The position numbers and the translations under genes are program-made. A stretch of 64,000 bases of DNA from positions 62,001-126,000 of the forward strand of contig SCRN01000033.1 in NCBI GenBank assembly GCA_004322045.1, read 5' to 3'. Source of the stretch: Paraburkholderia sp. Lineage in GTDB: Bacteria > Pseudomonadota > Gammaproteobacteria > Burkholderiales > Burkholderiaceae. A model generated the notes under the pieces. It was not told the origin of the DNA and did no database searches. It saw nothing but the letters and a program-made list of their open reading frames with translations. This document shows, piece by piece, positions 1 to 64,000 of this stretch; within the stretch, counting starts at the first letter, position 1; each line of letters starts with the position of its first letter.

Positions 1-1
1 G

Positions 2-667
2 CAAGTGCTCGTCTTTTGCAACAGCAAGATCGGCGCGAGCCGGCTTGCGAAACAGCTAGAGCGCGACGGCGTGATCGCGTCCGCCATCCATGGCGACAAG
101 TCGCAAAACGAGCGGATGCAGGCGCTCGACGCATTCAAGCGCGGCGAAATCGAGGCGCTCGTGGCGACCGACGTGGCCGCGCGCGGTCTCGATATCGTCG
201 AATTGCCGGCCGTCATCAACTTCGATCTTCCGTTCAACGCGGAAGACTACGTTCACCGCATCGGCCGGACGGGACGGGCCGGTGCGTCGGGCGATGCGCT
301 GTCGCTTTGCAGCCCCAACGAGCGCAAGCAATTGGCCGAGATCGAGAAGCTCATCAAAAAGCCGCTGCAGGTGCAGCATCTTGCGGTGGAGGCGCCTGCG
401 CGCCGCGGCCGCGAAGATCACGTCCGGCGCGAGCGCGATGAGCGCGCGGGTCGGCGTCGTGCCGTGGGCCATGAGCGTCCGAGCTATCGTGCGAACCATG
501 CTCCCGTCGACGACTTCTTCCTAAAGCCGTATGTGCCGTCCCCGTCGGCGCGCAAGGAAGAGGAAACGAAGCAGGCCGAGGCCACGCCCGGCAAAGCGCC
601 GAAGCAGCCTTTGGCGGCGTTGCTCGGCGGTTTCGGGATGCCGCGGCGAAATACTTCGTCGTCCTAA
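2..667 (+). CDS. rhlE: DEAD-box RNA helicase (RhlE-type), C-terminal part
   Basis: The 5' end lies outside the window, and the frame is open from base 2. What is visible is the C-terminal RecA-like helicase domain: the VFCNSK segment, the [12 protein letters not shown] motif (V), and the [12 protein letters not shown] motif (VI), which carries the arginine fingers for ATP hydrolysis. After it comes a basic, low-complexity tail of about 100 residues rich in Arg, Ala and Pro, typical of RhlE-group helicases that remodel ribosomal or mRNA structures in the cytoplasm. The stop is TAA at 665. The family is certain. The RhlE subgroup rests on the short basic tail and on the known abundance of rhlE paralogues in Burkholderiales, so the symbol is provisional. 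Confidence 0.85.
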
Positions 668-892
668 CTTATTCGCATCGGGCGGCCCGATCGATTGCTT
701 CCGCGGTGTGCAAGGCGCCGCGCGGGGCGCCAAATCCGGAATTCAATGGGGCCGTGCGCGGCATCGCCGCTCCCAGCGGGATAGCGCGGCGCCATGAGTA
801 CCGAATTCCAGCGAAGGCGACATCGGCCACATACCCTTCGCGATCGTTGCGATAGCGGCACGGTCTTCAGCGCGGCGAGCCCGGCCATGCCC

Positions 893-1462
893 TCATAGCG
901 GAAACGCCGTCGTCGACAGAATCTCCTTGAGCACCATGAACGAGCGTATCTGCCGCACACCGGGCAGATAGAGCAACTGTTCGGCATGCAGACGATTGAA
1001 GCTTTCGCTGTCGCGCGTGCGCACCAGCATGAAGTAATCGAATTCGCCCGTGACGACGTGGCATTCCATGCACCCTGACACATTGCGCGCAGCTTGCTCG
1101 AATGCTGCGAACGCCTCCGGCGTCGAACGATCGAGGACGATGCCGATCACGACGAGCATGCCCGCACCGACCGCCTTCGGCTCGAGCAGCGCGACGACCC
1201 TTCGAATGATCCCCGCCGTCTTCAACCGTTCGACGCGCCGCAAGCAAGCGGGGGCGCTGAGCTTGACCTTTCGTGCGAGCGCGACGTTCGAGATGGAGGC
1301 GTCGTGCTGCAACGCTTTGAGGATGGCGCGATCGATGCGATCCAACTGAGGGAGTGCGAGCGGTTCGACGCTAGACACTGCGCCGCGGGCGGCGGCAGCG
1401 GATTTCGAGCGGGGCGGCGATGTGGTGCGGCGGATGCCGTCACGCAATTTCGTTGCGCACAT
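893..1462 (-). CDS. acdR: Lrp/AsnC family regulator of ACC deaminase
   Basis: This 189-residue protein has an AsnC-type helix-turn-helix at about residues 40-90 ([16 protein letters not shown], then the recognition region [12 protein letters not shown]), followed by a RAM ligand-binding domain ([18 protein letters not shown]). A GAGGA ribosome site four bases before the ATG at 1462 supports this start, giving a roughly 35-residue basic N-terminal extension. It is divergent from acdS across about 200 bases. In proteobacteria that arrangement marks AcdR, the Lrp-type activator that induces acdS when ACC is present. The function is inferred from family plus neighbour; the family itself is unambiguous. 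Confidence 0.9.
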
Positions 1463-1666
1463 GATTTCCTCAGAGAAACGTCATTGACTCAAGCTGAGAT
1501 CGTACGATCGAAAAATAGGCGAGTCGTCCATAGTTCGCAAGCTCATTTCGTCCCCGCTTCGCTATCATTTTTCGGTGCGTGGGGCACGCAATCTTCGCGG
1601 CAATGCCGCGTCGGACCACGCTCAACAGCGCCGATCCGCGCCTGCCCGATCAGATTGGAGGCCTCG
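1463..1666. promoter_or_regulatory. acdR-acdS divergent regulatory region
   Basis: The intergenic region between divergent acdR and acdS contains a perfect 12-bp palindrome, GATCGTACGATC, at 1498-1509. An AT-rich stretch (GAAAAATAGG) follows it. Lrp-type AcdR would be expected to bind here. A strong ribosome site, GGAGG at 1657-1661, precedes the acdS ATG by five bases. The palindrome is seen; its use as an AcdR site is a guess. Confidence 0.45.
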
Positions 1667-2683
1667 ATGAACCTGCAACGCTTTCCCCGTTATCCGTTGA
1701 CGTTCGGCCCGACGCCGATCCAGCCGCTCAAGCGATTGAGCGCGCATTTGGGCGGCAAGGTCGAGCTTTATGCGAAGCGCGAAGACTGCAACAGCGGCCT
1801 GGCGTTTGGCGGCAACAAGACGCGCAAGCTCGAATACCTCGTGCCCGAGGCCATCGAGCAAGGTTGCGACACCCTCGTGTCGATCGGCGGGATTCAGTCG
1901 AATCAGACCCGGCAAGTCGCCGCCGTTGCGGCGCATCTGGGCATGAAGTGCGTGCTCGTGCAAGAGAACTGGGTCAACTATCAGGATGCGCTCTACGATC
2001 GCGTCGGCAACATCGAACTGTCGCGCATCCTCGGCGCGGACGTGCGGCTCGTGCCGGACGGCTTCGATATCGGCATCCGCAAAAGCTGGGAGGATGCGCT
2101 CGAAAGCGTGCGGGCAGCCGGCGGCAAGCCGTACGCGATTCCCGCGGGTTGTTCGGAGCACCGGCTGGGTGGGTTGGGCTTCGTCGGCTTCGCGCAGGAA
2201 GTGCGCGCGCGGGAGGCCGAGCTGGGGTTTCGTTTCGACTACATCGTCGTCTGCTCGGTGACGGGCAGCACGCAAGCGGGCATGATCGTCGGGTTCGCGG
2301 ACGATGGCCGCGCCGACCGCGTGATCGGCATCGATGCGTCGGCCAAACCCGAAGCGACGCGTGCGCAAATTGCCCGCATTGCCGAGCATACGGCGGAACT
2401 CGTCGGGCTCGGCCGCGCGCTCGACCCAAGCGAGGTTGTCCTCGACACGCGCTACGGCGGCCCCGAATACGGCGTGCCCAACGAGGGGACGCTCGAAGCG
2501 ATCCGATTGTGCGCGCGAACCGAAGGCATGCTGACCGATCCCGTGTATGAGGGCAAGTCGATGCACGGCATGATCGACAAAGTGCGCCGCGGCGAATTCG
2601 AGCCGGGCTCGCGGGTGCTGTATGCGCACTTGGGCGGTGCGCCCGCGTTGAGCGCCTACAGCTTCATCTTCCGCGACGGCTAG
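1667..2683 (+). CDS. acdS: 1-aminocyclopropane-1-carboxylate (ACC) deaminase
   Basis: The enzyme is PLP-dependent and opens the cyclopropane ring of ACC, the plant ethylene precursor, to 2-oxobutyrate and ammonia. Plant-associated bacteria use it to lower host ethylene and to gain nitrogen. The product is 338 residues, the family length. The PLP lysine is K51 in GGNKTRK. Counting gives Glu295 (YEGKSM) and Leu322 (HLGG), the two positions that separate true ACC deaminases from D-cysteine desulfhydrases. I chose the ATG at 1667 because it follows GGAGG and yields the exact family length; the open frame upstream is spurious. The last four bases overlap the end of convergent gluQ. Confidence 0.97.
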
Positions 2684-3711
2684 GGGACTAGCGGGCTAGC
2701 GGGCCAGCGGGCTAGCGCGTGCGTACGCTGGCGCCACGCCGCGATGGCATCGGCATAGAACGCGTCGAGCGAACGATAGGGCGGGGCGTTGGGCGCGTCG
2801 TTCGCGGCGCTGCCGCTCCGGTCTCGGGCGAGCGCGAGGCCCAAATGCCTCGCGGCCGCGACGAGCGCCCGTAGCGGATCGTCGGGATCGAGCGCTCGTG
2901 CGCCGGTCTGTTTGCTGAGCTTCTCGCCGTTCGCGTCCATCACGACCGGCACGTGCATATATGAGGGCGTGGACATGCCGAGGCAGCGTTGCAAATAAAT
3001 CTGCCGGGCTGTCGAATCGAGCAAGTCCGCGCCGCGCACGACATGGGTGATTCCTTGTTCCGCATCGTCGACGACGACGGCGAGTTGATACGCCCATTGC
3101 CCATCCGCGCGCTTGAGCACGAAATCGCCGACTTCGAGCGCGAGATTTTGTTGCTGCGGGCCTTGCCAGCGATCTTCGAATGTCACGACGGCATCCGCGT
3201 CGTCAGGCACGCGGATGCGCCAAGCGCGTGCAGTTTTGCCGCGCAGTCCGTGGCGGCAAGTGCCCGGATAGGCGAGCGTCGTATGACGCGCGTGCGCGCT
3301 CGCCAGCGAATCGGCAATTTCTTTGCGCGTGCAGCCGCACGGGTAGATGAGGCCAGCTTGTTCCAAGCGGGCGAATGCAAGGGCGTAGCGCTCGGTGCGG
3401 GCGCTTTGCCAGATGGGTGGCTCATCGCTTTGCATGCCGAAGCGCGCGAGCGTTTCCAAAATGGCGCGATCGGCGCCGCGCACGGTGCGTGGGCCGTCGA
3501 TGTCTTCGATGCGAACGAGCCACACGCCGTCATGTGCGCGCGCATCGAGGTAGCTCGCGAGTGCGCCGACGAGCGAGCCCGCGTGGAGCTCGCCGGTGGG
3601 CGAAGGCGCGAAGCGGCCTCGGTAGGGCCGCTGCGCGCCTGCCGCGCCGCTTGCGGCCGGTGCAGCGCGGCCGTTCACGCCGCTTGCGGTGTGTCCTTGT
3701 TCGGGTGGCAT
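2680..3711 (-). CDS. gluQ: Glutamyl-Q tRNA(Asp) synthetase
   Basis: A truncated paralogue of glutamyl-tRNA synthetase that attaches glutamate to the queuosine base at position 34 of tRNA(Asp). The product is about 343 residues. The HIGH-like motif lies in [15 protein letters not shown], and the KMSKS-like motif is EKLSKQTGA. Zinc ligands are visible in CGCTRKE and the later YPGTC. The anticodon-binding domain of GluRS is absent, as expected. I set the start at the ATG at 3711, which overlaps the end of trhO by 37 bases; the much longer open frame upstream runs antisense through trhO and is not protein. trhO and gluQ are probably co-transcribed. Confidence 0.93.
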
Positions 3712-4538
3712 GCGGGGCAGGTCTGGCCGGCCGTGTACAGCGGCGAACGTTGTGCTTCGGGCGTCACGACGGCGCGACAGGCGAAGCATTGCACGGTTTC
3801 GGCCGGTGCGAGATCGGGATTGAGCGCGGTGCGATAGTCGAACACGAAGCAGTCGCCGCGGTAATGCGCCCCACCGACTTCTTCGAAATATTTCAGAATG
3901 CCGCCTTCGAGTTGATAAACGTGCTCGATGCCGGCCTCCTTCATGTGGATGGCGGCTTTCTCGCAGCGAATGCCGCCCGTGCAAAAAGAAACGACGGTTT
4001 TCCCCTGAAGCGCCTCGCGATGCGATTCGACGACGCTCGGAAACTCGCTGAACTTCGTGATCCGGTAGTCGATCGCATTTTCGAACGTGCCGACGTCGAC
4101 TTCGAACGCATTGCGCGTGTCGAGCATCACGACGGGGCGGCCATCGTCGTCTTTGCCGAGGTCGAGCCAGCGCTTGAGCGTGGGCGCGTCGACCGCGGGC
4201 GCGCGACCGAGCTCGGGCTTGATCGCCGGCTTCTTCATCGTGATGATCTCGCGCTTGCGCTTGACCAGCATGCGGCGAAACGGCTGCGTTTCGGAGAGGC
4301 TTTCCTTGAACTGCAGATCGGCGAACTTGCCTTCGAAGAGCGGGTCGCCGCGCAGAAACTCGATGAAATCGGCGGCCGCCTCGGGCGTGCCGGCGAGGAA
4401 CAGGTTGATACCTTCGGGTGCGAGCAGGATGGTGCCGCGCAGCCCGAGCGCCTCGCATCGTTTGGCGAGGCACTCGCGCCAGGTATCGATGGCGTCGATG
4501 GAGACGAAGCGGTAAGCGGCGAGATTGACGATGCGCAT
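3675..4538 (-). CDS. trhO: tRNA uridine(34) hydroxylase, rhodanese-like
   Basis: TrhO (formerly YceA) makes 5-hydroxyuridine at position 34 of certain tRNAs, using oxygen. The 287-residue product has the N-terminal UPF0176 domain ([26 protein letters not shown]), then a rhodanese domain with the catalytic cysteine in [13 protein letters not shown]-terminal cysteine-rich tail (QCFACR, CPACH) could bind zinc. The start at 4538 matches the conserved family N-terminus; no good ribosome site is visible. The pairing with gluQ is notable, because both products modify or charge the tRNA wobble position. Confidence 0.92.
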
Positions 4539-4754
4539 GATGGTGGTGCAATGATTTGAGCGGCCGCGCCGGCTGGACGATCCCGGCCCCAGGGGCACTC
4601 GGGCAACCGGAAAACTGCCAGGGAACCGTTGACGCGCCAAGCCTTGGCGGCTTGCCGGGCGGCGAAACCGCTATTATCCCGCAAAGCGCTGCTGGTCCGT
4701 CATTGGCCGTTCGGCCGGGCTGTTTCGGGGGAGGCCGGATGTACAATACGGCCC

Positions 4755-7700
4755 ATGTCAGATCCTCGCTTCGTCCATCTCCGCGTCCACTCCGAATTCT
4801 CGATTGCCGACGGCATCGTGCGTCTTGACGACGTCGTCAAGGCTGCCGCCGAGGACGGTCAGGGCGCGCTCGCATTGACCGATCTCGCCAACGCGTTCGG
4901 TCTCGTCCGGTTCTATAAGGAGGCGCGCGGCAACGGCATCAAGCCGATCGCGGGCTGCGACGTCTGGGTCATGAACCCTGACGATCGCGACAAACCTTCG
5001 CGCTTGCTGTTGCTCGTCAAAGACCGGCGCGGCTATCTGAATCTTTGCGAGCTATTGACGAAATCCTGGCTTACGAACCAGTACCGCGGGCGAGCGGAAC
5101 TGGACGCCGCGTGGCTCGATTCGCCGCTCAGCGAGGGTCTGATCGCGTTGTCCGGCGCCCAGCAGGGCGATGTGGGCTTGGCGCTCGCGGCCGGTAACGA
5201 GCCGGCCGCCAAGCGTCACGCGCAGCGCTGGGCGGCGCGCTTTCCGAACGGGTTCTATATCGAATTGCAGCGCTACGGGCAGCCGGGCGGCGAGGCATAC
5301 GTGCAGCAAGCGGTGGCGCTCGCCTCGGCGTTGACGCTGCCCGTCGTGGCGACGCATCCCGTCCAGTTCATGAGCGCCGATGATTACACCGCGCACGAGG
5401 CGCGTGTTTGTATTTCCGAGGGCGACATTCTCGCGAACCCACGGCGGCCGAAACGGTTCACCACCGAGCAGCGGTTTTGCACGCAGGACGAAATGGCGGA
5501 GCGCTTCGCCGATATCCCTTCCGCGTTGGCCAATACGGTCGAAATCGCCAAGCGCTGCAATTTGACGCTCGAGCTCGGCAAGCCGAAGCTGCCGCTGTTT
5601 CCGACCCCGGACGGCATGTCGCTCGACGATTACCTCGTGCAGTTGTCGAAAGAGGGCCTTGAAAAACGGCTCGTCGAACTCTTCCCGGAAGAGTCTGCAC
5701 GCGCGAGCGAGCGCGAGAAGTACTATCAGCGGCTCGATTTCGAATGCGGCACGATCGTCAAGATGGGCTTTCCGGGCTACTTCTTGATCGTGGCCGACTT
5801 CATCAATTGGGCCAAGAACAACGGCGTGCCGGTCGGGCCGGGCCGCGGCTCGGGCGCGGGTTCGCTCGTCGCGTACGCGCTCGGCATTACCGATTTGGAC
5901 CCGCTGCGCTACAACCTGCTGTTCGAGCGCTTTCTGAACCCCGAGCGCGTATCGATGCCCGACTTCGACATCGACTTCTGTCAGGAAGGGCGCGATCGCG
6001 TGATTCAGTACGTGAAGGCCAAGTACGGCGCCGATGCGGTTTCGCAGATCGCGACGTTCGGCACCATGGCGGCCAAGGCCGCCGTGCGCGACATCGGCCG
6101 CGTGCTCGATCTCGGCTACAACTTCACCGACGGCGTCGCCAAGCTGATCCCGTTCAAGCCGGGCAAGCACGTGACCATCGCCGACGCGATGAAGGAAGAG
6201 CCGCTGCTGCAAGAGCGCAACGACAACGAAGACGAAGTGCGCCAATTGCTCGAACTGGCGCAGCGCGTCGAAGGGTTGACGCGCAACGTGGGCATGCACG
6301 CGGGCGGCGTGCTGATCGCGCCGGGCAAGCTCACCGATTTCTGTCCGCTCTATACGCAGGGCGACGACGGCGGCGTCGTGAGCCAGTACGACAAAGACGA
6401 CGTGGAAGCGGTCGGCCTCGTCAAATTCGACTTCTTGGGCCTGACCACGCTCACAATTCTCGATTGGGCCGAACGCTATATTCGCCGGCTCGATCCGTCC
6501 AAGGCCGACTGGTCGCTCGGGCAGGTGCCGCTCGACGATCCCGCCTCGTTCTCGATCTTGAAGAAGGCCAACACGGTCGCCGTGTTCCAGCTGGAAAGCC
6601 GCGGCATGCAAGGCATGCTCAAGGACGCGCAGCCGGACCGCTTCGAGGACATCATCGCGCTCGTGGCGCTGTACCGCCCGGGCCCGATGGATCTCATCCC
6701 AAGCTTCTGTGCGCGTAAGCACGGGCGCGAGATGGTCGAGTTTCCCGATCCGCGCGTCGAGCCCGTCCTGAAAGAGACCTACGGCATCATGGTCTATCAG
6801 GAGCAGGTGATGCAGATGGCGCAGATCATCGGCGGCTACTCGCTTGGCGGCGCCGATTTGCTGCGCCGTGCCATGGGCAAGAAAAAGGCCGAGGAGATGG
6901 CCCAGCATCGGGAGATCTTCGCCGAGGGCGCGGCCAAGAACGGCCTCACACGCGAGAAGTCCGACGAGATCTTCGACTTGATGGAGAAGTTCGCCGGTTA
7001 CGGCTTCAACAAGTCGCACGCGGCCGCGTATGCGCTGCTCGCGTACTACACGGCGTGGCTCAAGGCGCATCACCCCGCGGAATTCATGGCGGCCAACATG
7101 AGCTTGGCCATGGACGACACGGACAAGGTCAAGGTTCTCTACGACGATTGCAAGGTGAACGGCATCGCGGTGCTGCCGCCCGACATCAATTGTTCCGCCT
7201 ATCGGTTCGAGCCGGTGGCGCAGGCCGACGGCAAGCGCTCGCGCACGATTCGCTACGGCCTGGGCGCCGTGAAGGGCAGCGGTCAAAACGCGATCGAAGA
7301 AATCCTGCGCGCGCGCGAAGAGGCGCCGTTTGCGGATCTGTTCGATTTTTGCGCGCGGATCGACCGGCGCATCGTCAACCGGCGCACGGTCGAAGCGCTG
7401 ATCCGCGCCGGCGCGTTCGATTCGATCCATGCGAACCGCGCGCAGTTGATCGCTTCGGTGCCGCTTGCGATGGAAGCGGCCGAGCAGGCGAGCGCCAATG
7501 CGATGCAAGCGGGCTTATTCGATATGGGAGATGCCCCCTCGCGAGGCCATGAGCTCGTCGACGAGCCCGCTTGGCACGAGAAGCGCAAGCTGCAGGAAGA
7601 AAAGACGGCGCTGGGTTTCTACCTGTCGGGGCACTTGTTCGATGCCTACAAGGACGAGGTGCGGCGCTTCGTGCGAATGAAGCTCGCCGATCTGAAAGAG

Positions 7701-8282
7701 GGACGCGACAAGCTCGTCGCCGGCATCATCGCATCGCTGCGCACGCAGATGACCCAGCGCGGCAAGATGCTGATCGCCCTGCTCGACGACGGCACAGGCC
7801 AATGCGAAGTCACTGTCTTCAACGAACAATTCGAGGCTAATAAGGCGCTGTTCAAGGAGGACGAACTGCTCGTCGTGCAAGGGCAGGCGCGCAACGATGC
7901 GTTCACGGGCGGCATTCGCTTCACGGTCGATTCGGTGATGGATCTCGAGCGCGCTCGCAGCCGCTATGCGCAGGCGGTGAAGCTGCGCATGAACGGCAAT
8001 GCCGATGCGGCTGCGCTCAAGCGCGTGCTCGAGGCGCATTGCGCGCCGCGCGAGGCGCCCGCAGAGCCGGTTGCATCGGCGCCGCGCGGCGGGCGCGGCG
8101 ATGGCGCCCGGCAGCGGCCCGCCGCGGCCGCGAACGGGTTGACCGTGCAAATTCAATACAGCAATGCGCGTGCGCAAGGCGAAGTGCGCCTGGGTGATGG
8201 CTGGCGCGTTCGCCCGTCGGACGAGTTGCTCGCGGATTTGCGCGGCGCGTTCGCCGCGAGCGCGGTCGAAATCGTCTATTGA
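4755..8282 (+). CDS. dnaE: DNA polymerase III alpha subunit
   Basis: The replicative polymerase catalytic subunit, 1,175 residues, close to the usual 1,160. An N-terminal PHP domain ([15 protein letters not shown]) is followed by the C-family polymerase core with catalytic aspartates in [14 protein letters not shown] and the upstream [18 protein letters not shown]. Next come the helix-hairpin-helix segment, an OB fold ([20 protein letters not shown]) and a tau-binding tail rich in Ala and Arg. The start at 4755 matches the conserved [10 protein letters not shown]. No ribosome site lies at normal distance: a TACAAT box ends seven bases before the ATG, and GGGGGAGG is about 20 bases away. The mRNA might be leaderless. 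Confidence 0.98.
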
Positions 8283-8296
8283 GCGCGGCATTGGAA

Positions 8297-9292
8297 ATGC
8301 ATCGGATCCTCGTCATCCGCATCGACTTTCTTGGCGACATGGCTTGCACGACCGCGTTCTTGCACGCGCTCAAGCAGCGATGGCCGCAGGCCGAAGTCCA
8401 CGTGCTCGCGAACAAGATCAACCGTGCCGTGCTCGAGCGCAATCCAGACGTCGCCGCGGTTCATACCTACGTCTACAGCAAGCAGTGCGAACGCAACGAT
8501 CGGGCCGGGAAGGTCAATGCGTTGCTCGATCGGCTGCGGCTCGTGCTCCGGTTGCGGCGGTTCGCATTCGATCTCGTGATCGTGCCCAACGGCGGGATGC
8601 ACAAGAACAGCATGCAGTTCGCGCGGCAGTTGCGCGCCAAAGCCTATCGTTGGCACGATGCCGAGACGCAGTTCGACGACCGGCAGGCCGAGCATGCGGC
8701 GCACCGGCCTATGCGGCACGAAGCACTGTCCGGGTTCGCGCTGATGCCGGAGCTTGCTCCCGTCGCGCCAGATGCGCTGCGGCTTCGGGTGTATCCCGAT
8801 GCGGCGCTGCAGGCCAAATGGGAGACCGAGCTCGCGCCGAAGCGCGGCCCGCGGGTCGGCCTGTTCGTATCCAACAAGGCCGAACAGCGGCGGTGGGCGG
8901 CTCAGAAGTGGCATCGGCTGGCCGAAGCGATGGCGGAGCGCGCCGATGTGGTGATATTTCACGATCCGTCTGATTCCCGCACCTTCGAATCCATTGCGCC
9001 GGGTTTGGCGCGCGTGCTTTCGCCACCCACGGTAGGCGATCTCATTGCGGCGATGAGCGTGCTCGATCTCGTCATATCGGCGGATAGCGCCCCTGTCCAC
9101 TTCGCGTCGGCGTTGGGCGTGCCGGTGGTGGCGATGTTCGAGGATCGTCCGGAGAAATACTTGCGGTGGTACCCGCTCGGGATACCGCACGTGCTGTTGC
9201 GTGCGGGACCGAAGGTCGACGATATTTCTGCTGCACAAGTTGCGGCCGCCGCGCGTTCGTTGCTGGACGAATGCGTCGTGGCTATGCCGTAG
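8297..9292 (+). CDS. Glycosyltransferase family 9 (heptosyltransferase-like)
   Basis: The product is about 331 residues with the two-domain GT-B layout of ADP-heptose:LPS heptosyltransferases. N-terminal RIDFLGDMACTTAFLHALK and C-terminal SADSAPVHFASALGVPVVAMF match the family; the second is the sugar-nucleotide-binding element. The gene follows dnaE after 14 bases, and a TTG overlapping the dnaE stop at 8279 is an alternative start. A second GT9 gene follows, and an O-antigen-ligase-like gene and GT2 genes lie beyond. The set points to lipopolysaccharide core or other envelope glycan synthesis at the inner membrane. The exact sugar and acceptor cannot be read from sequence. Confidence 0.85.
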   Translation: MHRILVIRIDFLGDMACTTAFLHALKQRWPQAEVHVLANKINRAVLERNPDVAAVHTYVYSKQCERNDRAGKVNALLDRLRLVLRLRRFAFDLVIVPNGGMHKNSMQFARQLRAKAYRWHDAETQFDDRQAEHAAHRPMRHEALSGFALMPELAPVAPDALRLRVYPDAALQAKWETELAPKRGPRVGLFVSNKAEQRRWAAQKWHRLAEAMAERADVVIFHDPSDSRTFESIAPGLARVLSPPTVGDLIAAMSVLDLVISADSAPVHFASALGVPVVAMFEDRPEKYLRWYPLGIPHVLLRAGPKVDDISAAQVAAAARSLLDECVVAMP

Positions 9293-9443
9293 CGCGAGGA
9301 TTGTCGGGAAACAACATGTTTTCGTGCATGGATCGATTGGCGATGCTCATCGTGAGCACAGTGTCTGCTTTCGCCCGGCGCCTCGACGCATCGTTGCGGT
9401 CGGGCATCTTGCCGAGTTCGCTTTTGGAAGGAGCGCAACGAAA

Positions 9444-10670
9444 ATGACGGAAAACGCCTTGGCGGGGGCCGCCGCGAAGTCGAGTCTGATCTTGTCGCGC
9501 CCCCCGCGGACGATTCTCGTTGCGTGTACCCGCCGTATCGGCGACGTACTGCTGGCAACGCCGCTCGTTCGATCGTTGAAGGCCCGGTGGCCGGAAGCTC
9601 AAATCGACATGCTGGTTTTTCGCGGTACCGAGGGCGTGCTCGAGCACAATCCCGACCTGCGCCGCGTGATCGTCATGTCGCAGCGGGCCCGGCTGCGCGA
9701 GCGCCTCGCGGACATCGCGCGCATATGGCGGCGATATGATCTGGCATGTGCGGCGGTGAGCTCCGACCGGCCGAGGTTCTACAGCTGGTTTGCGGGTAGG
9801 CAGCGGGTCGGGCTCGTCGATGACGATCGCGTCACGCGGCTCAAACGGTTCTTGCTCGACGGCATTGCGCTCAACTATCACACCGCGGCGCATACGGTGG
9901 AAAGCAGCCTCGAGGTCGCGCGCGTGCTCGGGATCGAGCCGATCGCGGAAGTCGTGCCGCCGGGCATCGGCGACGACCCGGCGCGGCGCGCCGCGTTCGA
10001 GGCGCGCTTTTCGGCCGTAGCGGGGCAACCGCTGGCGGTGCTGCATCCCGCGCCGATGTTCACTTACAAGCGCTGGCGCGTCGAGGGTTGGGCAGATCTG
10101 GTTCGTTGGCTGCGCGCCCGAGGGTTCGCGGTTGCCATGAGCGGCGGCCCCGCGGAGGCTGAGCGCGAGTATGCGCAACAGGTTGCGGCTGCGGCTGGCG
10201 GCCCTTTGCTCAACTTTGTCGGCCAATTTTCGTTAGGCGAGAGCGCGGAATTGTTTAGGCGGGCCAAGATCTTCGTGGGGCCGGATACCGGGGCCACGCA
10301 TATGGCGGCAGCCACCGGCACGCCGACGGTCGCGCTGTTCGGTCCATCCGATCCCGTGCGCTGGGGGCCGTGGCCGAAAGCGTGGCCTGCGGGCTCGAAT
10401 CCCTGGCCGCTCGTCGGCTCGGGCCGCCGCGGCAACGTTTATTTGGTGCAAGGCGAAGCGGCCTGCGTGCCTTGCAAGCAAGAGGGCTGCGAGCGGCACG
10501 TGGACAGTGCGAGCGAATGTCTCGTCACGCTATCGACTGAGCGCGTGATTGGGGCGATGACGCAGATGCTTGCGTTGTCGATGCCGGGGGCATTTGCCGA
10601 AGGAGAAGCTGGAGCCACGACAGCGATCGTCGATACGTCGGCCCTCGGCTCTCTTGGTGGCCGACGCTAG
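9444..10670 (+). CDS. Glycosyltransferase family 9 (heptosyltransferase)
   Basis: The product is 408 residues. The N-terminal RRIGDVLLATPLVRSLK and the C-terminal FVGPDTGATHMAAATGTPTVALFGPSDP are classic heptosyltransferase signatures. A cysteine-rich stretch near the end (ACVPCKQEGCERH) is typical of one GT9 subgroup. The start at 9444 is supported by GGAAGGAG at 9426-9433; the frame stays open upstream through the previous gene but has no coding character there. It probably adds a sugar to the lipopolysaccharide core, working with its neighbours. The roughly 25-residue unstructured N-terminus is longer than in WaaF or WaaC, so I do not assign either name. Confidence 0.87.
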   Translation: MTENALAGAAAKSSLILSRPPRTILVACTRRIGDVLLATPLVRSLKARWPEAQIDMLVFRGTEGVLEHNPDLRRVIVMSQRARLRERLADIARIWRRYDLACAAVSSDRPRFYSWFAGRQRVGLVDDDRVTRLKRFLLDGIALNYHTAAHTVESSLEVARVLGIEPIAEVVPPGIGDDPARRAAFEARFSAVAGQPLAVLHPAPMFTYKRWRVEGWADLVRWLRARGFAVAMSGGPAEAEREYAQQVAAAAGGPLLNFVGQFSLGESAELFRRAKIFVGPDTGATHMAAATGTPTVALFGPSDPVRWGPWPKAWPAGSNPWPLVGSGRRGNVYLVQGEAACVPCKQEGCERHVDSASECLVTLSTERVIGAMTQMLALSMPGAFAEGEAGATTAIVDTSALGSLGGRR

Positions 10671-10699
10671 CCGGGCGGCGAGCGCGGCCACGTCCTAAC

Positions 10700-12013
10700 T
10701 CAGCGCGTTGCCGCCTGGCCGGCCATGTGCGACTCGCGCGCCGACGCCACGCTGCGCGCACCGCTGCGATACCCGCACCCGAGCAGGATGCCGCTTAGCA
10801 GCGCGAACATATGCCCTTCGGCGAAGTCGAGCAACAGCGAGTTTGCGAGGCTGCCGATGGCGAAGGCGGCCAGCCATGCGAGCAGCAACTGGCGCGAGTG
10901 GGACTCGAGTTGCGCGCCGCGGCGGCCGATTTGAACGAGCATATTCACGAACAGCAGGGCGCCGGGAATACCCAACTGGACAGCCATCAGCAGGTATTCG
11001 TTGTGCGGGTTCGACGTATCGATGCCCTTGGCGCCCGTCTCGCCTTTGGTCAGCTTGGCGAATTCGGCGCCTAGACCACCCGCCCCGTATCCCGTGAGCG
11101 GCCTAGCTCGGATCAGTTCTAGACACTTTCGGTACCATTCGAGGCGCAGCCCTGTGGAGGTGACTGCGTCGCTCTGGCGGTAGGCCTGTACTTCACCGGC
11201 AACTTCCCGAATTCGGCTGCCGTGCATCGTGCAGGCATACGCGACGAGGGCCGTCGCGGCGAGAAGCAGCGCGGCGGCCCCTATCGCGGCGCGCCCACCC
11301 ATTTTCTGCCGCGCGTGCCAAGCGGCGCGCGCAGTTACGGCAAGCGCGAACAGCACGACGATGATTTGCCCCGTGCGCCCCTGCAACATGATCAGTACGT
11401 TCGCCAGTGCGAGTGCGGCGATGCCCGCATAGACCAATCGTGCGCGCGTACGGGCTGCGGTGAGCGCTAGGTCGGCGGCTTGATAGAACAGCAACGCGCC
11501 GAAGAGGCCGTTGGCGATACGATTCCTGAACACCAGCGCGTGTGCGACTGGATCCGACGCAATGTACGAGGGTCCGATATGCGTGAGACCGAGATAATTG
11601 GTTGTCGACAGCACGAGGGTCGTACTGAGTGTCACGAACAGCGCCCAGCGGACGATGCCGTCCCATTCTGAATCGGCGAAAGCGACGATCGCGAAGGGCA
11701 CGAGCAGCAGCTTGAGGTATTTGCCCATCCATGACCAAGCTTCGTGCAGGCCTGCGGTGCTATAAAACGTGCTGGCTGCCAACGCGGCGAGCAGCACCAG
11801 CGTTGCCATTGCCGCGCCGTGACGCCGTAAAGACGGGAGCTTGCGCCAGAATTCGGGCGCGCTCAGCAGCAGCAACGCGAAAAGGCCGCAGGCGATGTTC
11901 GTCAGCGCCGTCGATATCGGCACACAACAGAGCGCGATGACCGCGCAGGTCCGTGCAGCGGAAAGCCGGTACGACGGGCGCGGCGCCGCGGGCGCCCTCA
12001 AAACTTGATGCAA
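10700..12013 (-). CDS. O-antigen ligase family (Wzy/WaaL-like) membrane protein
   Basis: A 437-residue polytopic membrane protein with about ten hydrophobic helices. The large periplasmic loop holds RPLTGYGAGGLGAEF and, later, SNPHNEYLLMAVQLG, the Wzy_C signature whose histidine is needed for ligation in WaaL. It would transfer undecaprenyl-linked glycan to lipid A core, or polymerise repeat units. The predicted start is TTG at 12013, preceded by AAGGGG at good spacing. It points toward the GT9 genes and sits in a sugar-transfer neighbourhood, which favours ligase over the other members of this superfamily, but WaaL and Wzy cannot be separated with certainty. Confidence 0.82.
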   Translation of the reverse strand: MHQVLRAPAAPRPSYRLSAARTCAVIALCCVPISTALTNIACGLFALLLLSAPEFWRKLPSLRRHGAAMATLVLLAALAASTFYSTAGLHEAWSWMGKYLKLLLVPFAIVAFADSEWDGIVRWALFVTLSTTLVLSTTNYLGLTHIGPSYIASDPVAHALVFRNRIANGLFGALLFYQAADLALTAARTRARLVYAGIAALALANVLIMLQGRTGQIIVVLFALAVTARAAWHARQKMGGRAAIGAAALLLAATALVAYACTMHGSRIREVAGEVQAYRQSDAVTSTGLRLEWYRKCLELIRARPLTGYGAGGLGAEFAKLTKGETGAKGIDTSNPHNEYLLMAVQLGIPGALLFVNMLVQIGRRGAQLESHSRQLLLAWLAAFAIGSLANSLLLDFAEGHMFALLSGILLGCGYRSGARSVASARESHMAGQAATR

Positions 12014-12101
12014 CTCGGTCCCCTTAGTGCAGATGGCGGGCGCCCGGGCGAGAGCGGCCCGCGAGTCAAAGTTGACGGGCCGCGCAGCCGCGGCCGCACC
12101 T

Positions 12102-12950
12102 TTAGGCTAGCGATAGCGCGCGTTTGAGCCGCGACCGGATCAAAGCGCGTTTCAATTTGCCGCGGACGGCGGGCGTCTCCAATTCGATCCGCTCTGCGGC
12201 CGGTTGCCCGCGGCGCAGATAGTAGCGATCGAACGTCGATTGCGTCATGCCCCATTTGTTCAGAAATTGCCGGCGGCCGTCATTCTTGACCACCTTGCCC
12301 GTGGACTTCTGCTGGAAATGGTAGATGAGGCTATCGCCCACGCCGAGGAACGTACGGCAGCCGGCGTCCCAGAGCTTCATGGAGAAATCGTTGTCGCTGC
12401 TCATCCCGGGGGAGAGCTCGCTGCTGTAACCACCGATCCTGTTCCACCAATCGCGATGCACGAGTGTGGGCGGCCAAGTGGCGCCCAGCCAGTCGCCGCG
12501 CACGAGCCGCGGCGCAGCGGCCAGCAGCGCTTCAGCGCGAAACGTGTCGGCATCGCGTCCGGCGTCGTGCACGACGACGCACGGATTGCGCGTATCGACC
12601 GGCTCGATCATCGTGCCCGACAGCAGGAAAAGATCGGAGGGCATCTTCTCGATATGCCTGACGAGCGCTGCGTCCCAGCCTGGGCAGACGTACATGTCGT
12701 CGTTCATGTAGACGACGTAGTCGCGTCGTGCACGGGCAGCGGCAAGATTGACCGCATGACAGATGCCGATGTTGGCGGGCGAAGCGGTATGCTCGATACC
12801 CTCGCTGCGCACCCATTCCAGCGACCCATCGGTGCCGTCGTTGATGTGCACGATCACCTGATGCTCGTATTTCGAGTGGCGACGCAAGCTGTCGACCACG
12901 AGCTTCAGGTAAGGCAGGTTGTTCCAAGTGGGGATAATGATGGAAAACAT
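12102..12950 (-). CDS. Glycosyltransferase family 2
   Basis: The product is 282 residues from the ATG at 12950, with the GT-A nucleotide-sugar fold near the N-terminus: MFSIIIPTWNNLPYLKLVVDSL, then the metal-binding region YVVYMNDDMYVCPGWD (DxD-like). The frame continues about 30 codons upstream to 13040, but conserved GT2 sequence starts at MFSIII, so I prefer the shorter form even though no ribosome site is evident. It is followed on the same strand, after 88 bases, by the ligase-like gene. It is likely an LPS or surface glycan transferase; the substrate is unknown. Confidence 0.83.
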   Translation of the reverse strand: MFSIIIPTWNNLPYLKLVVDSLRRHSKYEHQVIVHINDGTDGSLEWVRSEGIEHTASPANIGICHAVNLAAARARRDYVVYMNDDMYVCPGWDAALVRHIEKMPSDLFLLSGTMIEPVDTRNPCVVVHDAGRDADTFRAEALLAAAPRLVRGDWLGATWPPTLVHRDWWNRIGGYSSELSPGMSSDNDFSMKLWDAGCRTFLGVGDSLIYHFQQKSTGKVVKNDGRRQFLNKWGMTQSTFDRYYLRRGQPAAERIELETPAVRGKLKRALIRSRLKRALSLA

Positions 12951-13046
12951 CGACCGGAGGTTGCTGACTTCGGAAAGGGGACGCGGCCCATGCGCGCCCG
13001 GGGCGCGGCGGGAAAACGCGCCGATATTACCACTAGCCATGATGCG

Positions 13047-13844
13047 TTACGGGCTTCGCGCCGAGCCATCATGGGCGTGCGCCAGCTTCAGAAAGCGGTA
13101 GTAGACCGTTTCCGCGTTGAAAAGCGCGATCATGAATCCGGCTTGTCCGTCCAACATACCGCCTCGCAACACATACGTCCGCACGAACGCCCAGGCGCCG
13201 CGCGCGAGCGCGCGGGCAAACCCGCCGCGTTTGCCCGCGGCGAGGCGCTGCCGCGCACCGGCGCTCGAATACGCGTCCACCTTGCGTAGCACCGTCTCGA
13301 AATCGTCGTAGGAGTAGTGGAGCAGCCGTCCGGCGAGCTTCTCGATGCGGCCCTCGAACACCAGCCGCTCATGAACCAGGTCGTCCGAGAAGCGTGCCGC
13401 GCCGCGTTTGAACAGGCGCGGCACCCAGTCCGGGTACCAGCCGCTGTGGCGCACCCAGCGCCCGCAAAAGTTCGACAGGCGATCGAGCGCGTAGACGCTT
13501 GCAACGGGCGCATCCAGCGCCTGTCGAATGGATGCGGCGAGTTCGGGCGTCACGACTTCGTCGGTGTCGATCGAGAGAATCCAGTCGGTGTCGAGCGCCG
13601 CGACCGCCCGATTCTTTTGTGGGCCGAAGCCGGGCCAATCGGGGGCGACGATGATGCGGGCCCCATGCGCGCGCGCGATGCAAGCCGTTGCGTCGGTGCT
13701 GCCGCCGTCGACGACGACGATGTCGTCGGCAAAGCTTAGTGCGTCGAGACACTGAGCGATTCTCGCTTCCGCGTTCAAGGCGATGATCGCGACCCCCAGC
13801 GAGGGGCGCTGTGCGCTAACGGGGGCTGTCGGCGGCGAAGTCAC
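13047..13844 (-). CDS. Glycosyltransferase family 2 (WaaE/KdtX type)
   Basis: The product is about 265 residues. The GT-A core reads LGVAIIALNAEARIAQCLDAL and DDIVVVDGGSTDATACIA, with the metal site in WILSIDTDEVVTPEL. The C-terminal half (RHSGWYPDWVPRLFKRGAARF; LLHYSYDDFE) matches the WaaE/KdtX group of LPS core beta-1,4-glucosyltransferases. The start is uncertain: GTG at 13844 begins just ahead of conserved sequence, while an open frame runs to 14015 through a proline- and arginine-rich segment that would overlap the msbA promoter area. It probably forms an operon with the downstream GT2 gene and ligase. Confidence 0.8.
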   Translation of the reverse strand: MTSPPTAPVSAQRPSLGVAIIALNAEARIAQCLDALSFADDIVVVDGGSTDATACIARAHGARIIVAPDWPGFGPQKNRAVAALDTDWILSIDTDEVVTPELAASIRQALDAPVASVYALDRLSNFCGRWVRHSGWYPDWVPRLFKRGAARFSDDLVHERLVFEGRIEKLAGRLLHYSYDDFETVLRKVDAYSSAGARQRLAAGKRGGFARALARGAWAFVRTYVLRGGMLDGQAGFMIALFNAETVYYRFLKLAHAHDGSARSP

Positions 13845-13927
13845 GGCAGGTTCGCTCGGGTGTCGGAAAGGCGCCAGTATACCGGCCGACGCCGGGCGCC
13901 CCGCGCTCGAGCCTCGTCGACCGGCCT

Positions 13928-13933
13928 TATAAT
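13928..13933 (+). promoter_or_regulatory. Candidate -10 box for msbA
   Basis: A perfect TATAAT lies 117 bases before the msbA start, in the divergent GT2/msbA spacer. No convincing -35 hexamer is seen 17 bases upstream, so this is a weak call. Confidence 0.3.
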
Positions 13934-14050
13934 GTGTCGCTTTTGGTCGCAGGCCGTTCTCTGGCGCGGCCGCGCGCCGGCGTTTCGGCTCGCGCGAGGT
14001 AATGGCGCGCACCACCGCGCGATACCCGCGCGCAACCCTGAAGGAATAGA

Positions 14051-15832
14051 TTGGAAAACCGAGCCACTTTGAGAAAATCGGTCGGCGGCGCGCAAACGTC
14101 GACGGCGGCCGTGATGCGCCGGTTGTGGCCTTATTTGAAACCCCTCGTTTGGGTCATGGTGCTCGCCGTGGTCGCGATGGGGCTGTCGGCCGCAACGGAC
14201 GCAGGCATCCCCGCGCTCTTGAAGCCGCTGCTCGATCGCGGCTTCGGCGCGAATGCGAGCCAGCGTGCGAAATGGTATGTCCCCCTCGCCGTCATCGGTC
14301 TTGCGATCGTGCGTGGCGTGTCGCAATACGCCTCGCAATATTTGCTGTCGTACGTCTCGAACCGCATCTTGCTGCAACTGCGACTCGATATGTTCCAGCG
14401 CATGATCCACACGAGCGCCTCGTTCTTTCAGCGCGAAACGGCCAGCACGGTCATCAATGCGATCGTCTTCGAGGTCAATCAGATCCTGAGCGTCTTGACG
14501 AGCGTGATGGTGACGCTCGTACGCGACTCGCTTTCGGTCGTCTTCTTGCTCGGCTACCTGTTTTATTTGAACTGGCGCTTGACGCTCATCGTCGCGCTGA
14601 TCCTACCCGGGATCGGTTGGCTCGTGAGCAAGATCAACCGGCGGCTGCGGCGGCTCGGACGAGAGCAGCAAACGCTCACGAACGAACTCGCGTATATCGT
14701 CGAGGAGACGGTTGCAGGCTACAAGGTCGTCAAGGTTCACAACGGCGAAACGTACGAGATGAGCCGCTTCGCCGCGATGAGCCAGCGCCTGCGCGGCTAT
14801 GCCATGCGCATGACGGTGGCCGGCGGCCTGGCGCAGCCGCTCACCCAAATTCTCGCGTCGTTTGCGCTTGCCATCGTCATCACGATCGCCGTCGTGCAGT
14901 CGGCGCACAACCAGACCACCGTCGGCGGTTTTGTCGCCTTCGTCACGTCGATGCTGCTCGTGATTTCGCCGCTCAAGCATTTGATCGACGTGAATCAACC
15001 GTTGCAGCGGGGGATGACGGCGGCCGAATTGATCTTCGGGCTCATCGATGAACCCCTCGAGCCGGCAGGCGGCACGCGGCGGCTCGAACACGCGCGCGGC
15101 GAAATCGAATTTCGCGACGTGACGTTCACCTACGGCACCGTCGATCGCCCTACGCTCGACCGCGTGTCGTTTACGGTTGCGCCAGGCGAGATGATCGCGC
15201 TCGCGGGTCCCTCGGGCAGCGGCAAGACCACGCTCGTCAATCTGCTTCCGCGGTTTTTCGCGCCGGCGAGCGGGCACATTCTCGTCGACGGCGTGCCGAT
15301 CCACGAATATGACCTCCACGACCTGCGCAGTCACATCGCGATGGTGAGTCAGGATGTCGTCTTGTTCAACGACACGATCGCCGCCAACGTCGCCTACGGC
15401 GGCACGCCCGACCGCGCGCGCGTGCACGCGGCACTCGCCGCGGCGAACTTGTGGGACACGGTGGAGGCGATGCCCGAAGGCATGGACACGCTCGTGGGGG
15501 GCAACGGCATGCGCCTGTCCGGCGGGCAGCGGCAGCGGCTCGCCATTGCGCGCGCCCTCTATAAAGACGCGCCGATCTTGATTCTCGACGAAGCCACGTC
15601 GGCGCTCGATTCGGAATCGGAGCGCCACGTGCAAGCGGCGCTCGAGACGCTGATGAAAGGACGCACGACGCTCGTGATCGCCCATCGGCTTTCGACCATC
15701 GAGCGCGCCGATCGAATCCTCGTCATGGAGGCCGGCCGCATCGTGGAGCAGGGCAGCCACGAGGCGTTGCTGCAGCAAAACGGCCTCTACGCGAATCTGC
15801 ACCGGATCCAGTATCAGCAACAGGCGGCGTAA
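14051..15832 (+). CDS. msbA: Lipid A export ABC transporter MsbA
   Basis: A 593-residue half-transporter that flips lipid A-core from the inner to the outer leaflet of the inner membrane. Six membrane helices occupy about residues 25-320. The ATPase domain has Walker [10 protein letters not shown], the signature LSGGQRQR, Walker [13 protein letters not shown], and the switch histidine in [10 protein letters not shown]. The start is TTG at 14051 with AAGGAA four bases upstream. Its position next to core-sugar transferases and a ligase fits a lipopolysaccharide export role. Length and motifs match the family throughout. Confidence 0.95.
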
Positions 15833-15834
15833 CC

Positions 15835-16146
15835 CTATACGCCACTCGTTACGAGGGACAGTACCGATAGATCCGCGTGCGTACCGTCGACGATCGTGCG
15901 TCCCACGTGCATTCCTTCATCGACTGCGGCCTCGGCGGTCGGAAAGCTCACGTCGCCGTCCGCGTGAAAAGGCACTGCATGGCCCGGCAATTTCGGATCC
16001 GCGTCCGGATGGCAGACGTAGCCGACATAGGTATAAGCGCAGGCCGGCGGCGGCGCTTGGCCCTCATGATCTTGTGCGTGCGGCGCGACATGGATCTCGA
16101 AACCTTCGTACTGCGTCATCCGCCAAAGGGCGTCTGTTTCCGACAT
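15835..16146 (-). CDS. Conserved hypothetical protein
   Basis: A 103-residue soluble protein of unknown function. From the ATG at 16146, preceded by GGAGA at five bases, it starts MSETDALWRMTQYEGFEIHV. A stretch of histidines and prolines lies in the first third, and the C-terminal half looks like an alpha/beta fold (FPTAEAAVDEGMHVGRTIVDG). There is no signal peptide. It ends two bases from the msbA stop (convergent) and follows a short membrane-protein gene on the same strand, so the two are probably co-transcribed. I do not recognise a named family. Confidence 0.65.
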   Translation of the reverse strand: MSETDALWRMTQYEGFEIHVAPHAQDHEGQAPPPACAYTYVGYVCHPDADPKLPGHAVPFHADGDVSFPTAEAAVDEGMHVGRTIVDGTHADLSVLSLVTSGV

Positions 16147-16163
16147 GTTGGTCTCCGTGCGCG

Positions 16164-16322
16164 TCAATGCCGATGCCTGAGCCTATCCCACAGTCGCGTG
16201 TTGTCCATTCTGTGCAGCCATCGCGCTTTTTGATGCTCGCGGCGATAGTGCGACGCGACGATGATCGCGACGGCGATCAAGAGAATGACGCCGACGACAC
16301 TGTCTCCCATCGATTGGGCCAT
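16164..16322 (-). CDS. Small single-pass membrane protein (52 residues)
   Basis: This short gene has a textbook ribosome site (AAGGAG, six bases, ATG at 16322) and stops at TGA 16164-16166, 17 bases before the next gene on the strand. The product has one hydrophobic helix at about residues 9-23 (VVGVILLIAVAIIVA), then a basic, His- and Arg-rich tail (HYRREHQKARWLHR), suggesting an N-out, C-in inner-membrane anchor. The function is unknown. Support comes from the ribosome site, clean start-stop and tandem spacing, not from homology. Confidence 0.6.
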   Translation of the reverse strand: MAQSMGDSVVGVILLIAVAIIVASHYRREHQKARWLHRMDNTRLWDRLRHRH

Positions 16323-16540
16323 GACGCTCTCCTTGCAAACGACCTGCTGTAAAAATTCTAGGAGATTTCACCGAGAACGCGCGGTCGGCGCGTGCCGCCA
16401 AGCGATGGCGCCCCATTTGGCTGTGCCTCGCGCGCCGCTTCGCGGCACATTACGGCCCTCATTACAGCTTTTACGCGCTGACACAAATCGTCCTCGAACG
16501 TAGCCGCTCGGCACCCATCTAAGGTGCAAGGAGGAGAATC

Positions 16541-16819
16541 ATGAAGAAGTTATTCGTTGTCCTAACTTATGCCGGAGCGGCCGTGGCTTTGAGCGGTTCG
16601 TTGACGGGGTGTGTCGTTGCGCCAGCGACGCCCGGCTACTACGGCTATGACTACGGGTACGCGCCGGGCTACTACGCGTACCCGGCCTATCCGGCTTACG
16701 CGGAGCCCTCTGTCGGAATCGGCATCGGGTTCGGCGGGGGGGGCGGCTGGCATGGCGACCACGATGGGCACGGTGGTCGCGGCGGGCGTGGAGGCCACGG
16801 GTGGCGCGACGGCCACTGA
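16541..16819 (+). CDS. Small Tyr/Gly/His-rich lipoprotein
   Basis: A 92-residue protein with a lipoprotein-type signal: MKKLF, a hydrophobic stretch, and lipobox LTGC with the modified cysteine at about residue 24. The mature part has Tyr-Pro-Ala-Tyr repeats, then a poly-Gly segment and a His/Gly/Arg tail (HGDHDGHGG), which could bind metal or associate with cell wall. The AAGGAGGAG ribosome site is strong. A good intrinsic terminator follows. Similar short YPAYPAY lipoproteins are common in Burkholderia, but I know no assigned role. Confidence 0.75.
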   Translation: MKKLFVVLTYAGAAVALSGSLTGCVVAPATPGYYGYDYGYAPGYYAYPAYPAYAEPSVGIGIGFGGGGGWHGDHDGHGGRGGRGGHGWRDGH

Positions 16820-16836
16820 CGGTGCATCGCGAGGCG

Positions 16837-16867
16837 AGGGCGGCTCTGAGAGGCCGCCCTTGTTTTT
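16837..16867 (+). terminator. Rho-independent terminator after the lipoprotein gene
   Basis: An eight-base perfect stem, AGGGCGGC with GCCGCCCT, has an eight-base loop and is followed by TTGTTTTT. It lies 17 bases after the lipoprotein stop. Confidence 0.85.
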
Positions 16868-16995
16868 CATATAACGATCGGAGGATAAAAGGCGCCGGGT
16901 CGGCCAAGAACAAGCGTCAAACGGCCTCACCCCTGTAACTGGTCATCGAATCTAGGGCAATGCTAGACTTTGGCGGGTTATTTATGGTGTGACAA

Positions 16996-17421
16996 ATGCG
17001 TCCTTTATCACATAGGCGGTTGACTGCATGGCTTGGCTTGTTCGCCATGTGGCTCGTCCTTTCCGCGCCTATCGTGAGCCAGGTGTTGGCACACCAGCAG
17101 CGTCATGCGCCGCCGCACTCGATGTCGCACCGCATGATGCAGCATCGCTCGACCGAGCAGGCATGTGACGAAATGCCCGCCGGCGCGCAGGCCGATGGCC
17201 TGATGGGGCACGGCCATCATCTCGAGAAGGCGCCCGCAACGGCCGCATGCGGCTATTGCGACCTCCTCGCCACGCACGCCGCGTTGCCTGCCCTCGCGCC
17301 CGCGGCGCTGGGTGCGACCGTGCTCGTCACTTTCGCGGCGTTTCTTGCGCCCACCGAACGCGCGATACCGCTCGGCGCATTTCCGAGCGGGCGCGCCCGC
17401 GAACCTCCCTTCCTTTCCTGA
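16996..17421 (+). CDS. DUF2946 family protein
   Basis: A 141-residue protein with an N-terminal signal or anchor helix (LTAWLGLFAMWLVLSAPIV), a His/Met-rich segment (HQQRHAPPHSMSHRMMQH), a conserved CGYCDLLATHA motif and a second hydrophobic helix. DUF2946 genes often sit beside copper-related TonB receptors. The CxxC and the His/Met cluster suggest metal contact in the periplasm. It heads the operon, 81 bases before the receptor gene. The family assignment is fairly secure; the metal role is inferred. Confidence 0.8.
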   Translation: MRPLSHRRLTAWLGLFAMWLVLSAPIVSQVLAHQQRHAPPHSMSHRMMQHRSTEQACDEMPAGAQADGLMGHGHHLEKAPATAACGYCDLLATHAALPALAPAALGATVLVTFAAFLAPTERAIPLGAFPSGRAREPPFLS

Positions 17422-17502
17422 TCCATCGATTTCCGGCCGCATGACTAGACGCGCCCTGCAAGGCGCGCGCGGCTGCTCGTCCATCGATTCCAGGAATTCA
17501 TC

Positions 17503-19842
17503 ATGCTCGACTTTGCATGGCAAAGCGCGTGCGCTCGCGCGCGCAAATATGCTCGGCAGGCAGCCGTGGGGATGCTGCCGCTCTCGTTGTTTCCATCCGC
17601 CGCGTTTGCCGAGCCCGCGACCGACCCGATCACGCTGCCAGCGGTCACGGTCAGCGCGAGCGGCGAGGGACACGCGGGTGCGCCGCCGGCCGTCGATCCG
17701 GACACGCCCGCCACGGTTGAAAGCGTCTCGCGCGAACAGTTCCAGAATTGGAACGTCGTCAACACGGAAGACGTCCTCAAATACATGCCGAATCTCGCGG
17801 TGCGAAAGCGCTACATCGGCGACCCGAATTCGATCATCGCCGTGCGCGGCACGAGCAACGTGCAAAGTGCGCGCGCGCTTGTTTATGCCGACGGCTTGCT
17901 GCTGAGCAATCTGCTCGGCAACAGCTATACGTTTGCCCCGCGCTGGTCGATGGTGTTTCCCGATGAAATCGCGCAGGTCGACGTTTTGTACGGCGCCTTC
18001 AGCGCACTCTATCCGGGCAACTCCCTCGGCGCGACGGTCGCGATCACGACACGGATGCCGACGCGCTTCGAAGCCGACGCGGACGTGAAAGCGTTCACGC
18101 AGCACTTCAGCTTGTACGGCGTGAACGAGAACTTCAACGGCAGCGAGGCGAGTGCAACGATCGGGGATCGCATCGGCAAATTCTCGTACCTGCTGGGCGT
18201 CAACCATCTGGAAAACACGAGCCAGCCGCTGCAGTTCGCCACCTTGGCTCAATCGACGAAGCTCGCCACAGCGGGCGACACCCCCGTGACGGGCGCTTAC
18301 TTCTACAACAACCAAAGCGGCGCGCCCACCGCTGTCATTGGTGTCAACGGTGAGGGGATTCAGCATTCGGTCCAGGATCAATTCAAGCTGAAAGCGCAAT
18401 ACGAATTCACCCCGTGGCTGCAAGGCGGCTTTACGCTCGGCTATTGGCATCGCAAGTACGACGATGCAGCGTCGACGTTTCTCGTCGATGCGAACGGCAA
18501 CCCCGTCTACAGCGGCAAAGTGGCGATCGGTGGCGCCGAGTACACGATCCCCGCCGCGGCGCTTGCACCGAGCAGCGGATGGAGCGAGAACTGGCTGTAC
18601 GGCGTTTCGCTCGCTACGCGCAATGCGACGGGCTGGAACGGCGAGGCGATCGCGTCGTATTACGACGTCGCGAACAGCGTGGCGCGCACGGCCAATGCCG
18701 GTGGACCGGGCAACGGCGCGGGCGCGATCACTTACGGCGACGGCACGGGATGGAAGACGCTCGATCTGAAGGCCACCTATACGCCGCTCTCGCCGCAGGC
18801 TGGCATCGCGAACCACCGTCTGGCATTCGGATATCACTACGACAACTACTTCTTGGAGAACCGGACTTACGATACCGGCGCTTGGCGCGACGGCGGCGCG
18901 GGCGCATTCAACAACGCCTTTGCAGGCAAGACCGAAACCCAGGCGCTCTATGCACAGGACGCGTGGCGATTTCTGCCGCGGTTCAAGCTCGTCTACGGGT
19001 TGCGTTACGAAGACTGGCGCGCCTACGGTGGGTACCAGGCGCTACGGGGCGCGACGGTGCCCTACGCCGATGCGCAAGAGCACCACGCTTCACCTAAGCT
19101 CTCGCTCTCGTTCGACGTGGCGCAGGACCTCACGCTGCGCGCGTCGATCGGCCGCGCTTATCGCTTTGCGACCGTCGGCGAACTCTTTCAAGGACAGATC
19201 AACGGATCGTCGATCGTCAACAACAATCCGAATCTGAAACCCGAGGACGATCTGGCCAAGGAGTTGACGGCCGAGTGGGCGCATTGGGGCGGGCTCGTGC
19301 GTCTCTCGTTGTTTCAGGACGATGTCAAAAATTCGATCTTCAGCCAGACCGATACGACGGTCATCCCCAACGTCACCAACTACCAGAACATCGGCAAGGT
19401 GCGTTCGCGCGGCATCGAATCGAGCTATCAAGGCGAGGATGTGCTTGTGCGCGGGCTCGACCTGCTGGCGAGCGTGGCTTACACGCAATCGAAGATCATC
19501 GCCAATGCGCAAAACCCTGCGTCGGTCGGGAAGTATTTCTATCGCGTCCCATTGTGGCGCGTCGATTTGGCGACGACCTATCACCTGGGCGCGCGCTCGG
19601 CCGTGACGTTGGCGGCCCGATACTCGGGGCGGCAATACAACACGCTCACCAACACGGATTCGAATCCGAATGTGTATGGCGGAACGAGCACTTACGTCGT
19701 CGCCGATGCCAAATACACATTCCGCCCGACCAAGGCGAGCGAGGTGGGTGTGGGCATCGACAATATCTTCGACGCGCGCTATTTCGTTTATCACCCGTAT
19801 CCGGGCCGCACTTTTTATCTCGAAGCGAAGCTCAAGATATGA
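17503..19842 (+). CDS. TonB-dependent outer-membrane receptor
   Basis: A 779-residue protein with a signal peptide ending near FAEPAT, a TonB-box-like ITLPAVTVSA, a plug domain (about residues 60-190, with NTEDVLKYMPNLAVRKR and the GTSNVQSARALVYADG region), then a 22-strand barrel ending in aromatic residues (RTFYLEAKLKI). It would import a chelated metal across the outer membrane using energy from TonB-ExbB-ExbD, encoded immediately downstream with ATGA overlaps. The substrate is not certain. Having its own TonB system, and a DUF2946 and a thioredoxin gene beside it, favours copper. Confidence 0.9.
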   Translation: MLDFAWQSACARARKYARQAAVGMLPLSLFPSAAFAEPATDPITLPAVTVSASGEGHAGAPPAVDPDTPATVESVSREQFQNWNVVNTEDVLKYMPNLAVRKRYIGDPNSIIAVRGTSNVQSARALVYADGLLLSNLLGNSYTFAPRWSMVFPDEIAQVDVLYGAFSALYPGNSLGATVAITTRMPTRFEADADVKAFTQHFSLYGVNENFNGSEASATIGDRIGKFSYLLGVNHLENTSQPLQFATLAQSTKLATAGDTPVTGAYFYNNQSGAPTAVIGVNGEGIQHSVQDQFKLKAQYEFTPWLQGGFTLGYWHRKYDDAASTFLVDANGNPVYSGKVAIGGAEYTIPAAALAPSSGWSENWLYGVSLATRNATGWNGEAIASYYDVANSVARTANAGGPGNGAGAITYGDGTGWKTLDLKATYTPLSPQAGIANHRLAFGYHYDNYFLENRTYDTGAWRDGGAGAFNNAFAGKTETQALYAQDAWRFLPRFKLVYGLRYEDWRAYGGYQALRGATVPYADAQEHHASPKLSLSFDVAQDLTLRASIGRAYRFATVGELFQGQINGSSIVNNNPNLKPEDDLAKELTAEWAHWGGLVRLSLFQDDVKNSIFSQTDTTVIPNVTNYQNIGKVRSRGIESSYQGEDVLVRGLDLLASVAYTQSKIIANAQNPASVGKYFYRVPLWRVDLATTYHLGARSAVTLAARYSGRQYNTLTNTDSNPNVYGGTSTYVVADAKYTFRPTKASEVGVGIDNIFDARYFVYHPYPGRTFYLEAKLKI

Positions 19843-20630
19843 CCGCGCCAACCCGAACCGTGGACGGCGCGGCGCACTGCCCACACGACGCGCGCCCTTG
19901 CGCCGCGGAACGTTCGCGCTTGCGGCATCCGCTTGCCGCGCTGTTGCTGGTCGTGGCTGTGCATGTCGGCGCGGTGCTGGCGTTGCTTGCGGTCGCGCCC
20001 GCGCAGCGGCAGGTCGACAGGGCGCAGCCGGCGCACATTCTCGCCGCGCAATTGATTGCGCGCGTCTCCTCCGTCGCCCCCGCGCCGATGCACCCCAGCC
20101 AAGCGCGTGCGCACCCGGCAATGCCGCACGCAAGCGCGGCGCGTCCCATCCCAGCACGCACGACACCTGCGCTGCATCCGCCGCCGGCGGTAGCGCCACG
20201 ACCGGTCCCCGCCCCAGATCCGACCCCGGCCGCACCGCGAGGACGCAATGACGATTCGTCGATGCCTCCCGTTGCCGACCCAACGGCAGGCGCCGCCGCG
20301 TCGCCAAGTCAAAAAAGCGCCGAGTCGGTCGGCGGCGCCTCCTCCTCCGTACCGAAGTCCGTGGCGCATCTCGCTTGCGCGATCGCCAAGCCCGCGTATC
20401 CGGCGCTTTCGCGTCGCATGCGGGAGACGGGCACGGTGCTGGTCGAACTCATCGTTGCCGCGACGGGACGCGTGGAATCGGCCAGCATCGCCGAGACGAG
20501 TGGTCATGAACGTTTGGACGAAGCGGCCCGCGAAGCGGTGGCCGCGAGCACATGCTCGCCGTATTTGGAAAGCGGCGTTGCCTTTCGCGTGGCGGCCAAA
20601 GTGCCCGTCACGTTCAACCTCAACGATTAG
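19839..20630 (+). CDS. tonB: TonB energy-transducing protein
   Basis: A 263-residue protein: an N-terminal inner-membrane helix (LAALLLVVAVHVGAVLALLA), a long periplasmic Pro/Ala-rich spacer (about residues 70-160), and a C-terminal TonB domain (KPAYPALSRRMRETGTVLVEL ... GHERLDEAAREAV). The ATG overlaps the receptor stop (ATGA), implying translational coupling and dedication to this receptor. Its length and layout are standard. Confidence 0.9.
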   Translation: MTAPTRTVDGAAHCPHDARPCAAERSRLRHPLAALLLVVAVHVGAVLALLAVAPAQRQVDRAQPAHILAAQLIARVSSVAPAPMHPSQARAHPAMPHASAARPIPARTTPALHPPPAVAPRPVPAPDPTPAAPRGRNDDSSMPPVADPTAGAAASPSQKSAESVGGASSSVPKSVAHLACAIAKPAYPALSRRMRETGTVLVELIVAATGRVESASIAETSGHERLDEAAREAVAASTCSPYLESGVAFRVAAKVPVTFNLND

Positions 20631-20641
20631 AGATGTGAGCC

Positions 20642-21355
20642 ATGCAAACCTATGGACTGTTTCATATTTGGCAGCAAGGCGATTGGATGACGCGCGGCAT
20701 TGCGCTGTTGCTGCTCGTGATGTCGATCGCGTCGTGGACTGTGATCGTGCTCAAAGGCATCGAGTTGCAGCATATCGCACGTCACGCCGCGCATGCCGAT
20801 GCGCATTTCTGGGACGCGCAGCATGTCGAAGCGGGCATGCAGGCGCTCGGCCGGCCCGGCTCGTTGTTTTACGACTTGGCTGAAGCAGGGCAAGCTGCGG
20901 TGGCGCACCATGAGGCCAATCGGCCGCGGCTGCACGAACGAATCGAGATCAGCGATTGGCTCGCGCGTACGATGCGCTCCTCGGTCGAGGACGCGGCCGC
21001 GCGTCTGCAGCGCGGCTTGGCTTTGCTTGCTTCGATCGGCGCGACCGCGCCATTCGTCGGATTGCTCGGCACGGTGTGGGGCATCTACCACGCGTTGATT
21101 GCGATCGGCGCGAGCGGCGAGGCAAGCCTCGATCACGTGGCCGGCCCGGTCGGCGAAGCGTTGGTAATGACGGCGCTGGGCCTCATGGTCGCGATTCCCG
21201 CGGTGCTCGGCTATAACGCGTTGACGCGGATCTCCCGCGGCATCGTCGCCAAACTCAATCGTTTCGCGCACGGCTTGCATGCGTTGCTGTTGACGGGCGC
21301 AAGGCCGTGGCCGCGCAAGCGGGCGGCCAAGCTCGTGGCGGGAGGACGCGCGTGA
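20642..21355 (+). CDS. exbB: ExbB/TolQ proton channel subunit
   Basis: A 237-residue MotA/TolQ/ExbB protein with three membrane helices: one at about residues 18-38 and two after residue 125 (GLALLASIGATAPFVGLLGTVWGIY and ALVMTALGLMVAIPAVLGYN). The conserved TAPFVGLLGTVWGI signature is intact. With ExbD it uses the proton gradient to drive TonB. It lies 11 bases after tonB, and its stop overlaps the exbD start. Confidence 0.93.
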   Translation: MQTYGLFHIWQQGDWMTRGIALLLLVMSIASWTVIVLKGIELQHIARHAAHADAHFWDAQHVEAGMQALGRPGSLFYDLAEAGQAAVAHHEANRPRLHERIEISDWLARTMRSSVEDAAARLQRGLALLASIGATAPFVGLLGTVWGIYHALIAIGASGEASLDHVAGPVGEALVMTALGLMVAIPAVLGYNALTRISRGIVAKLNRFAHGLHALLLTGARPWPRKRAAKLVAGGRA

Positions 21356-21774
21356 TGAACGACTTCTCGAACCTGGACGAGCCGGCGGCGCTCGCGGCCG
21401 ACATCAACATGACGCCGTTGATCGACGTGATGCTTGTCTTGCTCGTCGTCTTCATGGTGACGCTGCCGGTCTTGCATCACGCCGCCAAGATTGCGCTGCC
21501 TCAGGCCAGCAGCCGGCGCGAGGATGTGCGGCCGCCTCACGTGAATGTCGAAATCGACGCGCTTGGACAAATTCGCTGGGACGGCAGGCCGCTCGCCGAC
21601 GCGGCGTTGGCCGGTGCGATGTCCCTTGCCGCGAGACAGGCGCCGCAGCCCGAGATCCGGCTCGTTGCCGATCGCATGACGCGCTACGAGCGCGTCGCAA
21701 CGGTGCTTTCCGCCGCAAACCGAGCGGGGCTGGCCAAAGTGGGGTTCATCACCGATCCCGGTGTGGCGCGCTAG
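21355..21774 (+). CDS. exbD: ExbD/TolR proton channel subunit
   Basis: A 139-residue protein with one N-terminal membrane helix (INMTPLIDVMLVLLVVFMV) carrying the conserved proton-carrying aspartate in PLIDV, and a periplasmic ExbD domain. The start ATG overlaps the exbB TGA; GGAGGA lies upstream. A GTG one codon earlier is equally possible. Confidence 0.93.
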   Translation: MNDFSNLDEPAALAADINMTPLIDVMLVLLVVFMVTLPVLHHAAKIALPQASSRREDVRPPHVNVEIDALGQIRWDGRPLADAALAGAMSLAARQAPQPEIRLVADRMTRYERVATVLSAANRAGLAKVGFITDPGVAR

Positions 21775-21781
21775 GAGAACG

Positions 21782-23023
21782 ATGATGAAATGCCTCTCTT
21801 GGATTCGAAGGATTGTCGCCTGCATGGCGCTCATCGCCGGCAGCCACGCAGCGTTGGCGCATGACATGCGCGATATGCCGGGCATGCACGCGGGCGCCAG
21901 TGGGGAAGAGACATGCGTCGATCTCTCGCTGAAGTGTGGGAGCGTCGCCACGCCGTTCTTGGATGCGCACGGCAAGCTGTGGCTGGCATGGTCGGCAGGC
22001 GGTGCCGTATCGATTGCATCGTCGGTCGATGGCGGCCGGCATTTCAGCGACCCTATCGTGATCGGCCGTTACGGCGCGCGTCTCGATGCCGGTGTCGAAG
22101 CGCATCCGCAACTCGCGATGGACGACAAAGGCCGCATGGTCGTGGCCTACAGCGTGTTCAAGGACGAGAACTGGAACGCCCAGGTCTGGGTGGCCACATC
22201 GGCTGATGGCCGCGCGTTCTCGGCGCCGCATCCGATTTCGCTCGATGCGGCGAGCCAACGCTTCCCGGTGCTCGCGTTCACCCGGGACGGCACGCTCTTC
22301 GCCGCCTGGATCGACAAACGCACGGTGGTGCAGGCGGGTAAGCGCGGTCTCGCGCAACCGGGCGCCGCCATCGCTTACGCGTGGTCGCGCGATGCGGGCG
22401 AGACGTTTTCCGGAGAAGCGATCGGCGAGGATCACACCTGCGAGTGCTGTCGCCTCGATGCGGCCGTCGATGGCGCGGGGCATCCGGTCGTGCTGTTTCG
22501 CAAGATCTATGGCGTGGACGAGCGCGATCATGCGGTGCTGACTTTTTCGCAGGACCATGCGCCGCTTCCGGCGCGCCGGGTGGCGGTCGATCATTGGCAT
22601 ATCGAGGGTTGTCCACATCATGGGCCGGCGCTCGCGGTGTCGGCAGACGGCGCTTGGCATGTGGCTTGGATGACGGGCGGCGAAGCGCGGCAGGGATTGT
22701 TTTACGCGCGCTCGACGGACGAAGGGCGCTCGTTCTCCGCGCCGCAGCCCGTGGGCGATGCCGCGCGTCAGGCCGGACGGCCATCGCTGCTCGCGCAAGG
22801 GGCGTCCGTTTGGCTTGCTTGGAAGGAGTTCGACGGCAAGCGCATTCTTGCGCGCGTGCGGCATTCGAGCGATGGAGGCCGCACGTGGTCGCCGGATCGC
22901 ACGATAGGGGCGGTGCAAGGCTACGCCGACCGGCCGTTGCTCGTTGGCGATGGCGAGCGCGTGTATCTGTCGTGGCTCACGCGCGAGCATGGATACCGGC
23001 TCATTGAATTGGATGCATCATGA
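21782..23023 (+). CDS. Periplasmic BNR-repeat (sialidase-like fold) protein
   Basis: A 413-residue protein with a signal peptide ending near HAALAHD, a His/Met-rich mature N-terminus (DMRDMPGMHAG), and a six-bladed propeller marked by repeated Asp-box-like SxDGGRxF/W segments (SSVDGGRHFSDP, STDEGRSFSAP, SSDGGRTWSP). Two unusual cysteine/histidine motifs, TCECCRLD and EGCPHHGPAL, occur mid-protein and could bind metal. True sialidase catalytic residues are not evident, so an enzyme role is doubtful. AGGAG precedes the ATG at 21782; the 3' end overlaps the next gene. It is likely a metal-handling periplasmic partner of the receptor system. Confidence 0.75.
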   Translation: MMKCLSWIRRIVACMALIAGSHAALAHDMRDMPGMHAGASGEETCVDLSLKCGSVATPFLDAHGKLWLAWSAGGAVSIASSVDGGRHFSDPIVIGRYGARLDAGVEAHPQLAMDDKGRMVVAYSVFKDENWNAQVWVATSADGRAFSAPHPISLDAASQRFPVLAFTRDGTLFAAWIDKRTVVQAGKRGLAQPGAAIAYAWSRDAGETFSGEAIGEDHTCECCRLDAAVDGAGHPVVLFRKIYGVDERDHAVLTFSQDHAPLPARRVAVDHWHIEGCPHHGPALAVSADGAWHVAWMTGGEARQGLFYARSTDEGRSFSAPQPVGDAARQAGRPSLLAQGASVWLAWKEFDGKRILARVRHSSDGGRTWSPDRTIGAVQGYADRPLLVGDGERVYLSWLTREHGYRLIELDAS

Positions 23024-23532
23024 GACACCCATTGAAATTCGTATCGAGCTCGGCACTGGCGCTTGCTGCGGTGTGCTTTCATCTACAAGCGCAGGCGACG
23101 CCGCCCAAGCCGTTCACGACGCACAGCTTCGCCGACATCCGGGCGCGGCATGCGGGCGTTCCGCTCGTGGTCCATATCTGGGCGATGAGCTGCGGTCCTT
23201 GTTTGGCCGAGTTGCCGAAATGGGGGGCGTTCGCGAAGAAGCGGCCGGGCGTAGCCCTCGTGCTCGTGCGCTTCGATCAAGCGCCGGCCGAGGCGAGTGA
23301 GGCGCGGCTCGCGCGTTCGGGGCTCGAGGCCGTCGAAAGCTGGGGCGTCTCGGGCGAGGCCGACGAGTATCTGCGCGCGAGCGTCGATCGCAAGTGGATC
23401 GGCGATGTGCCCCGCACGATGTTGATCGCGCCGGACGGCGACGTGACATCGATCAGGGGCACCGCTGATCTTTCCCGCGTCGAACAGTGGGTGGACGAGG
23501 TGAAAGCGGCGCGGCCTGCGCGCGGGCATTGA
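23020..23532 (+). CDS. TlpA/ResA-like periplasmic thioredoxin
   Basis: A 170-residue protein with an N-terminal signal (LALAAVCFHLQAQA) and a thioredoxin fold whose active site is WAMSCGPCLAELPKW (CGPC). It ends with the cis-proline region VPRTMLIAPDG. Such proteins reduce disulfides in periplasmic metal-binding or cytochrome-assembly proteins. The start overlaps the BNR gene, making it the last gene of the operon, and here it probably keeps the cysteine motifs of the neighbours reduced. No terminator is obvious downstream. Confidence 0.85.
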   Translation: MRHPLKFVSSSALALAAVCFHLQAQATPPKPFTTHSFADIRARHAGVPLVVHIWAMSCGPCLAELPKWGAFAKKRPGVALVLVRFDQAPAEASEARLARSGLEAVESWGVSGEADEYLRASVDRKWIGDVPRTMLIAPDGDVTSIRGTADLSRVEQWVDEVKAARPARGH

Positions 23533-23643
23533 CGCCTCGTTTATAGCGCGATTGCAGCGGGCATGCCGGATCGCGCGGAACACTCGTCGCTGTCTTCAAT
23601 TCGCGCGTAAGAAAAAATCATGAATGCATGCTGGCGAGGCTCA

Positions 23644-25218
23644 TCACTGGGGTAGGTCGGGATCTACTGGCTCGGCCAGACTCCAGCGCCAGGTCTTGGT
23701 ATTCGCCTCCGCGCCAACCCTGGTCAAGAGCTCGCGCAGTGCCGTCTTGACCACCTTGCCGGTACTATTCTTTGGCAATGCCTCGACGACCAGATAGGCC
23801 TTCGGCCGTTTGAAGCGGGCGATGCGCTCCAGACACCATTGGTCAAGCTCAGGCTTGGACAATTGCGCACCCGCCATCGGCACCACGATAGCCACCACTT
23901 CTTCTCCCCAGTCAGGATGGCTGCGGCCGACTACCGAGACGTCACTTACCGCCGGATGGGCAAGCAGCGTGTCCTCCACTTCGCGCGGATAGATGTTGGA
24001 ACCGCCGCTGATAATCACGTCCTTGATGCGATCCTTGAGCGTGAGCTGGCCATGCTCGTCCTGCCGCCCAACATCACCCGTGTGCAGCCAACCGTTGCGC
24101 AGTGTCGCAGCGTTGGCCTGTGGGTTGTTCCAGTAACCTTGCATGACCGTGGGGCCGCGCACGAGTACCTCGCCGATCTCGCCCACCGGCAGCGGATGGC
24201 CCTCGGCATCGGCAATGCGAATTTCAATCTCGGGCAATGGTTGTCCGACCGACGACAGCACCTCGAGGTCACCGGTGGCATAGGCGGCTGCAATCTGGTC
24301 AGGTGACTGCGCGGTAATGGTCATCGGGCTCTCGCCCTGGCCGTAGATCTGGGCGATTTTCGCGCCCAGGCAATCGAGCGCGGCGACTTCGTCCTCGATA
24401 TAAAGCGGTGCTCCGCCACACACGACGACCTTGAGATTTGACAGATCGGCCTGGGTCCGCCGCACGTGTGCAACGAGACGGTTGAGCATGGTCGGCGCGA
24501 CAAAAAAGCTCGGGCGCCGGTGTGCGGCGATGAGGCTTGCCAGCTCAGCGACGTCAAAGCCGCCGGAGAGCGGGATGACCTGGCTCGCACCTGCAGCAAG
24601 GTGGGGGACGATATAGAGCCCCGAGCCGTGAGACATTGGGGCTGCGTGGATCAAACTGTCTCCCGGCGAAATTCGGGCAACGGCGCTGGAATATGCTCGG
24701 GACATGGCAGCCAGGTTGTGGTGCGAGAGCATGGCGCCTTTGGGCTTGCCGGTCGTACCACTGGTGTAAAACAGCCACGCGATGGCATCGCCGTCGACGT
24801 CGGCCACCGGCATGCCCGTTACCTCGAAGAGCGCGCGGTATTCCGTGGATTCGATTGCGATGGTCCTGGTGTCAGGCACGTCCTCCGTGCTGGAAACGAA
24901 ACAGACGTGGGCGCCGCTGTCTTGCACGATGTGGCTGATCTCGCACGGATGCAGCTTTGCATTAATCGGCACGACGCACAGGCCTGCGTGCCAGATGCCG
25001 TACAGCAGCTCGGCATACTGTGGGCTGTTCTTCATAACCAGCGCGACCCGGTCACCGGTATTGAGTCCGAGCTGCTCGCGCAGCCCGCGAGCGCAACGTG
25101 CGGAGCGAACGGCGAACTCGGAGAAGGTGCAGTAGGCATCGGTGCCGTGAAAAATCGCAACCTGATCGGGGTTGGCGCGCGCCGCGTTGATGAGCATGTG
25201 GGCGAGGTTGTGATTCAT
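23644..25218 (-). CDS. AMP-forming acyl-CoA synthetase (probable acetoacetyl-CoA ligase)
   Basis: A 524-residue class I adenylate-forming enzyme. Visible motifs are the P-loop-like LFYTSGTTGKPKGAMLSH, the GQGESP region, the hinge LHTGDVGRQDEHGQLTLKDR, and the C-terminal catalytic lysine in PKNSTGKVVKT. I chose ATG 25218 because it starts the conserved domain. It is last on the same strand as acxABC; acetone carboxylase yields acetoacetate, which must be activated to acetoacetyl-CoA, so that is the most likely substrate. The sequence resembles long-chain or 4-coumarate-type ligases generally, so specificity is inferred from context. Confidence 0.85.
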   Translation of the reverse strand: MNHNLAHMLINAARANPDQVAIFHGTDAYCTFSEFAVRSARCARGLREQLGLNTGDRVALVMKNSPQYAELLYGIWHAGLCVVPINAKLHPCEISHIVQDSGAHVCFVSSTEDVPDTRTIAIESTEYRALFEVTGMPVADVDGDAIAWLFYTSGTTGKPKGAMLSHHNLAAMSRAYSSAVARISPGDSLIHAAPMSHGSGLYIVPHLAAGASQVIPLSGGFDVAELASLIAAHRRPSFFVAPTMLNRLVAHVRRTQADLSNLKVVVCGGAPLYIEDEVAALDCLGAKIAQIYGQGESPMTITAQSPDQIAAAYATGDLEVLSSVGQPLPEIEIRIADAEGHPLPVGEIGEVLVRGPTVMQGYWNNPQANAATLRNGWLHTGDVGRQDEHGQLTLKDRIKDVIISGGSNIYPREVEDTLLAHPAVSDVSVVGRSHPDWGEEVVAIVVPMAGAQLSKPELDQWCLERIARFKRPKAYLVVEALPKNSTGKVVKTALRELLTRVGAEANTKTWRWSLAEPVDPDLPQ

Positions 25219-25317
25219 GCTTGCCCTCGTGTCAGGCGTGGGAGTTAAAGTGCGGGTGGATTGGCGAGATGCACGCGAGGGCGCAACTGCGTCGTTCTCC
25301 GTCCAGCATCGCTGCGC

Positions 25318-25346
25318 CAGGGAAGCAGGCAACGCCCGCTTCCCTG
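25318..25346 (-). terminator. Hairpin between acxC and the ligase gene
   Basis: A perfect nine-base inverted repeat (CAGGGAAGC with GCTTCCCTG) has an 11-base loop and lies 21 bases beyond the acxC stop. No T-run follows, so it may be an RNA-stabilising stem or partial attenuator rather than a full terminator. Confidence 0.5.
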
Positions 25347-25366
25347 TGTATGCGGCCTGTCGGCCG

Positions 25367-25876
25367 TCAGTCGGCGGCGCGCTCGGGCACCGGCAGGTTG
25401 ACCCACTCCTTGTAAAACGCTTCGATATCCGGCTCAAAGTCGTGAATCACCGGATACCACGGCGTCGGTGCCTCGACGTCGTGCATCGTGCCGCACTGCG
25501 GGCAGTAATACTCGCGATACACCTGCCACTGGGTATCCGGGGCCATTAGCCTGGGATAGACCTCGGTCATCGACTCTTCCGTGTCGCGCACGTAGATGGC
25601 GGCGTTTAGCTTCCAGTTCTCGCGGAAGTCGCAGAAGACGTGGCCGCAATCACACTGGGTGACCCATTTCTTGGTCTTGGCCGACTGCACGATGTACATG
25701 TGCGGGCTGAGCGGCAGGACGATGCGGTCCGGAAAGCTGACCTTGGCCTGCAGGGCCGCCAGGTACTGCTCGAAGCGGCTGTTGTCCTTGGGCATGGAGA
25801 GCATGCGGAAGGTGGTTTCCCAGTCGAGGCTGCCTTCGACGAGGTGGGCGACCTGTTCGTTGGTGTAAGTAGGCAT
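25367..25876 (-). CDS. acxC: Acetone carboxylase gamma subunit
   Basis: A 169-residue subunit of the (alpha-beta-gamma)2 acetone carboxylase that turns acetone and bicarbonate into acetoacetate with ATP. It has family-typical cysteine clusters (QCDCGHVFCDFRENWK and YYCPQCGTMHDVE) that look like metal-binding knuckles. The length agrees with the roughly 20-kDa gamma subunit of known enzymes. It lies 23 bases after acxB on the same strand. Confidence 0.95.
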   Translation of the reverse strand: MPTYTNEQVAHLVEGSLDWETTFRMLSMPKDNSRFEQYLAALQAKVSFPDRIVLPLSPHMYIVQSAKTKKWVTQCDCGHVFCDFRENWKLNAAIYVRDTEESMTEVYPRLMAPDTQWQVYREYYCPQCGTMHDVEAPTPWYPVIHDFEPDIEAFYKEWVNLPVPERAAD

Positions 25877-25899
25877 TTTCTAACTCCTGGATACGGTGA

Positions 25900-28224
25900 T
25901 TACTCTTCGACCTGGACGACGGTGGTGACGTCGGGCAGCAGGGAGAGGTCCATGCGGTGCTTGGAGCCATAGGACGGCACACCCAGCTCGGATTCGAGCA
26001 GTTCCCAGTCGGCCGGCAGACTCCAGAACGCCTTGAACTCGCGGGTGAACTTCTCGGACAGGGCGAAGCTGGTGGCGAACATGTGCCGGACCTGGACGGA
26101 GGCGTGCTTGTTGACGATGCGCTCGCGCTCTTCCTTCATCCACTCGCGGGTCGGCACGGCCCGGGCCAGACGCTCCTTGCGCATTGCGACGCGACGGGCC
26201 TGGGTCTTGGCGGCATCCACCGTGAACACGCCTTTGGCGTCCTGCGTGAAGACGGCGCCGTAGACCTTCTCCGCGTACTCGGCCAGCAGGAACTTCTGGT
26301 TGAGGTCAGCTTCGATGGCCTTCGGGTCGCGGTCGATTGGGTCGCCGAAGCCGGGGCCGCCGCGCAGGTAGTTCAGGTAGAGGTCATGGTTGTCGTAGCA
26401 GTCCTCGGTGGTGACGCACTGCTTGTCGCGTTTGACCTTGGCGGTGGCGTCGATGTGGCGCTCATAGTGCGGACGGGCCGGATCGAAATCGCCGCCCAGC
26501 GGCAGGGAGTCGCCGAGGGCGATGCGCTCCTTGAGGCCGGTGTTGTGGGCTTCAAAGCGGTAGCCGGTGGCGGAAGGGTAGCCGCCCATCATGCCCCAGT
26601 CGCTGTTCATGAAGCCGTTGCCCATGAAGAACATGGTCCAGTCCTGCGCATTCCATACCATGCGCAGCGTCTCGAAGCCGCAGCCGCCGCGGAATTTGCC
26701 GTAGCCGCCAGAGTTGGCCTTGACGTTGCGACCCAGGTAGAGCAATGGCTCGGCCATTTCCCAGATCTCGATGTCGCCCATGTCGCCTTCCGGGTTCCAG
26801 ATGGCGGCTGCGTGGTTGAGACCGTCCTTGACGGCGCAGGCGCCGGTGCCGCACGAACTGGCTTCAAAGCTGTTGACCGCGTGGATCTCGCCGTCCTGGT
26901 TGATGCCGCCGCCTTGCAGCCAGTTGGATGTGTTGGCGTTGCCGGCGTTGACCTCCTCGAGGTAGCCGCGGCTGAAGTAGGACTGGGAAAGGCCGCGCCA
27001 CAGGGCCGCCCAGCCCGAGACCAGGAAGTGCCAGGCATAGGCGTGACCGGTACGGCGGTCGTCCGGGTTGCACCAGGTGCCCTTGGGCAGGCGGAACTCG
27101 GTGGCGAAATAGGCGCCGTCGTTGATACGCTGGGTCGGCACCAGGGTCTGCGACATCATCACCCAGATGCCCGAGGTGAAGGCCACCTGGTGGGCGTTGA
27201 AGGTGTGCCAACCCCAGCGGCTCGCACCCTCGAAATCGAGGCGCCACTTGCCGTCCGGCCGGATGGTCATTTCCACCGGTGAGTGCATGATCGAGTCGAG
27301 CTTGGCGAAGGCGTTCGACACCTGCACGTCGTCGTGCTTGAAGGGCACATCGACGAAGGAGACCTTGCGGTACTTGCCCGGCAGGGTCATCGCCTTGACA
27401 CGGCTCATCAGGCCGCGGCGGCCTTCCTCGATGACCTCGAAGCCAAACTTCTCGTAGGCCTCGATGCCATCGGCGCGGATCACTTCCTCGACCAGCTCGC
27501 GGATCATGTGGCAGCCGGCGATGCGGGTCTTCTCGTCAAGGATCCAGTACTTCGGCGTGCGCACCGAGCGCTGCGACTCGTGCAGCCAGTCGCGCAGGGG
27601 CTCGTCGTTCACGCCGGTCTTGCGGCACGTGATCATGTAGCCGTCACCGAAGCGCTGGGTTTGGCCGGTGGACATCGAGCCCGGAGTGACCGAGCCGGTG
27701 TCGATGACGTGCGTGACGCCGCCGACCCAGCCGATCAGCCGGCCTTCCCAGAAGATCGGGACGATGGTGGCGATGTCGCAGGGATGCACGTTGCCGATGG
27801 CGCAGTCATTGGTCGTGAACATGTCGCCCGGGTTGATGCCGGGGTTGCCTTCCCAGTTGTTCTCGATCATGTACTTGATCGCCGCGCCCATCGTCCCGAC
27901 GTGGATGATGATCCCGGTCGAGGTCAGGATGCAGTCGCCGGCAGCGTTGTACAGGGTGAAGCAGAGCTCCCCTTCTTGCTCGACGATCGGGCTGGCCGCG
28001 ATCTTCTTCGCCGTCTCGCGGGCATGGACGAGACCACCACGCAGCTTGGAGAACAGTTTCTCGTAGCTGATCGGGTCGCTATCCCGGAATTCGAGCTTTT
28101 CGATGCCGTTGTAATAGCCGGTGGACTTGGTGCGCTCGATGATGCCATCGCGGAACTGCTTGAGCGTCTGGCCGTTCTTCAGCAGGTCGGCGAAGCCGAG
28201 TTCTTTCGTGCTCATCATATTCAT
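25900..28224 (-). CDS. acxB: Acetone carboxylase alpha subunit
   Basis: A 774-residue protein of the hydantoinase B (HyuB) family, matching the 85-kDa alpha subunit. HyuB landmarks include GDMFTTNDCAIGNVHPCD, the Gly-rich region GGYGKFRGGCGFE and the late GGPGFGDPIDRDP. It would carry the carboxylation site of the complex, which in the studied enzymes contains manganese. The start has a good ribosome site, and the gene lies ten bases downstream of acxA. Confidence 0.96.
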   Translation of the reverse strand: MNMMSTKELGFADLLKNGQTLKQFRDGIIERTKSTGYYNGIEKLEFRDSDPISYEKLFSKLRGGLVHARETAKKIAASPIVEQEGELCFTLYNAAGDCILTSTGIIIHVGTMGAAIKYMIENNWEGNPGINPGDMFTTNDCAIGNVHPCDIATIVPIFWEGRLIGWVGGVTHVIDTGSVTPGSMSTGQTQRFGDGYMITCRKTGVNDEPLRDWLHESQRSVRTPKYWILDEKTRIAGCHMIRELVEEVIRADGIEAYEKFGFEVIEEGRRGLMSRVKAMTLPGKYRKVSFVDVPFKHDDVQVSNAFAKLDSIMHSPVEMTIRPDGKWRLDFEGASRWGWHTFNAHQVAFTSGIWVMMSQTLVPTQRINDGAYFATEFRLPKGTWCNPDDRRTGHAYAWHFLVSGWAALWRGLSQSYFSRGYLEEVNAGNANTSNWLQGGGINQDGEIHAVNSFEASSCGTGACAVKDGLNHAAAIWNPEGDMGDIEIWEMAEPLLYLGRNVKANSGGYGKFRGGCGFETLRMVWNAQDWTMFFMGNGFMNSDWGMMGGYPSATGYRFEAHNTGLKERIALGDSLPLGGDFDPARPHYERHIDATAKVKRDKQCVTTEDCYDNHDLYLNYLRGGPGFGDPIDRDPKAIEADLNQKFLLAEYAEKVYGAVFTQDAKGVFTVDAAKTQARRVAMRKERLARAVPTREWMKEERERIVNKHASVQVRHMFATSFALSEKFTREFKAFWSLPADWELLESELGVPSYGSKHRMDLSLLPDVTTVVQVEE

Positions 28225-28234
28225 GGCGGTCTCC

Positions 28235-30379
28235 TTACTTCACTTCCTTGAGATGGAACAGGCGGTGTTTGTCGATCGTGGTTTCGAAGCCGTCGGGCAC
28301 GACGAAGGTCGTGGCGTCAGATTCGATGATCGCGGGACCGACGATGTGGTTGCCGGCCTTGAGGGCCTCCATCTTCCAGAGCGCGGCATCCACCCACTTC
28401 TTGTGACGGTAGAACGGACGGGTGCCGAGATAGGCTTCCTGCGGCGGCGTCGGGCCGGAATTCGGATCTTCCGGCAGCACCGGCTTCTGGGTTACGACCA
28501 TGCCACGCAGGATGGCGCCGGTGATCGAGAAGCCGAGTTCCGGCGAGCGCGCGGAGCTCGCGTAGACGCGGCCGTAAGTGTCCTCGAAGGCGTCGACGAT
28601 CTGGTTCCAGTCGGCGGCGGTGGCGGCGCTGGTGACCGGCGAGACAATTTCGAGGTCGTTCAACTGGCCCATGTACTGCATCTTGTAGCCGGGGATCAGC
28701 AGCACGTCTTCGGGCTTGTAGCCATTGATGACGAACTCGTCGATGACCTTGACGGCCAGTTCGGCCCAAGCTTCCTGCAGGGTCTGGCAGGCCGCGGCCT
28801 TGTCGGCGTCGGGGGCGAGTTGGGCGACGCCCAGGTCGACCGACTTGTCGTAGCGGTACTCGAAGTCGGCACAGGCGCAGCCGAAGGCGGAGAAGCCGGC
28901 CGCCCAGGCGGGCACGACGACGTCCTTGAAGCCGACGCCCTCGGTGTAGCCGTAGGTATGGACCGGGCCGGCACCGCCGTAGGAGAAGCAGGTGAATTCC
29001 GCCGGGTTGTAGCCCTTGGCGCTGATGTTGGCGCGCAGGTACTCGGACAGGGTAAGGTCGAGCAGCTCGATGACGCCAGCCGCGGCATCCTCGACCGAGA
29101 GGCCGAGGGGATCGGCGATCTGCGCCTTGATGTGGTCGCGGGCGCGCTGCACGTCGAGCTTGATGGCGCCGCCCAGGAAGTTCTGCGGGTTCAGGTAGCC
29201 GAGCACGACGTGGCAGTCGGACACGGACACCGTGTCGAGGCCGCTTTCCGGCCAGCAGGTGCCGACGCGGTAGCCGGCGCTGTCCGGGCCGAGCTTGATC
29301 GACTTGCTGTAGGGGTCGAGGCGCACGAAGCTGCCGGCGCCGGCGCCGACGGAATCCATCGCCACCAGCGGCAGGGACAGGACCAGGCGGGCCATGTCGG
29401 GGTCCGACTTGATGGCGAAGTTGCCCTTCGTGATCAGCGCCACGTCGAAGCTGGTGCCGCCGATGTCGGAGCAGGCGATGTTCTCGTCGCCCAGGTATTC
29501 GCCCAGCAGCTTGGAGCCGATGACGCCGCCGATCGGGCCGGAGACGATGGTGCGGGCGAGTTCCTTGGCCTTCCAACTGATCGTGCCGCCGTGCGTGGCC
29601 ATCACACGCAGGTCGAACTTGGCGCCGTGCTTCTTGAAACGGTCGCTGACTTTCTTCAGCGTCTGGCGCGAGGGCTCGGCACCATAAGCTTCGAGGATTG
29701 TGGTGTTCATCCGGTGGCTTTCTTTGCGCGACGGGTAGTAATCCACCGAGGCGAAGACCGGGATGTCCGCCTTCAGCTTCTTCAGTTCATCCTTAACCAC
29801 ATCGCGGGCGCGCAACTCGCTCGCCTCGTTCTTATGCGACTGCAGCAGGCAGATGACGACGGCCTGGGAGCCGGCTTCCACCAGTTCGCGCGTGGCCTGA
29901 CGAACCTCGTCCTCGCGCAGCGGGATGACGACCTTGCCCTGCACGTCGGTGCGCTCTGTGACCCCGCGTGTGCGGGAGACTGGCACCAGGGGCTCGTCGT
30001 ACCGGTGAGTGTTGAGGTGGATGCGGTCTTCCAGCGCATAGCCCAGATAGCTCTGCAGGGCGCGGCCCATCGAATGGATTTGCTCGAAGCCGCGATTGCA
30101 GATCAGGCCCACATCGAGGCCCTTGCGCATCAGGATGCGGTTGAGCATGGCAGTGCCGGAATAGACGCAGGTGGCCAGCTCCGGATACACGTCATCGACG
30201 GTCCGGCCCCAGTGGGCCAGGGCGTCCTGTGACGAGTTGTAGATGGCGAGGGATTCGTCTCCGGGATTGCTCTGCGCCTTACCGACCACGAAACGGCCGT
30301 CTGAGCGGACGAAGAAGGTGTCGGTCATCGTGCCACCGGCATCGATGCCCATCACCTGCACGCTAGATTGCTGTTGCAT
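28235..30379 (-). CDS. acxA: Acetone carboxylase beta subunit
   Basis: A 714-residue protein of the hydantoinase A (HyuA) family with an ASKHA ATPase fold. N-terminal GIDAGGTMTDTFFV and central CSDIGGTSFDVALI bind phosphate; it phosphorylates acetone and bicarbonate for the alpha subunit. Its mass fits the 78-kDa beta subunit. AGGAG lies six bases before the ATG. It is first in the acxABC operon, 55 bases behind a sigma-54 promoter. The opposite strand also carries very long open frames here (up to about 700 codons), which are a composition artefact. Confidence 0.96.
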   Translation of the reverse strand: MQQQSSVQVMGIDAGGTMTDTFFVRSDGRFVVGKAQSNPGDESLAIYNSSQDALAHWGRTVDDVYPELATCVYSGTAMLNRILMRKGLDVGLICNRGFEQIHSMGRALQSYLGYALEDRIHLNTHRYDEPLVPVSRTRGVTERTDVQGKVVIPLREDEVRQATRELVEAGSQAVVICLLQSHKNEASELRARDVVKDELKKLKADIPVFASVDYYPSRKESHRMNTTILEAYGAEPSRQTLKKVSDRFKKHGAKFDLRVMATHGGTISWKAKELARTIVSGPIGGVIGSKLLGEYLGDENIACSDIGGTSFDVALITKGNFAIKSDPDMARLVLSLPLVAMDSVGAGAGSFVRLDPYSKSIKLGPDSAGYRVGTCWPESGLDTVSVSDCHVVLGYLNPQNFLGGAIKLDVQRARDHIKAQIADPLGLSVEDAAAGVIELLDLTLSEYLRANISAKGYNPAEFTCFSYGGAGPVHTYGYTEGVGFKDVVVPAWAAGFSAFGCACADFEYRYDKSVDLGVAQLAPDADKAAACQTLQEAWAELAVKVIDEFVINGYKPEDVLLIPGYKMQYMGQLNDLEIVSPVTSAATAADWNQIVDAFEDTYGRVYASSARSPELGFSITGAILRGMVVTQKPVLPEDPNSGPTPPQEAYLGTRPFYRHKKWVDAALWKMEALKAGNHIVGPAIIESDATTFVVPDGFETTIDKHRLFHLKEVK

Positions 30380-30433
30380 ATCCGTCTCCTATCATTGCTT
30401 TAATCATCGTGGGGGTTTCCACGCCGGATACAC

Positions 30434-30449
30434 TGCAAAGGGTGTGCCA
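30434..30449 (-). promoter_or_regulatory. Sigma-54 promoter of acxABC
   Basis: Read on the minus strand, TGGCACACCCTTTGCA matches the -24/-12 consensus (TGGCAC, N5, TTGCW) with correct spacing between the GG and GC. It lies 55 bases upstream of the acxA start. The divergent gene encodes a sigma-54 activator, which supports function. Confidence 0.9.
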
Positions 30450-30549
30450 AGACTAGGCTGGCCGAGTGAGAAGCCGGGCGTGTGATTGAAATCAATGGGG
30501 CGCACGCATTCTTTAGCGGGATCGCGAGTCGCAGGTTGTCTGTCGGCGC

Positions 30550-30594
30550 TGTCCGGATTCCAGACACTTGCGTGGCGATGTCCGGGAGCCGGAC
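30550..30594. promoter_or_regulatory. Candidate AcxR upstream activating sites
   Basis: There are two inverted repeats. The first, 30550-30566, has arms TGTCCGGA and TCCAGACA around one base. The second, 30580-30594, has arms GTCCGG and CCGGAC around GAG. Their centres are about 29 bases apart, near three helical turns, and about 110-150 bases upstream of the -24 element, the usual range for sigma-54 enhancers. A half-site TGTCCAGA follows near 30669. Binding by AcxR is inferred. Confidence 0.6.
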
Positions 30595-30795
30595 GCATTC
30601 TGATCTACGGACTGCAAACGGCTACTTGGTGATGGTTTCCCTCAGACAAGTCCCTGAAACGACTGTCCAGACCTGCATCCGCACACCTGATCCCATCTCG
30701 CTGGACTTCTCTCTGACGCTGATCGGACAACGATTCTTCGACTGCGGGCCGGTCCTTTGCTGCAGAGCACAAGTTATTGATGCAAAGGAGATTTG

Positions 30796-32853
30796 TTGAC
30801 TTGGTCATGGCGCGGGGCTACCGTTAGAGACTCAATTGAGAGTGATCGTCCGATGCCGTTTTCTCATTGCGGTGCTCTGATCCCCCGCATCAGCGACGAA
30901 CCCGTCGTGGAGTCAGCCTGGGAGCGCTTTCTGCAGGACAAGCCGTTGGGTGGGGAAGGCGTGCGCAAAGTCGTACTCTCGTCTTGGCAACGGTGCCGTT
31001 CTGAAGCTGTGGATCCAACTAAGCACGCTGCCCCCGGGGCTGCCGCCGAACGTGTCCACCAATTACAGCGGCAAAACAGAGATCTCTGCGATGTCGCGCA
31101 TCCGGCACTCGAAAGCCTGCGCGAAATCCTGCGGGAATGTGGCACCCTCATCATGCTTTGCGACTCGAGCGGCACCATTCTCCATCTCAATGGCGGGACC
31201 CAAGTCCGCAGCGTTGGTGAGGAAGTCAACTTGGCCACCGGGGGCTGCTGGAATGAGGATGTCATCGGCACCAATGCGATCGGCACGGCAATCGCCACCG
31301 GCGCCGCAGTTCAGATCCATGCCAACGAGCATTTCTGCTTAGAGGTTAAGCGCTGGACCTGCGCTGCTGCTCCTATATTTGACCCCTTCGATCACACCCT
31401 CCTGGGAGTCGTGGATGTCTCCGGCGTCAAGGAAACGCTTCATGGTCACACGCTGGGCTTGGTGGTGGCTGCTGCTAAGCAGATCGAATGCGAACTGGGT
31501 CGCCGCGATGTTGTTCTCCACGAACGGCTTCTGACTCGATCCATCGATAATTTCATACGTTACGCCAGCGACTATGTTGTGCTAGTCGACGGCCGAGGGC
31601 GCATTGTTCGCTCTAACGGAAATGCGCAGTCGGCGCAAGACATGTATGACTTGCGATTGCCCCTACAGGTTGGCAACCAAGTGCTAGGACTCGACCTTGT
31701 CCTGTCGGAGGTCGATCGGGCCCGCCAACGTCCGGAATGGCTCCGTCCCGAATGGTTGCACCCAGTGAAGGATCATGAAGGTACCTTGGGTACGATGCTC
31801 GTCATTCCCACGGGGGCGGGTAAGCGCAGCGCCATATCGCTGCCCAAGGCTGTGGCAACGCCGGCAGGCGACGATGCTTTCGGCGACATCATCGGTGAAA
31901 GCGAGGTACTGAAGGCGACCAAGGCGCGTGCTCGCCGCATCGCCCCTCTGGATCTGCCAGTTCTGCTCCTTGGCGAAACCGGCGCCGGGAAGGATCTCTT
32001 CGCCCGCGCGCTGCATCGGGCGGGTCATCGAGCCGATGGGCCTTTTGTTGCGGTCAATTGCGGCGCCTTGACGCGGGAACTGCTTGCCAGCGAACTCTTC
32101 GGCTATGTTGAAGGGGCCTTCACCGGCGCTCGTCGTGGTGGTCTGCCGGGCAAGTTCGAGCAGGCCGGCGGCGGCACCCTGTTTCTCGATGAAATTGGCG
32201 AGATGCCGCTTGATATGCAGCCCCACCTACTGCGTGTACTGCAGGATGGGATTGTGGTCCGCCTGGGCGATATCCGCGAGCGGCGCGTGTCGGTACGTCT
32301 GATCGCAGCCACTAACCGCGACCTGCGCAAAGAAGTAACTGCAGGACGATTCCGTGAAGATCTGTACCACCGCCTCTGCGTCGTCAGCCTGGAATTACCG
32401 GCGCTGCGCGAGCGGCCTGGCGATATCGAGGCAATCACCGAGCATCTCAACAGCAAGATGGCGTGCAAGTATGGCTGCGAGCCTAAGCAACTTGAGCCAG
32501 CCGTGCAGCAAGCGCTCCTCAGCTATGGTTGGCCGGGCAACATACGCGAACTGCAGAATGTCTTCGAGGTGATGTTCGCGCTGTGCGAAGGCAACGTCAT
32601 CGACACTTCGCTACTACCGCTCGTCATTTCACAGATTGCCAAAAATTCATTTGGCATATCAACCTCAACGTCAATACCTGCTTCGTCTGGACGCCTGCAG
32701 GAAATGGAAAGAAAAGCGATACTCGATGCCATCGCGAATGCCCATGGGAATATGACTATGGCCGCTCGAACGCTGGGAATATCGAGGAGCACGCTGTACG
32801 TCAAACTGGCTGCGATTCGGGCTCAGCCTTACGATTCGAGTGCCGGCTCTTAG
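30796..32853 (+). CDS. acxR: Sigma-54-dependent activator of acetone carboxylase
   Basis: A protein of about 685 residues of the AcoR/AcxR type: an N-terminal GAF-like sensory region (residues ~60-330), an AAA+ domain with Walker A GETGAGKD (~393) and the sigma-54 contact loop GAFTGA (440-445), and a C-terminal Fis-type helix-turn-helix ([16 protein letters not shown]). TTG at 30796 lies five bases after AAGGAG; an ATG at 30853 is an alternative. It is divergent from acxABC. It likely senses acetone or a related alcohol and opens the sigma-54 promoter at 30434. Its stop is 41 bases from the left end of the integrated element. Confidence 0.93.
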
Positions 32854-32893
32854 ACTGTCGTGGGCAGAGGAACTCCTCGGCTCTCGGCGGACC

Positions 32894-32913
32894 TACATCA
32901 ACACAATGTCGTA
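32894..32913. repeat. attL core repeat
   Basis: TACATCAACACAATGTCGTA differs from the right copy only at position 12 (A for G). It is the displaced 3' end of rng: read on the minus strand it encodes the last residues (YDIVLM) and is followed by TAG, presumably the original stop. Confidence 0.85.
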
Positions 32914-33032
32914 TCGTTTTGGAGTGGATGCTTCGAGGTCTATCGACATCCACAATGCTCACGTAATTCGTTGAAAAATAAGCATTTGAATATCATCTCA
33001 ATCCATTGGCGTCTAGCAGTGTCGCCAATATG

Positions 33033-33073
33033 ATGAGTAGCTAGCCGTGTAGTTGGGTTGATTAGCTACTCAT
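33033..33073. repeat. Left integrase arm-type sites
   Basis: ATGAGTAGCTAGCCGTGTAG at 33033-33052 recurs at 63475-63494 with one mismatch. An inverted partial copy, TAGCTACTCAT, lies at 33063-33073 just before the integrase start. Paired direct and inverted short repeats between integrase gene and core are typical of arm-binding sites; the role is inferred. Confidence 0.6.
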
Positions 33074-33084
33074 AAAGACCATGT

Positions 33085-34362
33085 ATGCCAAGACAAAATG
33101 GAACCAGACAGGGCCTTGAGCCCTTGTTGCTGCAACGTTGGATGCGCGATGTCAAGGAAGGACGCACCCCGACGATCACCGATCCCGACACGCGTGAGGT
33201 TTTGGAACTTCCTATGCCGTTGGCGCGCTCGGACGGCGGCGGACTGACATTCACACTGTCGCGCGCCGGTACGGCTACTTGGATCCTCCGGTATCGATAT
33301 GGTGGGCGTCAGAAAGAACTGACGATCGGCAACTACCCCGATATTAGTCTCACTCAGGCGCGCAAGATCGCAAGGGAAGAGCGTGTGAAGGTAGACGGCG
33401 GTGGCGATCCCGCTCTCGACAAACGCCGAGCAATCATCCTGTCGTACAAAGATTCAACCGTCCGGAATTTGATCGCAGACTATCGTGAAAAGGTGCTGGT
33501 CGGGCTGGCCGCTAGCACTCAAAGCAGCTATGGGCGCAACCTGGATCGTGCCGAATTCAAGCTTGGCTCGCTGACTGCTTCGCAGGTCACTTCGCTCGAC
33601 ATCGCGGTGGCAATCGAGGAGACCCATTCTTCGTGGAGCGAGTCCTACACGTTGCTTTGCGCCATGAAGGCGGTATTCCGTCATGCGGTTGGCAAGCGGT
33701 TGATCGTAGCAAATCCCTGTGCAGGGATCGAGTTGAATGCGGTAATCGGACGAAGGCCGCCAATTCGCCAACGCCTGATGCTTTCCAATGACGAACTGCA
33801 AGTTGTGTTCAAGGGGAGCTTCCGACGAGAGAACGCGCTTGCAATCCGAGTATTGCTTGGGACTGCGGTTCGCTCTGAGGAGCTGTACAACTCCCGTTGG
33901 GAGAACATCGATCTCGAACAAGGAGTCTGGACAATAACGGCCACGAAAACGGGTCGTGGAATGCAAGTTCCGCTAACATACCCGGTCACGGAGTGGCTTC
34001 TCGAGTTGAAGAAGCTAGGAGGTAATTCAGCATACGTCTTGCCAACGCGCGCTGCGAGCAGACGAATGCGGCAGGGTGGTGACGCACAAATCAACCGTAA
34101 TACAATTGGAGGCGCAATCGAATACTGGTTCGTTGAGCATAAGCCGAAAATCCGTCGCTTCACACCTCATGACTTACGATCGACAGCGAAAAGCCATATG
34201 AGAGCACTCGGTATTTCTCGAGATATTTCAGAGATGTGTCTCAATCATAAATTGCCTGGCGTCGAGGGTCTCTACGATCTTCATACCTATTTCGAAGAGC
34301 GGAAGCACGCCTTAACTGTGTGGGGCTCACACTTGGCGGCACTGGATGGTTTGGCTGGCTAG
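33085..34362 (+). CDS. Tyrosine integrase, P4 family
   Basis: A 425-residue site-specific recombinase. The N-terminal DUF4102 (arm-binding) domain covers about residues 50-105 (LTFTLSRAGTATWILRYRYGGRQKELTIG). The catalytic domain carries R263 (AVRSEEL), H362 and R365 (PHDLRST), H388 (LNHK) and the nucleophile Y397 (LYDLHTY region), so all catalytic positions look intact. It is adjacent to attL and reads inward, so it is the integrase for this element. Arm-like repeats overlap its promoter, consistent with autoregulation. No ribosome site is visible. Confidence 0.93.
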   Translation: MPRQNGTRQGLEPLLLQRWMRDVKEGRTPTITDPDTREVLELPMPLARSDGGGLTFTLSRAGTATWILRYRYGGRQKELTIGNYPDISLTQARKIAREERVKVDGGGDPALDKRRAIILSYKDSTVRNLIADYREKVLVGLAASTQSSYGRNLDRAEFKLGSLTASQVTSLDIAVAIEETHSSWSESYTLLCAMKAVFRHAVGKRLIVANPCAGIELNAVIGRRPPIRQRLMLSNDELQVVFKGSFRRENALAIRVLLGTAVRSEELYNSRWENIDLEQGVWTITATKTGRGMQVPLTYPVTEWLLELKKLGGNSAYVLPTRAASRRMRQGGDAQINRNTIGGAIEYWFVEHKPKIRRFTPHDLRSTAKSHMRALGISRDISEMCLNHKLPGVEGLYDLHTYFEERKHALTVWGSHLAALDGLAG

Positions 34363-34483
34363 CTGTCATTCTACGCAATTACGTTGCTCCTAGTAGGAAA
34401 GCCTTGTGTTTCATCATGGCAGCACCGAAGTGGCGGAAGCCGGTCAGCGCTGCTGCAGCGTCGATCATAATTGGCTTCTTTTC

Positions 34484-35221
34484 CTATTTGTGACGCTTGC
34501 AGTGTTTTGAGTTGAAGAGCCGATATAGCCTTGCAATGCGTTTCCAACTGCCGCCGGCTTTGTTGTGATTACGTTCCGGGGGTTTTTCTAACCAAGCATT
34601 CGCTCGCGCCAGGAAAGTTGGCACTATTTCGCTAAGCTCCCGGTCATGATCTTTTAGCTGCTTACGTGTTTCACTCAGTGCTTTGTATAGTTCGTCGACT
34701 ACCATGAATTCCTTGCCATTCTGATGGTAGAATGGTTCTAGCGGTCGCAAATCCCTAAGTATAGACGCATTTAACATGAATCTGCCTATCATGGCATAGG
34801 CGATGGCATGTACTTTTACCGCCAAATCGCGTAATTCCGGATCGTCGATCTTTCCAATAGCCGTGGGGGTGGTCCGATAAATCATTAATTGATCGGCATA
34901 CAGTGGGGCGTGTCCATCAAAGCGGCTTTTTCTGAAATCTTTAAGCTGGGGTTGAACATCGCGACAGTGGATTTTCCAAAACGTGTCCACCTCTGTGCGC
35001 ATCGCCTGTACGAACGCCCGAATCTCGGCTTTCTGATCTGCATTTTTGTCTTGTAATTGCCGCCAATAAATCCATATGGCCGAGCCTACTGCTGCCAGGG
35101 AGCCCACCCCCTGCACCCATGCTGCAATATCGGCGGCGGTTGCCATCGGCTTAGCATTGAACGCAGCAAACAAAATCACCATCACCAGTGTGGCGAGCGG
35201 AAGTTGCCACCCGTCTTTCAT
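34484..35221 (-). CDS. Hypothetical two-helix membrane protein
   Basis: A 245-residue protein with two N-terminal membrane helices (LPLATLVMVILFAAFNA and ADIAAWVQGVGSLAAVGSAIWIYW), then a long charged, mostly helical cytoplasmic domain (DKNADQKAEIRAFVQAMRTEVDTFW). AAGGGG lies six bases before the ATG. The layout resembles another element protein at 36606-37223: two helices, then a helical domain. Such small anchored proteins are frequent in element cargo, sometimes in abortive-infection modules, but I recognise no family. Its codon use is more AT-rich than that of the chromosomal flank. Confidence 0.65.
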   Translation of the reverse strand: MKDGWQLPLATLVMVILFAAFNAKPMATAADIAAWVQGVGSLAAVGSAIWIYWRQLQDKNADQKAEIRAFVQAMRTEVDTFWKIHCRDVQPQLKDFRKSRFDGHAPLYADQLMIYRTTPTAIGKIDDPELRDLAVKVHAIAYAMIGRFMLNASILRDLRPLEPFYHQNGKEFMVVDELYKALSETRKQLKDHDRELSEIVPTFLARANAWLEKPPERNHNKAGGSWKRIARLYRLFNSKHCKRHK

Positions 35222-35734
35222 ATTGCACCCCTTTTGGTACTCATTGACGGATTGTCAAAATAATGCCTAGGACCCTAAGGCAAATTGCAGCCAAACCGCG
35301 TCCGAGGCATATTGCTGACGTAGCTATTCTATCGTTGGAACAGACGACCATTTTCTTACGATGTTACGCTATTGGGCAATAGTTGGCGTCATCAACTTGC
35401 CGATGTAACTGGCCTGGAGTGTTCGGCGAGCTGCGCATCGGTGAGGGGTCGTCTGTGCCCAAGTGTTGACACGCCGTTGCGACACCCGCGCGACATTGCG
35501 CCGAGGCGTATCGGCCGGCAATCTGCAGATAAGCGTGAATACATTGGTCGGCACGATTCCTGACGAGCTACGTCGAGGTGGGCACTGGCAGGAGCAAATC
35601 GATAGAACCAAGCGACGAGAATCGGTGTTCCCCCGGTACAGCATTGCCGGGCTGCGCTAAAGTCTTAGCTGGCGGTGCCGTTACTCATAGTGTGCCTGCA
35701 CTATAGAACACACCCAACTGATCGGAGCACCTGT
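35222..35734. other. Intergenic stretch with no supported gene
   Basis: Short open frames exist on both strands (up to about 90 codons), but none has a ribosome site plus recognisable sequence. It contains the promoter regions of the divergent flanking genes. It could hold decayed insertion-element remnants, though I cannot identify terminal repeats. Confidence 0.4.
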
Positions 35735-36523
35735 TTGAGCAACCCATTCATCGAAACTGTTATTGAGAACCCTCCAGCCTGGGCCCACGAAACAATTCGT
35801 AATTGGGAAGAGATATTCGACCGTCATGGCATGGCAGACGTGATCGATTTTGTCACCCGGGAGGTGTCCGAGCCGCTATCGCAAATCGACATGCGCCAGG
35901 TCATCGGCCAAGATGGGCACTATGCCGGGCAGACATGGTTGGAGGCGGTAACAGATCCTCAGTACAAACCATCCAAAATGGATTTCGCCTTTCGGAAGTA
36001 CGATGAAAATCCATCGTACTATTTTTCGGGGGAGGTGAAGAATGACATGTATTTTAGCTCATTGAATGGTGGTCCGTGGTACTGTGATTCGGGAGGGAAT
36101 CATCGAACCGTCGTTGCGAAATTCGCGTGCGAGCATCTGTTTCGTGAAAGCGGAAATTATCCGTTTGTCTGTGGAGTTTTAAAGCATTCGTACTTCGCTG
36201 ATCTTGAAGCGTTCGATCTTTTCAAGAAGTTGCTCGGATTTCGTGACCGGGGCATCCACGTCACAGTGCAGCGACGACAGTTGAGTAAAGATTCCGTGGG
36301 TAGAAAGAATACCTTCGAATACGAGTCGACTTTCTTTGTCGCCGATTTTCGATTTGATCGGCACAACATGCGTTCCGGCTGGTTGTCCGCGCAACAGTTC
36401 CGCCACTTTGCGGAGCACGTGTTGAAGCATGATGGTGGAGTTGCGCGAATTGAGCGCCTAAAACACTACTGGCTCCAGTTCGTCCGAGGCGATTTCGTCA
36501 GCCTCATTCTTCCACCCCGGTAG
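35735..36523 (+). CDS. Hypothetical protein with ParB/sulfiredoxin-like motif
   Basis: A 262-residue protein from TTG 35735 (GGAG seven bases upstream; the frame is open further but without support). The stretch PWYCDSGGNHRTVVAKFACEH resembles the GxHR nucleotide-binding motif shared by ParB N-terminal domains and sulfiredoxin. The rest is not recognised; the N-terminal part is acidic and the C-terminal part is rich in aromatic and basic residues (RLKHYWLQFVRGDF). There is no signal peptide or membrane helix. If the motif is real, this could be a ParB-like nuclease or CTPase; I hold that loosely. Confidence 0.6.
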   Translation: MSNPFIETVIENPPAWAHETIRNWEEIFDRHGMADVIDFVTREVSEPLSQIDMRQVIGQDGHYAGQTWLEAVTDPQYKPSKMDFAFRKYDENPSYYFSGEVKNDMYFSSLNGGPWYCDSGGNHRTVVAKFACEHLFRESGNYPFVCGVLKHSYFADLEAFDLFKKLLGFRDRGIHVTVQRRQLSKDSVGRKNTFEYESTFFVADFRFDRHNMRSGWLSAQQFRHFAEHVLKHDGGVARIERLKHYWLQFVRGDFVSLILPPR

Positions 36524-36605
36524 TTGCATGCTTGGTGACTGAGGTTCGTAATCGATCTTATCCGCGGGCGGAGCACCGCTATACCGGACATCTACATAAG
36601 CACCT

Positions 36606-37223
36606 ATGATAAAGAAAACAGACTGGATTGGACCGTTGGTCACTTTGATCGGAGTGGGGGTTGCCACAGCGTTCGTCAAATGGCCACCCCATGAGACTGG
36701 GGACTGGGCAACGTGGGCTGGAAGCGGTGGGACCGTAGCCGCAGTTTTCGCGGCAATTCTTCTCGCACGTGAGGACTCCCGACGCCGAATGCGCGAACGT
36801 CAGGCTCTCATCATGGGTATTCAACGTTTACTGGGCACTGCGAGCTTTTTCCTAATGCAGATCGAGAACGGGAGTCTCTATCGATCATCATTGGCACTAA
36901 GCACTGATATGACGGTCAATGACATCTACGTCGCAACCATTAAGCGATCAGCTCAGGAGATTTACGATTTTTTTCACGCGCTTACGCTCGAAAAGCTTGC
37001 GGAAATCGATTTAATCGATGCCGTTTTGTATGCTCGTCAAGGAATGAAGGAGCTTCTCGGGGGTGTGTCATATTACGAATTCCAGGAAGGAAAGCCGGTA
37101 AACCAGTCTTTTGCCCAGTTCCGGATGGTGAAAAATCTTATAGATCGCTCACTTGAGGAAATGGAAATGAATGACCGCTCTATTCTCGACGCGGCCAAGG
37201 GCGAGCTTCCCATCCCTCAATAG
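36606..37223 (+). CDS. Hypothetical two-helix membrane protein
   Basis: A 205-residue protein with hydrophobic helices at about residues 8-25 (IGPLVTLIGVGVATAFV) and 36-54 (WAGSGGTVAAVFAAILLA), then a charged helical domain (REDSRRRMRERQALIMGIQRLL). It has the same overall plan as the protein at 34484-35221, without obvious sequence identity. It lies 82 bases after the ParB-like gene on the same strand. The function is unknown. Confidence 0.65.
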   Translation: MIKKTDWIGPLVTLIGVGVATAFVKWPPHETGDWATWAGSGGTVAAVFAAILLAREDSRRRMRERQALIMGIQRLLGTASFFLMQIENGSLYRSSLALSTDMTVNDIYVATIKRSAQEIYDFFHALTLEKLAEIDLIDAVLYARQGMKELLGGVSYYEFQEGKPVNQSFAQFRMVKNLIDRSLEEMEMNDRSILDAAKGELPIPQ

Positions 37224-37576
37224 ATCATCTTCGATGTTGTCCGCCACACGATGGATAATTTATTCTGGGAAATCTGGAAGTCGCTGAAATTCCATTAGCT
37301 TGGGGCGGGAGATAAATTTTTCGTTTTTCGCGTGCCCGCCAAAGTTATTTGATCGTTGAGGGCATGATTTGGCCCTGATAAAATGACGATACGGCCGAAA
37401 CACGATCAAAGACCGGTTTTCGGCTCGCCGCTCGCGCCGCAGCGCATGCCTGAGTATATCCGCCAGAGATTGGCCGGATTCCTGTCTCATTTTTCCCTCT
37501 GATTCACCCGAAATGCCCGATGCCGGCAGGCAGGCGTTGCTGCGCGCTTTCCTTTTGCATTCTGAACTGAGCTTCT
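37224..37576. other. Intergenic stretch; one doubtful minus-strand ORF
   Basis: A 76-codon minus-strand frame (37260-37490) has a fair GAGGGA ribosome site but an arginine-rich, unrecognised product, so I do not call it. Nothing else is seen. Confidence 0.3.
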
Positions 37577-38092
37577 ATGCCTGCCATCGCTATCCCAACC
37601 ACCGTCGAGAGCACGCCGACAACATTTACGCCTGCATTTCCGTTCGTGGCGCAGACCAACGACTTCGATGACATCTGGAGTTGCTGCGCCATGATTTCCG
37701 GGAAGACGATTGAGCAGGTGCGAGAAATCGCTATCTCCAAGCTTCGACATCCGGAACGAGGGCCGTATTACTACGGGGAAAGTCAGATTGCGGCGCTGCT
37801 TGCACAACTGGGTTTAGTGGCAACAGTATATAAGCAGATTTCTAAAGTGTCGGATATTCCAGATTTGGCACTAATTCTTATCGAGTTCCATGAGGATATG
37901 CAAGTGGGGCGGCATATCCTTTTCCACCGCGCTCGCGGGTCTCACGCTCCCGGCACGGCAATCGAATATGCGCTCGATCCTTCGCTTGGATGCAAACCAT
38001 CTGATCGCATTCGTACTAACTTCAAGAATATCGCTGGTCATTGGATTATCGGAATTCACGCAATGAACACCAAAGCAACCGCCAGCAAGTAA
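37577..38092 (+). CDS. Hypothetical protein, possible C39-like cysteine peptidase fold
   Basis: A 171-residue protein. QTNDFDDIWSCCAMISGKTIEQV resembles the start of papain-like C39 domains (Gln, then Asp...Cys...), a histidine lies in VGRHILFHRARG, and an aspartate in EYALDPS, in the order expected for a Cys-His-Asp triad. There is no signal peptide. No ABC transporter or secretion gene is adjacent, so a bacteriocin-processing role is not supported. The fold call is a pattern-based guess, and the start lacks a clear ribosome site. Confidence 0.5.
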   Translation: MPAIAIPTTVESTPTTFTPAFPFVAQTNDFDDIWSCCAMISGKTIEQVREIAISKLRHPERGPYYYGESQIAALLAQLGLVATVYKQISKVSDIPDLALILIEFHEDMQVGRHILFHRARGSHAPGTAIEYALDPSLGCKPSDRIRTNFKNIAGHWIIGIHAMNTKATASK

Positions 38093-38212
38093 TCCCACGG
38101 GCGATTAACGGTCACCCGCCAGATCGCATCGAAAGCCAGAGCGTTATGCGCCTGGCTTTTCGCGTTTCTGGGGGCCATTTATCGACGTGGGCCAATGTTT
38201 AAGGAGATTCGC

Positions 38213-38545
38213 ATGACCGTCGACCACGCAGCAGCCGAAGGCAACTTCGAAACGTGCCGATCACTGCAAACGCCGTTACCGCTGTTCCGGGTAGGGAGGG
38301 TAGTCGCAACCCGTGGACTGTTGAAGCATCTCGAACGCCATGGCATTCAGGCCGATCCGTACTTGCGGCGTCACGTGCGGGGCGATTGGGGCGATGTCCC
38401 ACCCCAAGACGCTCTGGCCAACGAGCAAGCAGTCAAAGAGGGTTCCCGCATCCTATCGTCCTATGAGATTGCCGGCCGGAAGGTGTGGCTCATCACCGAA
38501 GCGGATCGCAGCGTCACAACGCTGTTGTTCCCATCGGAATACTAG
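38213..38545 (+). CDS. Hypothetical plasmid/element-type protein
   Basis: A 110-residue protein starting at ATG 38213, chosen because AAGGAG lies six bases upstream (38201-38206); an ATG at 38195 is in frame but lacks support. The product reads PLPLFRVGRVVATRGLLKHLERHGIQ, then an acidic segment and AGRKVWLITEADRSVTTLLFP. Proteins of this look occur on proteobacterial plasmids and integrative elements, usually near replication or partition genes. The function is unknown. Confidence 0.7.
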   Translation: MTVDHAAAEGNFETCRSLQTPLPLFRVGRVVATRGLLKHLERHGIQADPYLRRHVRGDWGDVPPQDALANEQAVKEGSRILSSYEIAGRKVWLITEADRSVTTLLFPSEY

Positions 38546-38580
38546 CGTACGGTTACTGGCTCCGGCGTAACGGCCGAGGG

Positions 38581-38829
38581 CTAGCGATACCGATTGCGCG
38601 TATCGCCCGATACTGGCGTGACCGTCCCGGCCTCGCTCGCTTGAGCCGCGACGAGTTCTACCATCGGCACGCCGAGCGCGTTCGCGATGCGTGCGATGTT
38701 GCAGATGGAAATGTTGCGCTCGCCGCGCTCGATCGAGCTGATGTGGGTCGGGTGGGGCTCGGTGGCCTCTGCCGCGCCATGGTGCGCAGAGCGCCTTAAC
38801 GACGTGGTCGATATTGCAGAGCGCGTCAA
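38581..38829 (-). pseudogene. Degenerate XRE-family regulator
   Basis: The last 50 residues match the second half of an XRE helix-turn-helix domain (THISSIERGERNISICNIARIANALGVPMVEL). The first half, which should read like a LREAAGLSQEELA segment, is replaced by unrelated sequence (SLRRSAHHGAAEATEPHP), suggesting a frameshift or deletion. No ribosome site is seen at the open-frame start. It lies beside an intact XRE gene. It may be a pseudogene or a truncated antagonist. Confidence 0.55.
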
Positions 38830-38849
38830 GCCCGCAACTGCAATTGGTG

Positions 38850-39107
38850 TTATCGAGGTAGCGATTTCATCGGCTCAGCCTGGATCTTGTCGATGAAATC
38901 GTGGGGGTCCACTTCGAGCGCGCCGAGAATGTCGAGCAACTCCACGAGGTCGAGTCGGCGCATCCCGCTCTCGTATTTCGACACAAATGATTGCGGACGA
39001 TCTAACCGCTTCGCGACATCTTCCTGAAGAAGTCCCCGCTGCTTTCGGATGCTTGTGAGCAGCACCGCGATACGCTGGTTACGGGGATCGTGGATTGGAT
39101 GGGGCAT
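38850..39107 (-). CDS. XRE-family transcriptional regulator
   Basis: An 85-residue, single-domain Cro/CI-type repressor. The helix-turn-helix runs from RIAVLLTSIRKQRGLLQEDVAKRLDRPQSF to the FVSKYESGMRRLDLVELLDIL signature. It is divergent from the lipoprotein operon at 39245. Two palindromes sit right before its start, one overlapping its ribosome site, which suggests autoregulation and control of the divergent operon. Confidence 0.88.
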   Translation of the reverse strand: MPHPIHDPRNQRIAVLLTSIRKQRGLLQEDVAKRLDRPQSFVSKYESGMRRLDLVELLDILGALEVDPHDFIDKIQAEPMKSLPR

Positions 39108-39109
39108 TC

Positions 39110-39152
39110 GCGGATCCTAGATCCGCATTTGAAATATCCCATATGTGGATAT
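39110..39152. promoter_or_regulatory. Palindromic operators between XRE gene and lipoprotein operon
   Basis: GCGGATC-CTA-GATCCGC at 39110-39126 is a perfect repeat three bases from the XRE start codon. A second inverted repeat, ATATCC-N7-GGATAT, lies at 39134-39152. These are likely binding sites for the adjacent XRE protein. Confidence 0.6.
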
Positions 39153-39244
39153 AGTATGTTGCCGCGTCGAGCGGCAAGCACACCGGGGCTAGCCAAGTGC
39201 CCTTATCAGCTACGGCTGATGTTTTGATATCAGGGAAAACAACC

Positions 39245-40231
39245 ATGAAGACAGGTAGTCGGATTTCGTCGGGGATTTTGCTGGCGGCCTTGGCCGCTGC
39301 AATGTTGGCGGGGTGTGATAAAGGGCAAAGCTCGGGCTCGCAGCAGAGTTCTGCAGCCGCGTCGGCCGCGAGCGCTGATCCCGAGCAAGCTAAAAAGAGT
39401 GCGCTTCTGAGCGATATCTCCGGTGTCTGGAACCCGGACGACAATTCCGGGCTGTGGATGCTGAACTACGCCGACAACAAGTTCGATTCCGTGCTTGGCG
39501 ATAGCTTTATGCCGGTCACCGTTGGCGACGTCGATGCGATCAACGAGACGGTCAATCTAAAGCTCGCCGCGCCGGACGGCCAATCGCACATCATCACGAT
39601 TCGCAAAGTCTGGGACTCGGCCCATACGACGTTCCATCTGAACGCAACGTTATGGGACGGGACGCAGGCATCGCTCGCGTTCGTTCGGAAGGTGTCGTCG
39701 GATGACCTGAACCGTATCGCGCAATTGGAAGCCGCTTCGCAGCATCAAGCGGGGCAATCGAGCCTCGCCTCGGCCGTGTCAGCGACCCAGACGCAGCCCG
39801 CGCCGCAATCGCCGCCGTCGGTGGTCGCAACGCCGGCGAGCGATGCCACGGACAGCGCTCAGAGCGCCCCTTCTACCGCGTCCCCGGCGGCTTCCTCGGC
39901 CCCCGCGCAAGCGGCTTCACCCGCCCCCGCACCGAGTGCGGCGGGAACGACTTATCAGACGAGCTTCGACTGCGGCACCGCAGGTTCTCTTCCGCAGTAC
40001 TTGATTTGCCATGACCCGATGCTAGCGGCATCGGACTTGAGTTTGGCGAAGATGCTCGAACAGGCAAGAGCGTCCGCGCGAGATCAACAGGCTTTCGGCG
40101 ACCGAGTTCGTAAGCAATGGAACTACCGTGAAAGCCATTGCAAGGACGTGTCGTGCTTGACGGCCTGGTATCAGTATGAGAGCACCGTCCTGACGAAGAT
40201 CGCCCAAACGGGCGACGCCAACGCTCAGTAA
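39245..40231 (+). CDS. Lipoprotein with LprI/DUF1311-like C-terminal domain
   Basis: A 328-residue protein from ATG 39245, which gives a clean lipoprotein signal (SGILLAALAAAMLAGC, lipobox LAGC). The mature part has a beta-rich domain (GVWNPDDNSGLWMLNYADNK), a long Ala/Ser/Pro linker (residues ~175-235), and a C-terminal domain with paired cysteines (FDCGTAGSLPQYLICHDPML ... CKDVSCLTAWY) like the lysozyme-inhibitor LprI/DUF1311 family. It is likely anchored in the periplasm. It is first of four same-strand genes, under possible XRE control. Confidence 0.8.
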   Translation: MKTGSRISSGILLAALAAAMLAGCDKGQSSGSQQSSAAASAASADPEQAKKSALLSDISGVWNPDDNSGLWMLNYADNKFDSVLGDSFMPVTVGDVDAINETVNLKLAAPDGQSHIITIRKVWDSAHTTFHLNATLWDGTQASLAFVRKVSSDDLNRIAQLEAASQHQAGQSSLASAVSATQTQPAPQSPPSVVATPASDATDSAQSAPSTASPAASSAPAQAASPAPAPSAAGTTYQTSFDCGTAGSLPQYLICHDPMLAASDLSLAKMLEQARASARDQQAFGDRVRKQWNYRESHCKDVSCLTAWYQYESTVLTKIAQTGDANAQ

Positions 40232-40258
40232 GAACGATAAGCAAACGGGGATCGGATC

Positions 40259-40780
40259 ATGGGATTTTGTGAGCAATGTGGCACGCAGTTGGGAGAGGGC
40301 GCTGTGTTCTGCGCCGGGTGCGGCAAGGAAGCTTCGACGGGTGCGTTGCGGGGCATGCGCGAGAGTGCTGCGGGGCCGAATTTCGACGTTTCCACGGCAG
40401 CAGCAGTTGATACCAGCGGCTTCTCGGAGAAATGGCGTCAACGGTTTGCCGCCATCGAGAAGGCGGGCGGTGAACGCACCCGTTGGTGGCGGTGGCCCGA
40501 AGGAAAACAGCTTACGGGCAAAGAGAAAAGACTGATTACCTCGAACCTGTGGGCCTTCGTGTTCGGGCCGTTCTACTATCTCTATCTTGGCCTGTGGCGC
40601 AAGGCTATTACGTTGCTGGTCGTCGTCCTCGTCATCGACTTCATTCTCGAAATCGTGGGCAATGCCGTCGGTTTTCCGGTCGACCGCTTTCTCTGGATCG
40701 TATCAGCCATCATGTTCAAGCAGTGCGCGAACGTCGACTACTATCGGAAAACCGTGCTGAATCGACGGGAATGGTGGTAA
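40259..40780 (+). CDS. Zinc-ribbon, DUF2628-type membrane protein
   Basis: A 173-residue protein with an N-terminal zinc ribbon (FCEQCGTQLGEGAVFCAGCGKEA: four cysteines in two CxxC knuckles), a flexible linker, then a DUF2628-like region with KRLITSNLWAFVFGPFYYLYLGLW and a second hydrophobic segment (ITLLVVVLVIDFILEIVG). It is probably an inner-membrane protein with a cytosolic zinc knuckle. It follows the lipoprotein gene by 27 bases. Confidence 0.8.
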   Translation: MGFCEQCGTQLGEGAVFCAGCGKEASTGALRGMRESAAGPNFDVSTAAAVDTSGFSEKWRQRFAAIEKAGGERTRWWRWPEGKQLTGKEKRLITSNLWAFVFGPFYYLYLGLWRKAITLLVVVLVIDFILEIVGNAVGFPVDRFLWIVSAIMFKQCANVDYYRKTVLNRREWW

Positions 40781-40802
40781 GGCCGTGGGCCCGAGGTGAC
40801 GC

Positions 40803-41633
40803 ATGACGATGACCGATAGTTTGGATGAAGTCCTCGCACGCGCGGTTCAATGGCTGCGCGACGCCGATGGCCTCCTGATTACAGCCGGCGCTGGCATGGG
40901 CGTCGACTCGGGCCTGCCGGATTTCCGTGGCGCGGAGGGATTCTGGCGCGCTTATCCGGCGTTGCAAGCTGAGGGCGTTTGCTTCGAGGACATAGCCAAT
41001 CCCGTCGCTTTTCGACAGGACCCGGCTCGCGCTTGGGGATTTTACGGGCACCGGCTCAATCTGTACCGGCGCACCGTTCCCCATGACGGCTACGGCATTC
41101 TGCGCAAGTGGGCCGATAGGATGGAACACAGCGCGTTCGTGTTCACAAGCAATGTGGATGGGCATTTCCAGAAGGCCGGCTTCACGGAGGCGCAGGTAGC
41201 GGAATGTCACGGGTCGATTCACTGGCTCCAGTGTGTCGATGCGTGCCGCGCGCATCTGTGGCCCGCCGACGAACTGCGCGCGGAGGTCGACGAAGCGCAC
41301 TGCCGTTTGCTGTCGCCGTTACCGGCATGCCCGCGCTGCGCAGGAATGGCGCGGCCGAACATTCTAATGTTCGGCGATGGGGCGTGGATCGAAACGCGAA
41401 CGGAGCAGCAGATGACGCGGCTCAGGAATTGGCTATCCACCGTACGGAAGCCGGTCGTCGTCGAACTCGGTGCCGGTCGTGCGATTCCGACAGTGCGGCG
41501 GTTCAGTGAGCGGAGCGGCCCGCGTGTCGTTCGCATCAATCCACGAGAATTTGCCATCGATCCGAGTCGCGGTGTCGGCATAGCGGGTAACGCGCTCGAC
41601 ATGCTCCGCATGCTGGACGAGATGTTGGACTGA
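40803..41633 (+). CDS. Sir2-family NAD-dependent protein
   Basis: A 276-residue sirtuin-fold protein. NAD-binding GAGMGVDSGLPDFRG (residues ~29-43), TSNVDGHF (115-122) and the catalytic histidine in ECHGSIHW (H136) are intact. Zinc cysteines C144/C148 and the later CPRC are present, though spaced unusually. It could be a deacylase or, as in several anti-phage systems, a NAD-consuming effector; being a stand-alone, full-length enzyme favours deacylase. It lies in a four-gene operon with a lipoprotein, a zinc-ribbon protein and a hydrolase. Confidence 0.88.
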   Translation: MTMTDSLDEVLARAVQWLRDADGLLITAGAGMGVDSGLPDFRGAEGFWRAYPALQAEGVCFEDIANPVAFRQDPARAWGFYGHRLNLYRRTVPHDGYGILRKWADRMEHSAFVFTSNVDGHFQKAGFTEAQVAECHGSIHWLQCVDACRAHLWPADELRAEVDEAHCRLLSPLPACPRCAGMARPNILMFGDGAWIETRTEQQMTRLRNWLSTVRKPVVVELGAGRAIPTVRRFSERSGPRVVRINPREFAIDPSRGVGIAGNALDMLRMLDEMLD

Positions 41634-41656
41634 CACAGTACGTAGGGAAATCAAAC

Positions 41657-42466
41657 ATGAAGCGTTTTTGCTGTGCCGTGGTCGCCCTGCTCGTTGCTGT
41701 TCACGCGTACGCGGTGCCGCTTGATCGTGGCGACCTTGTGGCCTTCCCGACGCGCGACGGTGTGACACAAAGCATCTTCATCGAGTCGCCGTCGCCGAAT
41801 CCGTCAATGGTTGTCGTTCTGTACAGCGGTGGCGATGGCACACTCCGGCTCGACGACACTGGGGCCACCAGCTCGCGGGGCAACTTCGTCGTGCGAACCG
41901 CCCACTTCTGGGTAGTCCGCGGTTACGCCGCTGTCCTGGTCGATGCGCCGTCCGACATGCAGCAACGAGGCATGAATGACTACTTCCGGCGCAGCAAGGA
42001 AGCGTTGACCGACCAGAGGGCAATCGTTGCACAGGTTCGCCAGCGCTTCCCGAACTCGAAAATCGCTCTGGTCAGTACGAGTCGTGGGACCGTCACGGTG
42101 GGCAATGTGCTGGAGCACGCACCGGAGTTGGCTGACGGGTACGTGCTGACCTCGCCAGAGTCGGTTGCCATCAAGCATCCCGGCATCTCCGACCTCGACG
42201 TGCCAGAGCAGTACCGCAGCAGGGTGCTGATCGTCTCGAACAAGAACGACGTTTGCCCCGTCGCCAACTATGCGGGCGGCCAGCGCCTGGCCTCGCGCAA
42301 CAACGTCGCCTTCATCACCGAGGAATCGGACGAGGGAGGCGGCGACAAGCAGTCTGACTGTGGCGGTCACTCGCCGCACGGCTTCCTTGGCATCGAAGTC
42401 GACACGCTCAAGGATATTGACGGCTGGATGCGTCAGCGGCTGGATGCCAGTGGCCCCTCGCAGTAG
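41657..42466 (+). CDS. Secreted alpha/beta hydrolase
   Basis: A 269-residue protein with a signal peptide (CCAVVALLVAVHAYAV). The nucleophile serine sits in LVSTSRGTVTVG (a variant elbow, Ser-x-Ser-x-Gly), the acid may be the aspartate in SNKNDVCPV, and the histidine is in CGGHSPHGFLG. The triad order is right for an alpha/beta hydrolase; the substrate is unknown. It is last gene of the 39245-42466 operon, with AGGGAAA before the ATG. Confidence 0.78.
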   Translation: MKRFCCAVVALLVAVHAYAVPLDRGDLVAFPTRDGVTQSIFIESPSPNPSMVVVLYSGGDGTLRLDDTGATSSRGNFVVRTAHFWVVRGYAAVLVDAPSDMQQRGMNDYFRRSKEALTDQRAIVAQVRQRFPNSKIALVSTSRGTVTVGNVLEHAPELADGYVLTSPESVAIKHPGISDLDVPEQYRSRVLIVSNKNDVCPVANYAGGQRLASRNNVAFITEESDEGGGDKQSDCGGHSPHGFLGIEVDTLKDIDGWMRQRLDASGPSQ

Positions 42467-42701
42467 CTAGAGCATCGTGCTCGGCATGACATAGTCCTGC
42501 CAGTCTGTTAGTCGATCGCCTTATCCCGTTCTTCATTCGGGTGTCAGCGGTTCGAGCCCCCGTTTTTTCCATCTCCGGAATTTCGTTGAGCGTTGCTGCC
42601 GAGAGGTGCGGCTTGCAACAACTGTCAACAGTGACAGGGTGGCTAGAGAAAAAACCGCTGTGCTACATTCCTGCGACTAAAAAAAGAGAGGGCATTGCGT
42701 T

Positions 42702-43223
42702 ATGAGTTTTGCGTTCATTCGCGAGGGCGACACGACCTCGCATGGCGGTCGCGTGCTTGCGTGTTCTCCAGAGAACAAATCAGACGGCGTCGCCATCGCG
42801 CTCTTGGGCGACAAAGTGTCGTGTCCCAAGTGTGGTGGCGTCTATCCGATCGTCGGGGTCAAGAACCTAGGTGTGACGTTCGACGGTCGGCCGGTCGCCT
42901 CGGAAGGCGATACGACCGCATGCGGCGCTACGCTCATCGCCTCGCAAAACAACACGACGGCCGAGCCGACCAGCGGTCCGGGCGGGTCCATCGGCGGTGG
43001 TAAGAGCGTGCTATCGCAAGCGAGCACGGACACGTTCCACCGCGGGCGATTTCAGGTGCTCGACGATGTCACGCGCAAACCCATCGCTGGACACACCTAC
43101 ACCGTCACATCGGCCGACGGCCGAGTGCTCCAAGGTAAAACGGACGCGAACGGATTCACCGACTGGATTGAGGGGCACGACGCTTCATCTCTGTTGTTCC
43201 ACCAGCCGGGAAGCGACGCATGA
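42702..43223 (+). CDS. PAAR-domain type VI secretion spike protein
   Basis: A 173-residue protein with an N-terminal PAAR domain (residues ~1-90, IREGDTTSHGGRVLACS ... VSCPKCGGVYPI ... VASEGDTTACGATLIAS) that caps the VgrG spike, followed by an Ig-like or transthyretin-like C-terminal extension (RGRFQVLDDVTRKPIAGHTYTV). The stop overlaps the ATG of the nuclease gene (ATGA), indicating coupled expression. It probably carries the downstream effector. Confidence 0.9.
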   Translation: MSFAFIREGDTTSHGGRVLACSPENKSDGVAIALLGDKVSCPKCGGVYPIVGVKNLGVTFDGRPVASEGDTTACGATLIASQNNTTAEPTSGPGGSIGGGKSVLSQASTDTFHRGRFQVLDDVTRKPIAGHTYTVTSADGRVLQGKTDANGFTDWIEGHDASSLLFHQPGSDA

Positions 43224-43948
43224 GCGGATATGCCCCGGGATCGTCGTCCGGGGGAATGAGCCCGGGCGACGGTCAAACGACCAAGGTCAGCGTAAGCGCC
43301 GCCCGGCTGTCTCTAAAGGACCGGGAGGTTCTGTGCCACGTCTTCTGCAAATGCAGGTCCATTGGTGTCGCGACGCAGGCCGGGAGGATACAGCGCCAAC
43401 GCTGCGTCGAGCAGCGCCTGGACTTTGCGAATGACGTATCCAAAGATGGAACTGGGGTCCCGACCGAGTACCGCCCGGAGCAGCCGTATGACATGACCGA
43501 AGAGCCGCCGGCGCCGATTATGAATTACGACGATCCGCTGGAGCCTCACTCGAGCGTCCGTCAATGGATTCGGGACGTCTGGCCCAGCAAGGGCAAGAAG
43601 TACCAGTCCGGGGATGTTCGCCGTCCCGACGTAGTGATCGTGAACGATCCGTCGCAACCGCCCGTACAATCGAATATCAAGACGGTCGTGGAGATGAAGT
43701 TTCCAGGGGATCGGTATCGCCCCGATCAGGAGGACGACTACATCGAAATCGCGGGAAGTCCAGCAAAGTTCGCGCACCTCGGCGCCACCGAATGTGGGTG
43801 TGGTGACGATGATGGACAGAAGAAGACGGCGGCTTCTAGGCAGCCCGCGCCGCAATCCGATCTGGACGAACTGTACGGTGGTGGGAGCGCCGCTCCGGGG
43901 GGACCTCCACTCCCACCGATGCCGCCCACCCCAGCCCCTGCTTGGTAA
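43220..43948 (+). CDS. Type VI effector, VRR-NUC-like nuclease
   Basis: A 242-residue protein. The central region (residues ~125-185) has the PD-(D/E)xK arrangement of VRR-NUC nucleases: D137 in RRPDVVIV, E158 and K160 in VVEMKFPGD, Q170 in DQEDDYIEIAG. The N-terminus contains several cysteines (CHVFCKC), and the C-terminus is a Pro/Gly tail. It is encoded between a PAAR protein and a DUF3396 protein, the standard effector slot. It would cut DNA in a rival cell. A Tox-REase-type assignment is possible, since both share the core motif. Confidence 0.85.
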   Translation: MSGYAPGSSSGGMSPGDGQTTKVSVSAARLSLKDREVLCHVFCKCRSIGVATQAGRIQRQRCVEQRLDFANDVSKDGTGVPTEYRPEQPYDMTEEPPAPIMNYDDPLEPHSSVRQWIRDVWPSKGKKYQSGDVRRPDVVIVNDPSQPPVQSNIKTVVEMKFPGDRYRPDQEDDYIEIAGSPAKFAHLGATECGCGDDDGQKKTAASRQPAPQSDLDELYGGGSAAPGGPPLPPMPPTPAPAW

Positions 43949-43957
43949 GTTGATACG

Positions 43958-45139
43958 ATGACGAACGATGAGATCGAAGCCTGGGCCACGGATCCGCGCC
44001 GCGCGGATACCATGCCTTTTGGACTTTACGAACCCGCGCACCGCAAGGGCATCACCGGCGCCGCACTGGTAGTCCGGGGAGTGCTGTATTTCCGCAACGG
44101 ATTCACCGCCGAAGTCAGGCAAGCGCTGGTGCGTTGCTTTGAACAGTACAACGCCGCCATCACGGACTACCACCGCGCCCTGCAAGAAGCGGCCGGCCAA
44201 ACGCCCTCGAAGACCGGCCCCTTGCGCTGGTTCTACGCCGAAGGGGAAGATCCGACCGCATACGACCAGGCCCCGGGGTTCGTACGCCTGGCGCGTACAG
44301 TTCCTGCCGATCAGACGCTCGCCGTTGCGATGACGAGCGCCGAGCACAAGCTGGCCACGGGCTTCTACGATTTCACTGTGTTCGCCCTCAGCGACTGGAA
44401 GGCCGAGCGCAAGCGCGGGCTCGACGGACTCGCCTTTTCCGTGCCGAGAGCGTTCCTCGTGCATCGCCCCGCCGTGTTCCAGGCGATGTTCAACGCTTTC
44501 GCTGAAGCACTGCCGACCGTTCACGGACACGCGGGATTCGCTGTGAACGTACCCCCGATGGATCGCCGGCCCAACGAAGCGAGCGAGTATTTCTACGCGC
44601 GTCGGTTCGGCCCGGGAATCGATGTCGGCGACCCGATGCGTTCAAACGTCCGCAAACTGTTCACCAAGATCAAGACCGTAGATTGGCTGAACGCGCTCGA
44701 CGCGGATCTGGTCCGCGAAATCGGCGGTGCGTCATCGCTCGTGCTCCCTCCTGACTGGTTCATCCGCGAGCCTCTCAAAAACGGAGGTTTGCTTATCCAA
44801 GCGGGCGCCGCGCCTGAATCCGGAATCTCCAACGGCCCGGGAAAGCCTGTCGCCCCGCCTGCGGCGTACGTCCTGCTGAATCAAGCATTGCGCCCGATCG
44901 TGGCGGATACGCTTGACACGCTTCAGGACGGGACGCTCGATAGCACCGCTCCGCTTTTGAGCACGGTCGTTGCCACGGAAGGTTGGTTGCAACGGTTCAA
45001 CGTGCCGGAAGACCAGCTCAATATCTGGTGGGTTGAGCTGCATAAGACGCCCAAGGTTACGGACGAGCGCACGGCCATCGTGGAGCAAACGCGTAAGCTT
45101 CGGGAGCAGATGGGCCTTCCGGTCGAGCCGCGTAGTTGA
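43958..45139 (+). CDS. DUF3396 family immunity protein
   Basis: A 393-residue protein matching the DUF3396 (type VI immunity) pattern: an N-terminal GITGAALVVRGVLYFRNGF, then LRWFYAEGEDPTAYDQAP and the central ASEYFYARRFGPGIDVGDP. It lies ten bases after the nuclease gene, the position expected for the cognate antitoxin that protects the producer. It has no membrane segment, consistent with a cytoplasmic target (DNA). Confidence 0.85.
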   Translation: MTNDEIEAWATDPRRADTMPFGLYEPAHRKGITGAALVVRGVLYFRNGFTAEVRQALVRCFEQYNAAITDYHRALQEAAGQTPSKTGPLRWFYAEGEDPTAYDQAPGFVRLARTVPADQTLAVAMTSAEHKLATGFYDFTVFALSDWKAERKRGLDGLAFSVPRAFLVHRPAVFQAMFNAFAEALPTVHGHAGFAVNVPPMDRRPNEASEYFYARRFGPGIDVGDPMRSNVRKLFTKIKTVDWLNALDADLVREIGGASSLVLPPDWFIREPLKNGGLLIQAGAAPESGISNGPGKPVAPPAAYVLLNQALRPIVADTLDTLQDGTLDSTAPLLSTVVATEGWLQRFNVPEDQLNIWWVELHKTPKVTDERTAIVEQTRKLREQMGLPVEPRS

Positions 45140-45216
45140 GCGTTCATGAACGGGGTAGCGAGAAATCTGCGCCAAGGATTCAAGGGAGATGCATCGCGCA
45201 TCTTCGATGTCGGCTG

Positions 45217-48200
45217 CTACCTTTTCACTGTCACCCAAGATGGAATGTCGATTTGTTTCAGCGTCTCTGTTCCTGACAGCGACAAGTCAACATCGATCCA
45301 GTCATAAAGCGCAGGAGCGCCAGACGCGCTTTGAGCATGAGATCCGGCCGACGGTTGGATAGCGCCGTTATGCCAGAAGGCCGCGGCGCGCGAGGAAACA
45401 GCATCGGCGTCTGGAAAATGCTTCCATACCGCGTCAAAGTTAGCTGCAGTGGGCGTCGTGATGGCCGTTTGAACACTTGACCAGAAACTAGCTTCATCGC
45501 AAGTAGGCTTTTTGAAGCCGCTACTATGAAGCCCAGCTATTGGCGTCACGCCGTTCGACAAAAAAACTGCCTCTTCCGTCTGCTGTGAGTTAACACACTC
45601 AATCAAAGGGAGATAAGCAACGAGTTGCAACGGCACCGGCATGGTTTGAGGCCTTGGTTTCCCTTCCAGCATGTTATATGGATCAATATCTGCAATCACC
45701 ACTGCCTGATCGAATTCACTCAACGCGTCGCTCTTATTGTTATAGTAGATACCTTTCGACCATCCGTGATAAGGGGTGATCGTCGAGAGGTAACCAGGCT
45801 CTACACGCTGAGCTTTCCAACTACCTCGTCCGACAAAGCAGCTTCCACCGACAAGTCCCTTTCCGACTCCGTTGGCGAAAACCGAGGTGGTACCCGCCGC
45901 CAATTGGCAAGCTTGACCGGCAATCCAGTAGTCCGCACTTCGCGATGTCGCGGCAGGTATGGCGAGAATTGATCGCCGAGCTCGGCTTCCATCGCCGGTG
46001 ATTGAGAGATGTTTCGCGAGATCCCTAAGGTCCCTTTCTACTTCGGTGGGATCGCCTGCTTCGCCAAAGCGCCGACGTACATCCACATAGTCGTCGGCCA
46101 TGTGCAGGTAGTTCGCGGGGCTTGAGACAAGAAAGACCTCGGAACAGATTAGCTCAAGGACATGCTTCAGCGGTAAGCGGGTCAGCGAGAGCAGAGCGCT
46201 GACCGCACTTGCCGTCGGTGTCCAACCTGTTTGGTCCTGAAGCTGCTTGGTAAGTTCTTCGGGCTTGAAGAGCGGTGCCAGGGTGCCAGTCAATGGCCGG
46301 AATAGCTCGTCGAGAGCTATGGATCTGTACTTCTTGTGTCGGGAAAACTCAAGAACCAACCCGCGTTCTAAGGGGTCCTGACTGCCGTTGATGTCCTCTG
46401 CGCGTTGATCACCAACTGCCGTCATTTGACGGGCGATTTCCTTTGGAACGGGCCACAACAGCGTGAGTTGAGCGGTCAAATTGTGAGAGGGAGGGTCCTG
46501 CCGGAACTCCATATACGTGCCAGCGAGTACAGCCACCTGCTTGTTCGCTAGATAGACCTTCAGCCATTCGATCGTTTCCCTACGGACCGAGTATTCGGGT
46601 AGCACGAGTAGATCAACCTTGAAAGCTTCACAGCTATCGATGACTCGCTCAAGAAATCGACGACGACGGTGCTCCGCCCAGCTCATCATTTGAACGGGAT
46701 CGAACGTACCCATTTTCCAGTGATGCTCCGAGCCCGTACCTGCCGTTGCGCGGGCGAGCATTTCGTACAGATCTCGTGGCGTAAGCTGCTCTTTCAAACG
46801 AGTCTTGGCTTCATTGCTAAAAGGCCATTGAGACGGACATGCCTCCATCATTGGATGTTTGTATGTGATATCTAGTGACATCTGGAGCAGTGCGATTCGT
46901 ATATGCGCCTCGCGTTTATTTGAGTCGGACCGCGTTTGCCAACTTAGACGTTGCTTATTCCTAAAAGCGCGCGCATCGAAAGATATCGATTTGTGCTGAG
47001 AATTAGTTGGCTTGTCCGCCGAGGGGGCGGCCTCCACTGCGGCATTGACAGCCGACCTTTCTTTAGTCTCAGCAATAATGGCAGAGCTTGGAGCGCGGGT
47101 AGTCGCATTGCTGTCGATCGAAATAGGTGTCGCAGCGCCAGTTGTGGCCTCGCCTAAGCGTTGCGGCTGCGGCGAATCGTCGACGCTTTTCGCCGGGCCT
47201 TGCGCAGCAGGAACATTATTCGATCGATCGTCCTGAGGTGTTTGGCCGCTCACGACGTCGTTGGGTGTCGTCGAGTCGGTCGCGGATTTTTCAAATGCTA
47301 TCGACGCAAAGGGTTCGCCAAGAGCGGACACCGAAAGCAGTCGACTGGAATCTCGGTCATAGACTTCCGACCAGATCCGCAATATACGTCCGTTAAGGAC
47401 CATTTCCTCTATGTGTTTCGCGCTACGCGGGAACTGCGAAATCATCCAGGGCGTGGCTTCCCACGAGCCGTTTCGGGAATCGACAAAGCGCCGAGTTTGC
47501 GCGTTGTACCCGTAAGATGATTCCTTTGCCAAAACCACGTCGAAACCCAACTCGGCGTCAAGCTGCCGGACAAAGGCCGCAGTCGACTCAAGCAAATCGA
47601 AGTCGAGAACGTCGAGTGCTTGATTATTGATGCAATCAAACGGCCACGCCAACAATTCATCAGATTGCTCATGGGCGTGTTCTGCTTGGGCGACCTTCCG
47701 AACGATAGTCTCCAGCAGGCCGTACAGTCCGTCCGAGAGACGATTGGGCGAGGTGCTCTCTCTACGAAGCCGATGCCCCAGATACCGAACAAGAGATCTA
47801 AGTTGATCGACCAAACCTGTCCGCGCGGACTGTCGCCGAGCACCACCAACAACGCTGGTATTGATCGGATCCGGTTGCGAATCAGTTTGGGGGGGAGCGG
47901 CGATGTTCCATTCCGCAGGGAAATCAAAAGCATGATGCGTCTCAAAACTGCCTTGACTGCGTATTGATGCGATCACTCCATCGAGCGCAACGGAGACTCC
48001 CACGCAAACAGTTCCGGCGCATAGGGCCCGCCATGCAGGTTCTTGCGAAACCGCCGGTGCATCACTCTGAGAATGCAATTGCCTCGAAAAGCAGAGAACC
48101 CCCCAGAGATCGCGCCGCAACCCTATCCCATCGCCAGCATTCAGTGCAAGATTCTGCGAGATCGACAAAGGCAAGCGAGAGATTACCCTGCTTGTGAGCT

Positions 48201-51200
48201 CCTTCAGGAACCCCACAACATCCGTGCCGTTCCATAGTTCCCGAAATGACAGATACATCGCTGCAGACTCGGCCTCGATCGCAAGCACATGAATGATTTG
48301 TTGGATGGGGGCTTGCGATTCGTCCGGGAATCCTTCCAGCAGCCGAAGCGAACGCTCAATACTGGATGGCAACCCGATCGCGGAGGTCTGTCTCTTGCTA
48401 ATTCTCGAGTCGGCAAACGCCCCTCGAAGCTTTCGCATTTGAGAGCGCAGCACATATCTCGCGGGATTCCCCAGCGCCGCCGCATCAAGAGCAACTTCGG
48501 TGTCTGCGTCACTGAACTTGGTCACGTCGTCGTGCAGCCCAATAAAATCACTGACAGCCGCGCCGACCCGCCAAAGATCGGCTTCGTAAATAGGTACTTC
48601 GATTGTTCGAAGTGCTCGCCCACCATCTCGGACGAAGGCGCGATTGCCTATCTCCGCCCGCGAAACACCTTCACCGATGACATAGTAGCTGTCACCATTC
48701 GAAAGCTCAGCGATGTAAGGCCACGCAGGGACAAGCTCTAGATCCAAATGCTCATGAGAGAAATGGCGAACAGCCGAGACGATCGACCTATACAGGCGAG
48801 CGGCAGACCTTAGGCTCCCCGCTGGCAAGGATTGTCCCATCGATTCCGTCGATACACGTAAGCGAAGGAAATCCTCGGGCGAAAGCATCGCCTCTAGGCG
48901 ACACACTAGGCCCCCCGTCGCTTGAAGGTGGTGGCGTGTCCAATTCAGTGCCAGGGGGCGAAGATTTTCCTGGGCGTCAGCGCCCACGAACGCAGGAAAT
49001 CCCTGATCAGGGTTGTTCAGTTCAAATGCCTCTAGTCCCCGCGCTACCACTCCACCTTCGTGCGTCGATTCATCGATTAGACAGGAGAACAGTCGTTGTA
49101 CGCGAATGCCCGGAAGCGGCGGAAGGAGGAGGCTGGGCGTGGAAGGTGTCGATGCAGTCGGCGCCAACAAGTGATGGCGCCTCCCAAGACAGGCAAGGAT
49201 TTGATCCCGGGGGACTACGCTTGCTAGCGTCTGCAATGCGATAGCAGAGGTAACGGTTGGACGGCGTTCCGAGCTTTCGGCTTGTTCGCTCGATGGCAAA
49301 TGTTGGGATGGCTGGTCAGGCAGCAGGTCACGAAAAAGACGAACGGCAATGCCCGCGCTGTCACCCTGAGCCGACAAGTTCAGGAACGGCTTTAGGAACG
49401 GTGTTAGTGGGTCATTGTCTACGTTTGTCTCTGTGGCCAGAAGTTCGATCGCCTCATGCATCCACTCGAAGGGTTGCCAAACTTGCACCAGTCTTGCGCG
49501 TTCGGCTTCAGTTCGGACGGTCCGTTCCGCGCTGTGACCGCATGCGCGCTTGGCCTTCCAAGTCAGGATATGAAACCGCGCTTGACGTTGGTACTCTGGC
49601 CCGGACAACGTTTCGTTGAAGACCGAGCTAAAGTTTTGATCAAGGACGAGACTCGCCAACCAGGCGATCCTGCTGCGCCGAACGGCATTCTCTTCGGCCG
49701 TCAATTCACGAACATCGCGGCCTTGTGTATCGAGTAGATGCTCGAGGCCTTCGAGCCCAAACAGCAGCGTCGACTCCCATGAATGTTTCTCGGGTAGCAG
49801 GCGCCAGGACGCTCCCTGTGCGCATTCATTCCACAGGGTTTGATATCGAGACCACGCCGCCGCCGCATCATCTCCTATTTCGCTACCACGCTCCGAGGCA
49901 ATTGCATACCACAGAAGCCGCGCGGCCTTCGGTAGTTCGGATGTGCGAAGATCACGAGCTTGAAAGGCTGTCTTAACCGTTTGAAGAATGGTTGAAAACG
50001 GCGCTTTATACAACTCGACATTGTGGAGCAACTGTAGTGCAGACTGCCGGTCTGTTGTGGGAGCGACGGACCAAAAATCCCACCCGGACTCGCCGTCGCC
50101 GATCAATGGAGGCTCCCATGCCGGACCCGACGCAGCCAAGGCTCGCCCTTGATTTATGTACGTCGAAAACTCATCCGCACTCATTGCGGGAATTTCGTCG
50201 GCCTTGGCGAGAAGTGTCAACTCGAGTGAACGTGCGACTCGATCGATGGACTCGCGAATCTCATTCAGAGTGGCTGGGCTGTCCGCCAGTAAGACGATGT
50301 CATCAACATAGCGGGCATATCCAACGCGGGTCCTCTCCGTGTTGAGTCGCTCCATGATTCGGTTGGCCTCTTGATCGAGCGGAAACAACGCGATCGATCC
50401 AACCCAAGCAGAGAGAAGGGGGCCTTGCGGTATGCCTCTTGTCGGATCCGATCGTTCTTCAACGCCTGTATCCGGCCGCCTGTATGCAACACCAAAGAGG
50501 TGCTCATCCAATTGCTCAAGGACGGCCGTCGCTTTGTCGGCCGCGATAGGTTGGGCGCTTGGCATGCCGAGCAACTCAGCAAAACCAGGAGTGTCGCCGG
50601 TTACGGATTCGATGGCATGCGTCAGGCGCGCCTGCAGACTGTCTCGCACGACGTATCGACGCAATCGGTCGTAGTAGCGCTTCACGTCGAGTCGGACGGC
50701 GTACACATACCCCATCTCCGACACTTGTAGCGAGATCGACTTCATGAAGTCGAGCCAACACTCATGAAAGGGGCGGTACATCCCTTGGGACGATGCAGGC
50801 TGCCGCCCGTCGAGCACATCCATGTCGATCTGATACGCGAAGCTCAACGTTCGGTTACTCAATTCTCCCCAATGGCCTTTTCCATCCAAATCGAATCCGG
50901 TCGTGACCGTACGCCGTTCCTCTCGGTAGTAGCGGACGGCAGGGATGCTTCGGCTGAACGTCGAATCGGAATACGCCAAATGGTCCCAGCGCTCGGTGAG
51001 GATTTCATTCAGCACGTACTGCTGGATCGCGAGATCCTCCGGCCGCGGCATCATTTTGAGTCTTGGCTCTGATCCTCCAAAACTTCTGGGTACCCAAACC
51101 GCGTCGTATGATCCCAGCGGGGCGGCTTGTGTACTGGCCAAGCGTTCGACCAGGAGCGCATTGAAGGCGGTCGCGGCGATGTCGAGGCGTTCCCATCGTG

Positions 51201-52797
51201 GTTCGTCGCAAGGTAGTTCGCCTCGCTTCGAGCCCATGTAGGCCATTAGCCGGGCGTGATTGAGCCGAGCCTGAGCGTCATTGAGGAACTCGTCGGAGAG
51301 TGACCGGTGTGCTTCGTTCTTGACATCTACCAGATACGCTGACCAGTCTCTTAAGGCCTGAGGCTGGTCTTGGGCCCCCGCAGTAGCATCGTTAGCTGGA
51401 GCTAACGGTGCAGCGTCGAGACCAGCGATACGTCTCAATTGAGAGGCGGCCCGTGCGAAGGCACGCATTCGCCGCGAGCGGGGTGCAGCCGACCAGACGG
51501 AGTCGGCCAGAGTTTCGTCAGCGGATGTTCCGAACGCAAATGCCAGAATTGCAGCTGCTGGTTCATAGGTTGACCCAAGCAGGAGTTCCGATGCGGACTC
51601 AGGGGAAAGTCCCGCCAGATAGTCGTTTGGATCCTTGGCGTATTCGCCTTGAACGCCTGCTTCTGTTAGATGTGCAGCGGTAGGCCAACAAAATCTGCAA
51701 TCAACGCCGGCAGCGAGCAGCTTGAGGCAGGCGTCGGCGCTACCTCGGAGTCCTGCCTCGTCCCGGTCGAAGCACACAACTACAGTTATTGTGGTGTCCT
51801 TGCCGGGGAGGCTATCGCGCAAAGTTTTGATCAACTGGGCCTGATGATCGCTGAGGGCGTTCCCCATAACAGCGACAGCATCCAGCCCGCCGGCTTCTAA
51901 GCGCAGCGCGTCTAAAAAGCCTTCGCAGAGATAAAGTGCTTGCTCCTTTTTTCCCTGCTTGGCTCCCTGCTGTATGCGAGCAAATGCTCGGTCCGCTCGG
52001 TAGAGCATCCGAGCTTTAGCGAAGCCACGGGTGAACTGGTATTTCGGGCTCGTCGATTCGGTAGGCCCGCCGACCGAACGAGCTCCGAGACCTACCAACT
52101 GCTTGTTTTCGTCATAGAGGGGGAATACGACCCGTTCGCCGATGAAGAAATCGCCATAATCGGTCGACGTCCCGGCTGCGTTCAGCGGCAGATGAGGGTT
52201 CCGTCCAACGCCCGGGAAGAGGCGTTTAACTAAGTAGGCGTCTTCCAGTAACCCAGCGTTCTCACGCTTTCTCGACTTGTCTCTCTCAGCATCGAGTCGA
52301 CCCGACAGGAAGTTGTTGGTCGCATGGAGAAAGCCCGCCCGCTGGATAACTGCAGGGTCTAGCTTTCGCTCCACTATCCATCCGTCAAGGCGCTGCGCAT
52401 CCGAACCACGCTGGTACATGCTGTACGCGAGCTCAAGCCCTGTGCGGCCGTTCAATCCCGCACCGGACTGGGGGCGTTCGGCACTTGGTAGCCCGGTCGC
52501 CGTCGCGATTGCGAATCCACTCGACAGCCAGTCGACAGCCTCTTTGAAGCCGACATTGAGGCGAGCTTTAACGAGGTCAATCGCGTCGCCGTGCGCGCCA
52601 CAGCTAAAGCAGTGAAAGTGCTGACGGCCTTGTTCTCGGCTTGAATCGATTAGTAACGACGGTGTCTTGTCATCGTGGAATGGACACACCGCCATCGTCC
52701 TCGCACCTTTCTCGATGCGTAGCTCCATGCCGAGACGCTTTGCAACCTCGTCAATCGGGACGCTGGCTAGAAGCCTGTCGTAGTCGATTCTTGCCAC
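45217..52797 (-). CDS. Giant primase-reverse transcriptase-nitrilase fusion protein (DRT1-like)
   Basis: A 2,526-residue protein from GTG 52797; GTG 52920, 18 bases from the upstream stop, would add 41 residues, but conserved primase sequence starts at ARIDYDRLLASVPIDE. Domains: (1) DnaG-like primase with CHC2 zinc finger C38/H41/C63/C66 and TOPRIM E292, D344 and D346. (2) Reverse transcriptase, ~540-900: motif A D704 (RLDVKRYYD), motif B Q791 (RGIPQGPLL), motif C Y830-VDD. (3) Unassigned, mostly helical middle, ~900-1900, ending in a low-complexity linker. (4) Nitrilase domain, ~1985-2500: E2068 (LVLPEYS), K2155/2156 (RHKKY), C2218 (LICSEV). All active sites look intact. RT-nitrilase fusion defines DRT type 1 phage defence; the attached primase is unusual. 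Confidence 0.9.
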   Translation of the reverse strand: MARIDYDRLLASVPIDEVAKRLGMELRIEKGARTMAVCPFHDDKTPSLLIDSSREQGRQHFHCFSCGAHGDAIDLVKARLNVGFKEAVDWLSSGFAIATATGLPSAERPQSGAGLNGRTGLELAYSMYQRGSDAQRLDGWIVERKLDPAVIQRAGFLHATNNFLSGRLDAERDKSRKRENAGLLEDAYLVKRLFPGVGRNPHLPLNAAGTSTDYGDFFIGERVVFPLYDENKQLVGLGARSVGGPTESTSPKYQFTRGFAKARMLYRADRAFARIQQGAKQGKKEQALYLCEGFLDALRLEAGGLDAVAVMGNALSDHQAQLIKTLRDSLPGKDTTITVVVCFDRDEAGLRGSADACLKLLAAGVDCRFCWPTAAHLTEAGVQGEYAKDPNDYLAGLSPESASELLLGSTYEPAAAILAFAFGTSADETLADSVWSAAPRSRRMRAFARAASQLRRIAGLDAAPLAPANDATAGAQDQPQALRDWSAYLVDVKNEAHRSLSDEFLNDAQARLNHARLMAYMGSKRGELPCDEPRWERLDIAATAFNALLVERLASTQAAPLGSYDAVWVPRSFGGSEPRLKMMPRPEDLAIQQYVLNEILTERWDHLAYSDSTFSRSIPAVRYYREERRTVTTGFDLDGKGHWGELSNRTLSFAYQIDMDVLDGRQPASSQGMYRPFHECWLDFMKSISLQVSEMGYVYAVRLDVKRYYDRLRRYVVRDSLQARLTHAIESVTGDTPGFAELLGMPSAQPIAADKATAVLEQLDEHLFGVAYRRPDTGVEERSDPTRGIPQGPLLSAWVGSIALFPLDQEANRIMERLNTERTRVGYARYVDDIVLLADSPATLNEIRESIDRVARSLELTLLAKADEIPAMSADEFSTYINQGRALAASGPAWEPPLIGDGESGWDFWSVAPTTDRQSALQLLHNVELYKAPFSTILQTVKTAFQARDLRTSELPKAARLLWYAIASERGSEIGDDAAAAWSRYQTLWNECAQGASWRLLPEKHSWESTLLFGLEGLEHLLDTQGRDVRELTAEENAVRRSRIAWLASLVLDQNFSSVFNETLSGPEYQRQARFHILTWKAKRACGHSAERTVRTEAERARLVQVWQPFEWMHEAIELLATETNVDNDPLTPFLKPFLNLSAQGDSAGIAVRLFRDLLPDQPSQHLPSSEQAESSERRPTVTSAIALQTLASVVPRDQILACLGRRHHLLAPTASTPSTPSLLLPPLPGIRVQRLFSCLIDESTHEGGVVARGLEAFELNNPDQGFPAFVGADAQENLRPLALNWTRHHLQATGGLVCRLEAMLSPEDFLRLRVSTESMGQSLPAGSLRSAARLYRSIVSAVRHFSHEHLDLELVPAWPYIAELSNGDSYYVIGEGVSRAEIGNRAFVRDGGRALRTIEVPIYEADLWRVGAAVSDFIGLHDDVTKFSDADTEVALDAAALGNPARYVLRSQMRKLRGAFADSRISKRQTSAIGLPSSIERSLRLLEGFPDESQAPIQQIIHVLAIEAESAAMYLSFRELWNGTDVVGFLKELTSRVISRLPLSISQNLALNAGDGIGLRRDLWGVLCFSRQLHSQSDAPAVSQEPAWRALCAGTVCVGVSVALDGVIASIRSQGSFETHHAFDFPAEWNIAAPPQTDSQPDPINTSVVGGARRQSARTGLVDQLRSLVRYLGHRLRRESTSPNRLSDGLYGLLETIVRKVAQAEHAHEQSDELLAWPFDCINNQALDVLDFDLLESTAAFVRQLDAELGFDVVLAKESSYGYNAQTRRFVDSRNGSWEATPWMISQFPRSAKHIEEMVLNGRILRIWSEVYDRDSSRLLSVSALGEPFASIAFEKSATDSTTPNDVVSGQTPQDDRSNNVPAAQGPAKSVDDSPQPQRLGEATTGAATPISIDSNATTRAPSSAIIAETKERSAVNAAVEAAPSADKPTNSQHKSISFDARAFRNKQRLSWQTRSDSNKREAHIRIALLQMSLDITYKHPMMEACPSQWPFSNEAKTRLKEQLTPRDLYEMLARATAGTGSEHHWKMGTFDPVQMMSWAEHRRRRFLERVIDSCEAFKVDLLVLPEYSVRRETIEWLKVYLANKQVAVLAGTYMEFRQDPPSHNLTAQLTLLWPVPKEIARQMTAVGDQRAEDINGSQDPLERGLVLEFSRHKKYRSIALDELFRPLTGTLAPLFKPEELTKQLQDQTGWTPTASAVSALLSLTRLPLKHVLELICSEVFLVSSPANYLHMADDYVDVRRRFGEAGDPTEVERDLRDLAKHLSITGDGSRARRSILAIPAATSRSADYWIAGQACQLAAGTTSVFANGVGKGLVGGSCFVGRGSWKAQRVEPGYLSTITPYHGWSKGIYYNNKSDALSEFDQAVVIADIDPYNMLEGKPRPQTMPVPLQLVAYLPLIECVNSQQTEEAVFLSNGVTPIAGLHSSGFKKPTCDEASFWSSVQTAITTPTAANFDAVWKHFPDADAVSSRAAAFWHNGAIQPSAGSHAQSASGAPALYDWIDVDLSLSGTETLKQIDIPSWVTVKR

Positions 52798-52938
52798 TTG
52801 GTCTTTTCCCTTTTTGCGGCGGATGACGCCGTTCTGAACATTTCTTGCGTTTTTCTGACTGCTCGCTGCGCACTCGGATCGGCAGCTGCGGCGCAATGGA
52901 CAGCTATGAGGCTGTCTCACATTCGATACTGTTCCCGG

Positions 52939-54660
52939 TCAAAGCCCGATGAGCTCGTCCAACAGGCTTTTGCGGTCATGGAGCCGCCAATGACTTTCGA
53001 AGACGGCCAACAGCTCGTTTTGTCTCTGTTCGACTATGGCTGGTGTCCATTCGACTTTGTCGAGGACTTGAGTCGTGATTACGAACGGAGAGATGCCGTT
53101 ACGGGAGAAATACGCCCGCTTCTTTGTAGCGAAGTCGTAGTTGGATGCCGCACTGTTCTTCCTTCTCGTGAGCAGGGCAAGATTTCCGACGCGGTGGACC
53201 CATGTGATTCGGTCCTTCGGATCAGGAAACCATTCCAGCCAGGTGCTGTTCGGTGGTGGGGTTTGCGGCAAAACGTGCTCTACTGTGATCGTATCGTATT
53301 CGTACGTTGCGCCACCCTCGGAGAGCAAGGCATCGAGCCGAAGAAGAACGGCGGACCGAGCGCGCGCCGCAAGTGTGCTGTAGATCGGGCCGTCAAGCGC
53401 GGAGTACACAGCATGTTGCTCGTTCGGCGTTAGTTGAAGCGGCGACTCATCGTTCCAGAGATCGCTGCCCAACTCAAGATGATCAGTTAGGCGAGAAAAT
53501 CGGTCGATGCGTTCATTGATACCAAACTTCGAAATGAGCATCCCGTAGGCCAATCGCTCGAGATCGCGGAAGTACCTTCGCACGATATCCGGCTGCTGCC
53601 GGAACCGCACCATGAATGCCAACGACGGCGGGACCCAGTCAGTAAATTCAAGGCGATTGAGCCATCGTAGGCTCTCGTTGACCTCTTCGGCGTGCGCGGT
53701 GCTTTCATAGGCAGCGTCGAGGACTTCTTCGTAGGAGCGTGCCATTGGCAGCAAGATATCGTCGATGAAACGGACCGGGTTTTTGAGCTCGGTGACGTGA
53801 TCATTGAATTCCTTAAGCAAGGTTGCCTTAGGCTTCGATTTTCGGTAGATCATCCGAATGTGGCTGAACAGGTCACCAAACGTTGTTCGGCCAAGATCAT
53901 CTTCAGCATCCTCCCACTTAGCTGTGTATGCCGCTTTCTGCATGTCGGGAATACTCCCGATGATCTGTGCCTTCAGGATGTCCGTCGCGGAAAGGTCAAG
54001 GCCGCGGCTGTTCAGAACCGAAAATATCCGATAGGCTGAATCGAGATCGGGGGTTGCGACGACAACAAGGTAGCAGCGAGTGACGATGAACTGAGCAAGG
54101 CGGATCCGGTCGTCTTCGGTTAGCTTGTCCAGGCGTGTGTGAAACAGATGCGCGTTCGCGCGGATATTCGACTGGCTGTCCGGCAACGTGTCCTTAAGAT
54201 CGAGTAGTTCCGCAAAGCCTTTCTCGCGCTGCACATAGCGCTGAAAGAAGTCACAATCCCGGTCTCGAAGCGTTAGGCGAAAACGATCCTTCGTGCCATG
54301 AATGGCGCTCCCTTTCTCGTAGATCAGCGAGGTCAGCTCTGTAGCACGGTCTGGCGCGACGCATGCCCGGATAGCGGCCAGCAAGATTGTGAGCGTGGTG
54401 AGACGTTGCTGCCCGTCAACGACGTCCGAGCTGGGGTTAGCCTCGGACTTGATCAGTACGATGCTTCCGAGAAAATACGGTGGCATCTCGTCCACAGCAC
54501 CGCCGTCGGACTGCATGAAACCCGTTAGATCATCAAACAGTTCTCGGGCTTGCTCTGTTGTCCAGGAGTAGGGGCGCTGATAGCCTGGAATGCGGAACAC
54601 GTAGTCGTCGCTGAAGATTTTTGCCAGTGATTGCTCGTGGGCGACTAGAGTCTTGCTCAT
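52939..54660 (-). CDS. GmrSD-like DUF262/DUF1524 nuclease
   Basis: A 573-residue single-chain protein. DUF262 (GmrS-like): FRIPGYQRPYSWT and SDVVDGQQRLTTLTILL, the latter being the NTPase signature. C-terminal DUF1524 (GmrD-like HNH nuclease): TVEHVLPQTP (H462) and VGNLALLTRRKNSAASNYDF. Such proteins restrict phages with modified DNA (type IV restriction) or act in SspE/BREX-like defence. It is directly upstream of the giant RT gene on the same strand (141 bases, or 18 with the longer RT start), so the two may form one system. It could equally be an independent defence gene. Confidence 0.9.
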   Translation of the reverse strand: MSKTLVAHEQSLAKIFSDDYVFRIPGYQRPYSWTTEQARELFDDLTGFMQSDGGAVDEMPPYFLGSIVLIKSEANPSSDVVDGQQRLTTLTILLAAIRACVAPDRATELTSLIYEKGSAIHGTKDRFRLTLRDRDCDFFQRYVQREKGFAELLDLKDTLPDSQSNIRANAHLFHTRLDKLTEDDRIRLAQFIVTRCYLVVVATPDLDSAYRIFSVLNSRGLDLSATDILKAQIIGSIPDMQKAAYTAKWEDAEDDLGRTTFGDLFSHIRMIYRKSKPKATLLKEFNDHVTELKNPVRFIDDILLPMARSYEEVLDAAYESTAHAEEVNESLRWLNRLEFTDWVPPSLAFMVRFRQQPDIVRRYFRDLERLAYGMLISKFGINERIDRFSRLTDHLELGSDLWNDESPLQLTPNEQHAVYSALDGPIYSTLAARARSAVLLRLDALLSEGGATYEYDTITVEHVLPQTPPPNSTWLEWFPDPKDRITWVHRVGNLALLTRRKNSAASNYDFATKKRAYFSRNGISPFVITTQVLDKVEWTPAIVEQRQNELLAVFESHWRLHDRKSLLDELIGL

Positions 54661-54734
54661 TCGTAATCTCGCTGAAAGACTGCATTGTCATAGCGCAAAC
54701 CTAACAAACGCGAAAGGAGAATCCGCGCGATGAG

Positions 54735-55046
54735 TCAGGGCAAAGTGTCTGCTTCCTGCCAGATGGTGGTGGGCCGCGTATGTGCTTGTTCGACGGACCC
54801 CGACAGGTCGGCAGTGCGTGACCAAAGTGTGCCGTCTTTGTTCAGTGAGGCGTGGGAAAGAGTGCCGGTGAAACGATGATCGGGGGTTTCAGTGATGTGG
54901 AGCAGCGTTGTTTCGTAGGCAGCGTGCGACACATATGCTCCCGACGCGGAATCGTCCTCGCGCGCCGTGGCGCGCTGGGCGTCGCCGATGATCGCTGGTA
55001 CCCAGGCACCTACGCCCGAGCCATGGTTCCTGAGTTCGTTCCGCAT
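54735..55046 (-). CDS. Hypothetical small protein
   Basis: A 103-residue protein between the second recombinase and the DUF262 gene, all on the same strand. GGGGG lies before the ATG. The sequence (YVSHAAYETTLLHITETPDHRFTGTLSH) looks beta-rich and soluble; no family is recognised. Tandem position suggests co-transcription with its neighbours. Confidence 0.5.
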   Translation of the reverse strand: MRNELRNHGSGVGAWVPAIIGDAQRATAREDDSASGAYVSHAAYETTLLHITETPDHRFTGTLSHASLNKDGTLWSRTADLSGSVEQAHTRPTTIWQEADTLP

Positions 55047-55153
55047 GTCGCCCCCGTATGCGCCGTTCTTTTATTCCGACAGTATAGCCAGACAGCGGCC
55101 ACGACGACATCGCGGTGAAGGGCGGAAGAGGCCACTATCGGCATCGGGGCTAA

Positions 55154-56107
55154 TCAGTACGACACTTTGAATGTCGGCGAATCTTCGGACCGGTGCTGGC
55201 GCCTGTCGTAGAGGCGGGTCGTGGAGATATTCGCGTGCCCGAGCCAGTGCTGAACTCGCGCGATATCGGCCTCGTGTTCCAACGCGTTCGTCGCCGCCGT
55301 TGCGCGCAGGCCGTGAACGCCGAGGCCGTCGATGGCGATGCCGGTGTGCGCCGCGTAGTTCCGCACGCACTTGTAGACACCATCGCCGGTCATCGGCCGG
55401 TCGGTGTGTCGTACTGGTTGAAAAAGTGGCGCGTGGGCTACCGAGCTGTGTCCTGCCGCTTCTAGGTACATATGCAGGCGTTCTGCGCTTGCCGGATGCA
55501 GTGGGACGTGTCGCACCTTATTTCCCTTGCCGTGTATGCGCAGGTGCGGCACACCGCGCCGGTCGTGGATGTCGCGGACCTTTAGCAAGCACAGCTCCTC
55601 GCGACGCAGGCCGTGATAGAGCAGCACGGCGAGCATCGCACGATCGCGCTCGCCTTTCAACGTATCCGGATCGGGCGCATCAAGCAGCGCACGAGCCTGG
55701 TAATCGCCGAGCGCCGGTGTTTTACCCTCGTTGCCGTTGCCGCGGGGCCTTTTCACGCCAGCGACGGGGTTCAGCAGGACCGCGTTACGTTCGCACAGGT
55801 AATCGAACAGCGACGACAGCGCGGCTAGCTTGCGTCGGATCGTCGCGCCGGACAACTGGCGAGCCTCAAGGCGCTTTCGCCACGCGAGAACATGCGCACG
55901 CGTGACGGTGCGAAGCTCGTCCACCTGCGCGATGCCTGTGAATGTCATGAAGTCTCGCAAGTCGATCTGGTACGCGCGCCGCGTGCGGGGATTGTCGAGG
56001 TTGGCGAACCATTCGGCCTCTGGCGGCACGTTCCCGAGTTGGTAGAATTCTGCGGCGGTGAGCTGACGGCTGTCGGCGCGCGCGATGGGTGTCAGTCTGT
56101 TCGGCAC
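55154..56107 (-). CDS. Tyrosine recombinase (XerC/D-like)
   Basis: A 317-residue recombinase with an N-terminal SAM-like core-binding domain ([18 protein letters not shown]) and a catalytic domain: R168 (HGLRREEL), K195-region [10 protein letters not shown]265/R268 (HGLRATA), H291 (LGHANI) and Y300 (TTRLYDRR), all present. It lacks the DUF4102 domain of the element integrase and lies 8 kb from the element's right end, so it may resolve multimers, or belong to a nested element. A perfect inverted repeat lies 114 bases upstream. Confidence 0.9.
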
Positions 56108-56220
56108 GGTTATCTCTGGAGGAGAGCCGGGGAGGCCGTGCGCGCAAATCAGCGGTGAAATCGAATCGTTGCCGGTAGCTGAACGCCGAAGCGCACCGCT
56201 GTTTGCGGCGCACGGTCGCT

Positions 56221-56242
56221 ATTGATAACGTATTTTATCAAT
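56221..56242. promoter_or_regulatory. Inverted repeat upstream of the second recombinase
   Basis: ATTGATAA and TTATCAAT are separated by six bases, perfect eight-base arms, in AT-rich DNA upstream of the recombinase at 56107. This could be an operator or a recombination site. Confidence 0.5.
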
Positions 56243-56377
56243 ACTTAATCGGCGATAGCATATACGCTAACTTTGGCATATAGCGCCTCGGGGCCATGCC
56301 GATAGGCCCCGAGCAAGAAGAGGCGAGTGGTGTGATTCCGAGGGCACAACGTGCGGCACAACCGCGCATGTTCAACG

Positions 56378-56508
56378 GTTGCACAATTGCACGATTGCAG
56401 GCCGGGTCGCGTATGTAGCCAGTGCGCGGCTAGGGAAATGCCTTCTGTTACGATCTGCGGATCTGCATATGCCGCCGGGGTGCGCATTCGTGCAATCAAG
56501 CAATCAGG
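56378..56508. repeat. Iteron array A
   Basis: Three direct 8-bp units occur at 56378-56400 (GTTGCACA, ATTGCACG, ATTGCAGG), then two inverted units at 56492-56507 (GCAATCAA, GCAATCAG). A box, AGTAGCTCACAGTCGTTCA, follows at 56571-56589, just ahead of the Abi-C gene; array B has the same order and a 17/19 match to the box. These are likely binding sites of the element's replication protein or a shared regulator. Confidence 0.65.
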
Positions 56509-56620
56509 ACCGCGCCCGTTGTCGCAAGGCGGCATGTGGCGACCGGTCTCACCACCTGCAATCGCTCTGCAGTAGCTCACAGTCGTTCAAGTTCCAACGC
56601 TAACGAACCAAAGGAACTGT

Positions 56621-57442
56621 ATGGCAAGCCGACCTCCACTGACCGACGCAATCATCGTTGCGCTTTCTCGTCTTGTTGACGATTCGCAAACCGACAAGCG
56701 GGAGCCGAGTCATTCGGACATTGAATTCCAGATTGACCGGGCACAGCTAGCGGCTGCCGATCCGGGCAGGCAAGGAAAGCCCGTGGGAAAGTCCAAGCGC
56801 GTGAGGGGGACATTGAGCTGGGCGTTGTCGAACAATCTACCGGCGGGTGAAACACTCGCAGCCGGATTGATCGCGACCGTTCAAGGCTACGGCGGTTTCC
56901 GCCCCGAGTCGACGAACTATTGCGGTGCTGATGCAATCGCGAACCTTGCTTCGGCCTTGGCATTGCAGGGCTGGGAACTGACGTCAGACGGCGGCTTGCA
57001 GCCTCGGGTTCTCGCATCACTTTCCGGTAGGGAACTGACTTCCGCGTTGCGCGCGTATGCACAGCGCGCGCAACAAGGCTCCCTGGATAGTCCGCTGCTC
57101 GCTGGAACGGCTAAGGACCTCCTTGAAGCAACGGCAGCTCATGTATTGATGCAGAAGTGGGGGAGCAGCGCGACCAGTTCCAATTTCCCGACGTTGCTCG
57201 GGCAAGCGTTCACGGCTCTTGGATTTGCGACCCCCAGCGATCCCGTTGCGCCTGGAGAGCCGGCGAATAAGCGCGTTGAGCGAGAGGCATATGCGCTTGG
57301 GTGCGCTTTAAACGCACTTCGAAATAAGGAGGGGACGGGGCATGGCCGCCCTTGGGACAGCAGCATTACTACGTCGCAGGCGCGCTTTGCAATCGAATCC
57401 ATGGGCAGCATCGCGCGGCTCATGCTTGACGCGCTGCCGTAG
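56621..57442 (+). CDS. Abi-C (abortive infection C-terminal domain) protein
   Basis: A 273-residue protein. The last 50 residues (LNALRNKEGTGHGRPWDSS ... ARFAIESMGSIARLMLD) match the Abi_C domain found in several abortive-infection proteins; the RNKxGTGHGR motif is the hallmark. The N-terminal part is helical with no recognised domain. There is no membrane segment. It lies 38 bases before a P-loop NTPase gene on the same strand, which suggests a two-gene defence unit, and has iteron array A upstream. Confidence 0.82.
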   Translation: MASRPPLTDAIIVALSRLVDDSQTDKREPSHSDIEFQIDRAQLAAADPGRQGKPVGKSKRVRGTLSWALSNNLPAGETLAAGLIATVQGYGGFRPESTNYCGADAIANLASALALQGWELTSDGGLQPRVLASLSGRELTSALRAYAQRAQQGSLDSPLLAGTAKDLLEATAAHVLMQKWGSSATSSNFPTLLGQAFTALGFATPSDPVAPGEPANKRVEREAYALGCALNALRNKEGTGHGRPWDSSITTSQARFAIESMGSIARLMLDALP

Positions 57443-57480
57443 AAGTACGCTCATCAGTTCGGTCGAAGGTCGGAGCGACA

Positions 57481-59268
57481 ATGACATACCAACTCACGCG
57501 CGAATCTCTGATTGAGAGCCTCGCGGACGAAACGACGACTCTCTGTATTCACGGGGCCTGGGGGGCTGGGAAGACGCATCTCTGGCGAGAGGTCGAAAAG
57601 AATGCGCTCCCGGAGCGTTGGAAAGGTCGGGTTGCATATGCGTCCGTTTTCGGGGCGAACTCACTCGTCGAAATTAAGCAACGTGCATGTCTGTCGGCAG
57701 CGGAGTCTTACGTCAACCGCCCCTTAGCTACGCCCACGATAGTTCAGGGGCTGCGCGATAGGTATCCGGCTTTCGTGGAGACTGTCGCCCGGCTAATTGT
57801 CGGGTTCAAGACGCGATTTGCCGAAGAATGGACCAGCCTCTTGCGCCTTTTCGGCAGAACCGGTCCGCTGGCTGAGACTAATGCCCCATACCTCGCACGC
57901 GTGATGGCAAGTCTCGTTACAGACGGCTTTTTCAACCAGAAGCTGGTTGTTCTCGATGATGTCGAGCGGATCGGAAAAGACCTTCCTCTCGATGCATTGA
58001 TAGGATGGGTCGACTACCTGACGCAGAGCCGCCAATGCAAGGTACTTCTGATTTTGAACGAAGATGCAATTCAGGCCGAGGACCAAAGGGCGGCATGGTG
58101 CCGATATCGAGAGAAAGTAATCGACCGCGACGTTGCCCTCGTTGTTACGCCGACTGATGCTGTACGTCTGGCGTCAGATGGTTCGACGGTGGCCGACATT
58201 GAGGGCATCGTGAGAGATGCCGAAGCGCTTCAACTCACAAACATCAGAGTGATCAAGCGAGCGTTGGCCATCGTCGAACGTCTAGATAAGAAATTCGGGA
58301 TCGTGAATCGTAGCCTGGAGCGTGCTGCGGCCTCGTCCGTCGTGATGCTGACTGCTGCCCACTACAACGCGATACCGGATGGCCCCGACATTACGTACAT
58401 CCTCGGCCGTGGAGAGTTCGCCGCATTAGTTGAGGCGCAAAACGGCGGTGACGAGCAGGAGCGGAAATGGGCGGCCCTGCTTTCTCGCTATCACTGGTCC
58501 CATGTCGACGATTTCGATCGTGCAGTCGTGAAGCTACTCGATACTGGCTTGGTCGATGCTGCACTGTTTGAGAGTCACTTTGAGAACTGGGAGCGTGATC
58601 TCAGAATCGAAGGCGCGCGTTCCCGGTTGCGCGCTGCTGGTGAGGTCGTCCATCGCAACTTCTCTCGGAGCGATCAGGATGCACTCCATGCTTTGATGGA
58701 ACTTCTCCCCGATGTGCCGTTGTATGGGCTTGCCGACATACTGAGCGTTTTGGCTTTGCTGCACGGGCTTGTCCACGATACACAGGCGGCTGAGTTCCGG
58801 AATCAATGGCTCGATCTTCTTCGTCGGGGAGATATTCGCATGTCGGAAGACGGATTCGAGTCTTCCATTCAATCGATCGGTAACCTTGACGAAGAACTCA
58901 TTTCAAAGACGAGAGATATCTTGAAATCGCGGTCTGAGTTGCCAGGGTTGTCCGAGGTTCTCCTGTCGATCCGCCGGAGCGGGGGCTGGTCTGAACGAGA
59001 CATTACGGTTTTGCGTGCCGCTACCGTCGACGACTACGTTGCGATGCTGACGACGCTTATCAGCGATGACTTGCACGATGTGCTGTATCAGTGTCTACAA
59101 TGGGTTCCGAATCCACCGGAGGGAACGGGTGAGTCGATGGACCGATTCGTCCAAGCATGCCGCATTGTCGCTGATAGAAGCGTGACAAATCGCTACGCGC
59201 TGCAGAATCTGTTCGGCCGCTACCAGGTTCGCCAGCTATTAGAGGATGTCGAGGGTGGAAACCGCTGA
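57481..59268 (+). CDS. KAP-like P-loop NTPase
   Basis: A 595-residue protein. Walker A GAWGAGKTH (residues ~25-33), Walker B KLVVLDDVERI (~155-165) and a sensor region VLLILNEDAI place it in the STAND/KAP-like NTPase group. The remaining 350 residues are helical without recognised repeats. GGAG lies five bases before the ATG. Paired with Abi-C, it may sense phage and trigger the partner, as NTPase sensors do in many anti-phage systems. No membrane helices are evident, unlike many KAP proteins. Confidence 0.82.
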   Translation: MTYQLTRESLIESLADETTTLCIHGAWGAGKTHLWREVEKNALPERWKGRVAYASVFGANSLVEIKQRACLSAAESYVNRPLATPTIVQGLRDRYPAFVETVARLIVGFKTRFAEEWTSLLRLFGRTGPLAETNAPYLARVMASLVTDGFFNQKLVVLDDVERIGKDLPLDALIGWVDYLTQSRQCKVLLILNEDAIQAEDQRAAWCRYREKVIDRDVALVVTPTDAVRLASDGSTVADIEGIVRDAEALQLTNIRVIKRALAIVERLDKKFGIVNRSLERAAASSVVMLTAAHYNAIPDGPDITYILGRGEFAALVEAQNGGDEQERKWAALLSRYHWSHVDDFDRAVVKLLDTGLVDAALFESHFENWERDLRIEGARSRLRAAGEVVHRNFSRSDQDALHALMELLPDVPLYGLADILSVLALLHGLVHDTQAAEFRNQWLDLLRRGDIRMSEDGFESSIQSIGNLDEELISKTRDILKSRSELPGLSEVLLSIRRSGGWSERDITVLRAATVDDYVAMLTTLISDDLHDVLYQCLQWVPNPPEGTGESMDRFVQACRIVADRSVTNRYALQNLFGRYQVRQLLEDVEGGNR

Positions 59269-59360
59269 GATGGGCAGCGGCGCGACAGGGCCGCGGTGGT
59301 CTTGGGCATAACTCGGTTGCTTGCCGCGATTTGCTGCGTGTGGGTGGCCGCGCTCAACCG

Positions 59361-59460
59361 GATTGCATGATTGCGCGATTGCACGTTCGCAGCCTCAAAG
59401 CTTGCTTGCCGACGGAGGCACATTCCGTAACCTAGCCGTTGAGCAATGGAAGCAATCCTG
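59361..59460. repeat. Iteron array B
   Basis: Direct 8-bp units GATTGCAT, GATTGCGC, GATTGCAC and a degenerate fourth run from 59361 to 59392. Two inverted units, GCAATGGA and GCAATCCT, follow around 59443-59460. The box AGTAGCTAACACTCGTTCA at 59504-59522 is 17/19 identical to the one after array A. It lies upstream of the replication gene. Confidence 0.65.
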
Positions 59461-59615
59461 CGATCGCACGGGGAGCGCATCAGCGGCTACAGCATGTTTT
59501 TATAGTAGCTAACACTCGTTCAGTTTTCCGGTACCAATTCGAACAATTCAAGTCATAGGCTTCTCCAGCTTTTCGTTAAAGGTCCTACTCAGCCACCAAT
59601 GGAAGGGTAGAACCT

Positions 59616-60797
59616 ATGAAACAAGCTAAGGCAACACTTGGACATTTGCTGCTCGCGCAGCCGCTGTCCGCCTATGCAATCTGCAATCCGCAATCGGGAG
59701 TGTTCATTGACCGTATTCGGATCACTGCACCGTGCCTGCATCGCCCTCTGGGCAATCAGGCCGAGTGGAGAGATGCCGATACAGGGCTAGTCACGCATGC
59801 CGCCGGTGGAATCCAGCAGGCGCTGGAAGAGGGGCATGCCGATGTGTACGTCCAGTCGAAGCAGGTTAGTCGCGAGTTAGGTGCCCGGGCTATTCTCATC
59901 GATTGCTGCCCGCCGAAGGTGCTCCAGGGGCACAACGTGTTCGGGCATGCTGTGTTGCAGGACTACGTATATGAGATTCTGGACCGCGTGACGCGCGTGC
60001 TTGGAATTGAAGTTCGCCCCGAAGATCGGGCGATGTGGCGCGCCGGAAATGTGCATCTCACACAGATCCACCTCACAGCGAATTTCACATGCCCCCGAGA
60101 CTTAATCGTGCCGATCATAGATGCCGTCGATCTCAGCAACCGGAGTGGCAAGCAACGAATTCTGCCCACTTGGATGACGCTGGGGCTCACGCCGAAGGGC
60201 CGCTCCACGTACCACTGTGTAACGCTCTACGACAAGCTGGCGGAGATGGGCCCGTACCCGTTTCCGTGGCCGACCACCCGTTACCAGCGGATGTTGCTAG
60301 CGGAGGCCGGAAAGGGTTTCCGCGTCGAAATCAAGCTGTACTCCCAGGGGCTCAAATCGTTGTCGAAGGGCTTGGGCGGTATCGACTTGGAGGGTGTCGC
60401 GAATTGGGCGAGAGTCGACGTGCCAGCGCTGTTCTTCCACGTCTTCGACAAGTACGAGATCGTGTACGCGGTACAGCCTGTGCCGACGACGGCCCAGATC
60501 ACGCTATTGAAGCCAAAGGAACTCGGCGTTTTCGCAAACTGGCTTCTTGGCCGTAGCGTGAAAGATCAATTTTCGAATCGGGGGACGGCCGGGCGGTACG
60601 TGAAGGTGATTCTGGAGAAGACCGGCGTGAACGTCGGCGTGGACCGCCGGGCCGAGGTACAGCCATCGGTTGATCTGAGAACGCTGTTCTCTCTGGCGAA
60701 CGTCCGACCCGTGCCGGATTTGGCGGTGAGGACCCGATACTACTCGCCGCCTTCCGTATCGTCGGCCACGAACGCGGAGGTCGGTGCGAACGAGTGA
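59616..60797 (+). CDS. Phage/plasmid replication protein, gene II/X family
   Basis: A 393-residue protein related to filamentous-phage gpII, which nicks the origin to start rolling-circle replication. Family landmarks: FIDRIRITAP near the N-terminus, QGHNVFGH, NVHLTQIHLTANF in the middle, the catalytic-tyrosine region STYHCVTLYDKLAEM, and RVEIKLYSQGLKSLSKGL. The GGAAGGG ribosome site is good. It is flanked by iteron arrays B and C, which probably include its origin. No phage coat or secretion genes are present, so it may replicate the excised element, or be a captured replicon. Confidence 0.85.
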   Translation: MKQAKATLGHLLLAQPLSAYAICNPQSGVFIDRIRITAPCLHRPLGNQAEWRDADTGLVTHAAGGIQQALEEGHADVYVQSKQVSRELGARAILIDCCPPKVLQGHNVFGHAVLQDYVYEILDRVTRVLGIEVRPEDRAMWRAGNVHLTQIHLTANFTCPRDLIVPIIDAVDLSNRSGKQRILPTWMTLGLTPKGRSTYHCVTLYDKLAEMGPYPFPWPTTRYQRMLLAEAGKGFRVEIKLYSQGLKSLSKGLGGIDLEGVANWARVDVPALFFHVFDKYEIVYAVQPVPTTAQITLLKPKELGVFANWLLGRSVKDQFSNRGTAGRYVKVILEKTGVNVGVDRRAEVQPSVDLRTLFSLANVRPVPDLAVRTRYYSPPSVSSATNAEVGANE

Positions 60798-60844
60798 CCG
60801 GAAGCCAAGCGGCCGCTGAAGCAATGTGGCCGCTGAAGCAACGC

Positions 60845-60897
60845 GCAATCAAGCAATCGTGCAATCGGATATGCAACGACAGTGCAATCATGCAATT
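60845..60897. repeat. Iteron array C
   Basis: Units starting GCAATC at 60845, 60853 and 60861 (8-bp phase), and again at 60884 and 60892, are in reverse orientation to the main parts of arrays A and B. A CAGCGGCCTACAG segment follows, close to CAGCGGCTACAG after array B. It sits between the convergent ends of the replication gene and the next gene. Confidence 0.65.
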
Positions 60898-60918
60898 CGC
60901 TTCAGCGGCCTACAGTAA

Positions 60919-61986
60919 TTACCATTCCTTGCCCGATGCGTCGTCGTTGGTGGGGGCGCTGTCCGTGCTTCCGGCAGGTGGGGTGTCGGAGCCCGGCAAC
61001 GAAAGCTTTTTTGTCTTCCGGTCCTTCAATACCTCTCCGCGTTCGACCAATTCTTTAACCGCACGGTTGACGGTCGATGCGTCGCAATCAAGAGGCCCCA
61101 CCATTTCCTTCTGGCTCGTCACCCCGTTCCCAATCAATGCCTTAATCTTATCGTGCCGCTCGTCCCGGGCTTCCTGCACCGCTGACTTTTGTTCGACGAA
61201 GTGTTCCTCCTTGCAACTGAAATCGAAGTTCCCGTCAACGTCGATTTTCGACCACCAAACGAACTCGCACGGAACCGGGCTGGCATCGTGCGATGCTTCA
61301 CGGGAGACGAGGAGCCGCAGGCTACCCGGCACCCGACGGCCCTTATCCTTCCTGATGAAGACTTTGTTATAAGGCAGTGGGCCCAACAAGGCCGGGATGA
61401 TTTTTCGCCCCTTCGTACCTGACGTGAAGATGAGGACACTTATGCCTCGGCTCGTCAGCTTTTCGAGTAGTTCGCTGAAAGTGGCCGGAAGGTTCTCCGC
61501 CGTTTCCTTGCTTTCCATCAATGTCCAATCATCCAGGGCATCGAAGATAAGCAGCCGGCTATCGTGACGCCGCGCTTGCTCTAGTAGTTGCCGCTGACCG
61601 CTCTGTGTCACCAGTGATTGCTCGTACCGTGACTTCTGCTCGAGTTCAAGCCAGTAGCGCACGAGGTTTTCCCTCGCGCGGTCGCGAGAGGATGGATAAG
61701 GGTCGCGGACCTTCACGCGTTCCATTCGGTCGTGAAGGTCCGCTTCGTAAAACCGGTCGCAGCAATACAGCGTTCTCACTCCCGCGCCGAGACCGAAGGG
61801 CAGCAACTTCTTGCGCCCGGCGCCGGCGTACGCGCACAGGAACCGGAACATTGCGGCTTCGTGCTTTTTTTCCTGGTCAACGATCGTCACCTGCCCGGCG
61901 AGGGCCAACACGCCGATCATTTCACGGTGTTGTCGTGCCGCGACGATGCCGTCGGGTGAGTTTGAAAATCTATCTCGTATCAGCAT
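60919..61986 (-). CDS. RecA-fold NTPase-like protein with lost Walker A, plus winged helix
   Basis: A 355-residue protein. SRLLIFDALDDWTL looks like Walker B of RepA/KaiC-type ATPases and SVLIFTSGTKG like the following strand, but the P-loop position (GQVTIVDQEKKHEAAMF) has no GK[ST]. A C-terminal winged helix (VTSQKEMVGPLDCDASTVNRAVKELVERG) would bind DNA. It may be a replication accessory or regulator that binds but does not hydrolyse nucleotide. It is convergent with the replication gene. Confidence 0.65.
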   Translation of the reverse strand: MLIRDRFSNSPDGIVAARQHREMIGVLALAGQVTIVDQEKKHEAAMFRFLCAYAGAGRKKLLPFGLGAGVRTLYCCDRFYEADLHDRMERVKVRDPYPSSRDRARENLVRYWLELEQKSRYEQSLVTQSGQRQLLEQARRHDSRLLIFDALDDWTLMESKETAENLPATFSELLEKLTSRGISVLIFTSGTKGRKIIPALLGPLPYNKVFIRKDKGRRVPGSLRLLVSREASHDASPVPCEFVWWSKIDVDGNFDFSCKEEHFVEQKSAVQEARDERHDKIKALIGNGVTSQKEMVGPLDCDASTVNRAVKELVERGEVLKDRKTKKLSLPGSDTPPAGSTDSAPTNDDASGKEW

Positions 61987-62052
61987 GAGAGATCACAGTC
62001 CTTATATCGATGCAAGCGATGGCGCGAAATGCGCCGCATTGGTCTCGCTGAA

Positions 62053-62457
62053 TTAGGCGATCGAATCTGTGCGATTGGTCGACACTTCGATCAATGCTGC
62101 AACGAAGTCACAGAGGTCAATCCTCATGCCGTGTACACGTGACATAAGGCGCTTAGCTTCCAAGATTGCATCGACTTCGTGGGCGAGCCAGGCGACACGA
62201 CGCTCGGAGAGTCGGATAGGTGGAGCAAAGCGTTTAAGGGCTACTTCGCGCCAAAGCGTGCTGAGCCCGAGGCCGGCTTTGTCTGCCGTTCTCTGTGCGT
62301 CGATGGCAGACTGGTCGTTACGGCAGCTATGGCGCCGAATGACATCCTGATAAATCGGGGGGAGCTTGTTGAAACTGCCCGACGTGGTTTCATTTCCGAT
62401 GTCGCTTGCTGCTACGGAAACCTTGCGGGCGCGTGTCGGGCGGGCAGGGTGGTGCAT
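62053..62457 (-). CDS. AlpA-family regulator/excisionase
   Basis: A 134-residue protein with an AlpA-like winged helix in the second half (GLGLSTLWREVALKRFAPPIRLSERRVAWLAHEVDAIL). GGAGG lies five bases before the ATG. AlpA proteins activate integrase expression and can act as excisionase in P4-type elements. It is divergent from the DUF6499-like gene over the triple operator. It is co-directional with, and 66 bases upstream of, the NTPase-like gene. Confidence 0.82.
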   Translation of the reverse strand: MHHPARPTRARKVSVAASDIGNETTSGSFNKLPPIYQDVIRRHSCRNDQSAIDAQRTADKAGLGLSTLWREVALKRFAPPIRLSERRVAWLAHEVDAILEAKRLMSRVHGMRIDLCDFVAALIEVSTNRTDSIA

Positions 62458-62560
62458 AAGATCCTCCGTGTGATGTAGATGTCGGTGGACGCATTAAGCC
62501 ACACGAGGATGTTTGTGCAAATAACTGATTTATAAGGATAAAAATATTTATAAGATTGCT

Positions 62561-62646
62561 ATATCGGGGAATTCGCCGATATGAAACTAATCATAACTGG
62601 GATTTCCCTGATATGATCTGTGCTATATCGGAGAGTATCCTGCTAT
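62561..62646. promoter_or_regulatory. Three 22-bp operators phased at exactly 32 bp
   Basis: Sites start at 62561, 62593 and 62625. The first is nearly perfect: arms ATATCGGGGAA and TTCGCCGATAT (10/11). The second has ATAACTGGGA and TTTCCCTGATAT; the third has ATATCGGAGA and TATCCTGCTAT. A fourth half-site (GCTGATATG) falls at the same phase and contains the start codon of the gene at 62676. The 32-bp spacing is about three helical turns, which suits cooperative repressor binding. Confidence 0.8.
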
Positions 62647-62675
62647 GGTGATAACGTAGCTAGAGGCGGGCTGAT

Positions 62676-63437
62676 ATGAGGCGTCGTGAAAAAGAGACAA
62701 TGGGAGTCGCAACCTTGACGGAGGCAGATTTTCCTGACTGGAGAGATGCTGCTGCTTACGGCGATTATGCGAGATGGACCTATCGCCGTTGGGCATGGGA
62801 GTTCCTTCGGAGGAATCCGCGGTACATCGACGCTTGCCATCGGTTGAACCCTCGTGGGCGACCCAGTGCTCCGGGTAGCGAGGAGGTATTACAGGAGGCT
62901 GCAAAATTCGGGCGACGCGACCTAAAGTACTTCAATTCGCCTTATGACGAGAAAGATCGCTATTGGCTGTCGGAACGCGTTGCTGACCAAGCGTGGGTGG
63001 AGAGCAAGGAGCCCGTGTCGAAGACATTCAATCTTGTCCCTGGGCAGGTTGCGATTCTGTTCGACGTGAGACCAATCCGCGTGGCCGGTCCAGCAGCGCT
63101 TGCTGTGATGTTGGAGCACGCAAAGGAACTGCTGATCGGCGAATACCGAGCCATTGTAGACCCGGAGGGCAAGCATGGTTACGACGCTGAGTTGGGGAAA
63201 GTTGAGCGGGTGCGGAAGCCCCGACTGAAGCCTAAAGAACTCTTGGAGAAGTTGCGCATTTACGATGCGGTAGTTCATCAAGGCGCATCCCATAGCGACG
63301 TTGCAGAGCAACTTTTTGCCGATGCCGGCGAGGATCACGCCGCGCGAAAAAGGGTGGAGTATAAATGCTGGGGGAAAGCCAAGGAGATGATCGAAGGTTT
63401 GAAGCTCTTAGAGTTGGTGCCCCGCGACCATGCATAG
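62676..63437 (+). CDS. DUF6499-like / transcriptional-regulator-domain protein
   Basis: A 253-residue protein with DFPDWRDAAAYGDYARWTYRRWAWEFLRRNPRY near the N-terminus, a pattern typical of the DUF6499 domain found on many alpha- and betaproteobacterial integrative elements, usually with a DUF2285-type C-terminus. The C-terminal half here (KPKELLEKLRIYDAVVHQGASHSDVAEQLF) looks like a winged helix. ATG 62676 sits on the fourth operator half-site; ATG 62700 is an alternative. It is probably a regulator or accessory factor of excision or transfer. Confidence 0.75.
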   Translation: MRRREKETMGVATLTEADFPDWRDAAAYGDYARWTYRRWAWEFLRRNPRYIDACHRLNPRGRPSAPGSEEVLQEAAKFGRRDLKYFNSPYDEKDRYWLSERVADQAWVESKEPVSKTFNLVPGQVAILFDVRPIRVAGPAALAVMLEHAKELLIGEYRAIVDPEGKHGYDAELGKVERVRKPRLKPKELLEKLRIYDAVVHQGASHSDVAEQLFADAGEDHAARKRVEYKCWGKAKEMIEGLKLLELVPRDHA

Positions 63438-63474
63438 GAGAGGGTCGGCGGGACTCTACTGACGTCTCATAATT

Positions 63475-63494
63475 ATGAGTAGCTAGCCGAGTAG
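63475..63494. repeat. Right integrase arm-type site
   Basis: ATGAGTAGCTAGCCGAGTAG is the second copy of the left arm-type repeat (19/20). It is part of a palindromic CTCATAATTATGAG at 63466-63479, and 60 bases inside attR. Confidence 0.6.
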
Positions 63495-63553
63495 CTATCC
63501 GCCGAAGTGTTGTGATGTATCGTTCAGTTGATTGATTTTAAACAGTAAAAATA

Positions 63554-64000
63554 TTACATCAACACGATGTCGTACTGCTCTTGGCTCAAGTTGGACTCGA
63601 CCTGCAGCGATACCGGTTTGCCGATGAAGTCGATGAGCATTGCCAGATGCTGCGATTCCTCATCGAGGAACAAGTCGATGACTTGCTGCGAGGCCACGAC
63701 CCGAAATTCGCGCGGATTGAACTGCCGCGACTCGCGCAAGATTTCGCGCAGGACGTCATAGCACACGGTGCGCGCGGTTTTGACTTGGCCCTTGCCCTCG
63801 CAAACCGGGCACGGCTCGCACAGCACGTGGGCCAGCGATTCGCGCGTGCGCTTGCGCGTCATCTCGACGAGCCCAAGCTGCGAGAAGCCGTTGACGGTCG
63901 AGCGCGTGCGGTCGCGGGCGAGCGCCTTCTTCAGTTCGCCGAGCACGGCGTCGCGATGCTCGGCGTTTTCCATATCGATGAAATCGATGATGATGATGCC
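63554..64000 (-). CDS. rng: Ribonuclease G, C-terminal part
   Basis: The gene starts beyond the right edge. The visible 148 residues include the end of the catalytic domain (DIIIIDFIDM-type segment followed by RTRSTVNGFSQLGLVEMTRKR) and the zinc-link cysteines in CEPCPVCEGKG, which bridge subunits. It ends YDIVLM, and lacks the long RNase E scaffold tail, so RNase G is right. RNase G matures 16S rRNA 5' ends. The element uses its last codons as attB: the present TAA stop (63554-63556) is from the element, while the left copy carries TAG. Confidence 0.94.
   Translation of the reverse strand, partial: GIIIIDFIDMENAEHRDAVLGELKKALARDRTRSTVNGFSQLGLVEMTRKRTRESLAHVLCEPCPVCEGKGQVKTARTVCYDVLREILRESRQFNPREFRVVASQQVIDLFLDEESQHLAMLIDFIGKPVSLQVESNLSQEQYDIVLM
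63555..63574. repeat. attR core repeat (3' end of rng)
   Basis: TACATCAACACGATGTCGTA matches attL in 19 of 20 bases and encodes the last six codons of rng on the minus strand plus the first base of the stop region. Its identity keeps rng intact after integration. Confidence 0.85.

Follow-up and report, generated by a model that had tools for sequence, protein, structure and literature searches.

The window examined here, a stretch of 64,000 nucleotides of Paraburkholderia sp. DNA, contains one exceptionally long gene whose product appears to join a primase, a reverse transcriptase (RT) and a nitrilase in a single chain. This raises the questions to which class of proteins such a chain belongs and what its three parts would do together. 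A preliminary description had regarded the locus as coding for a single 2,526-residue polypeptide and as a candidate extended DRT1 (UG1) system. The former is correct: the gene lies on the minus strand at 45217–52797 and forms one uninterrupted frame of 2,526 codons from a GTG at 52797, with no internal stop. The same bases read on the plus strand contain many stops, and the window comprises no ambiguous letters (0 N). The minus-strand frame is stop-free over 45217..52920, which gives 2,567 codons from a further GTG at 52920. The GTG at 52797 is the more likely start, because conservation among the relatives begins at its equivalent and because the first possible start codon of four of them (Pseudomonas sp. 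M47T1, Hydrogenophaga, Polaromonas and the genome G897) is found there. Residues are counted from GTG 52920 throughout; subtraction of 41 leads to the numbering used before, which was accurate (E292, D832 and C2218 correspond to E333, D873 and C2259).

The class of the protein was determined with the profiles of PADLOC. Among the UG/Abi RT profiles, as in the whole set, the best match was RT_UG29 (PADLOC-DB PDLC03767) with 2,645 bits, covering residues 43-2563 of the protein and positions 2-2278 of the 2280 in the profile, in which the RT occupies 438-906 and the nitrilase region 1774-2278. With 171 bits, RTasDnaG-like came second and matched the primase; the remaining ones, among the 25 of 33 families listed, cover only the RT or the nitrilase stretch. 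Drt1a matched the RT only, with 38.7 bits on the whole protein and a best stretch of 726-898 (profile positions 186-332 of 1176). Since the RT_UG29 match runs nearly from end to end, the UG29 profile describes precisely this triple fusion, and the gene is not DRT1; no difference was found between the window protein and the class profile. Judged from its profile matches, the protein is a member of UG29, a class already named in this 2023 defence database, which places it among the UG/Abi (DRT) defence RTs. Membership in an extended DRT1 (UG1) was rejected, as Drt1a covers the RT alone and RT_UG29 almost the full length. The triple fusion, claimed in the preliminary description, is real, intact and conserved, but its authors knew of no description of it, and the possibility they had raised, that it is a known and named subtype, has largely turned out to be the case. 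The name UG29 and the UG class scheme reportedly stem from Mestre et al. 2022. A literature search with most subscription papers outside its reach returned neither a tested function of UG29 nor a paper on it as a bacterial RT, and no title or abstract opening that names a primase–RT–nitrilase fusion.

The gene, its modules and the residues considered below are located as follows.

45217..52797, minus strand: UG29 gene, one frame, matched by PADLOC RT_UG29; frame open up to GTG 52920
52507..52779, minus strand: DnaG-type zinc-binding domain, residues 48-138 (Pfam PF01807, 1.5e-16), with C79, H82, C104 and C107 invariant
51685..52161, minus strand: DnaG catalytic core/TOPRIM, residues 254-412, with R263, R281, K293, E333, D337, D385 and D387
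50041..51243, minus strand: reverse transcriptase, residues about 560-960, with D745 and YVDD 871-874 invariant
50299..50310, minus strand: YVDD motif, residues 871-874, conserved in the relatives
50128..50130, minus strand: residue 931, Ser in the window and either Ser or Tyr throughout the 14 genes, a candidate protein-priming site
47311..49923, minus strand: middle region, residues 1000-1870, with no recognised domain, under purifying selection
46966..47283, minus strand: variable linker, residues 1880-1985, with dN/dS of about 0.7 in two pairs
45601..46923, minus strand: divergent nitrilase-like domain, residues 2000-2440, called from motifs and weak profile matches
46594..46596, minus strand: E2109 in the LPE motif, part of the proposed triad, invariant
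46333..46335, minus strand: K2196 of the proposed triad, invariant
46144..46146, minus strand: C2259 (LICSE) of the proposed triad, invariant

Altogether, 14 UG29 genes were compared, namely that of the window and those of Albitalea terrae, Pseudomonas rhodesiae, Pseudomonas sp. M47T1, P. folii, Hydrogenophaga pseudoflava, Polaromonas naphthalenivorans (plasmid pPNAP05, WP_011798575.1), Sphingomonas aerolata (also on a plasmid) and six further genomes. Twelve relatives consist of a single open frame, 2,458 to 2,614 residues long, with 26–72% identity to the window protein, the Sphingomonas gene ending at the end of its record. The gene of H. pseudoflava is split over two contig ends, and its residues were read from each half where present. 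The zinc ligands and further primase residues, the three aspartates of the RT (D745, D873 and D874) and E2109, K2196 and C2259 are identical in all 14. In the pairs G984/G934 and P. rhodesiae/P. folii, dN/dS was 0.03–0.15 in the primase, RT, middle and nitrilase, 0.11–0.18 in the C-terminal end and 0.70–0.76 in the linker. For a third pair, Albitalea and the window, synonymous sites were saturated and the dN/dS of the nitrilase was not computable. When a separate tree was built for primase, RT, middle and nitrilase with 13 of the genes, without that of Hydrogenophaga, the trees had 9 or 10 of 10 splits in common, and their distances correlate with at least 0.93. This congruence indicates that the fusion is old; it most likely goes back to a single event that preceded the spread of these genes, with all modules retained ever since.

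The occurrence of UG29 is rare and scattered. With the own genome counted in each case, it was detected in 6 of 398 genomes of the same family and 1 of 369 of the class, and at full length in 2 of 300 genomes of the order, the other 10 of the 12 matches there being short RT matches. Furthermore, it was found in 1 of 11 genomes listed as the same genus and in 1 of 61 genomes of the family of the relative G417, itself counted. In the phylum, 387 of 398 genomes were matched, mostly via DnaG, and among the matches listed none besides the own gene exceeded 207 bits, as against 2,645. Phages and viral contigs contained no full-length relative and no match to the nitrilase domain; the matches obtained were 14 short RT matches in viral contigs and, in a separate search, one phage record. 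A search of plasmids for a separate primase–nitrilase protein behind the RTasDnaG-like profile gave just the two UG29 genes already known there. For Drt1a, a search at 1e-50 matched 6 of 200 phylum genomes, and one at 1e-100 matched 0 of 200 from the order, the controls of the latter being likewise without a match.

The assignment of the first module to the DnaG type, with zinc finger and TOPRIM, was confirmed. Pfam matched Zn_ribbon_DnaG (1.5e-16), Toprim_2 (6.3e-8), Toprim_4 (8.9e-7) and, below its cut-off, DNAG_N (5.4e-5), and up to E 1 no other primase type in the window protein. A profile of the 14 relatives found the Aquifex DnaG 2au3 among the PDB sequences at 4e-39. Thirteen positions were compared with 30 DnaG proteins, and 12 are identical in 14/14 UG29 and 30/30 DnaG sequences: the four zinc ligands C79, H82, C104 and C107, the seven core residues R263, R281, K293, E333, D337, D385 and D387, and D430, which is located just past the core. 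The thirteenth, position 433, varies in both groups. In a tree, the UG29 primases form a clade of their own apart from the 30 DnaG proteins (support 1.0), and the NCBIfam model dnaG remained below its cut-off (139.4 of 283.6 bits, profile 28-333 of 414). Zinc finger, catalytic core and TOPRIM are thus common to DnaG and UG29, whereas in UG29 an RT takes the place of the helicase-binding C-terminal part with which ordinary DnaG continues after the core.

This RT carries an intact YVDD, as described before, with D745, D873 and D874 unchanged throughout the family. Pfam RVT_1 matched it in the window at 1.3e-5, below the Pfam cut-off, and the profile of the 14 relatives matched DRT2 (9c0i, 7e-9) and DRT1 (9yfd, 1.6e-4) among the PDB sequences. 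Among the 25 of 66 PADLOC families listed, the best E-value of the family RT after UG29 was that of UG10_large (6.1e-22, in 14/14 members), with UG10_large, UG19 and UG35 all above Drt1a, a ranking that argues against a close relationship with DRT1; with the window RT alone, UG19 scored better than UG10_large. A position of particular interest is residue 931, which is Ser in nine and Tyr in five of the genes and represents the sole column mixing Tyr with Ser or Thr among 2,019 gap-free columns. It belongs to a [SY][GV]P motif, 57 residues past the last D of YVDD in the window. The priming residue of DRT1, Ser402, is located 77 residues past D325 as given in PMC13275509, and 4/4 DRT1 relatives show a Ser in an SGP motif 76-78 residues after the last D of YVDD (the open frames L088–L091 from the phylum-wide Drt1a search were used; L092, with in-frame stops, and the partial L093 and L094 were left out). 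Residue 931 is a candidate protein-priming site, to be taken as a lead only, since profile alignment did not bring it together with S402 and S402 itself is described as not conserved across other class 3 DRTs (PMC13275509). The Ser/Tyr exchange requires one base change and may be neutral.

For the middle, the earlier statement that it contains no recognised domain was upheld, at a length of about 900 residues: a search of PDB sequences up to E 1 remained without a match, and in Pfam three families appeared, each in one member and at best with 0.034. The nitrilase-like end is the weakest of the domain calls and was made from motifs and weak profile matches. The proposed triad E2109, K2196 and C2259 occurs in this order in 14/14 genes. 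The distance from E to C is 135-172 residues in UG29 versus 89-144 in 26 of 27 ordinary nitrilases measured by motif, the remaining one (21 residues) probably showing a false motif. Pfam CN_hydrolase matched 0/14 members up to E 1, and the Pfam matches in the nitrilase region were five chance families, the commonest in 3/14 and the best at 0.013. A PDB profile search with this region found no nitrilase and two chance matches, one a nucleoporin. The RT-nitrilase profiles of PADLOC matched the domain in the window at 1.3e-5 and 1.3e-4; up to E 1, weak matches were obtained in the 14 regions for RT_UG5-nitrilase (7), Drt1a (7) and RTasNitrilase (4). In a local profile match, LLVLPEYSV of UG29 was aligned to LIIFPELSV of DRT1 (E 3e-4, probability 40%), and with the whole post-primase part the match to the DRT1 nitrilase was E 0.005 (probability 7%). 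Compared with 31 ordinary nitrilases, the UG29 region reached E 1.3e-3 (probability 18%; best of 20 shuffles 0.032) and the nitrilase of DRT1 itself 5.7e-8. The intact Glu-Lys-Cys triad of the preliminary description was therefore recovered in all members, but in a domain far more divergent than had been assumed.

Several known systems share parts of this design. DRT1 (PDB 9YFD, RT - alpha-helical repeat - nitrilase) shows the same order of RT, middle and nitrilase, with the RT motifs (profile match 3.2e-11) and the nitrilase LPE-SV motif (3e-4) colinear in both; the view that RT plus nitrilase is the DRT1 architecture thus applies to the order of domains but not to class membership. In contrast to UG29 with its DnaG-type primase, DRT1 is a protein of 1,229 residues for which PMC13275509 describes no primase. 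Its middle does not align with that of UG29, so that a shared oligomer is unproven. According to PMC13275509, DRT1 synthesises DNA without a template on its own Ser402, this DNA drives the formation of tetramers and dormant filaments, and residues of both the RT and the nitrilase are required for abortive infection and immunity. The same source characterises class 3 UG/Abi RTs as multidomain proteins of an RT plus a nitrilase or phosphohydrolase, a trait that UG29 has to the extent that the weak nitrilase call holds. The nitrilase profile of UG5, an RT with nitrilase and without a named primase, matched 7/14 UG29 nitrilase regions (best 1.5e-5), and on the whole protein only the short stretch 2084-2148. 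A primase joined to a defence RT, as in UG29, is known from DRT7/UG10. DRT7 is an RT–primase-polymerase fusion reported to make protein-primed, duplex-like DNA (commentary PMC13213688 on a preprint), and UG10 has a primase fused to a defence-class RT (PMC8934634). The primase of UG10 is reported as AE_Prim_S-like and no nitrilase is mentioned in these sources, whereas UG29 has a primase of the bacterial DnaG/TOPRIM type and a nitrilase-like end.

The genomic context was inspected for partner genes and mobility. Two neighbours are relevant here.

52939..54660, minus strand: GmrSD-type restriction enzyme, upstream on the same strand, a neighbour outside the system
55154..56107, minus strand: tyrosine integrase, indicative of a mobile island, with a homologous integrase near the Polaromonas gene

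Also near the UG29 gene in the window are an Abi_C protein and a KAP-like NTPase, and on its opposite side lies a type VI secretion effector–immunity pair. No neighbour cluster is common to more than two of the loci compared, some of the loci being short on one side. A two-gene system with the GmrSD enzyme was rejected, as the flanking stretches compared, several of them truncated on one side by contig ends, contain no GmrSD homologue close to the remaining UG29 genes. Flanking DNA of up to 800 bases on each side is similar only in the two closest pairs, and no Rfam match reached the threshold in 44000–56500. An RNA-templated system with a conserved noncoding RNA was set aside on these two grounds, which fall short of proof. 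A one-gene system that lacks a conserved RNA template would be expected to show just this, with no shared neighbour and with flanks alike only in the closest pairs. No convincing direct repeats that could mark the ends of an island were seen among the 20 of 59 families listed. The G+C content of the gene (0.562 vs 0.619 for bases 1–44000) is not specific, because that of 34000–37999 is as low or lower (0.49-0.54). The rare and scattered occurrence, the nearby integrase and the defence-like genes fit a horizontally moved defence gene; the context as a whole fits a stand-alone mobile defence gene, short of proof.

Our preferred reading, held tentatively and with slightly less than even confidence, is that UG29 may be a stand-alone, one-gene anti-phage protein in which protein-primed DNA gates the nitrilase, the DnaG module acts on DNA, and abortive infection results. 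As UG29 combines the order of DRT1 with a primase of another superfamily, we infer that protein-primed DNA may gate its nitrilase. As in DRT1, DNA synthesis by the RT would need no RNA template and would be primed by the protein, with the Ser/Tyr at 931 as the candidate site. The protein-linked DNA would keep the nitrilase ready but dormant by way of an oligomer formed by the middle and the nitrilase. The DnaG module might lay RNA on the protein-linked strand to give a duplex, as the DnaG counterpart of the primase-polymerase of DRT7, or else recognise single-stranded DNA of phage replication as the trigger. Infection would free the nitrilase to attack an essential small molecule, and the cell would stop. 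That one chain indeed makes a covalently anchored RNA:DNA duplex, from DNA of the RT and RNA of the primase, which arms and gates a nitrilase toxin, appears rather doubtful to us; if true, the chemistry of DRT7 would be combined with the effector of DRT1, and the primase would have been recruited independently from another superfamily.

According to the preliminary description, the protein could make an RNA primer and extend it into cDNA. In such a mechanism, the DnaG module would make an RNA primer on phage single-stranded DNA and the RT would extend it as a DNA polymerase into useless or signalling DNA, with no protein priming. The 12 residues shared with DnaG are intact in a domain under selection, and primase and RT are adjacent within one chain, yet the helicase-binding part that follows the core in DnaG has given way to the RT. 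The same reading was published for UG10 (PMC8934634), and self-priming of DNA synthesis is reported for CRISPR-associated RTs (PMC10415136), whereas DRT1 (PMC13275509) and DRT7 (PMC13213688) are described as protein-primed. The idea thus persists as one of several options, with a published suggestion for UG10 as precedent, and we regard it as unlikely. There is likewise only a small chance that the primase serves as a sensor, its zinc finger and TOPRIM binding phage single-stranded DNA or replication intermediates and thereby releasing the nitrilase, with polymerisation being dispensable. T4 is reported to escape DRT1 by mutations in its single-stranded DNA helicase Dda (PMC13275509), and therefore this kind of system may watch replication; however, the metal-binding acids and the basic residues are kept in 14/14 genes as in 30/30 DnaG, which is more than binding requires. 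It is improbable that the protein serves a mobile island or plasmid in replication or repair, with primase and RT used for copying that element and not for defence: two of the 13 other UG29 genes are on plasmids and an integrase is close to the window gene, but the other 11 of 13 derive from records not filed as plasmids, the contexts are without a common neighbour and, to our knowledge, the nitrilase-like end fits no known replication role. An assembly or frame artefact, such as the frameshift or assembly join considered in the preliminary description, is practically excluded, for which no supporting point was found and against which stand the 13 further genes that keep the fusion in the same order, 12 of them as one open frame, and the purifying selection on every module.

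The significance of UG29 lies in three apparently intact enzyme modules within one chain, in a class that is named but for which our limited literature search found no tested function. Because the modules share one chain, each can be assessed on its own with point mutants, and residue 931 offers a single-residue test of protein priming. UG29 would show whether defence RTs recruited primases twice, an AE_Prim_S-like one in UG10 and one of the DnaG type here, what a primase does to DNA linked to a protein, and which elements of the DRT1 model also apply to a distant relative that bears a nitrilase.

The PADLOC profile PDLC03800 (RTasDnaG-like) comprises 550 positions and matches the primase at positions 47-377, and its positions 364-546 match the C-terminal end of the nitrilase regions of UG29 proteins, with 107.6 bits in the Polaromonas protein. 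Two readings are possible: there is a shorter protein that joins primase and nitrilase, or truncated UG29 proteins went into the profile.

A partial UG29 gene is also contained in DQ115810.1 (1-2438), a record filed as cyanophage AS-1 contig_3, where a second long frame adjoins it. Across 481 aligned positions, the encoded piece is 54% identical to its Polaromonas counterpart; the record may represent bacterial DNA within the phage preparation.

On the Polaromonas plasmid pPNAP05 (NC_008761.1), the UG29 gene adjoins genes for an integrase, a non-specific endonuclease and a NACHT protein of 1,809 residues. In the window, the following genes surround the UG29 gene:

42702-45139, + strand, PAAR protein, VRR-NUC nuclease and TsiV immunity protein, a type VI secretion effector-immunity set
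52939-54660, - strand, GmrSD-type restriction enzyme (PADLOC Orf5, 620 bits)
56621-60797, + strand, Abi_C protein, KAP-like NTPase and G2P-like replication protein, adjoining the integrase

The type VI secretion set adjoins the UG29 gene in convergent orientation. The GmrSD-type gene lies on the same strand as the UG29 gene, 141 bases upstream of its start at 52797; comparison of the flanking stretches of the relatives revealed no GmrSD-type gene near other UG29 genes. The KAP-like NTPase weakly matches the PADLOC candidate PDC-S49, and the region 56621-60797 together with the tyrosine integrase (55154..56107, - strand) perhaps constitutes a mobile island that carries additional candidate defence genes.
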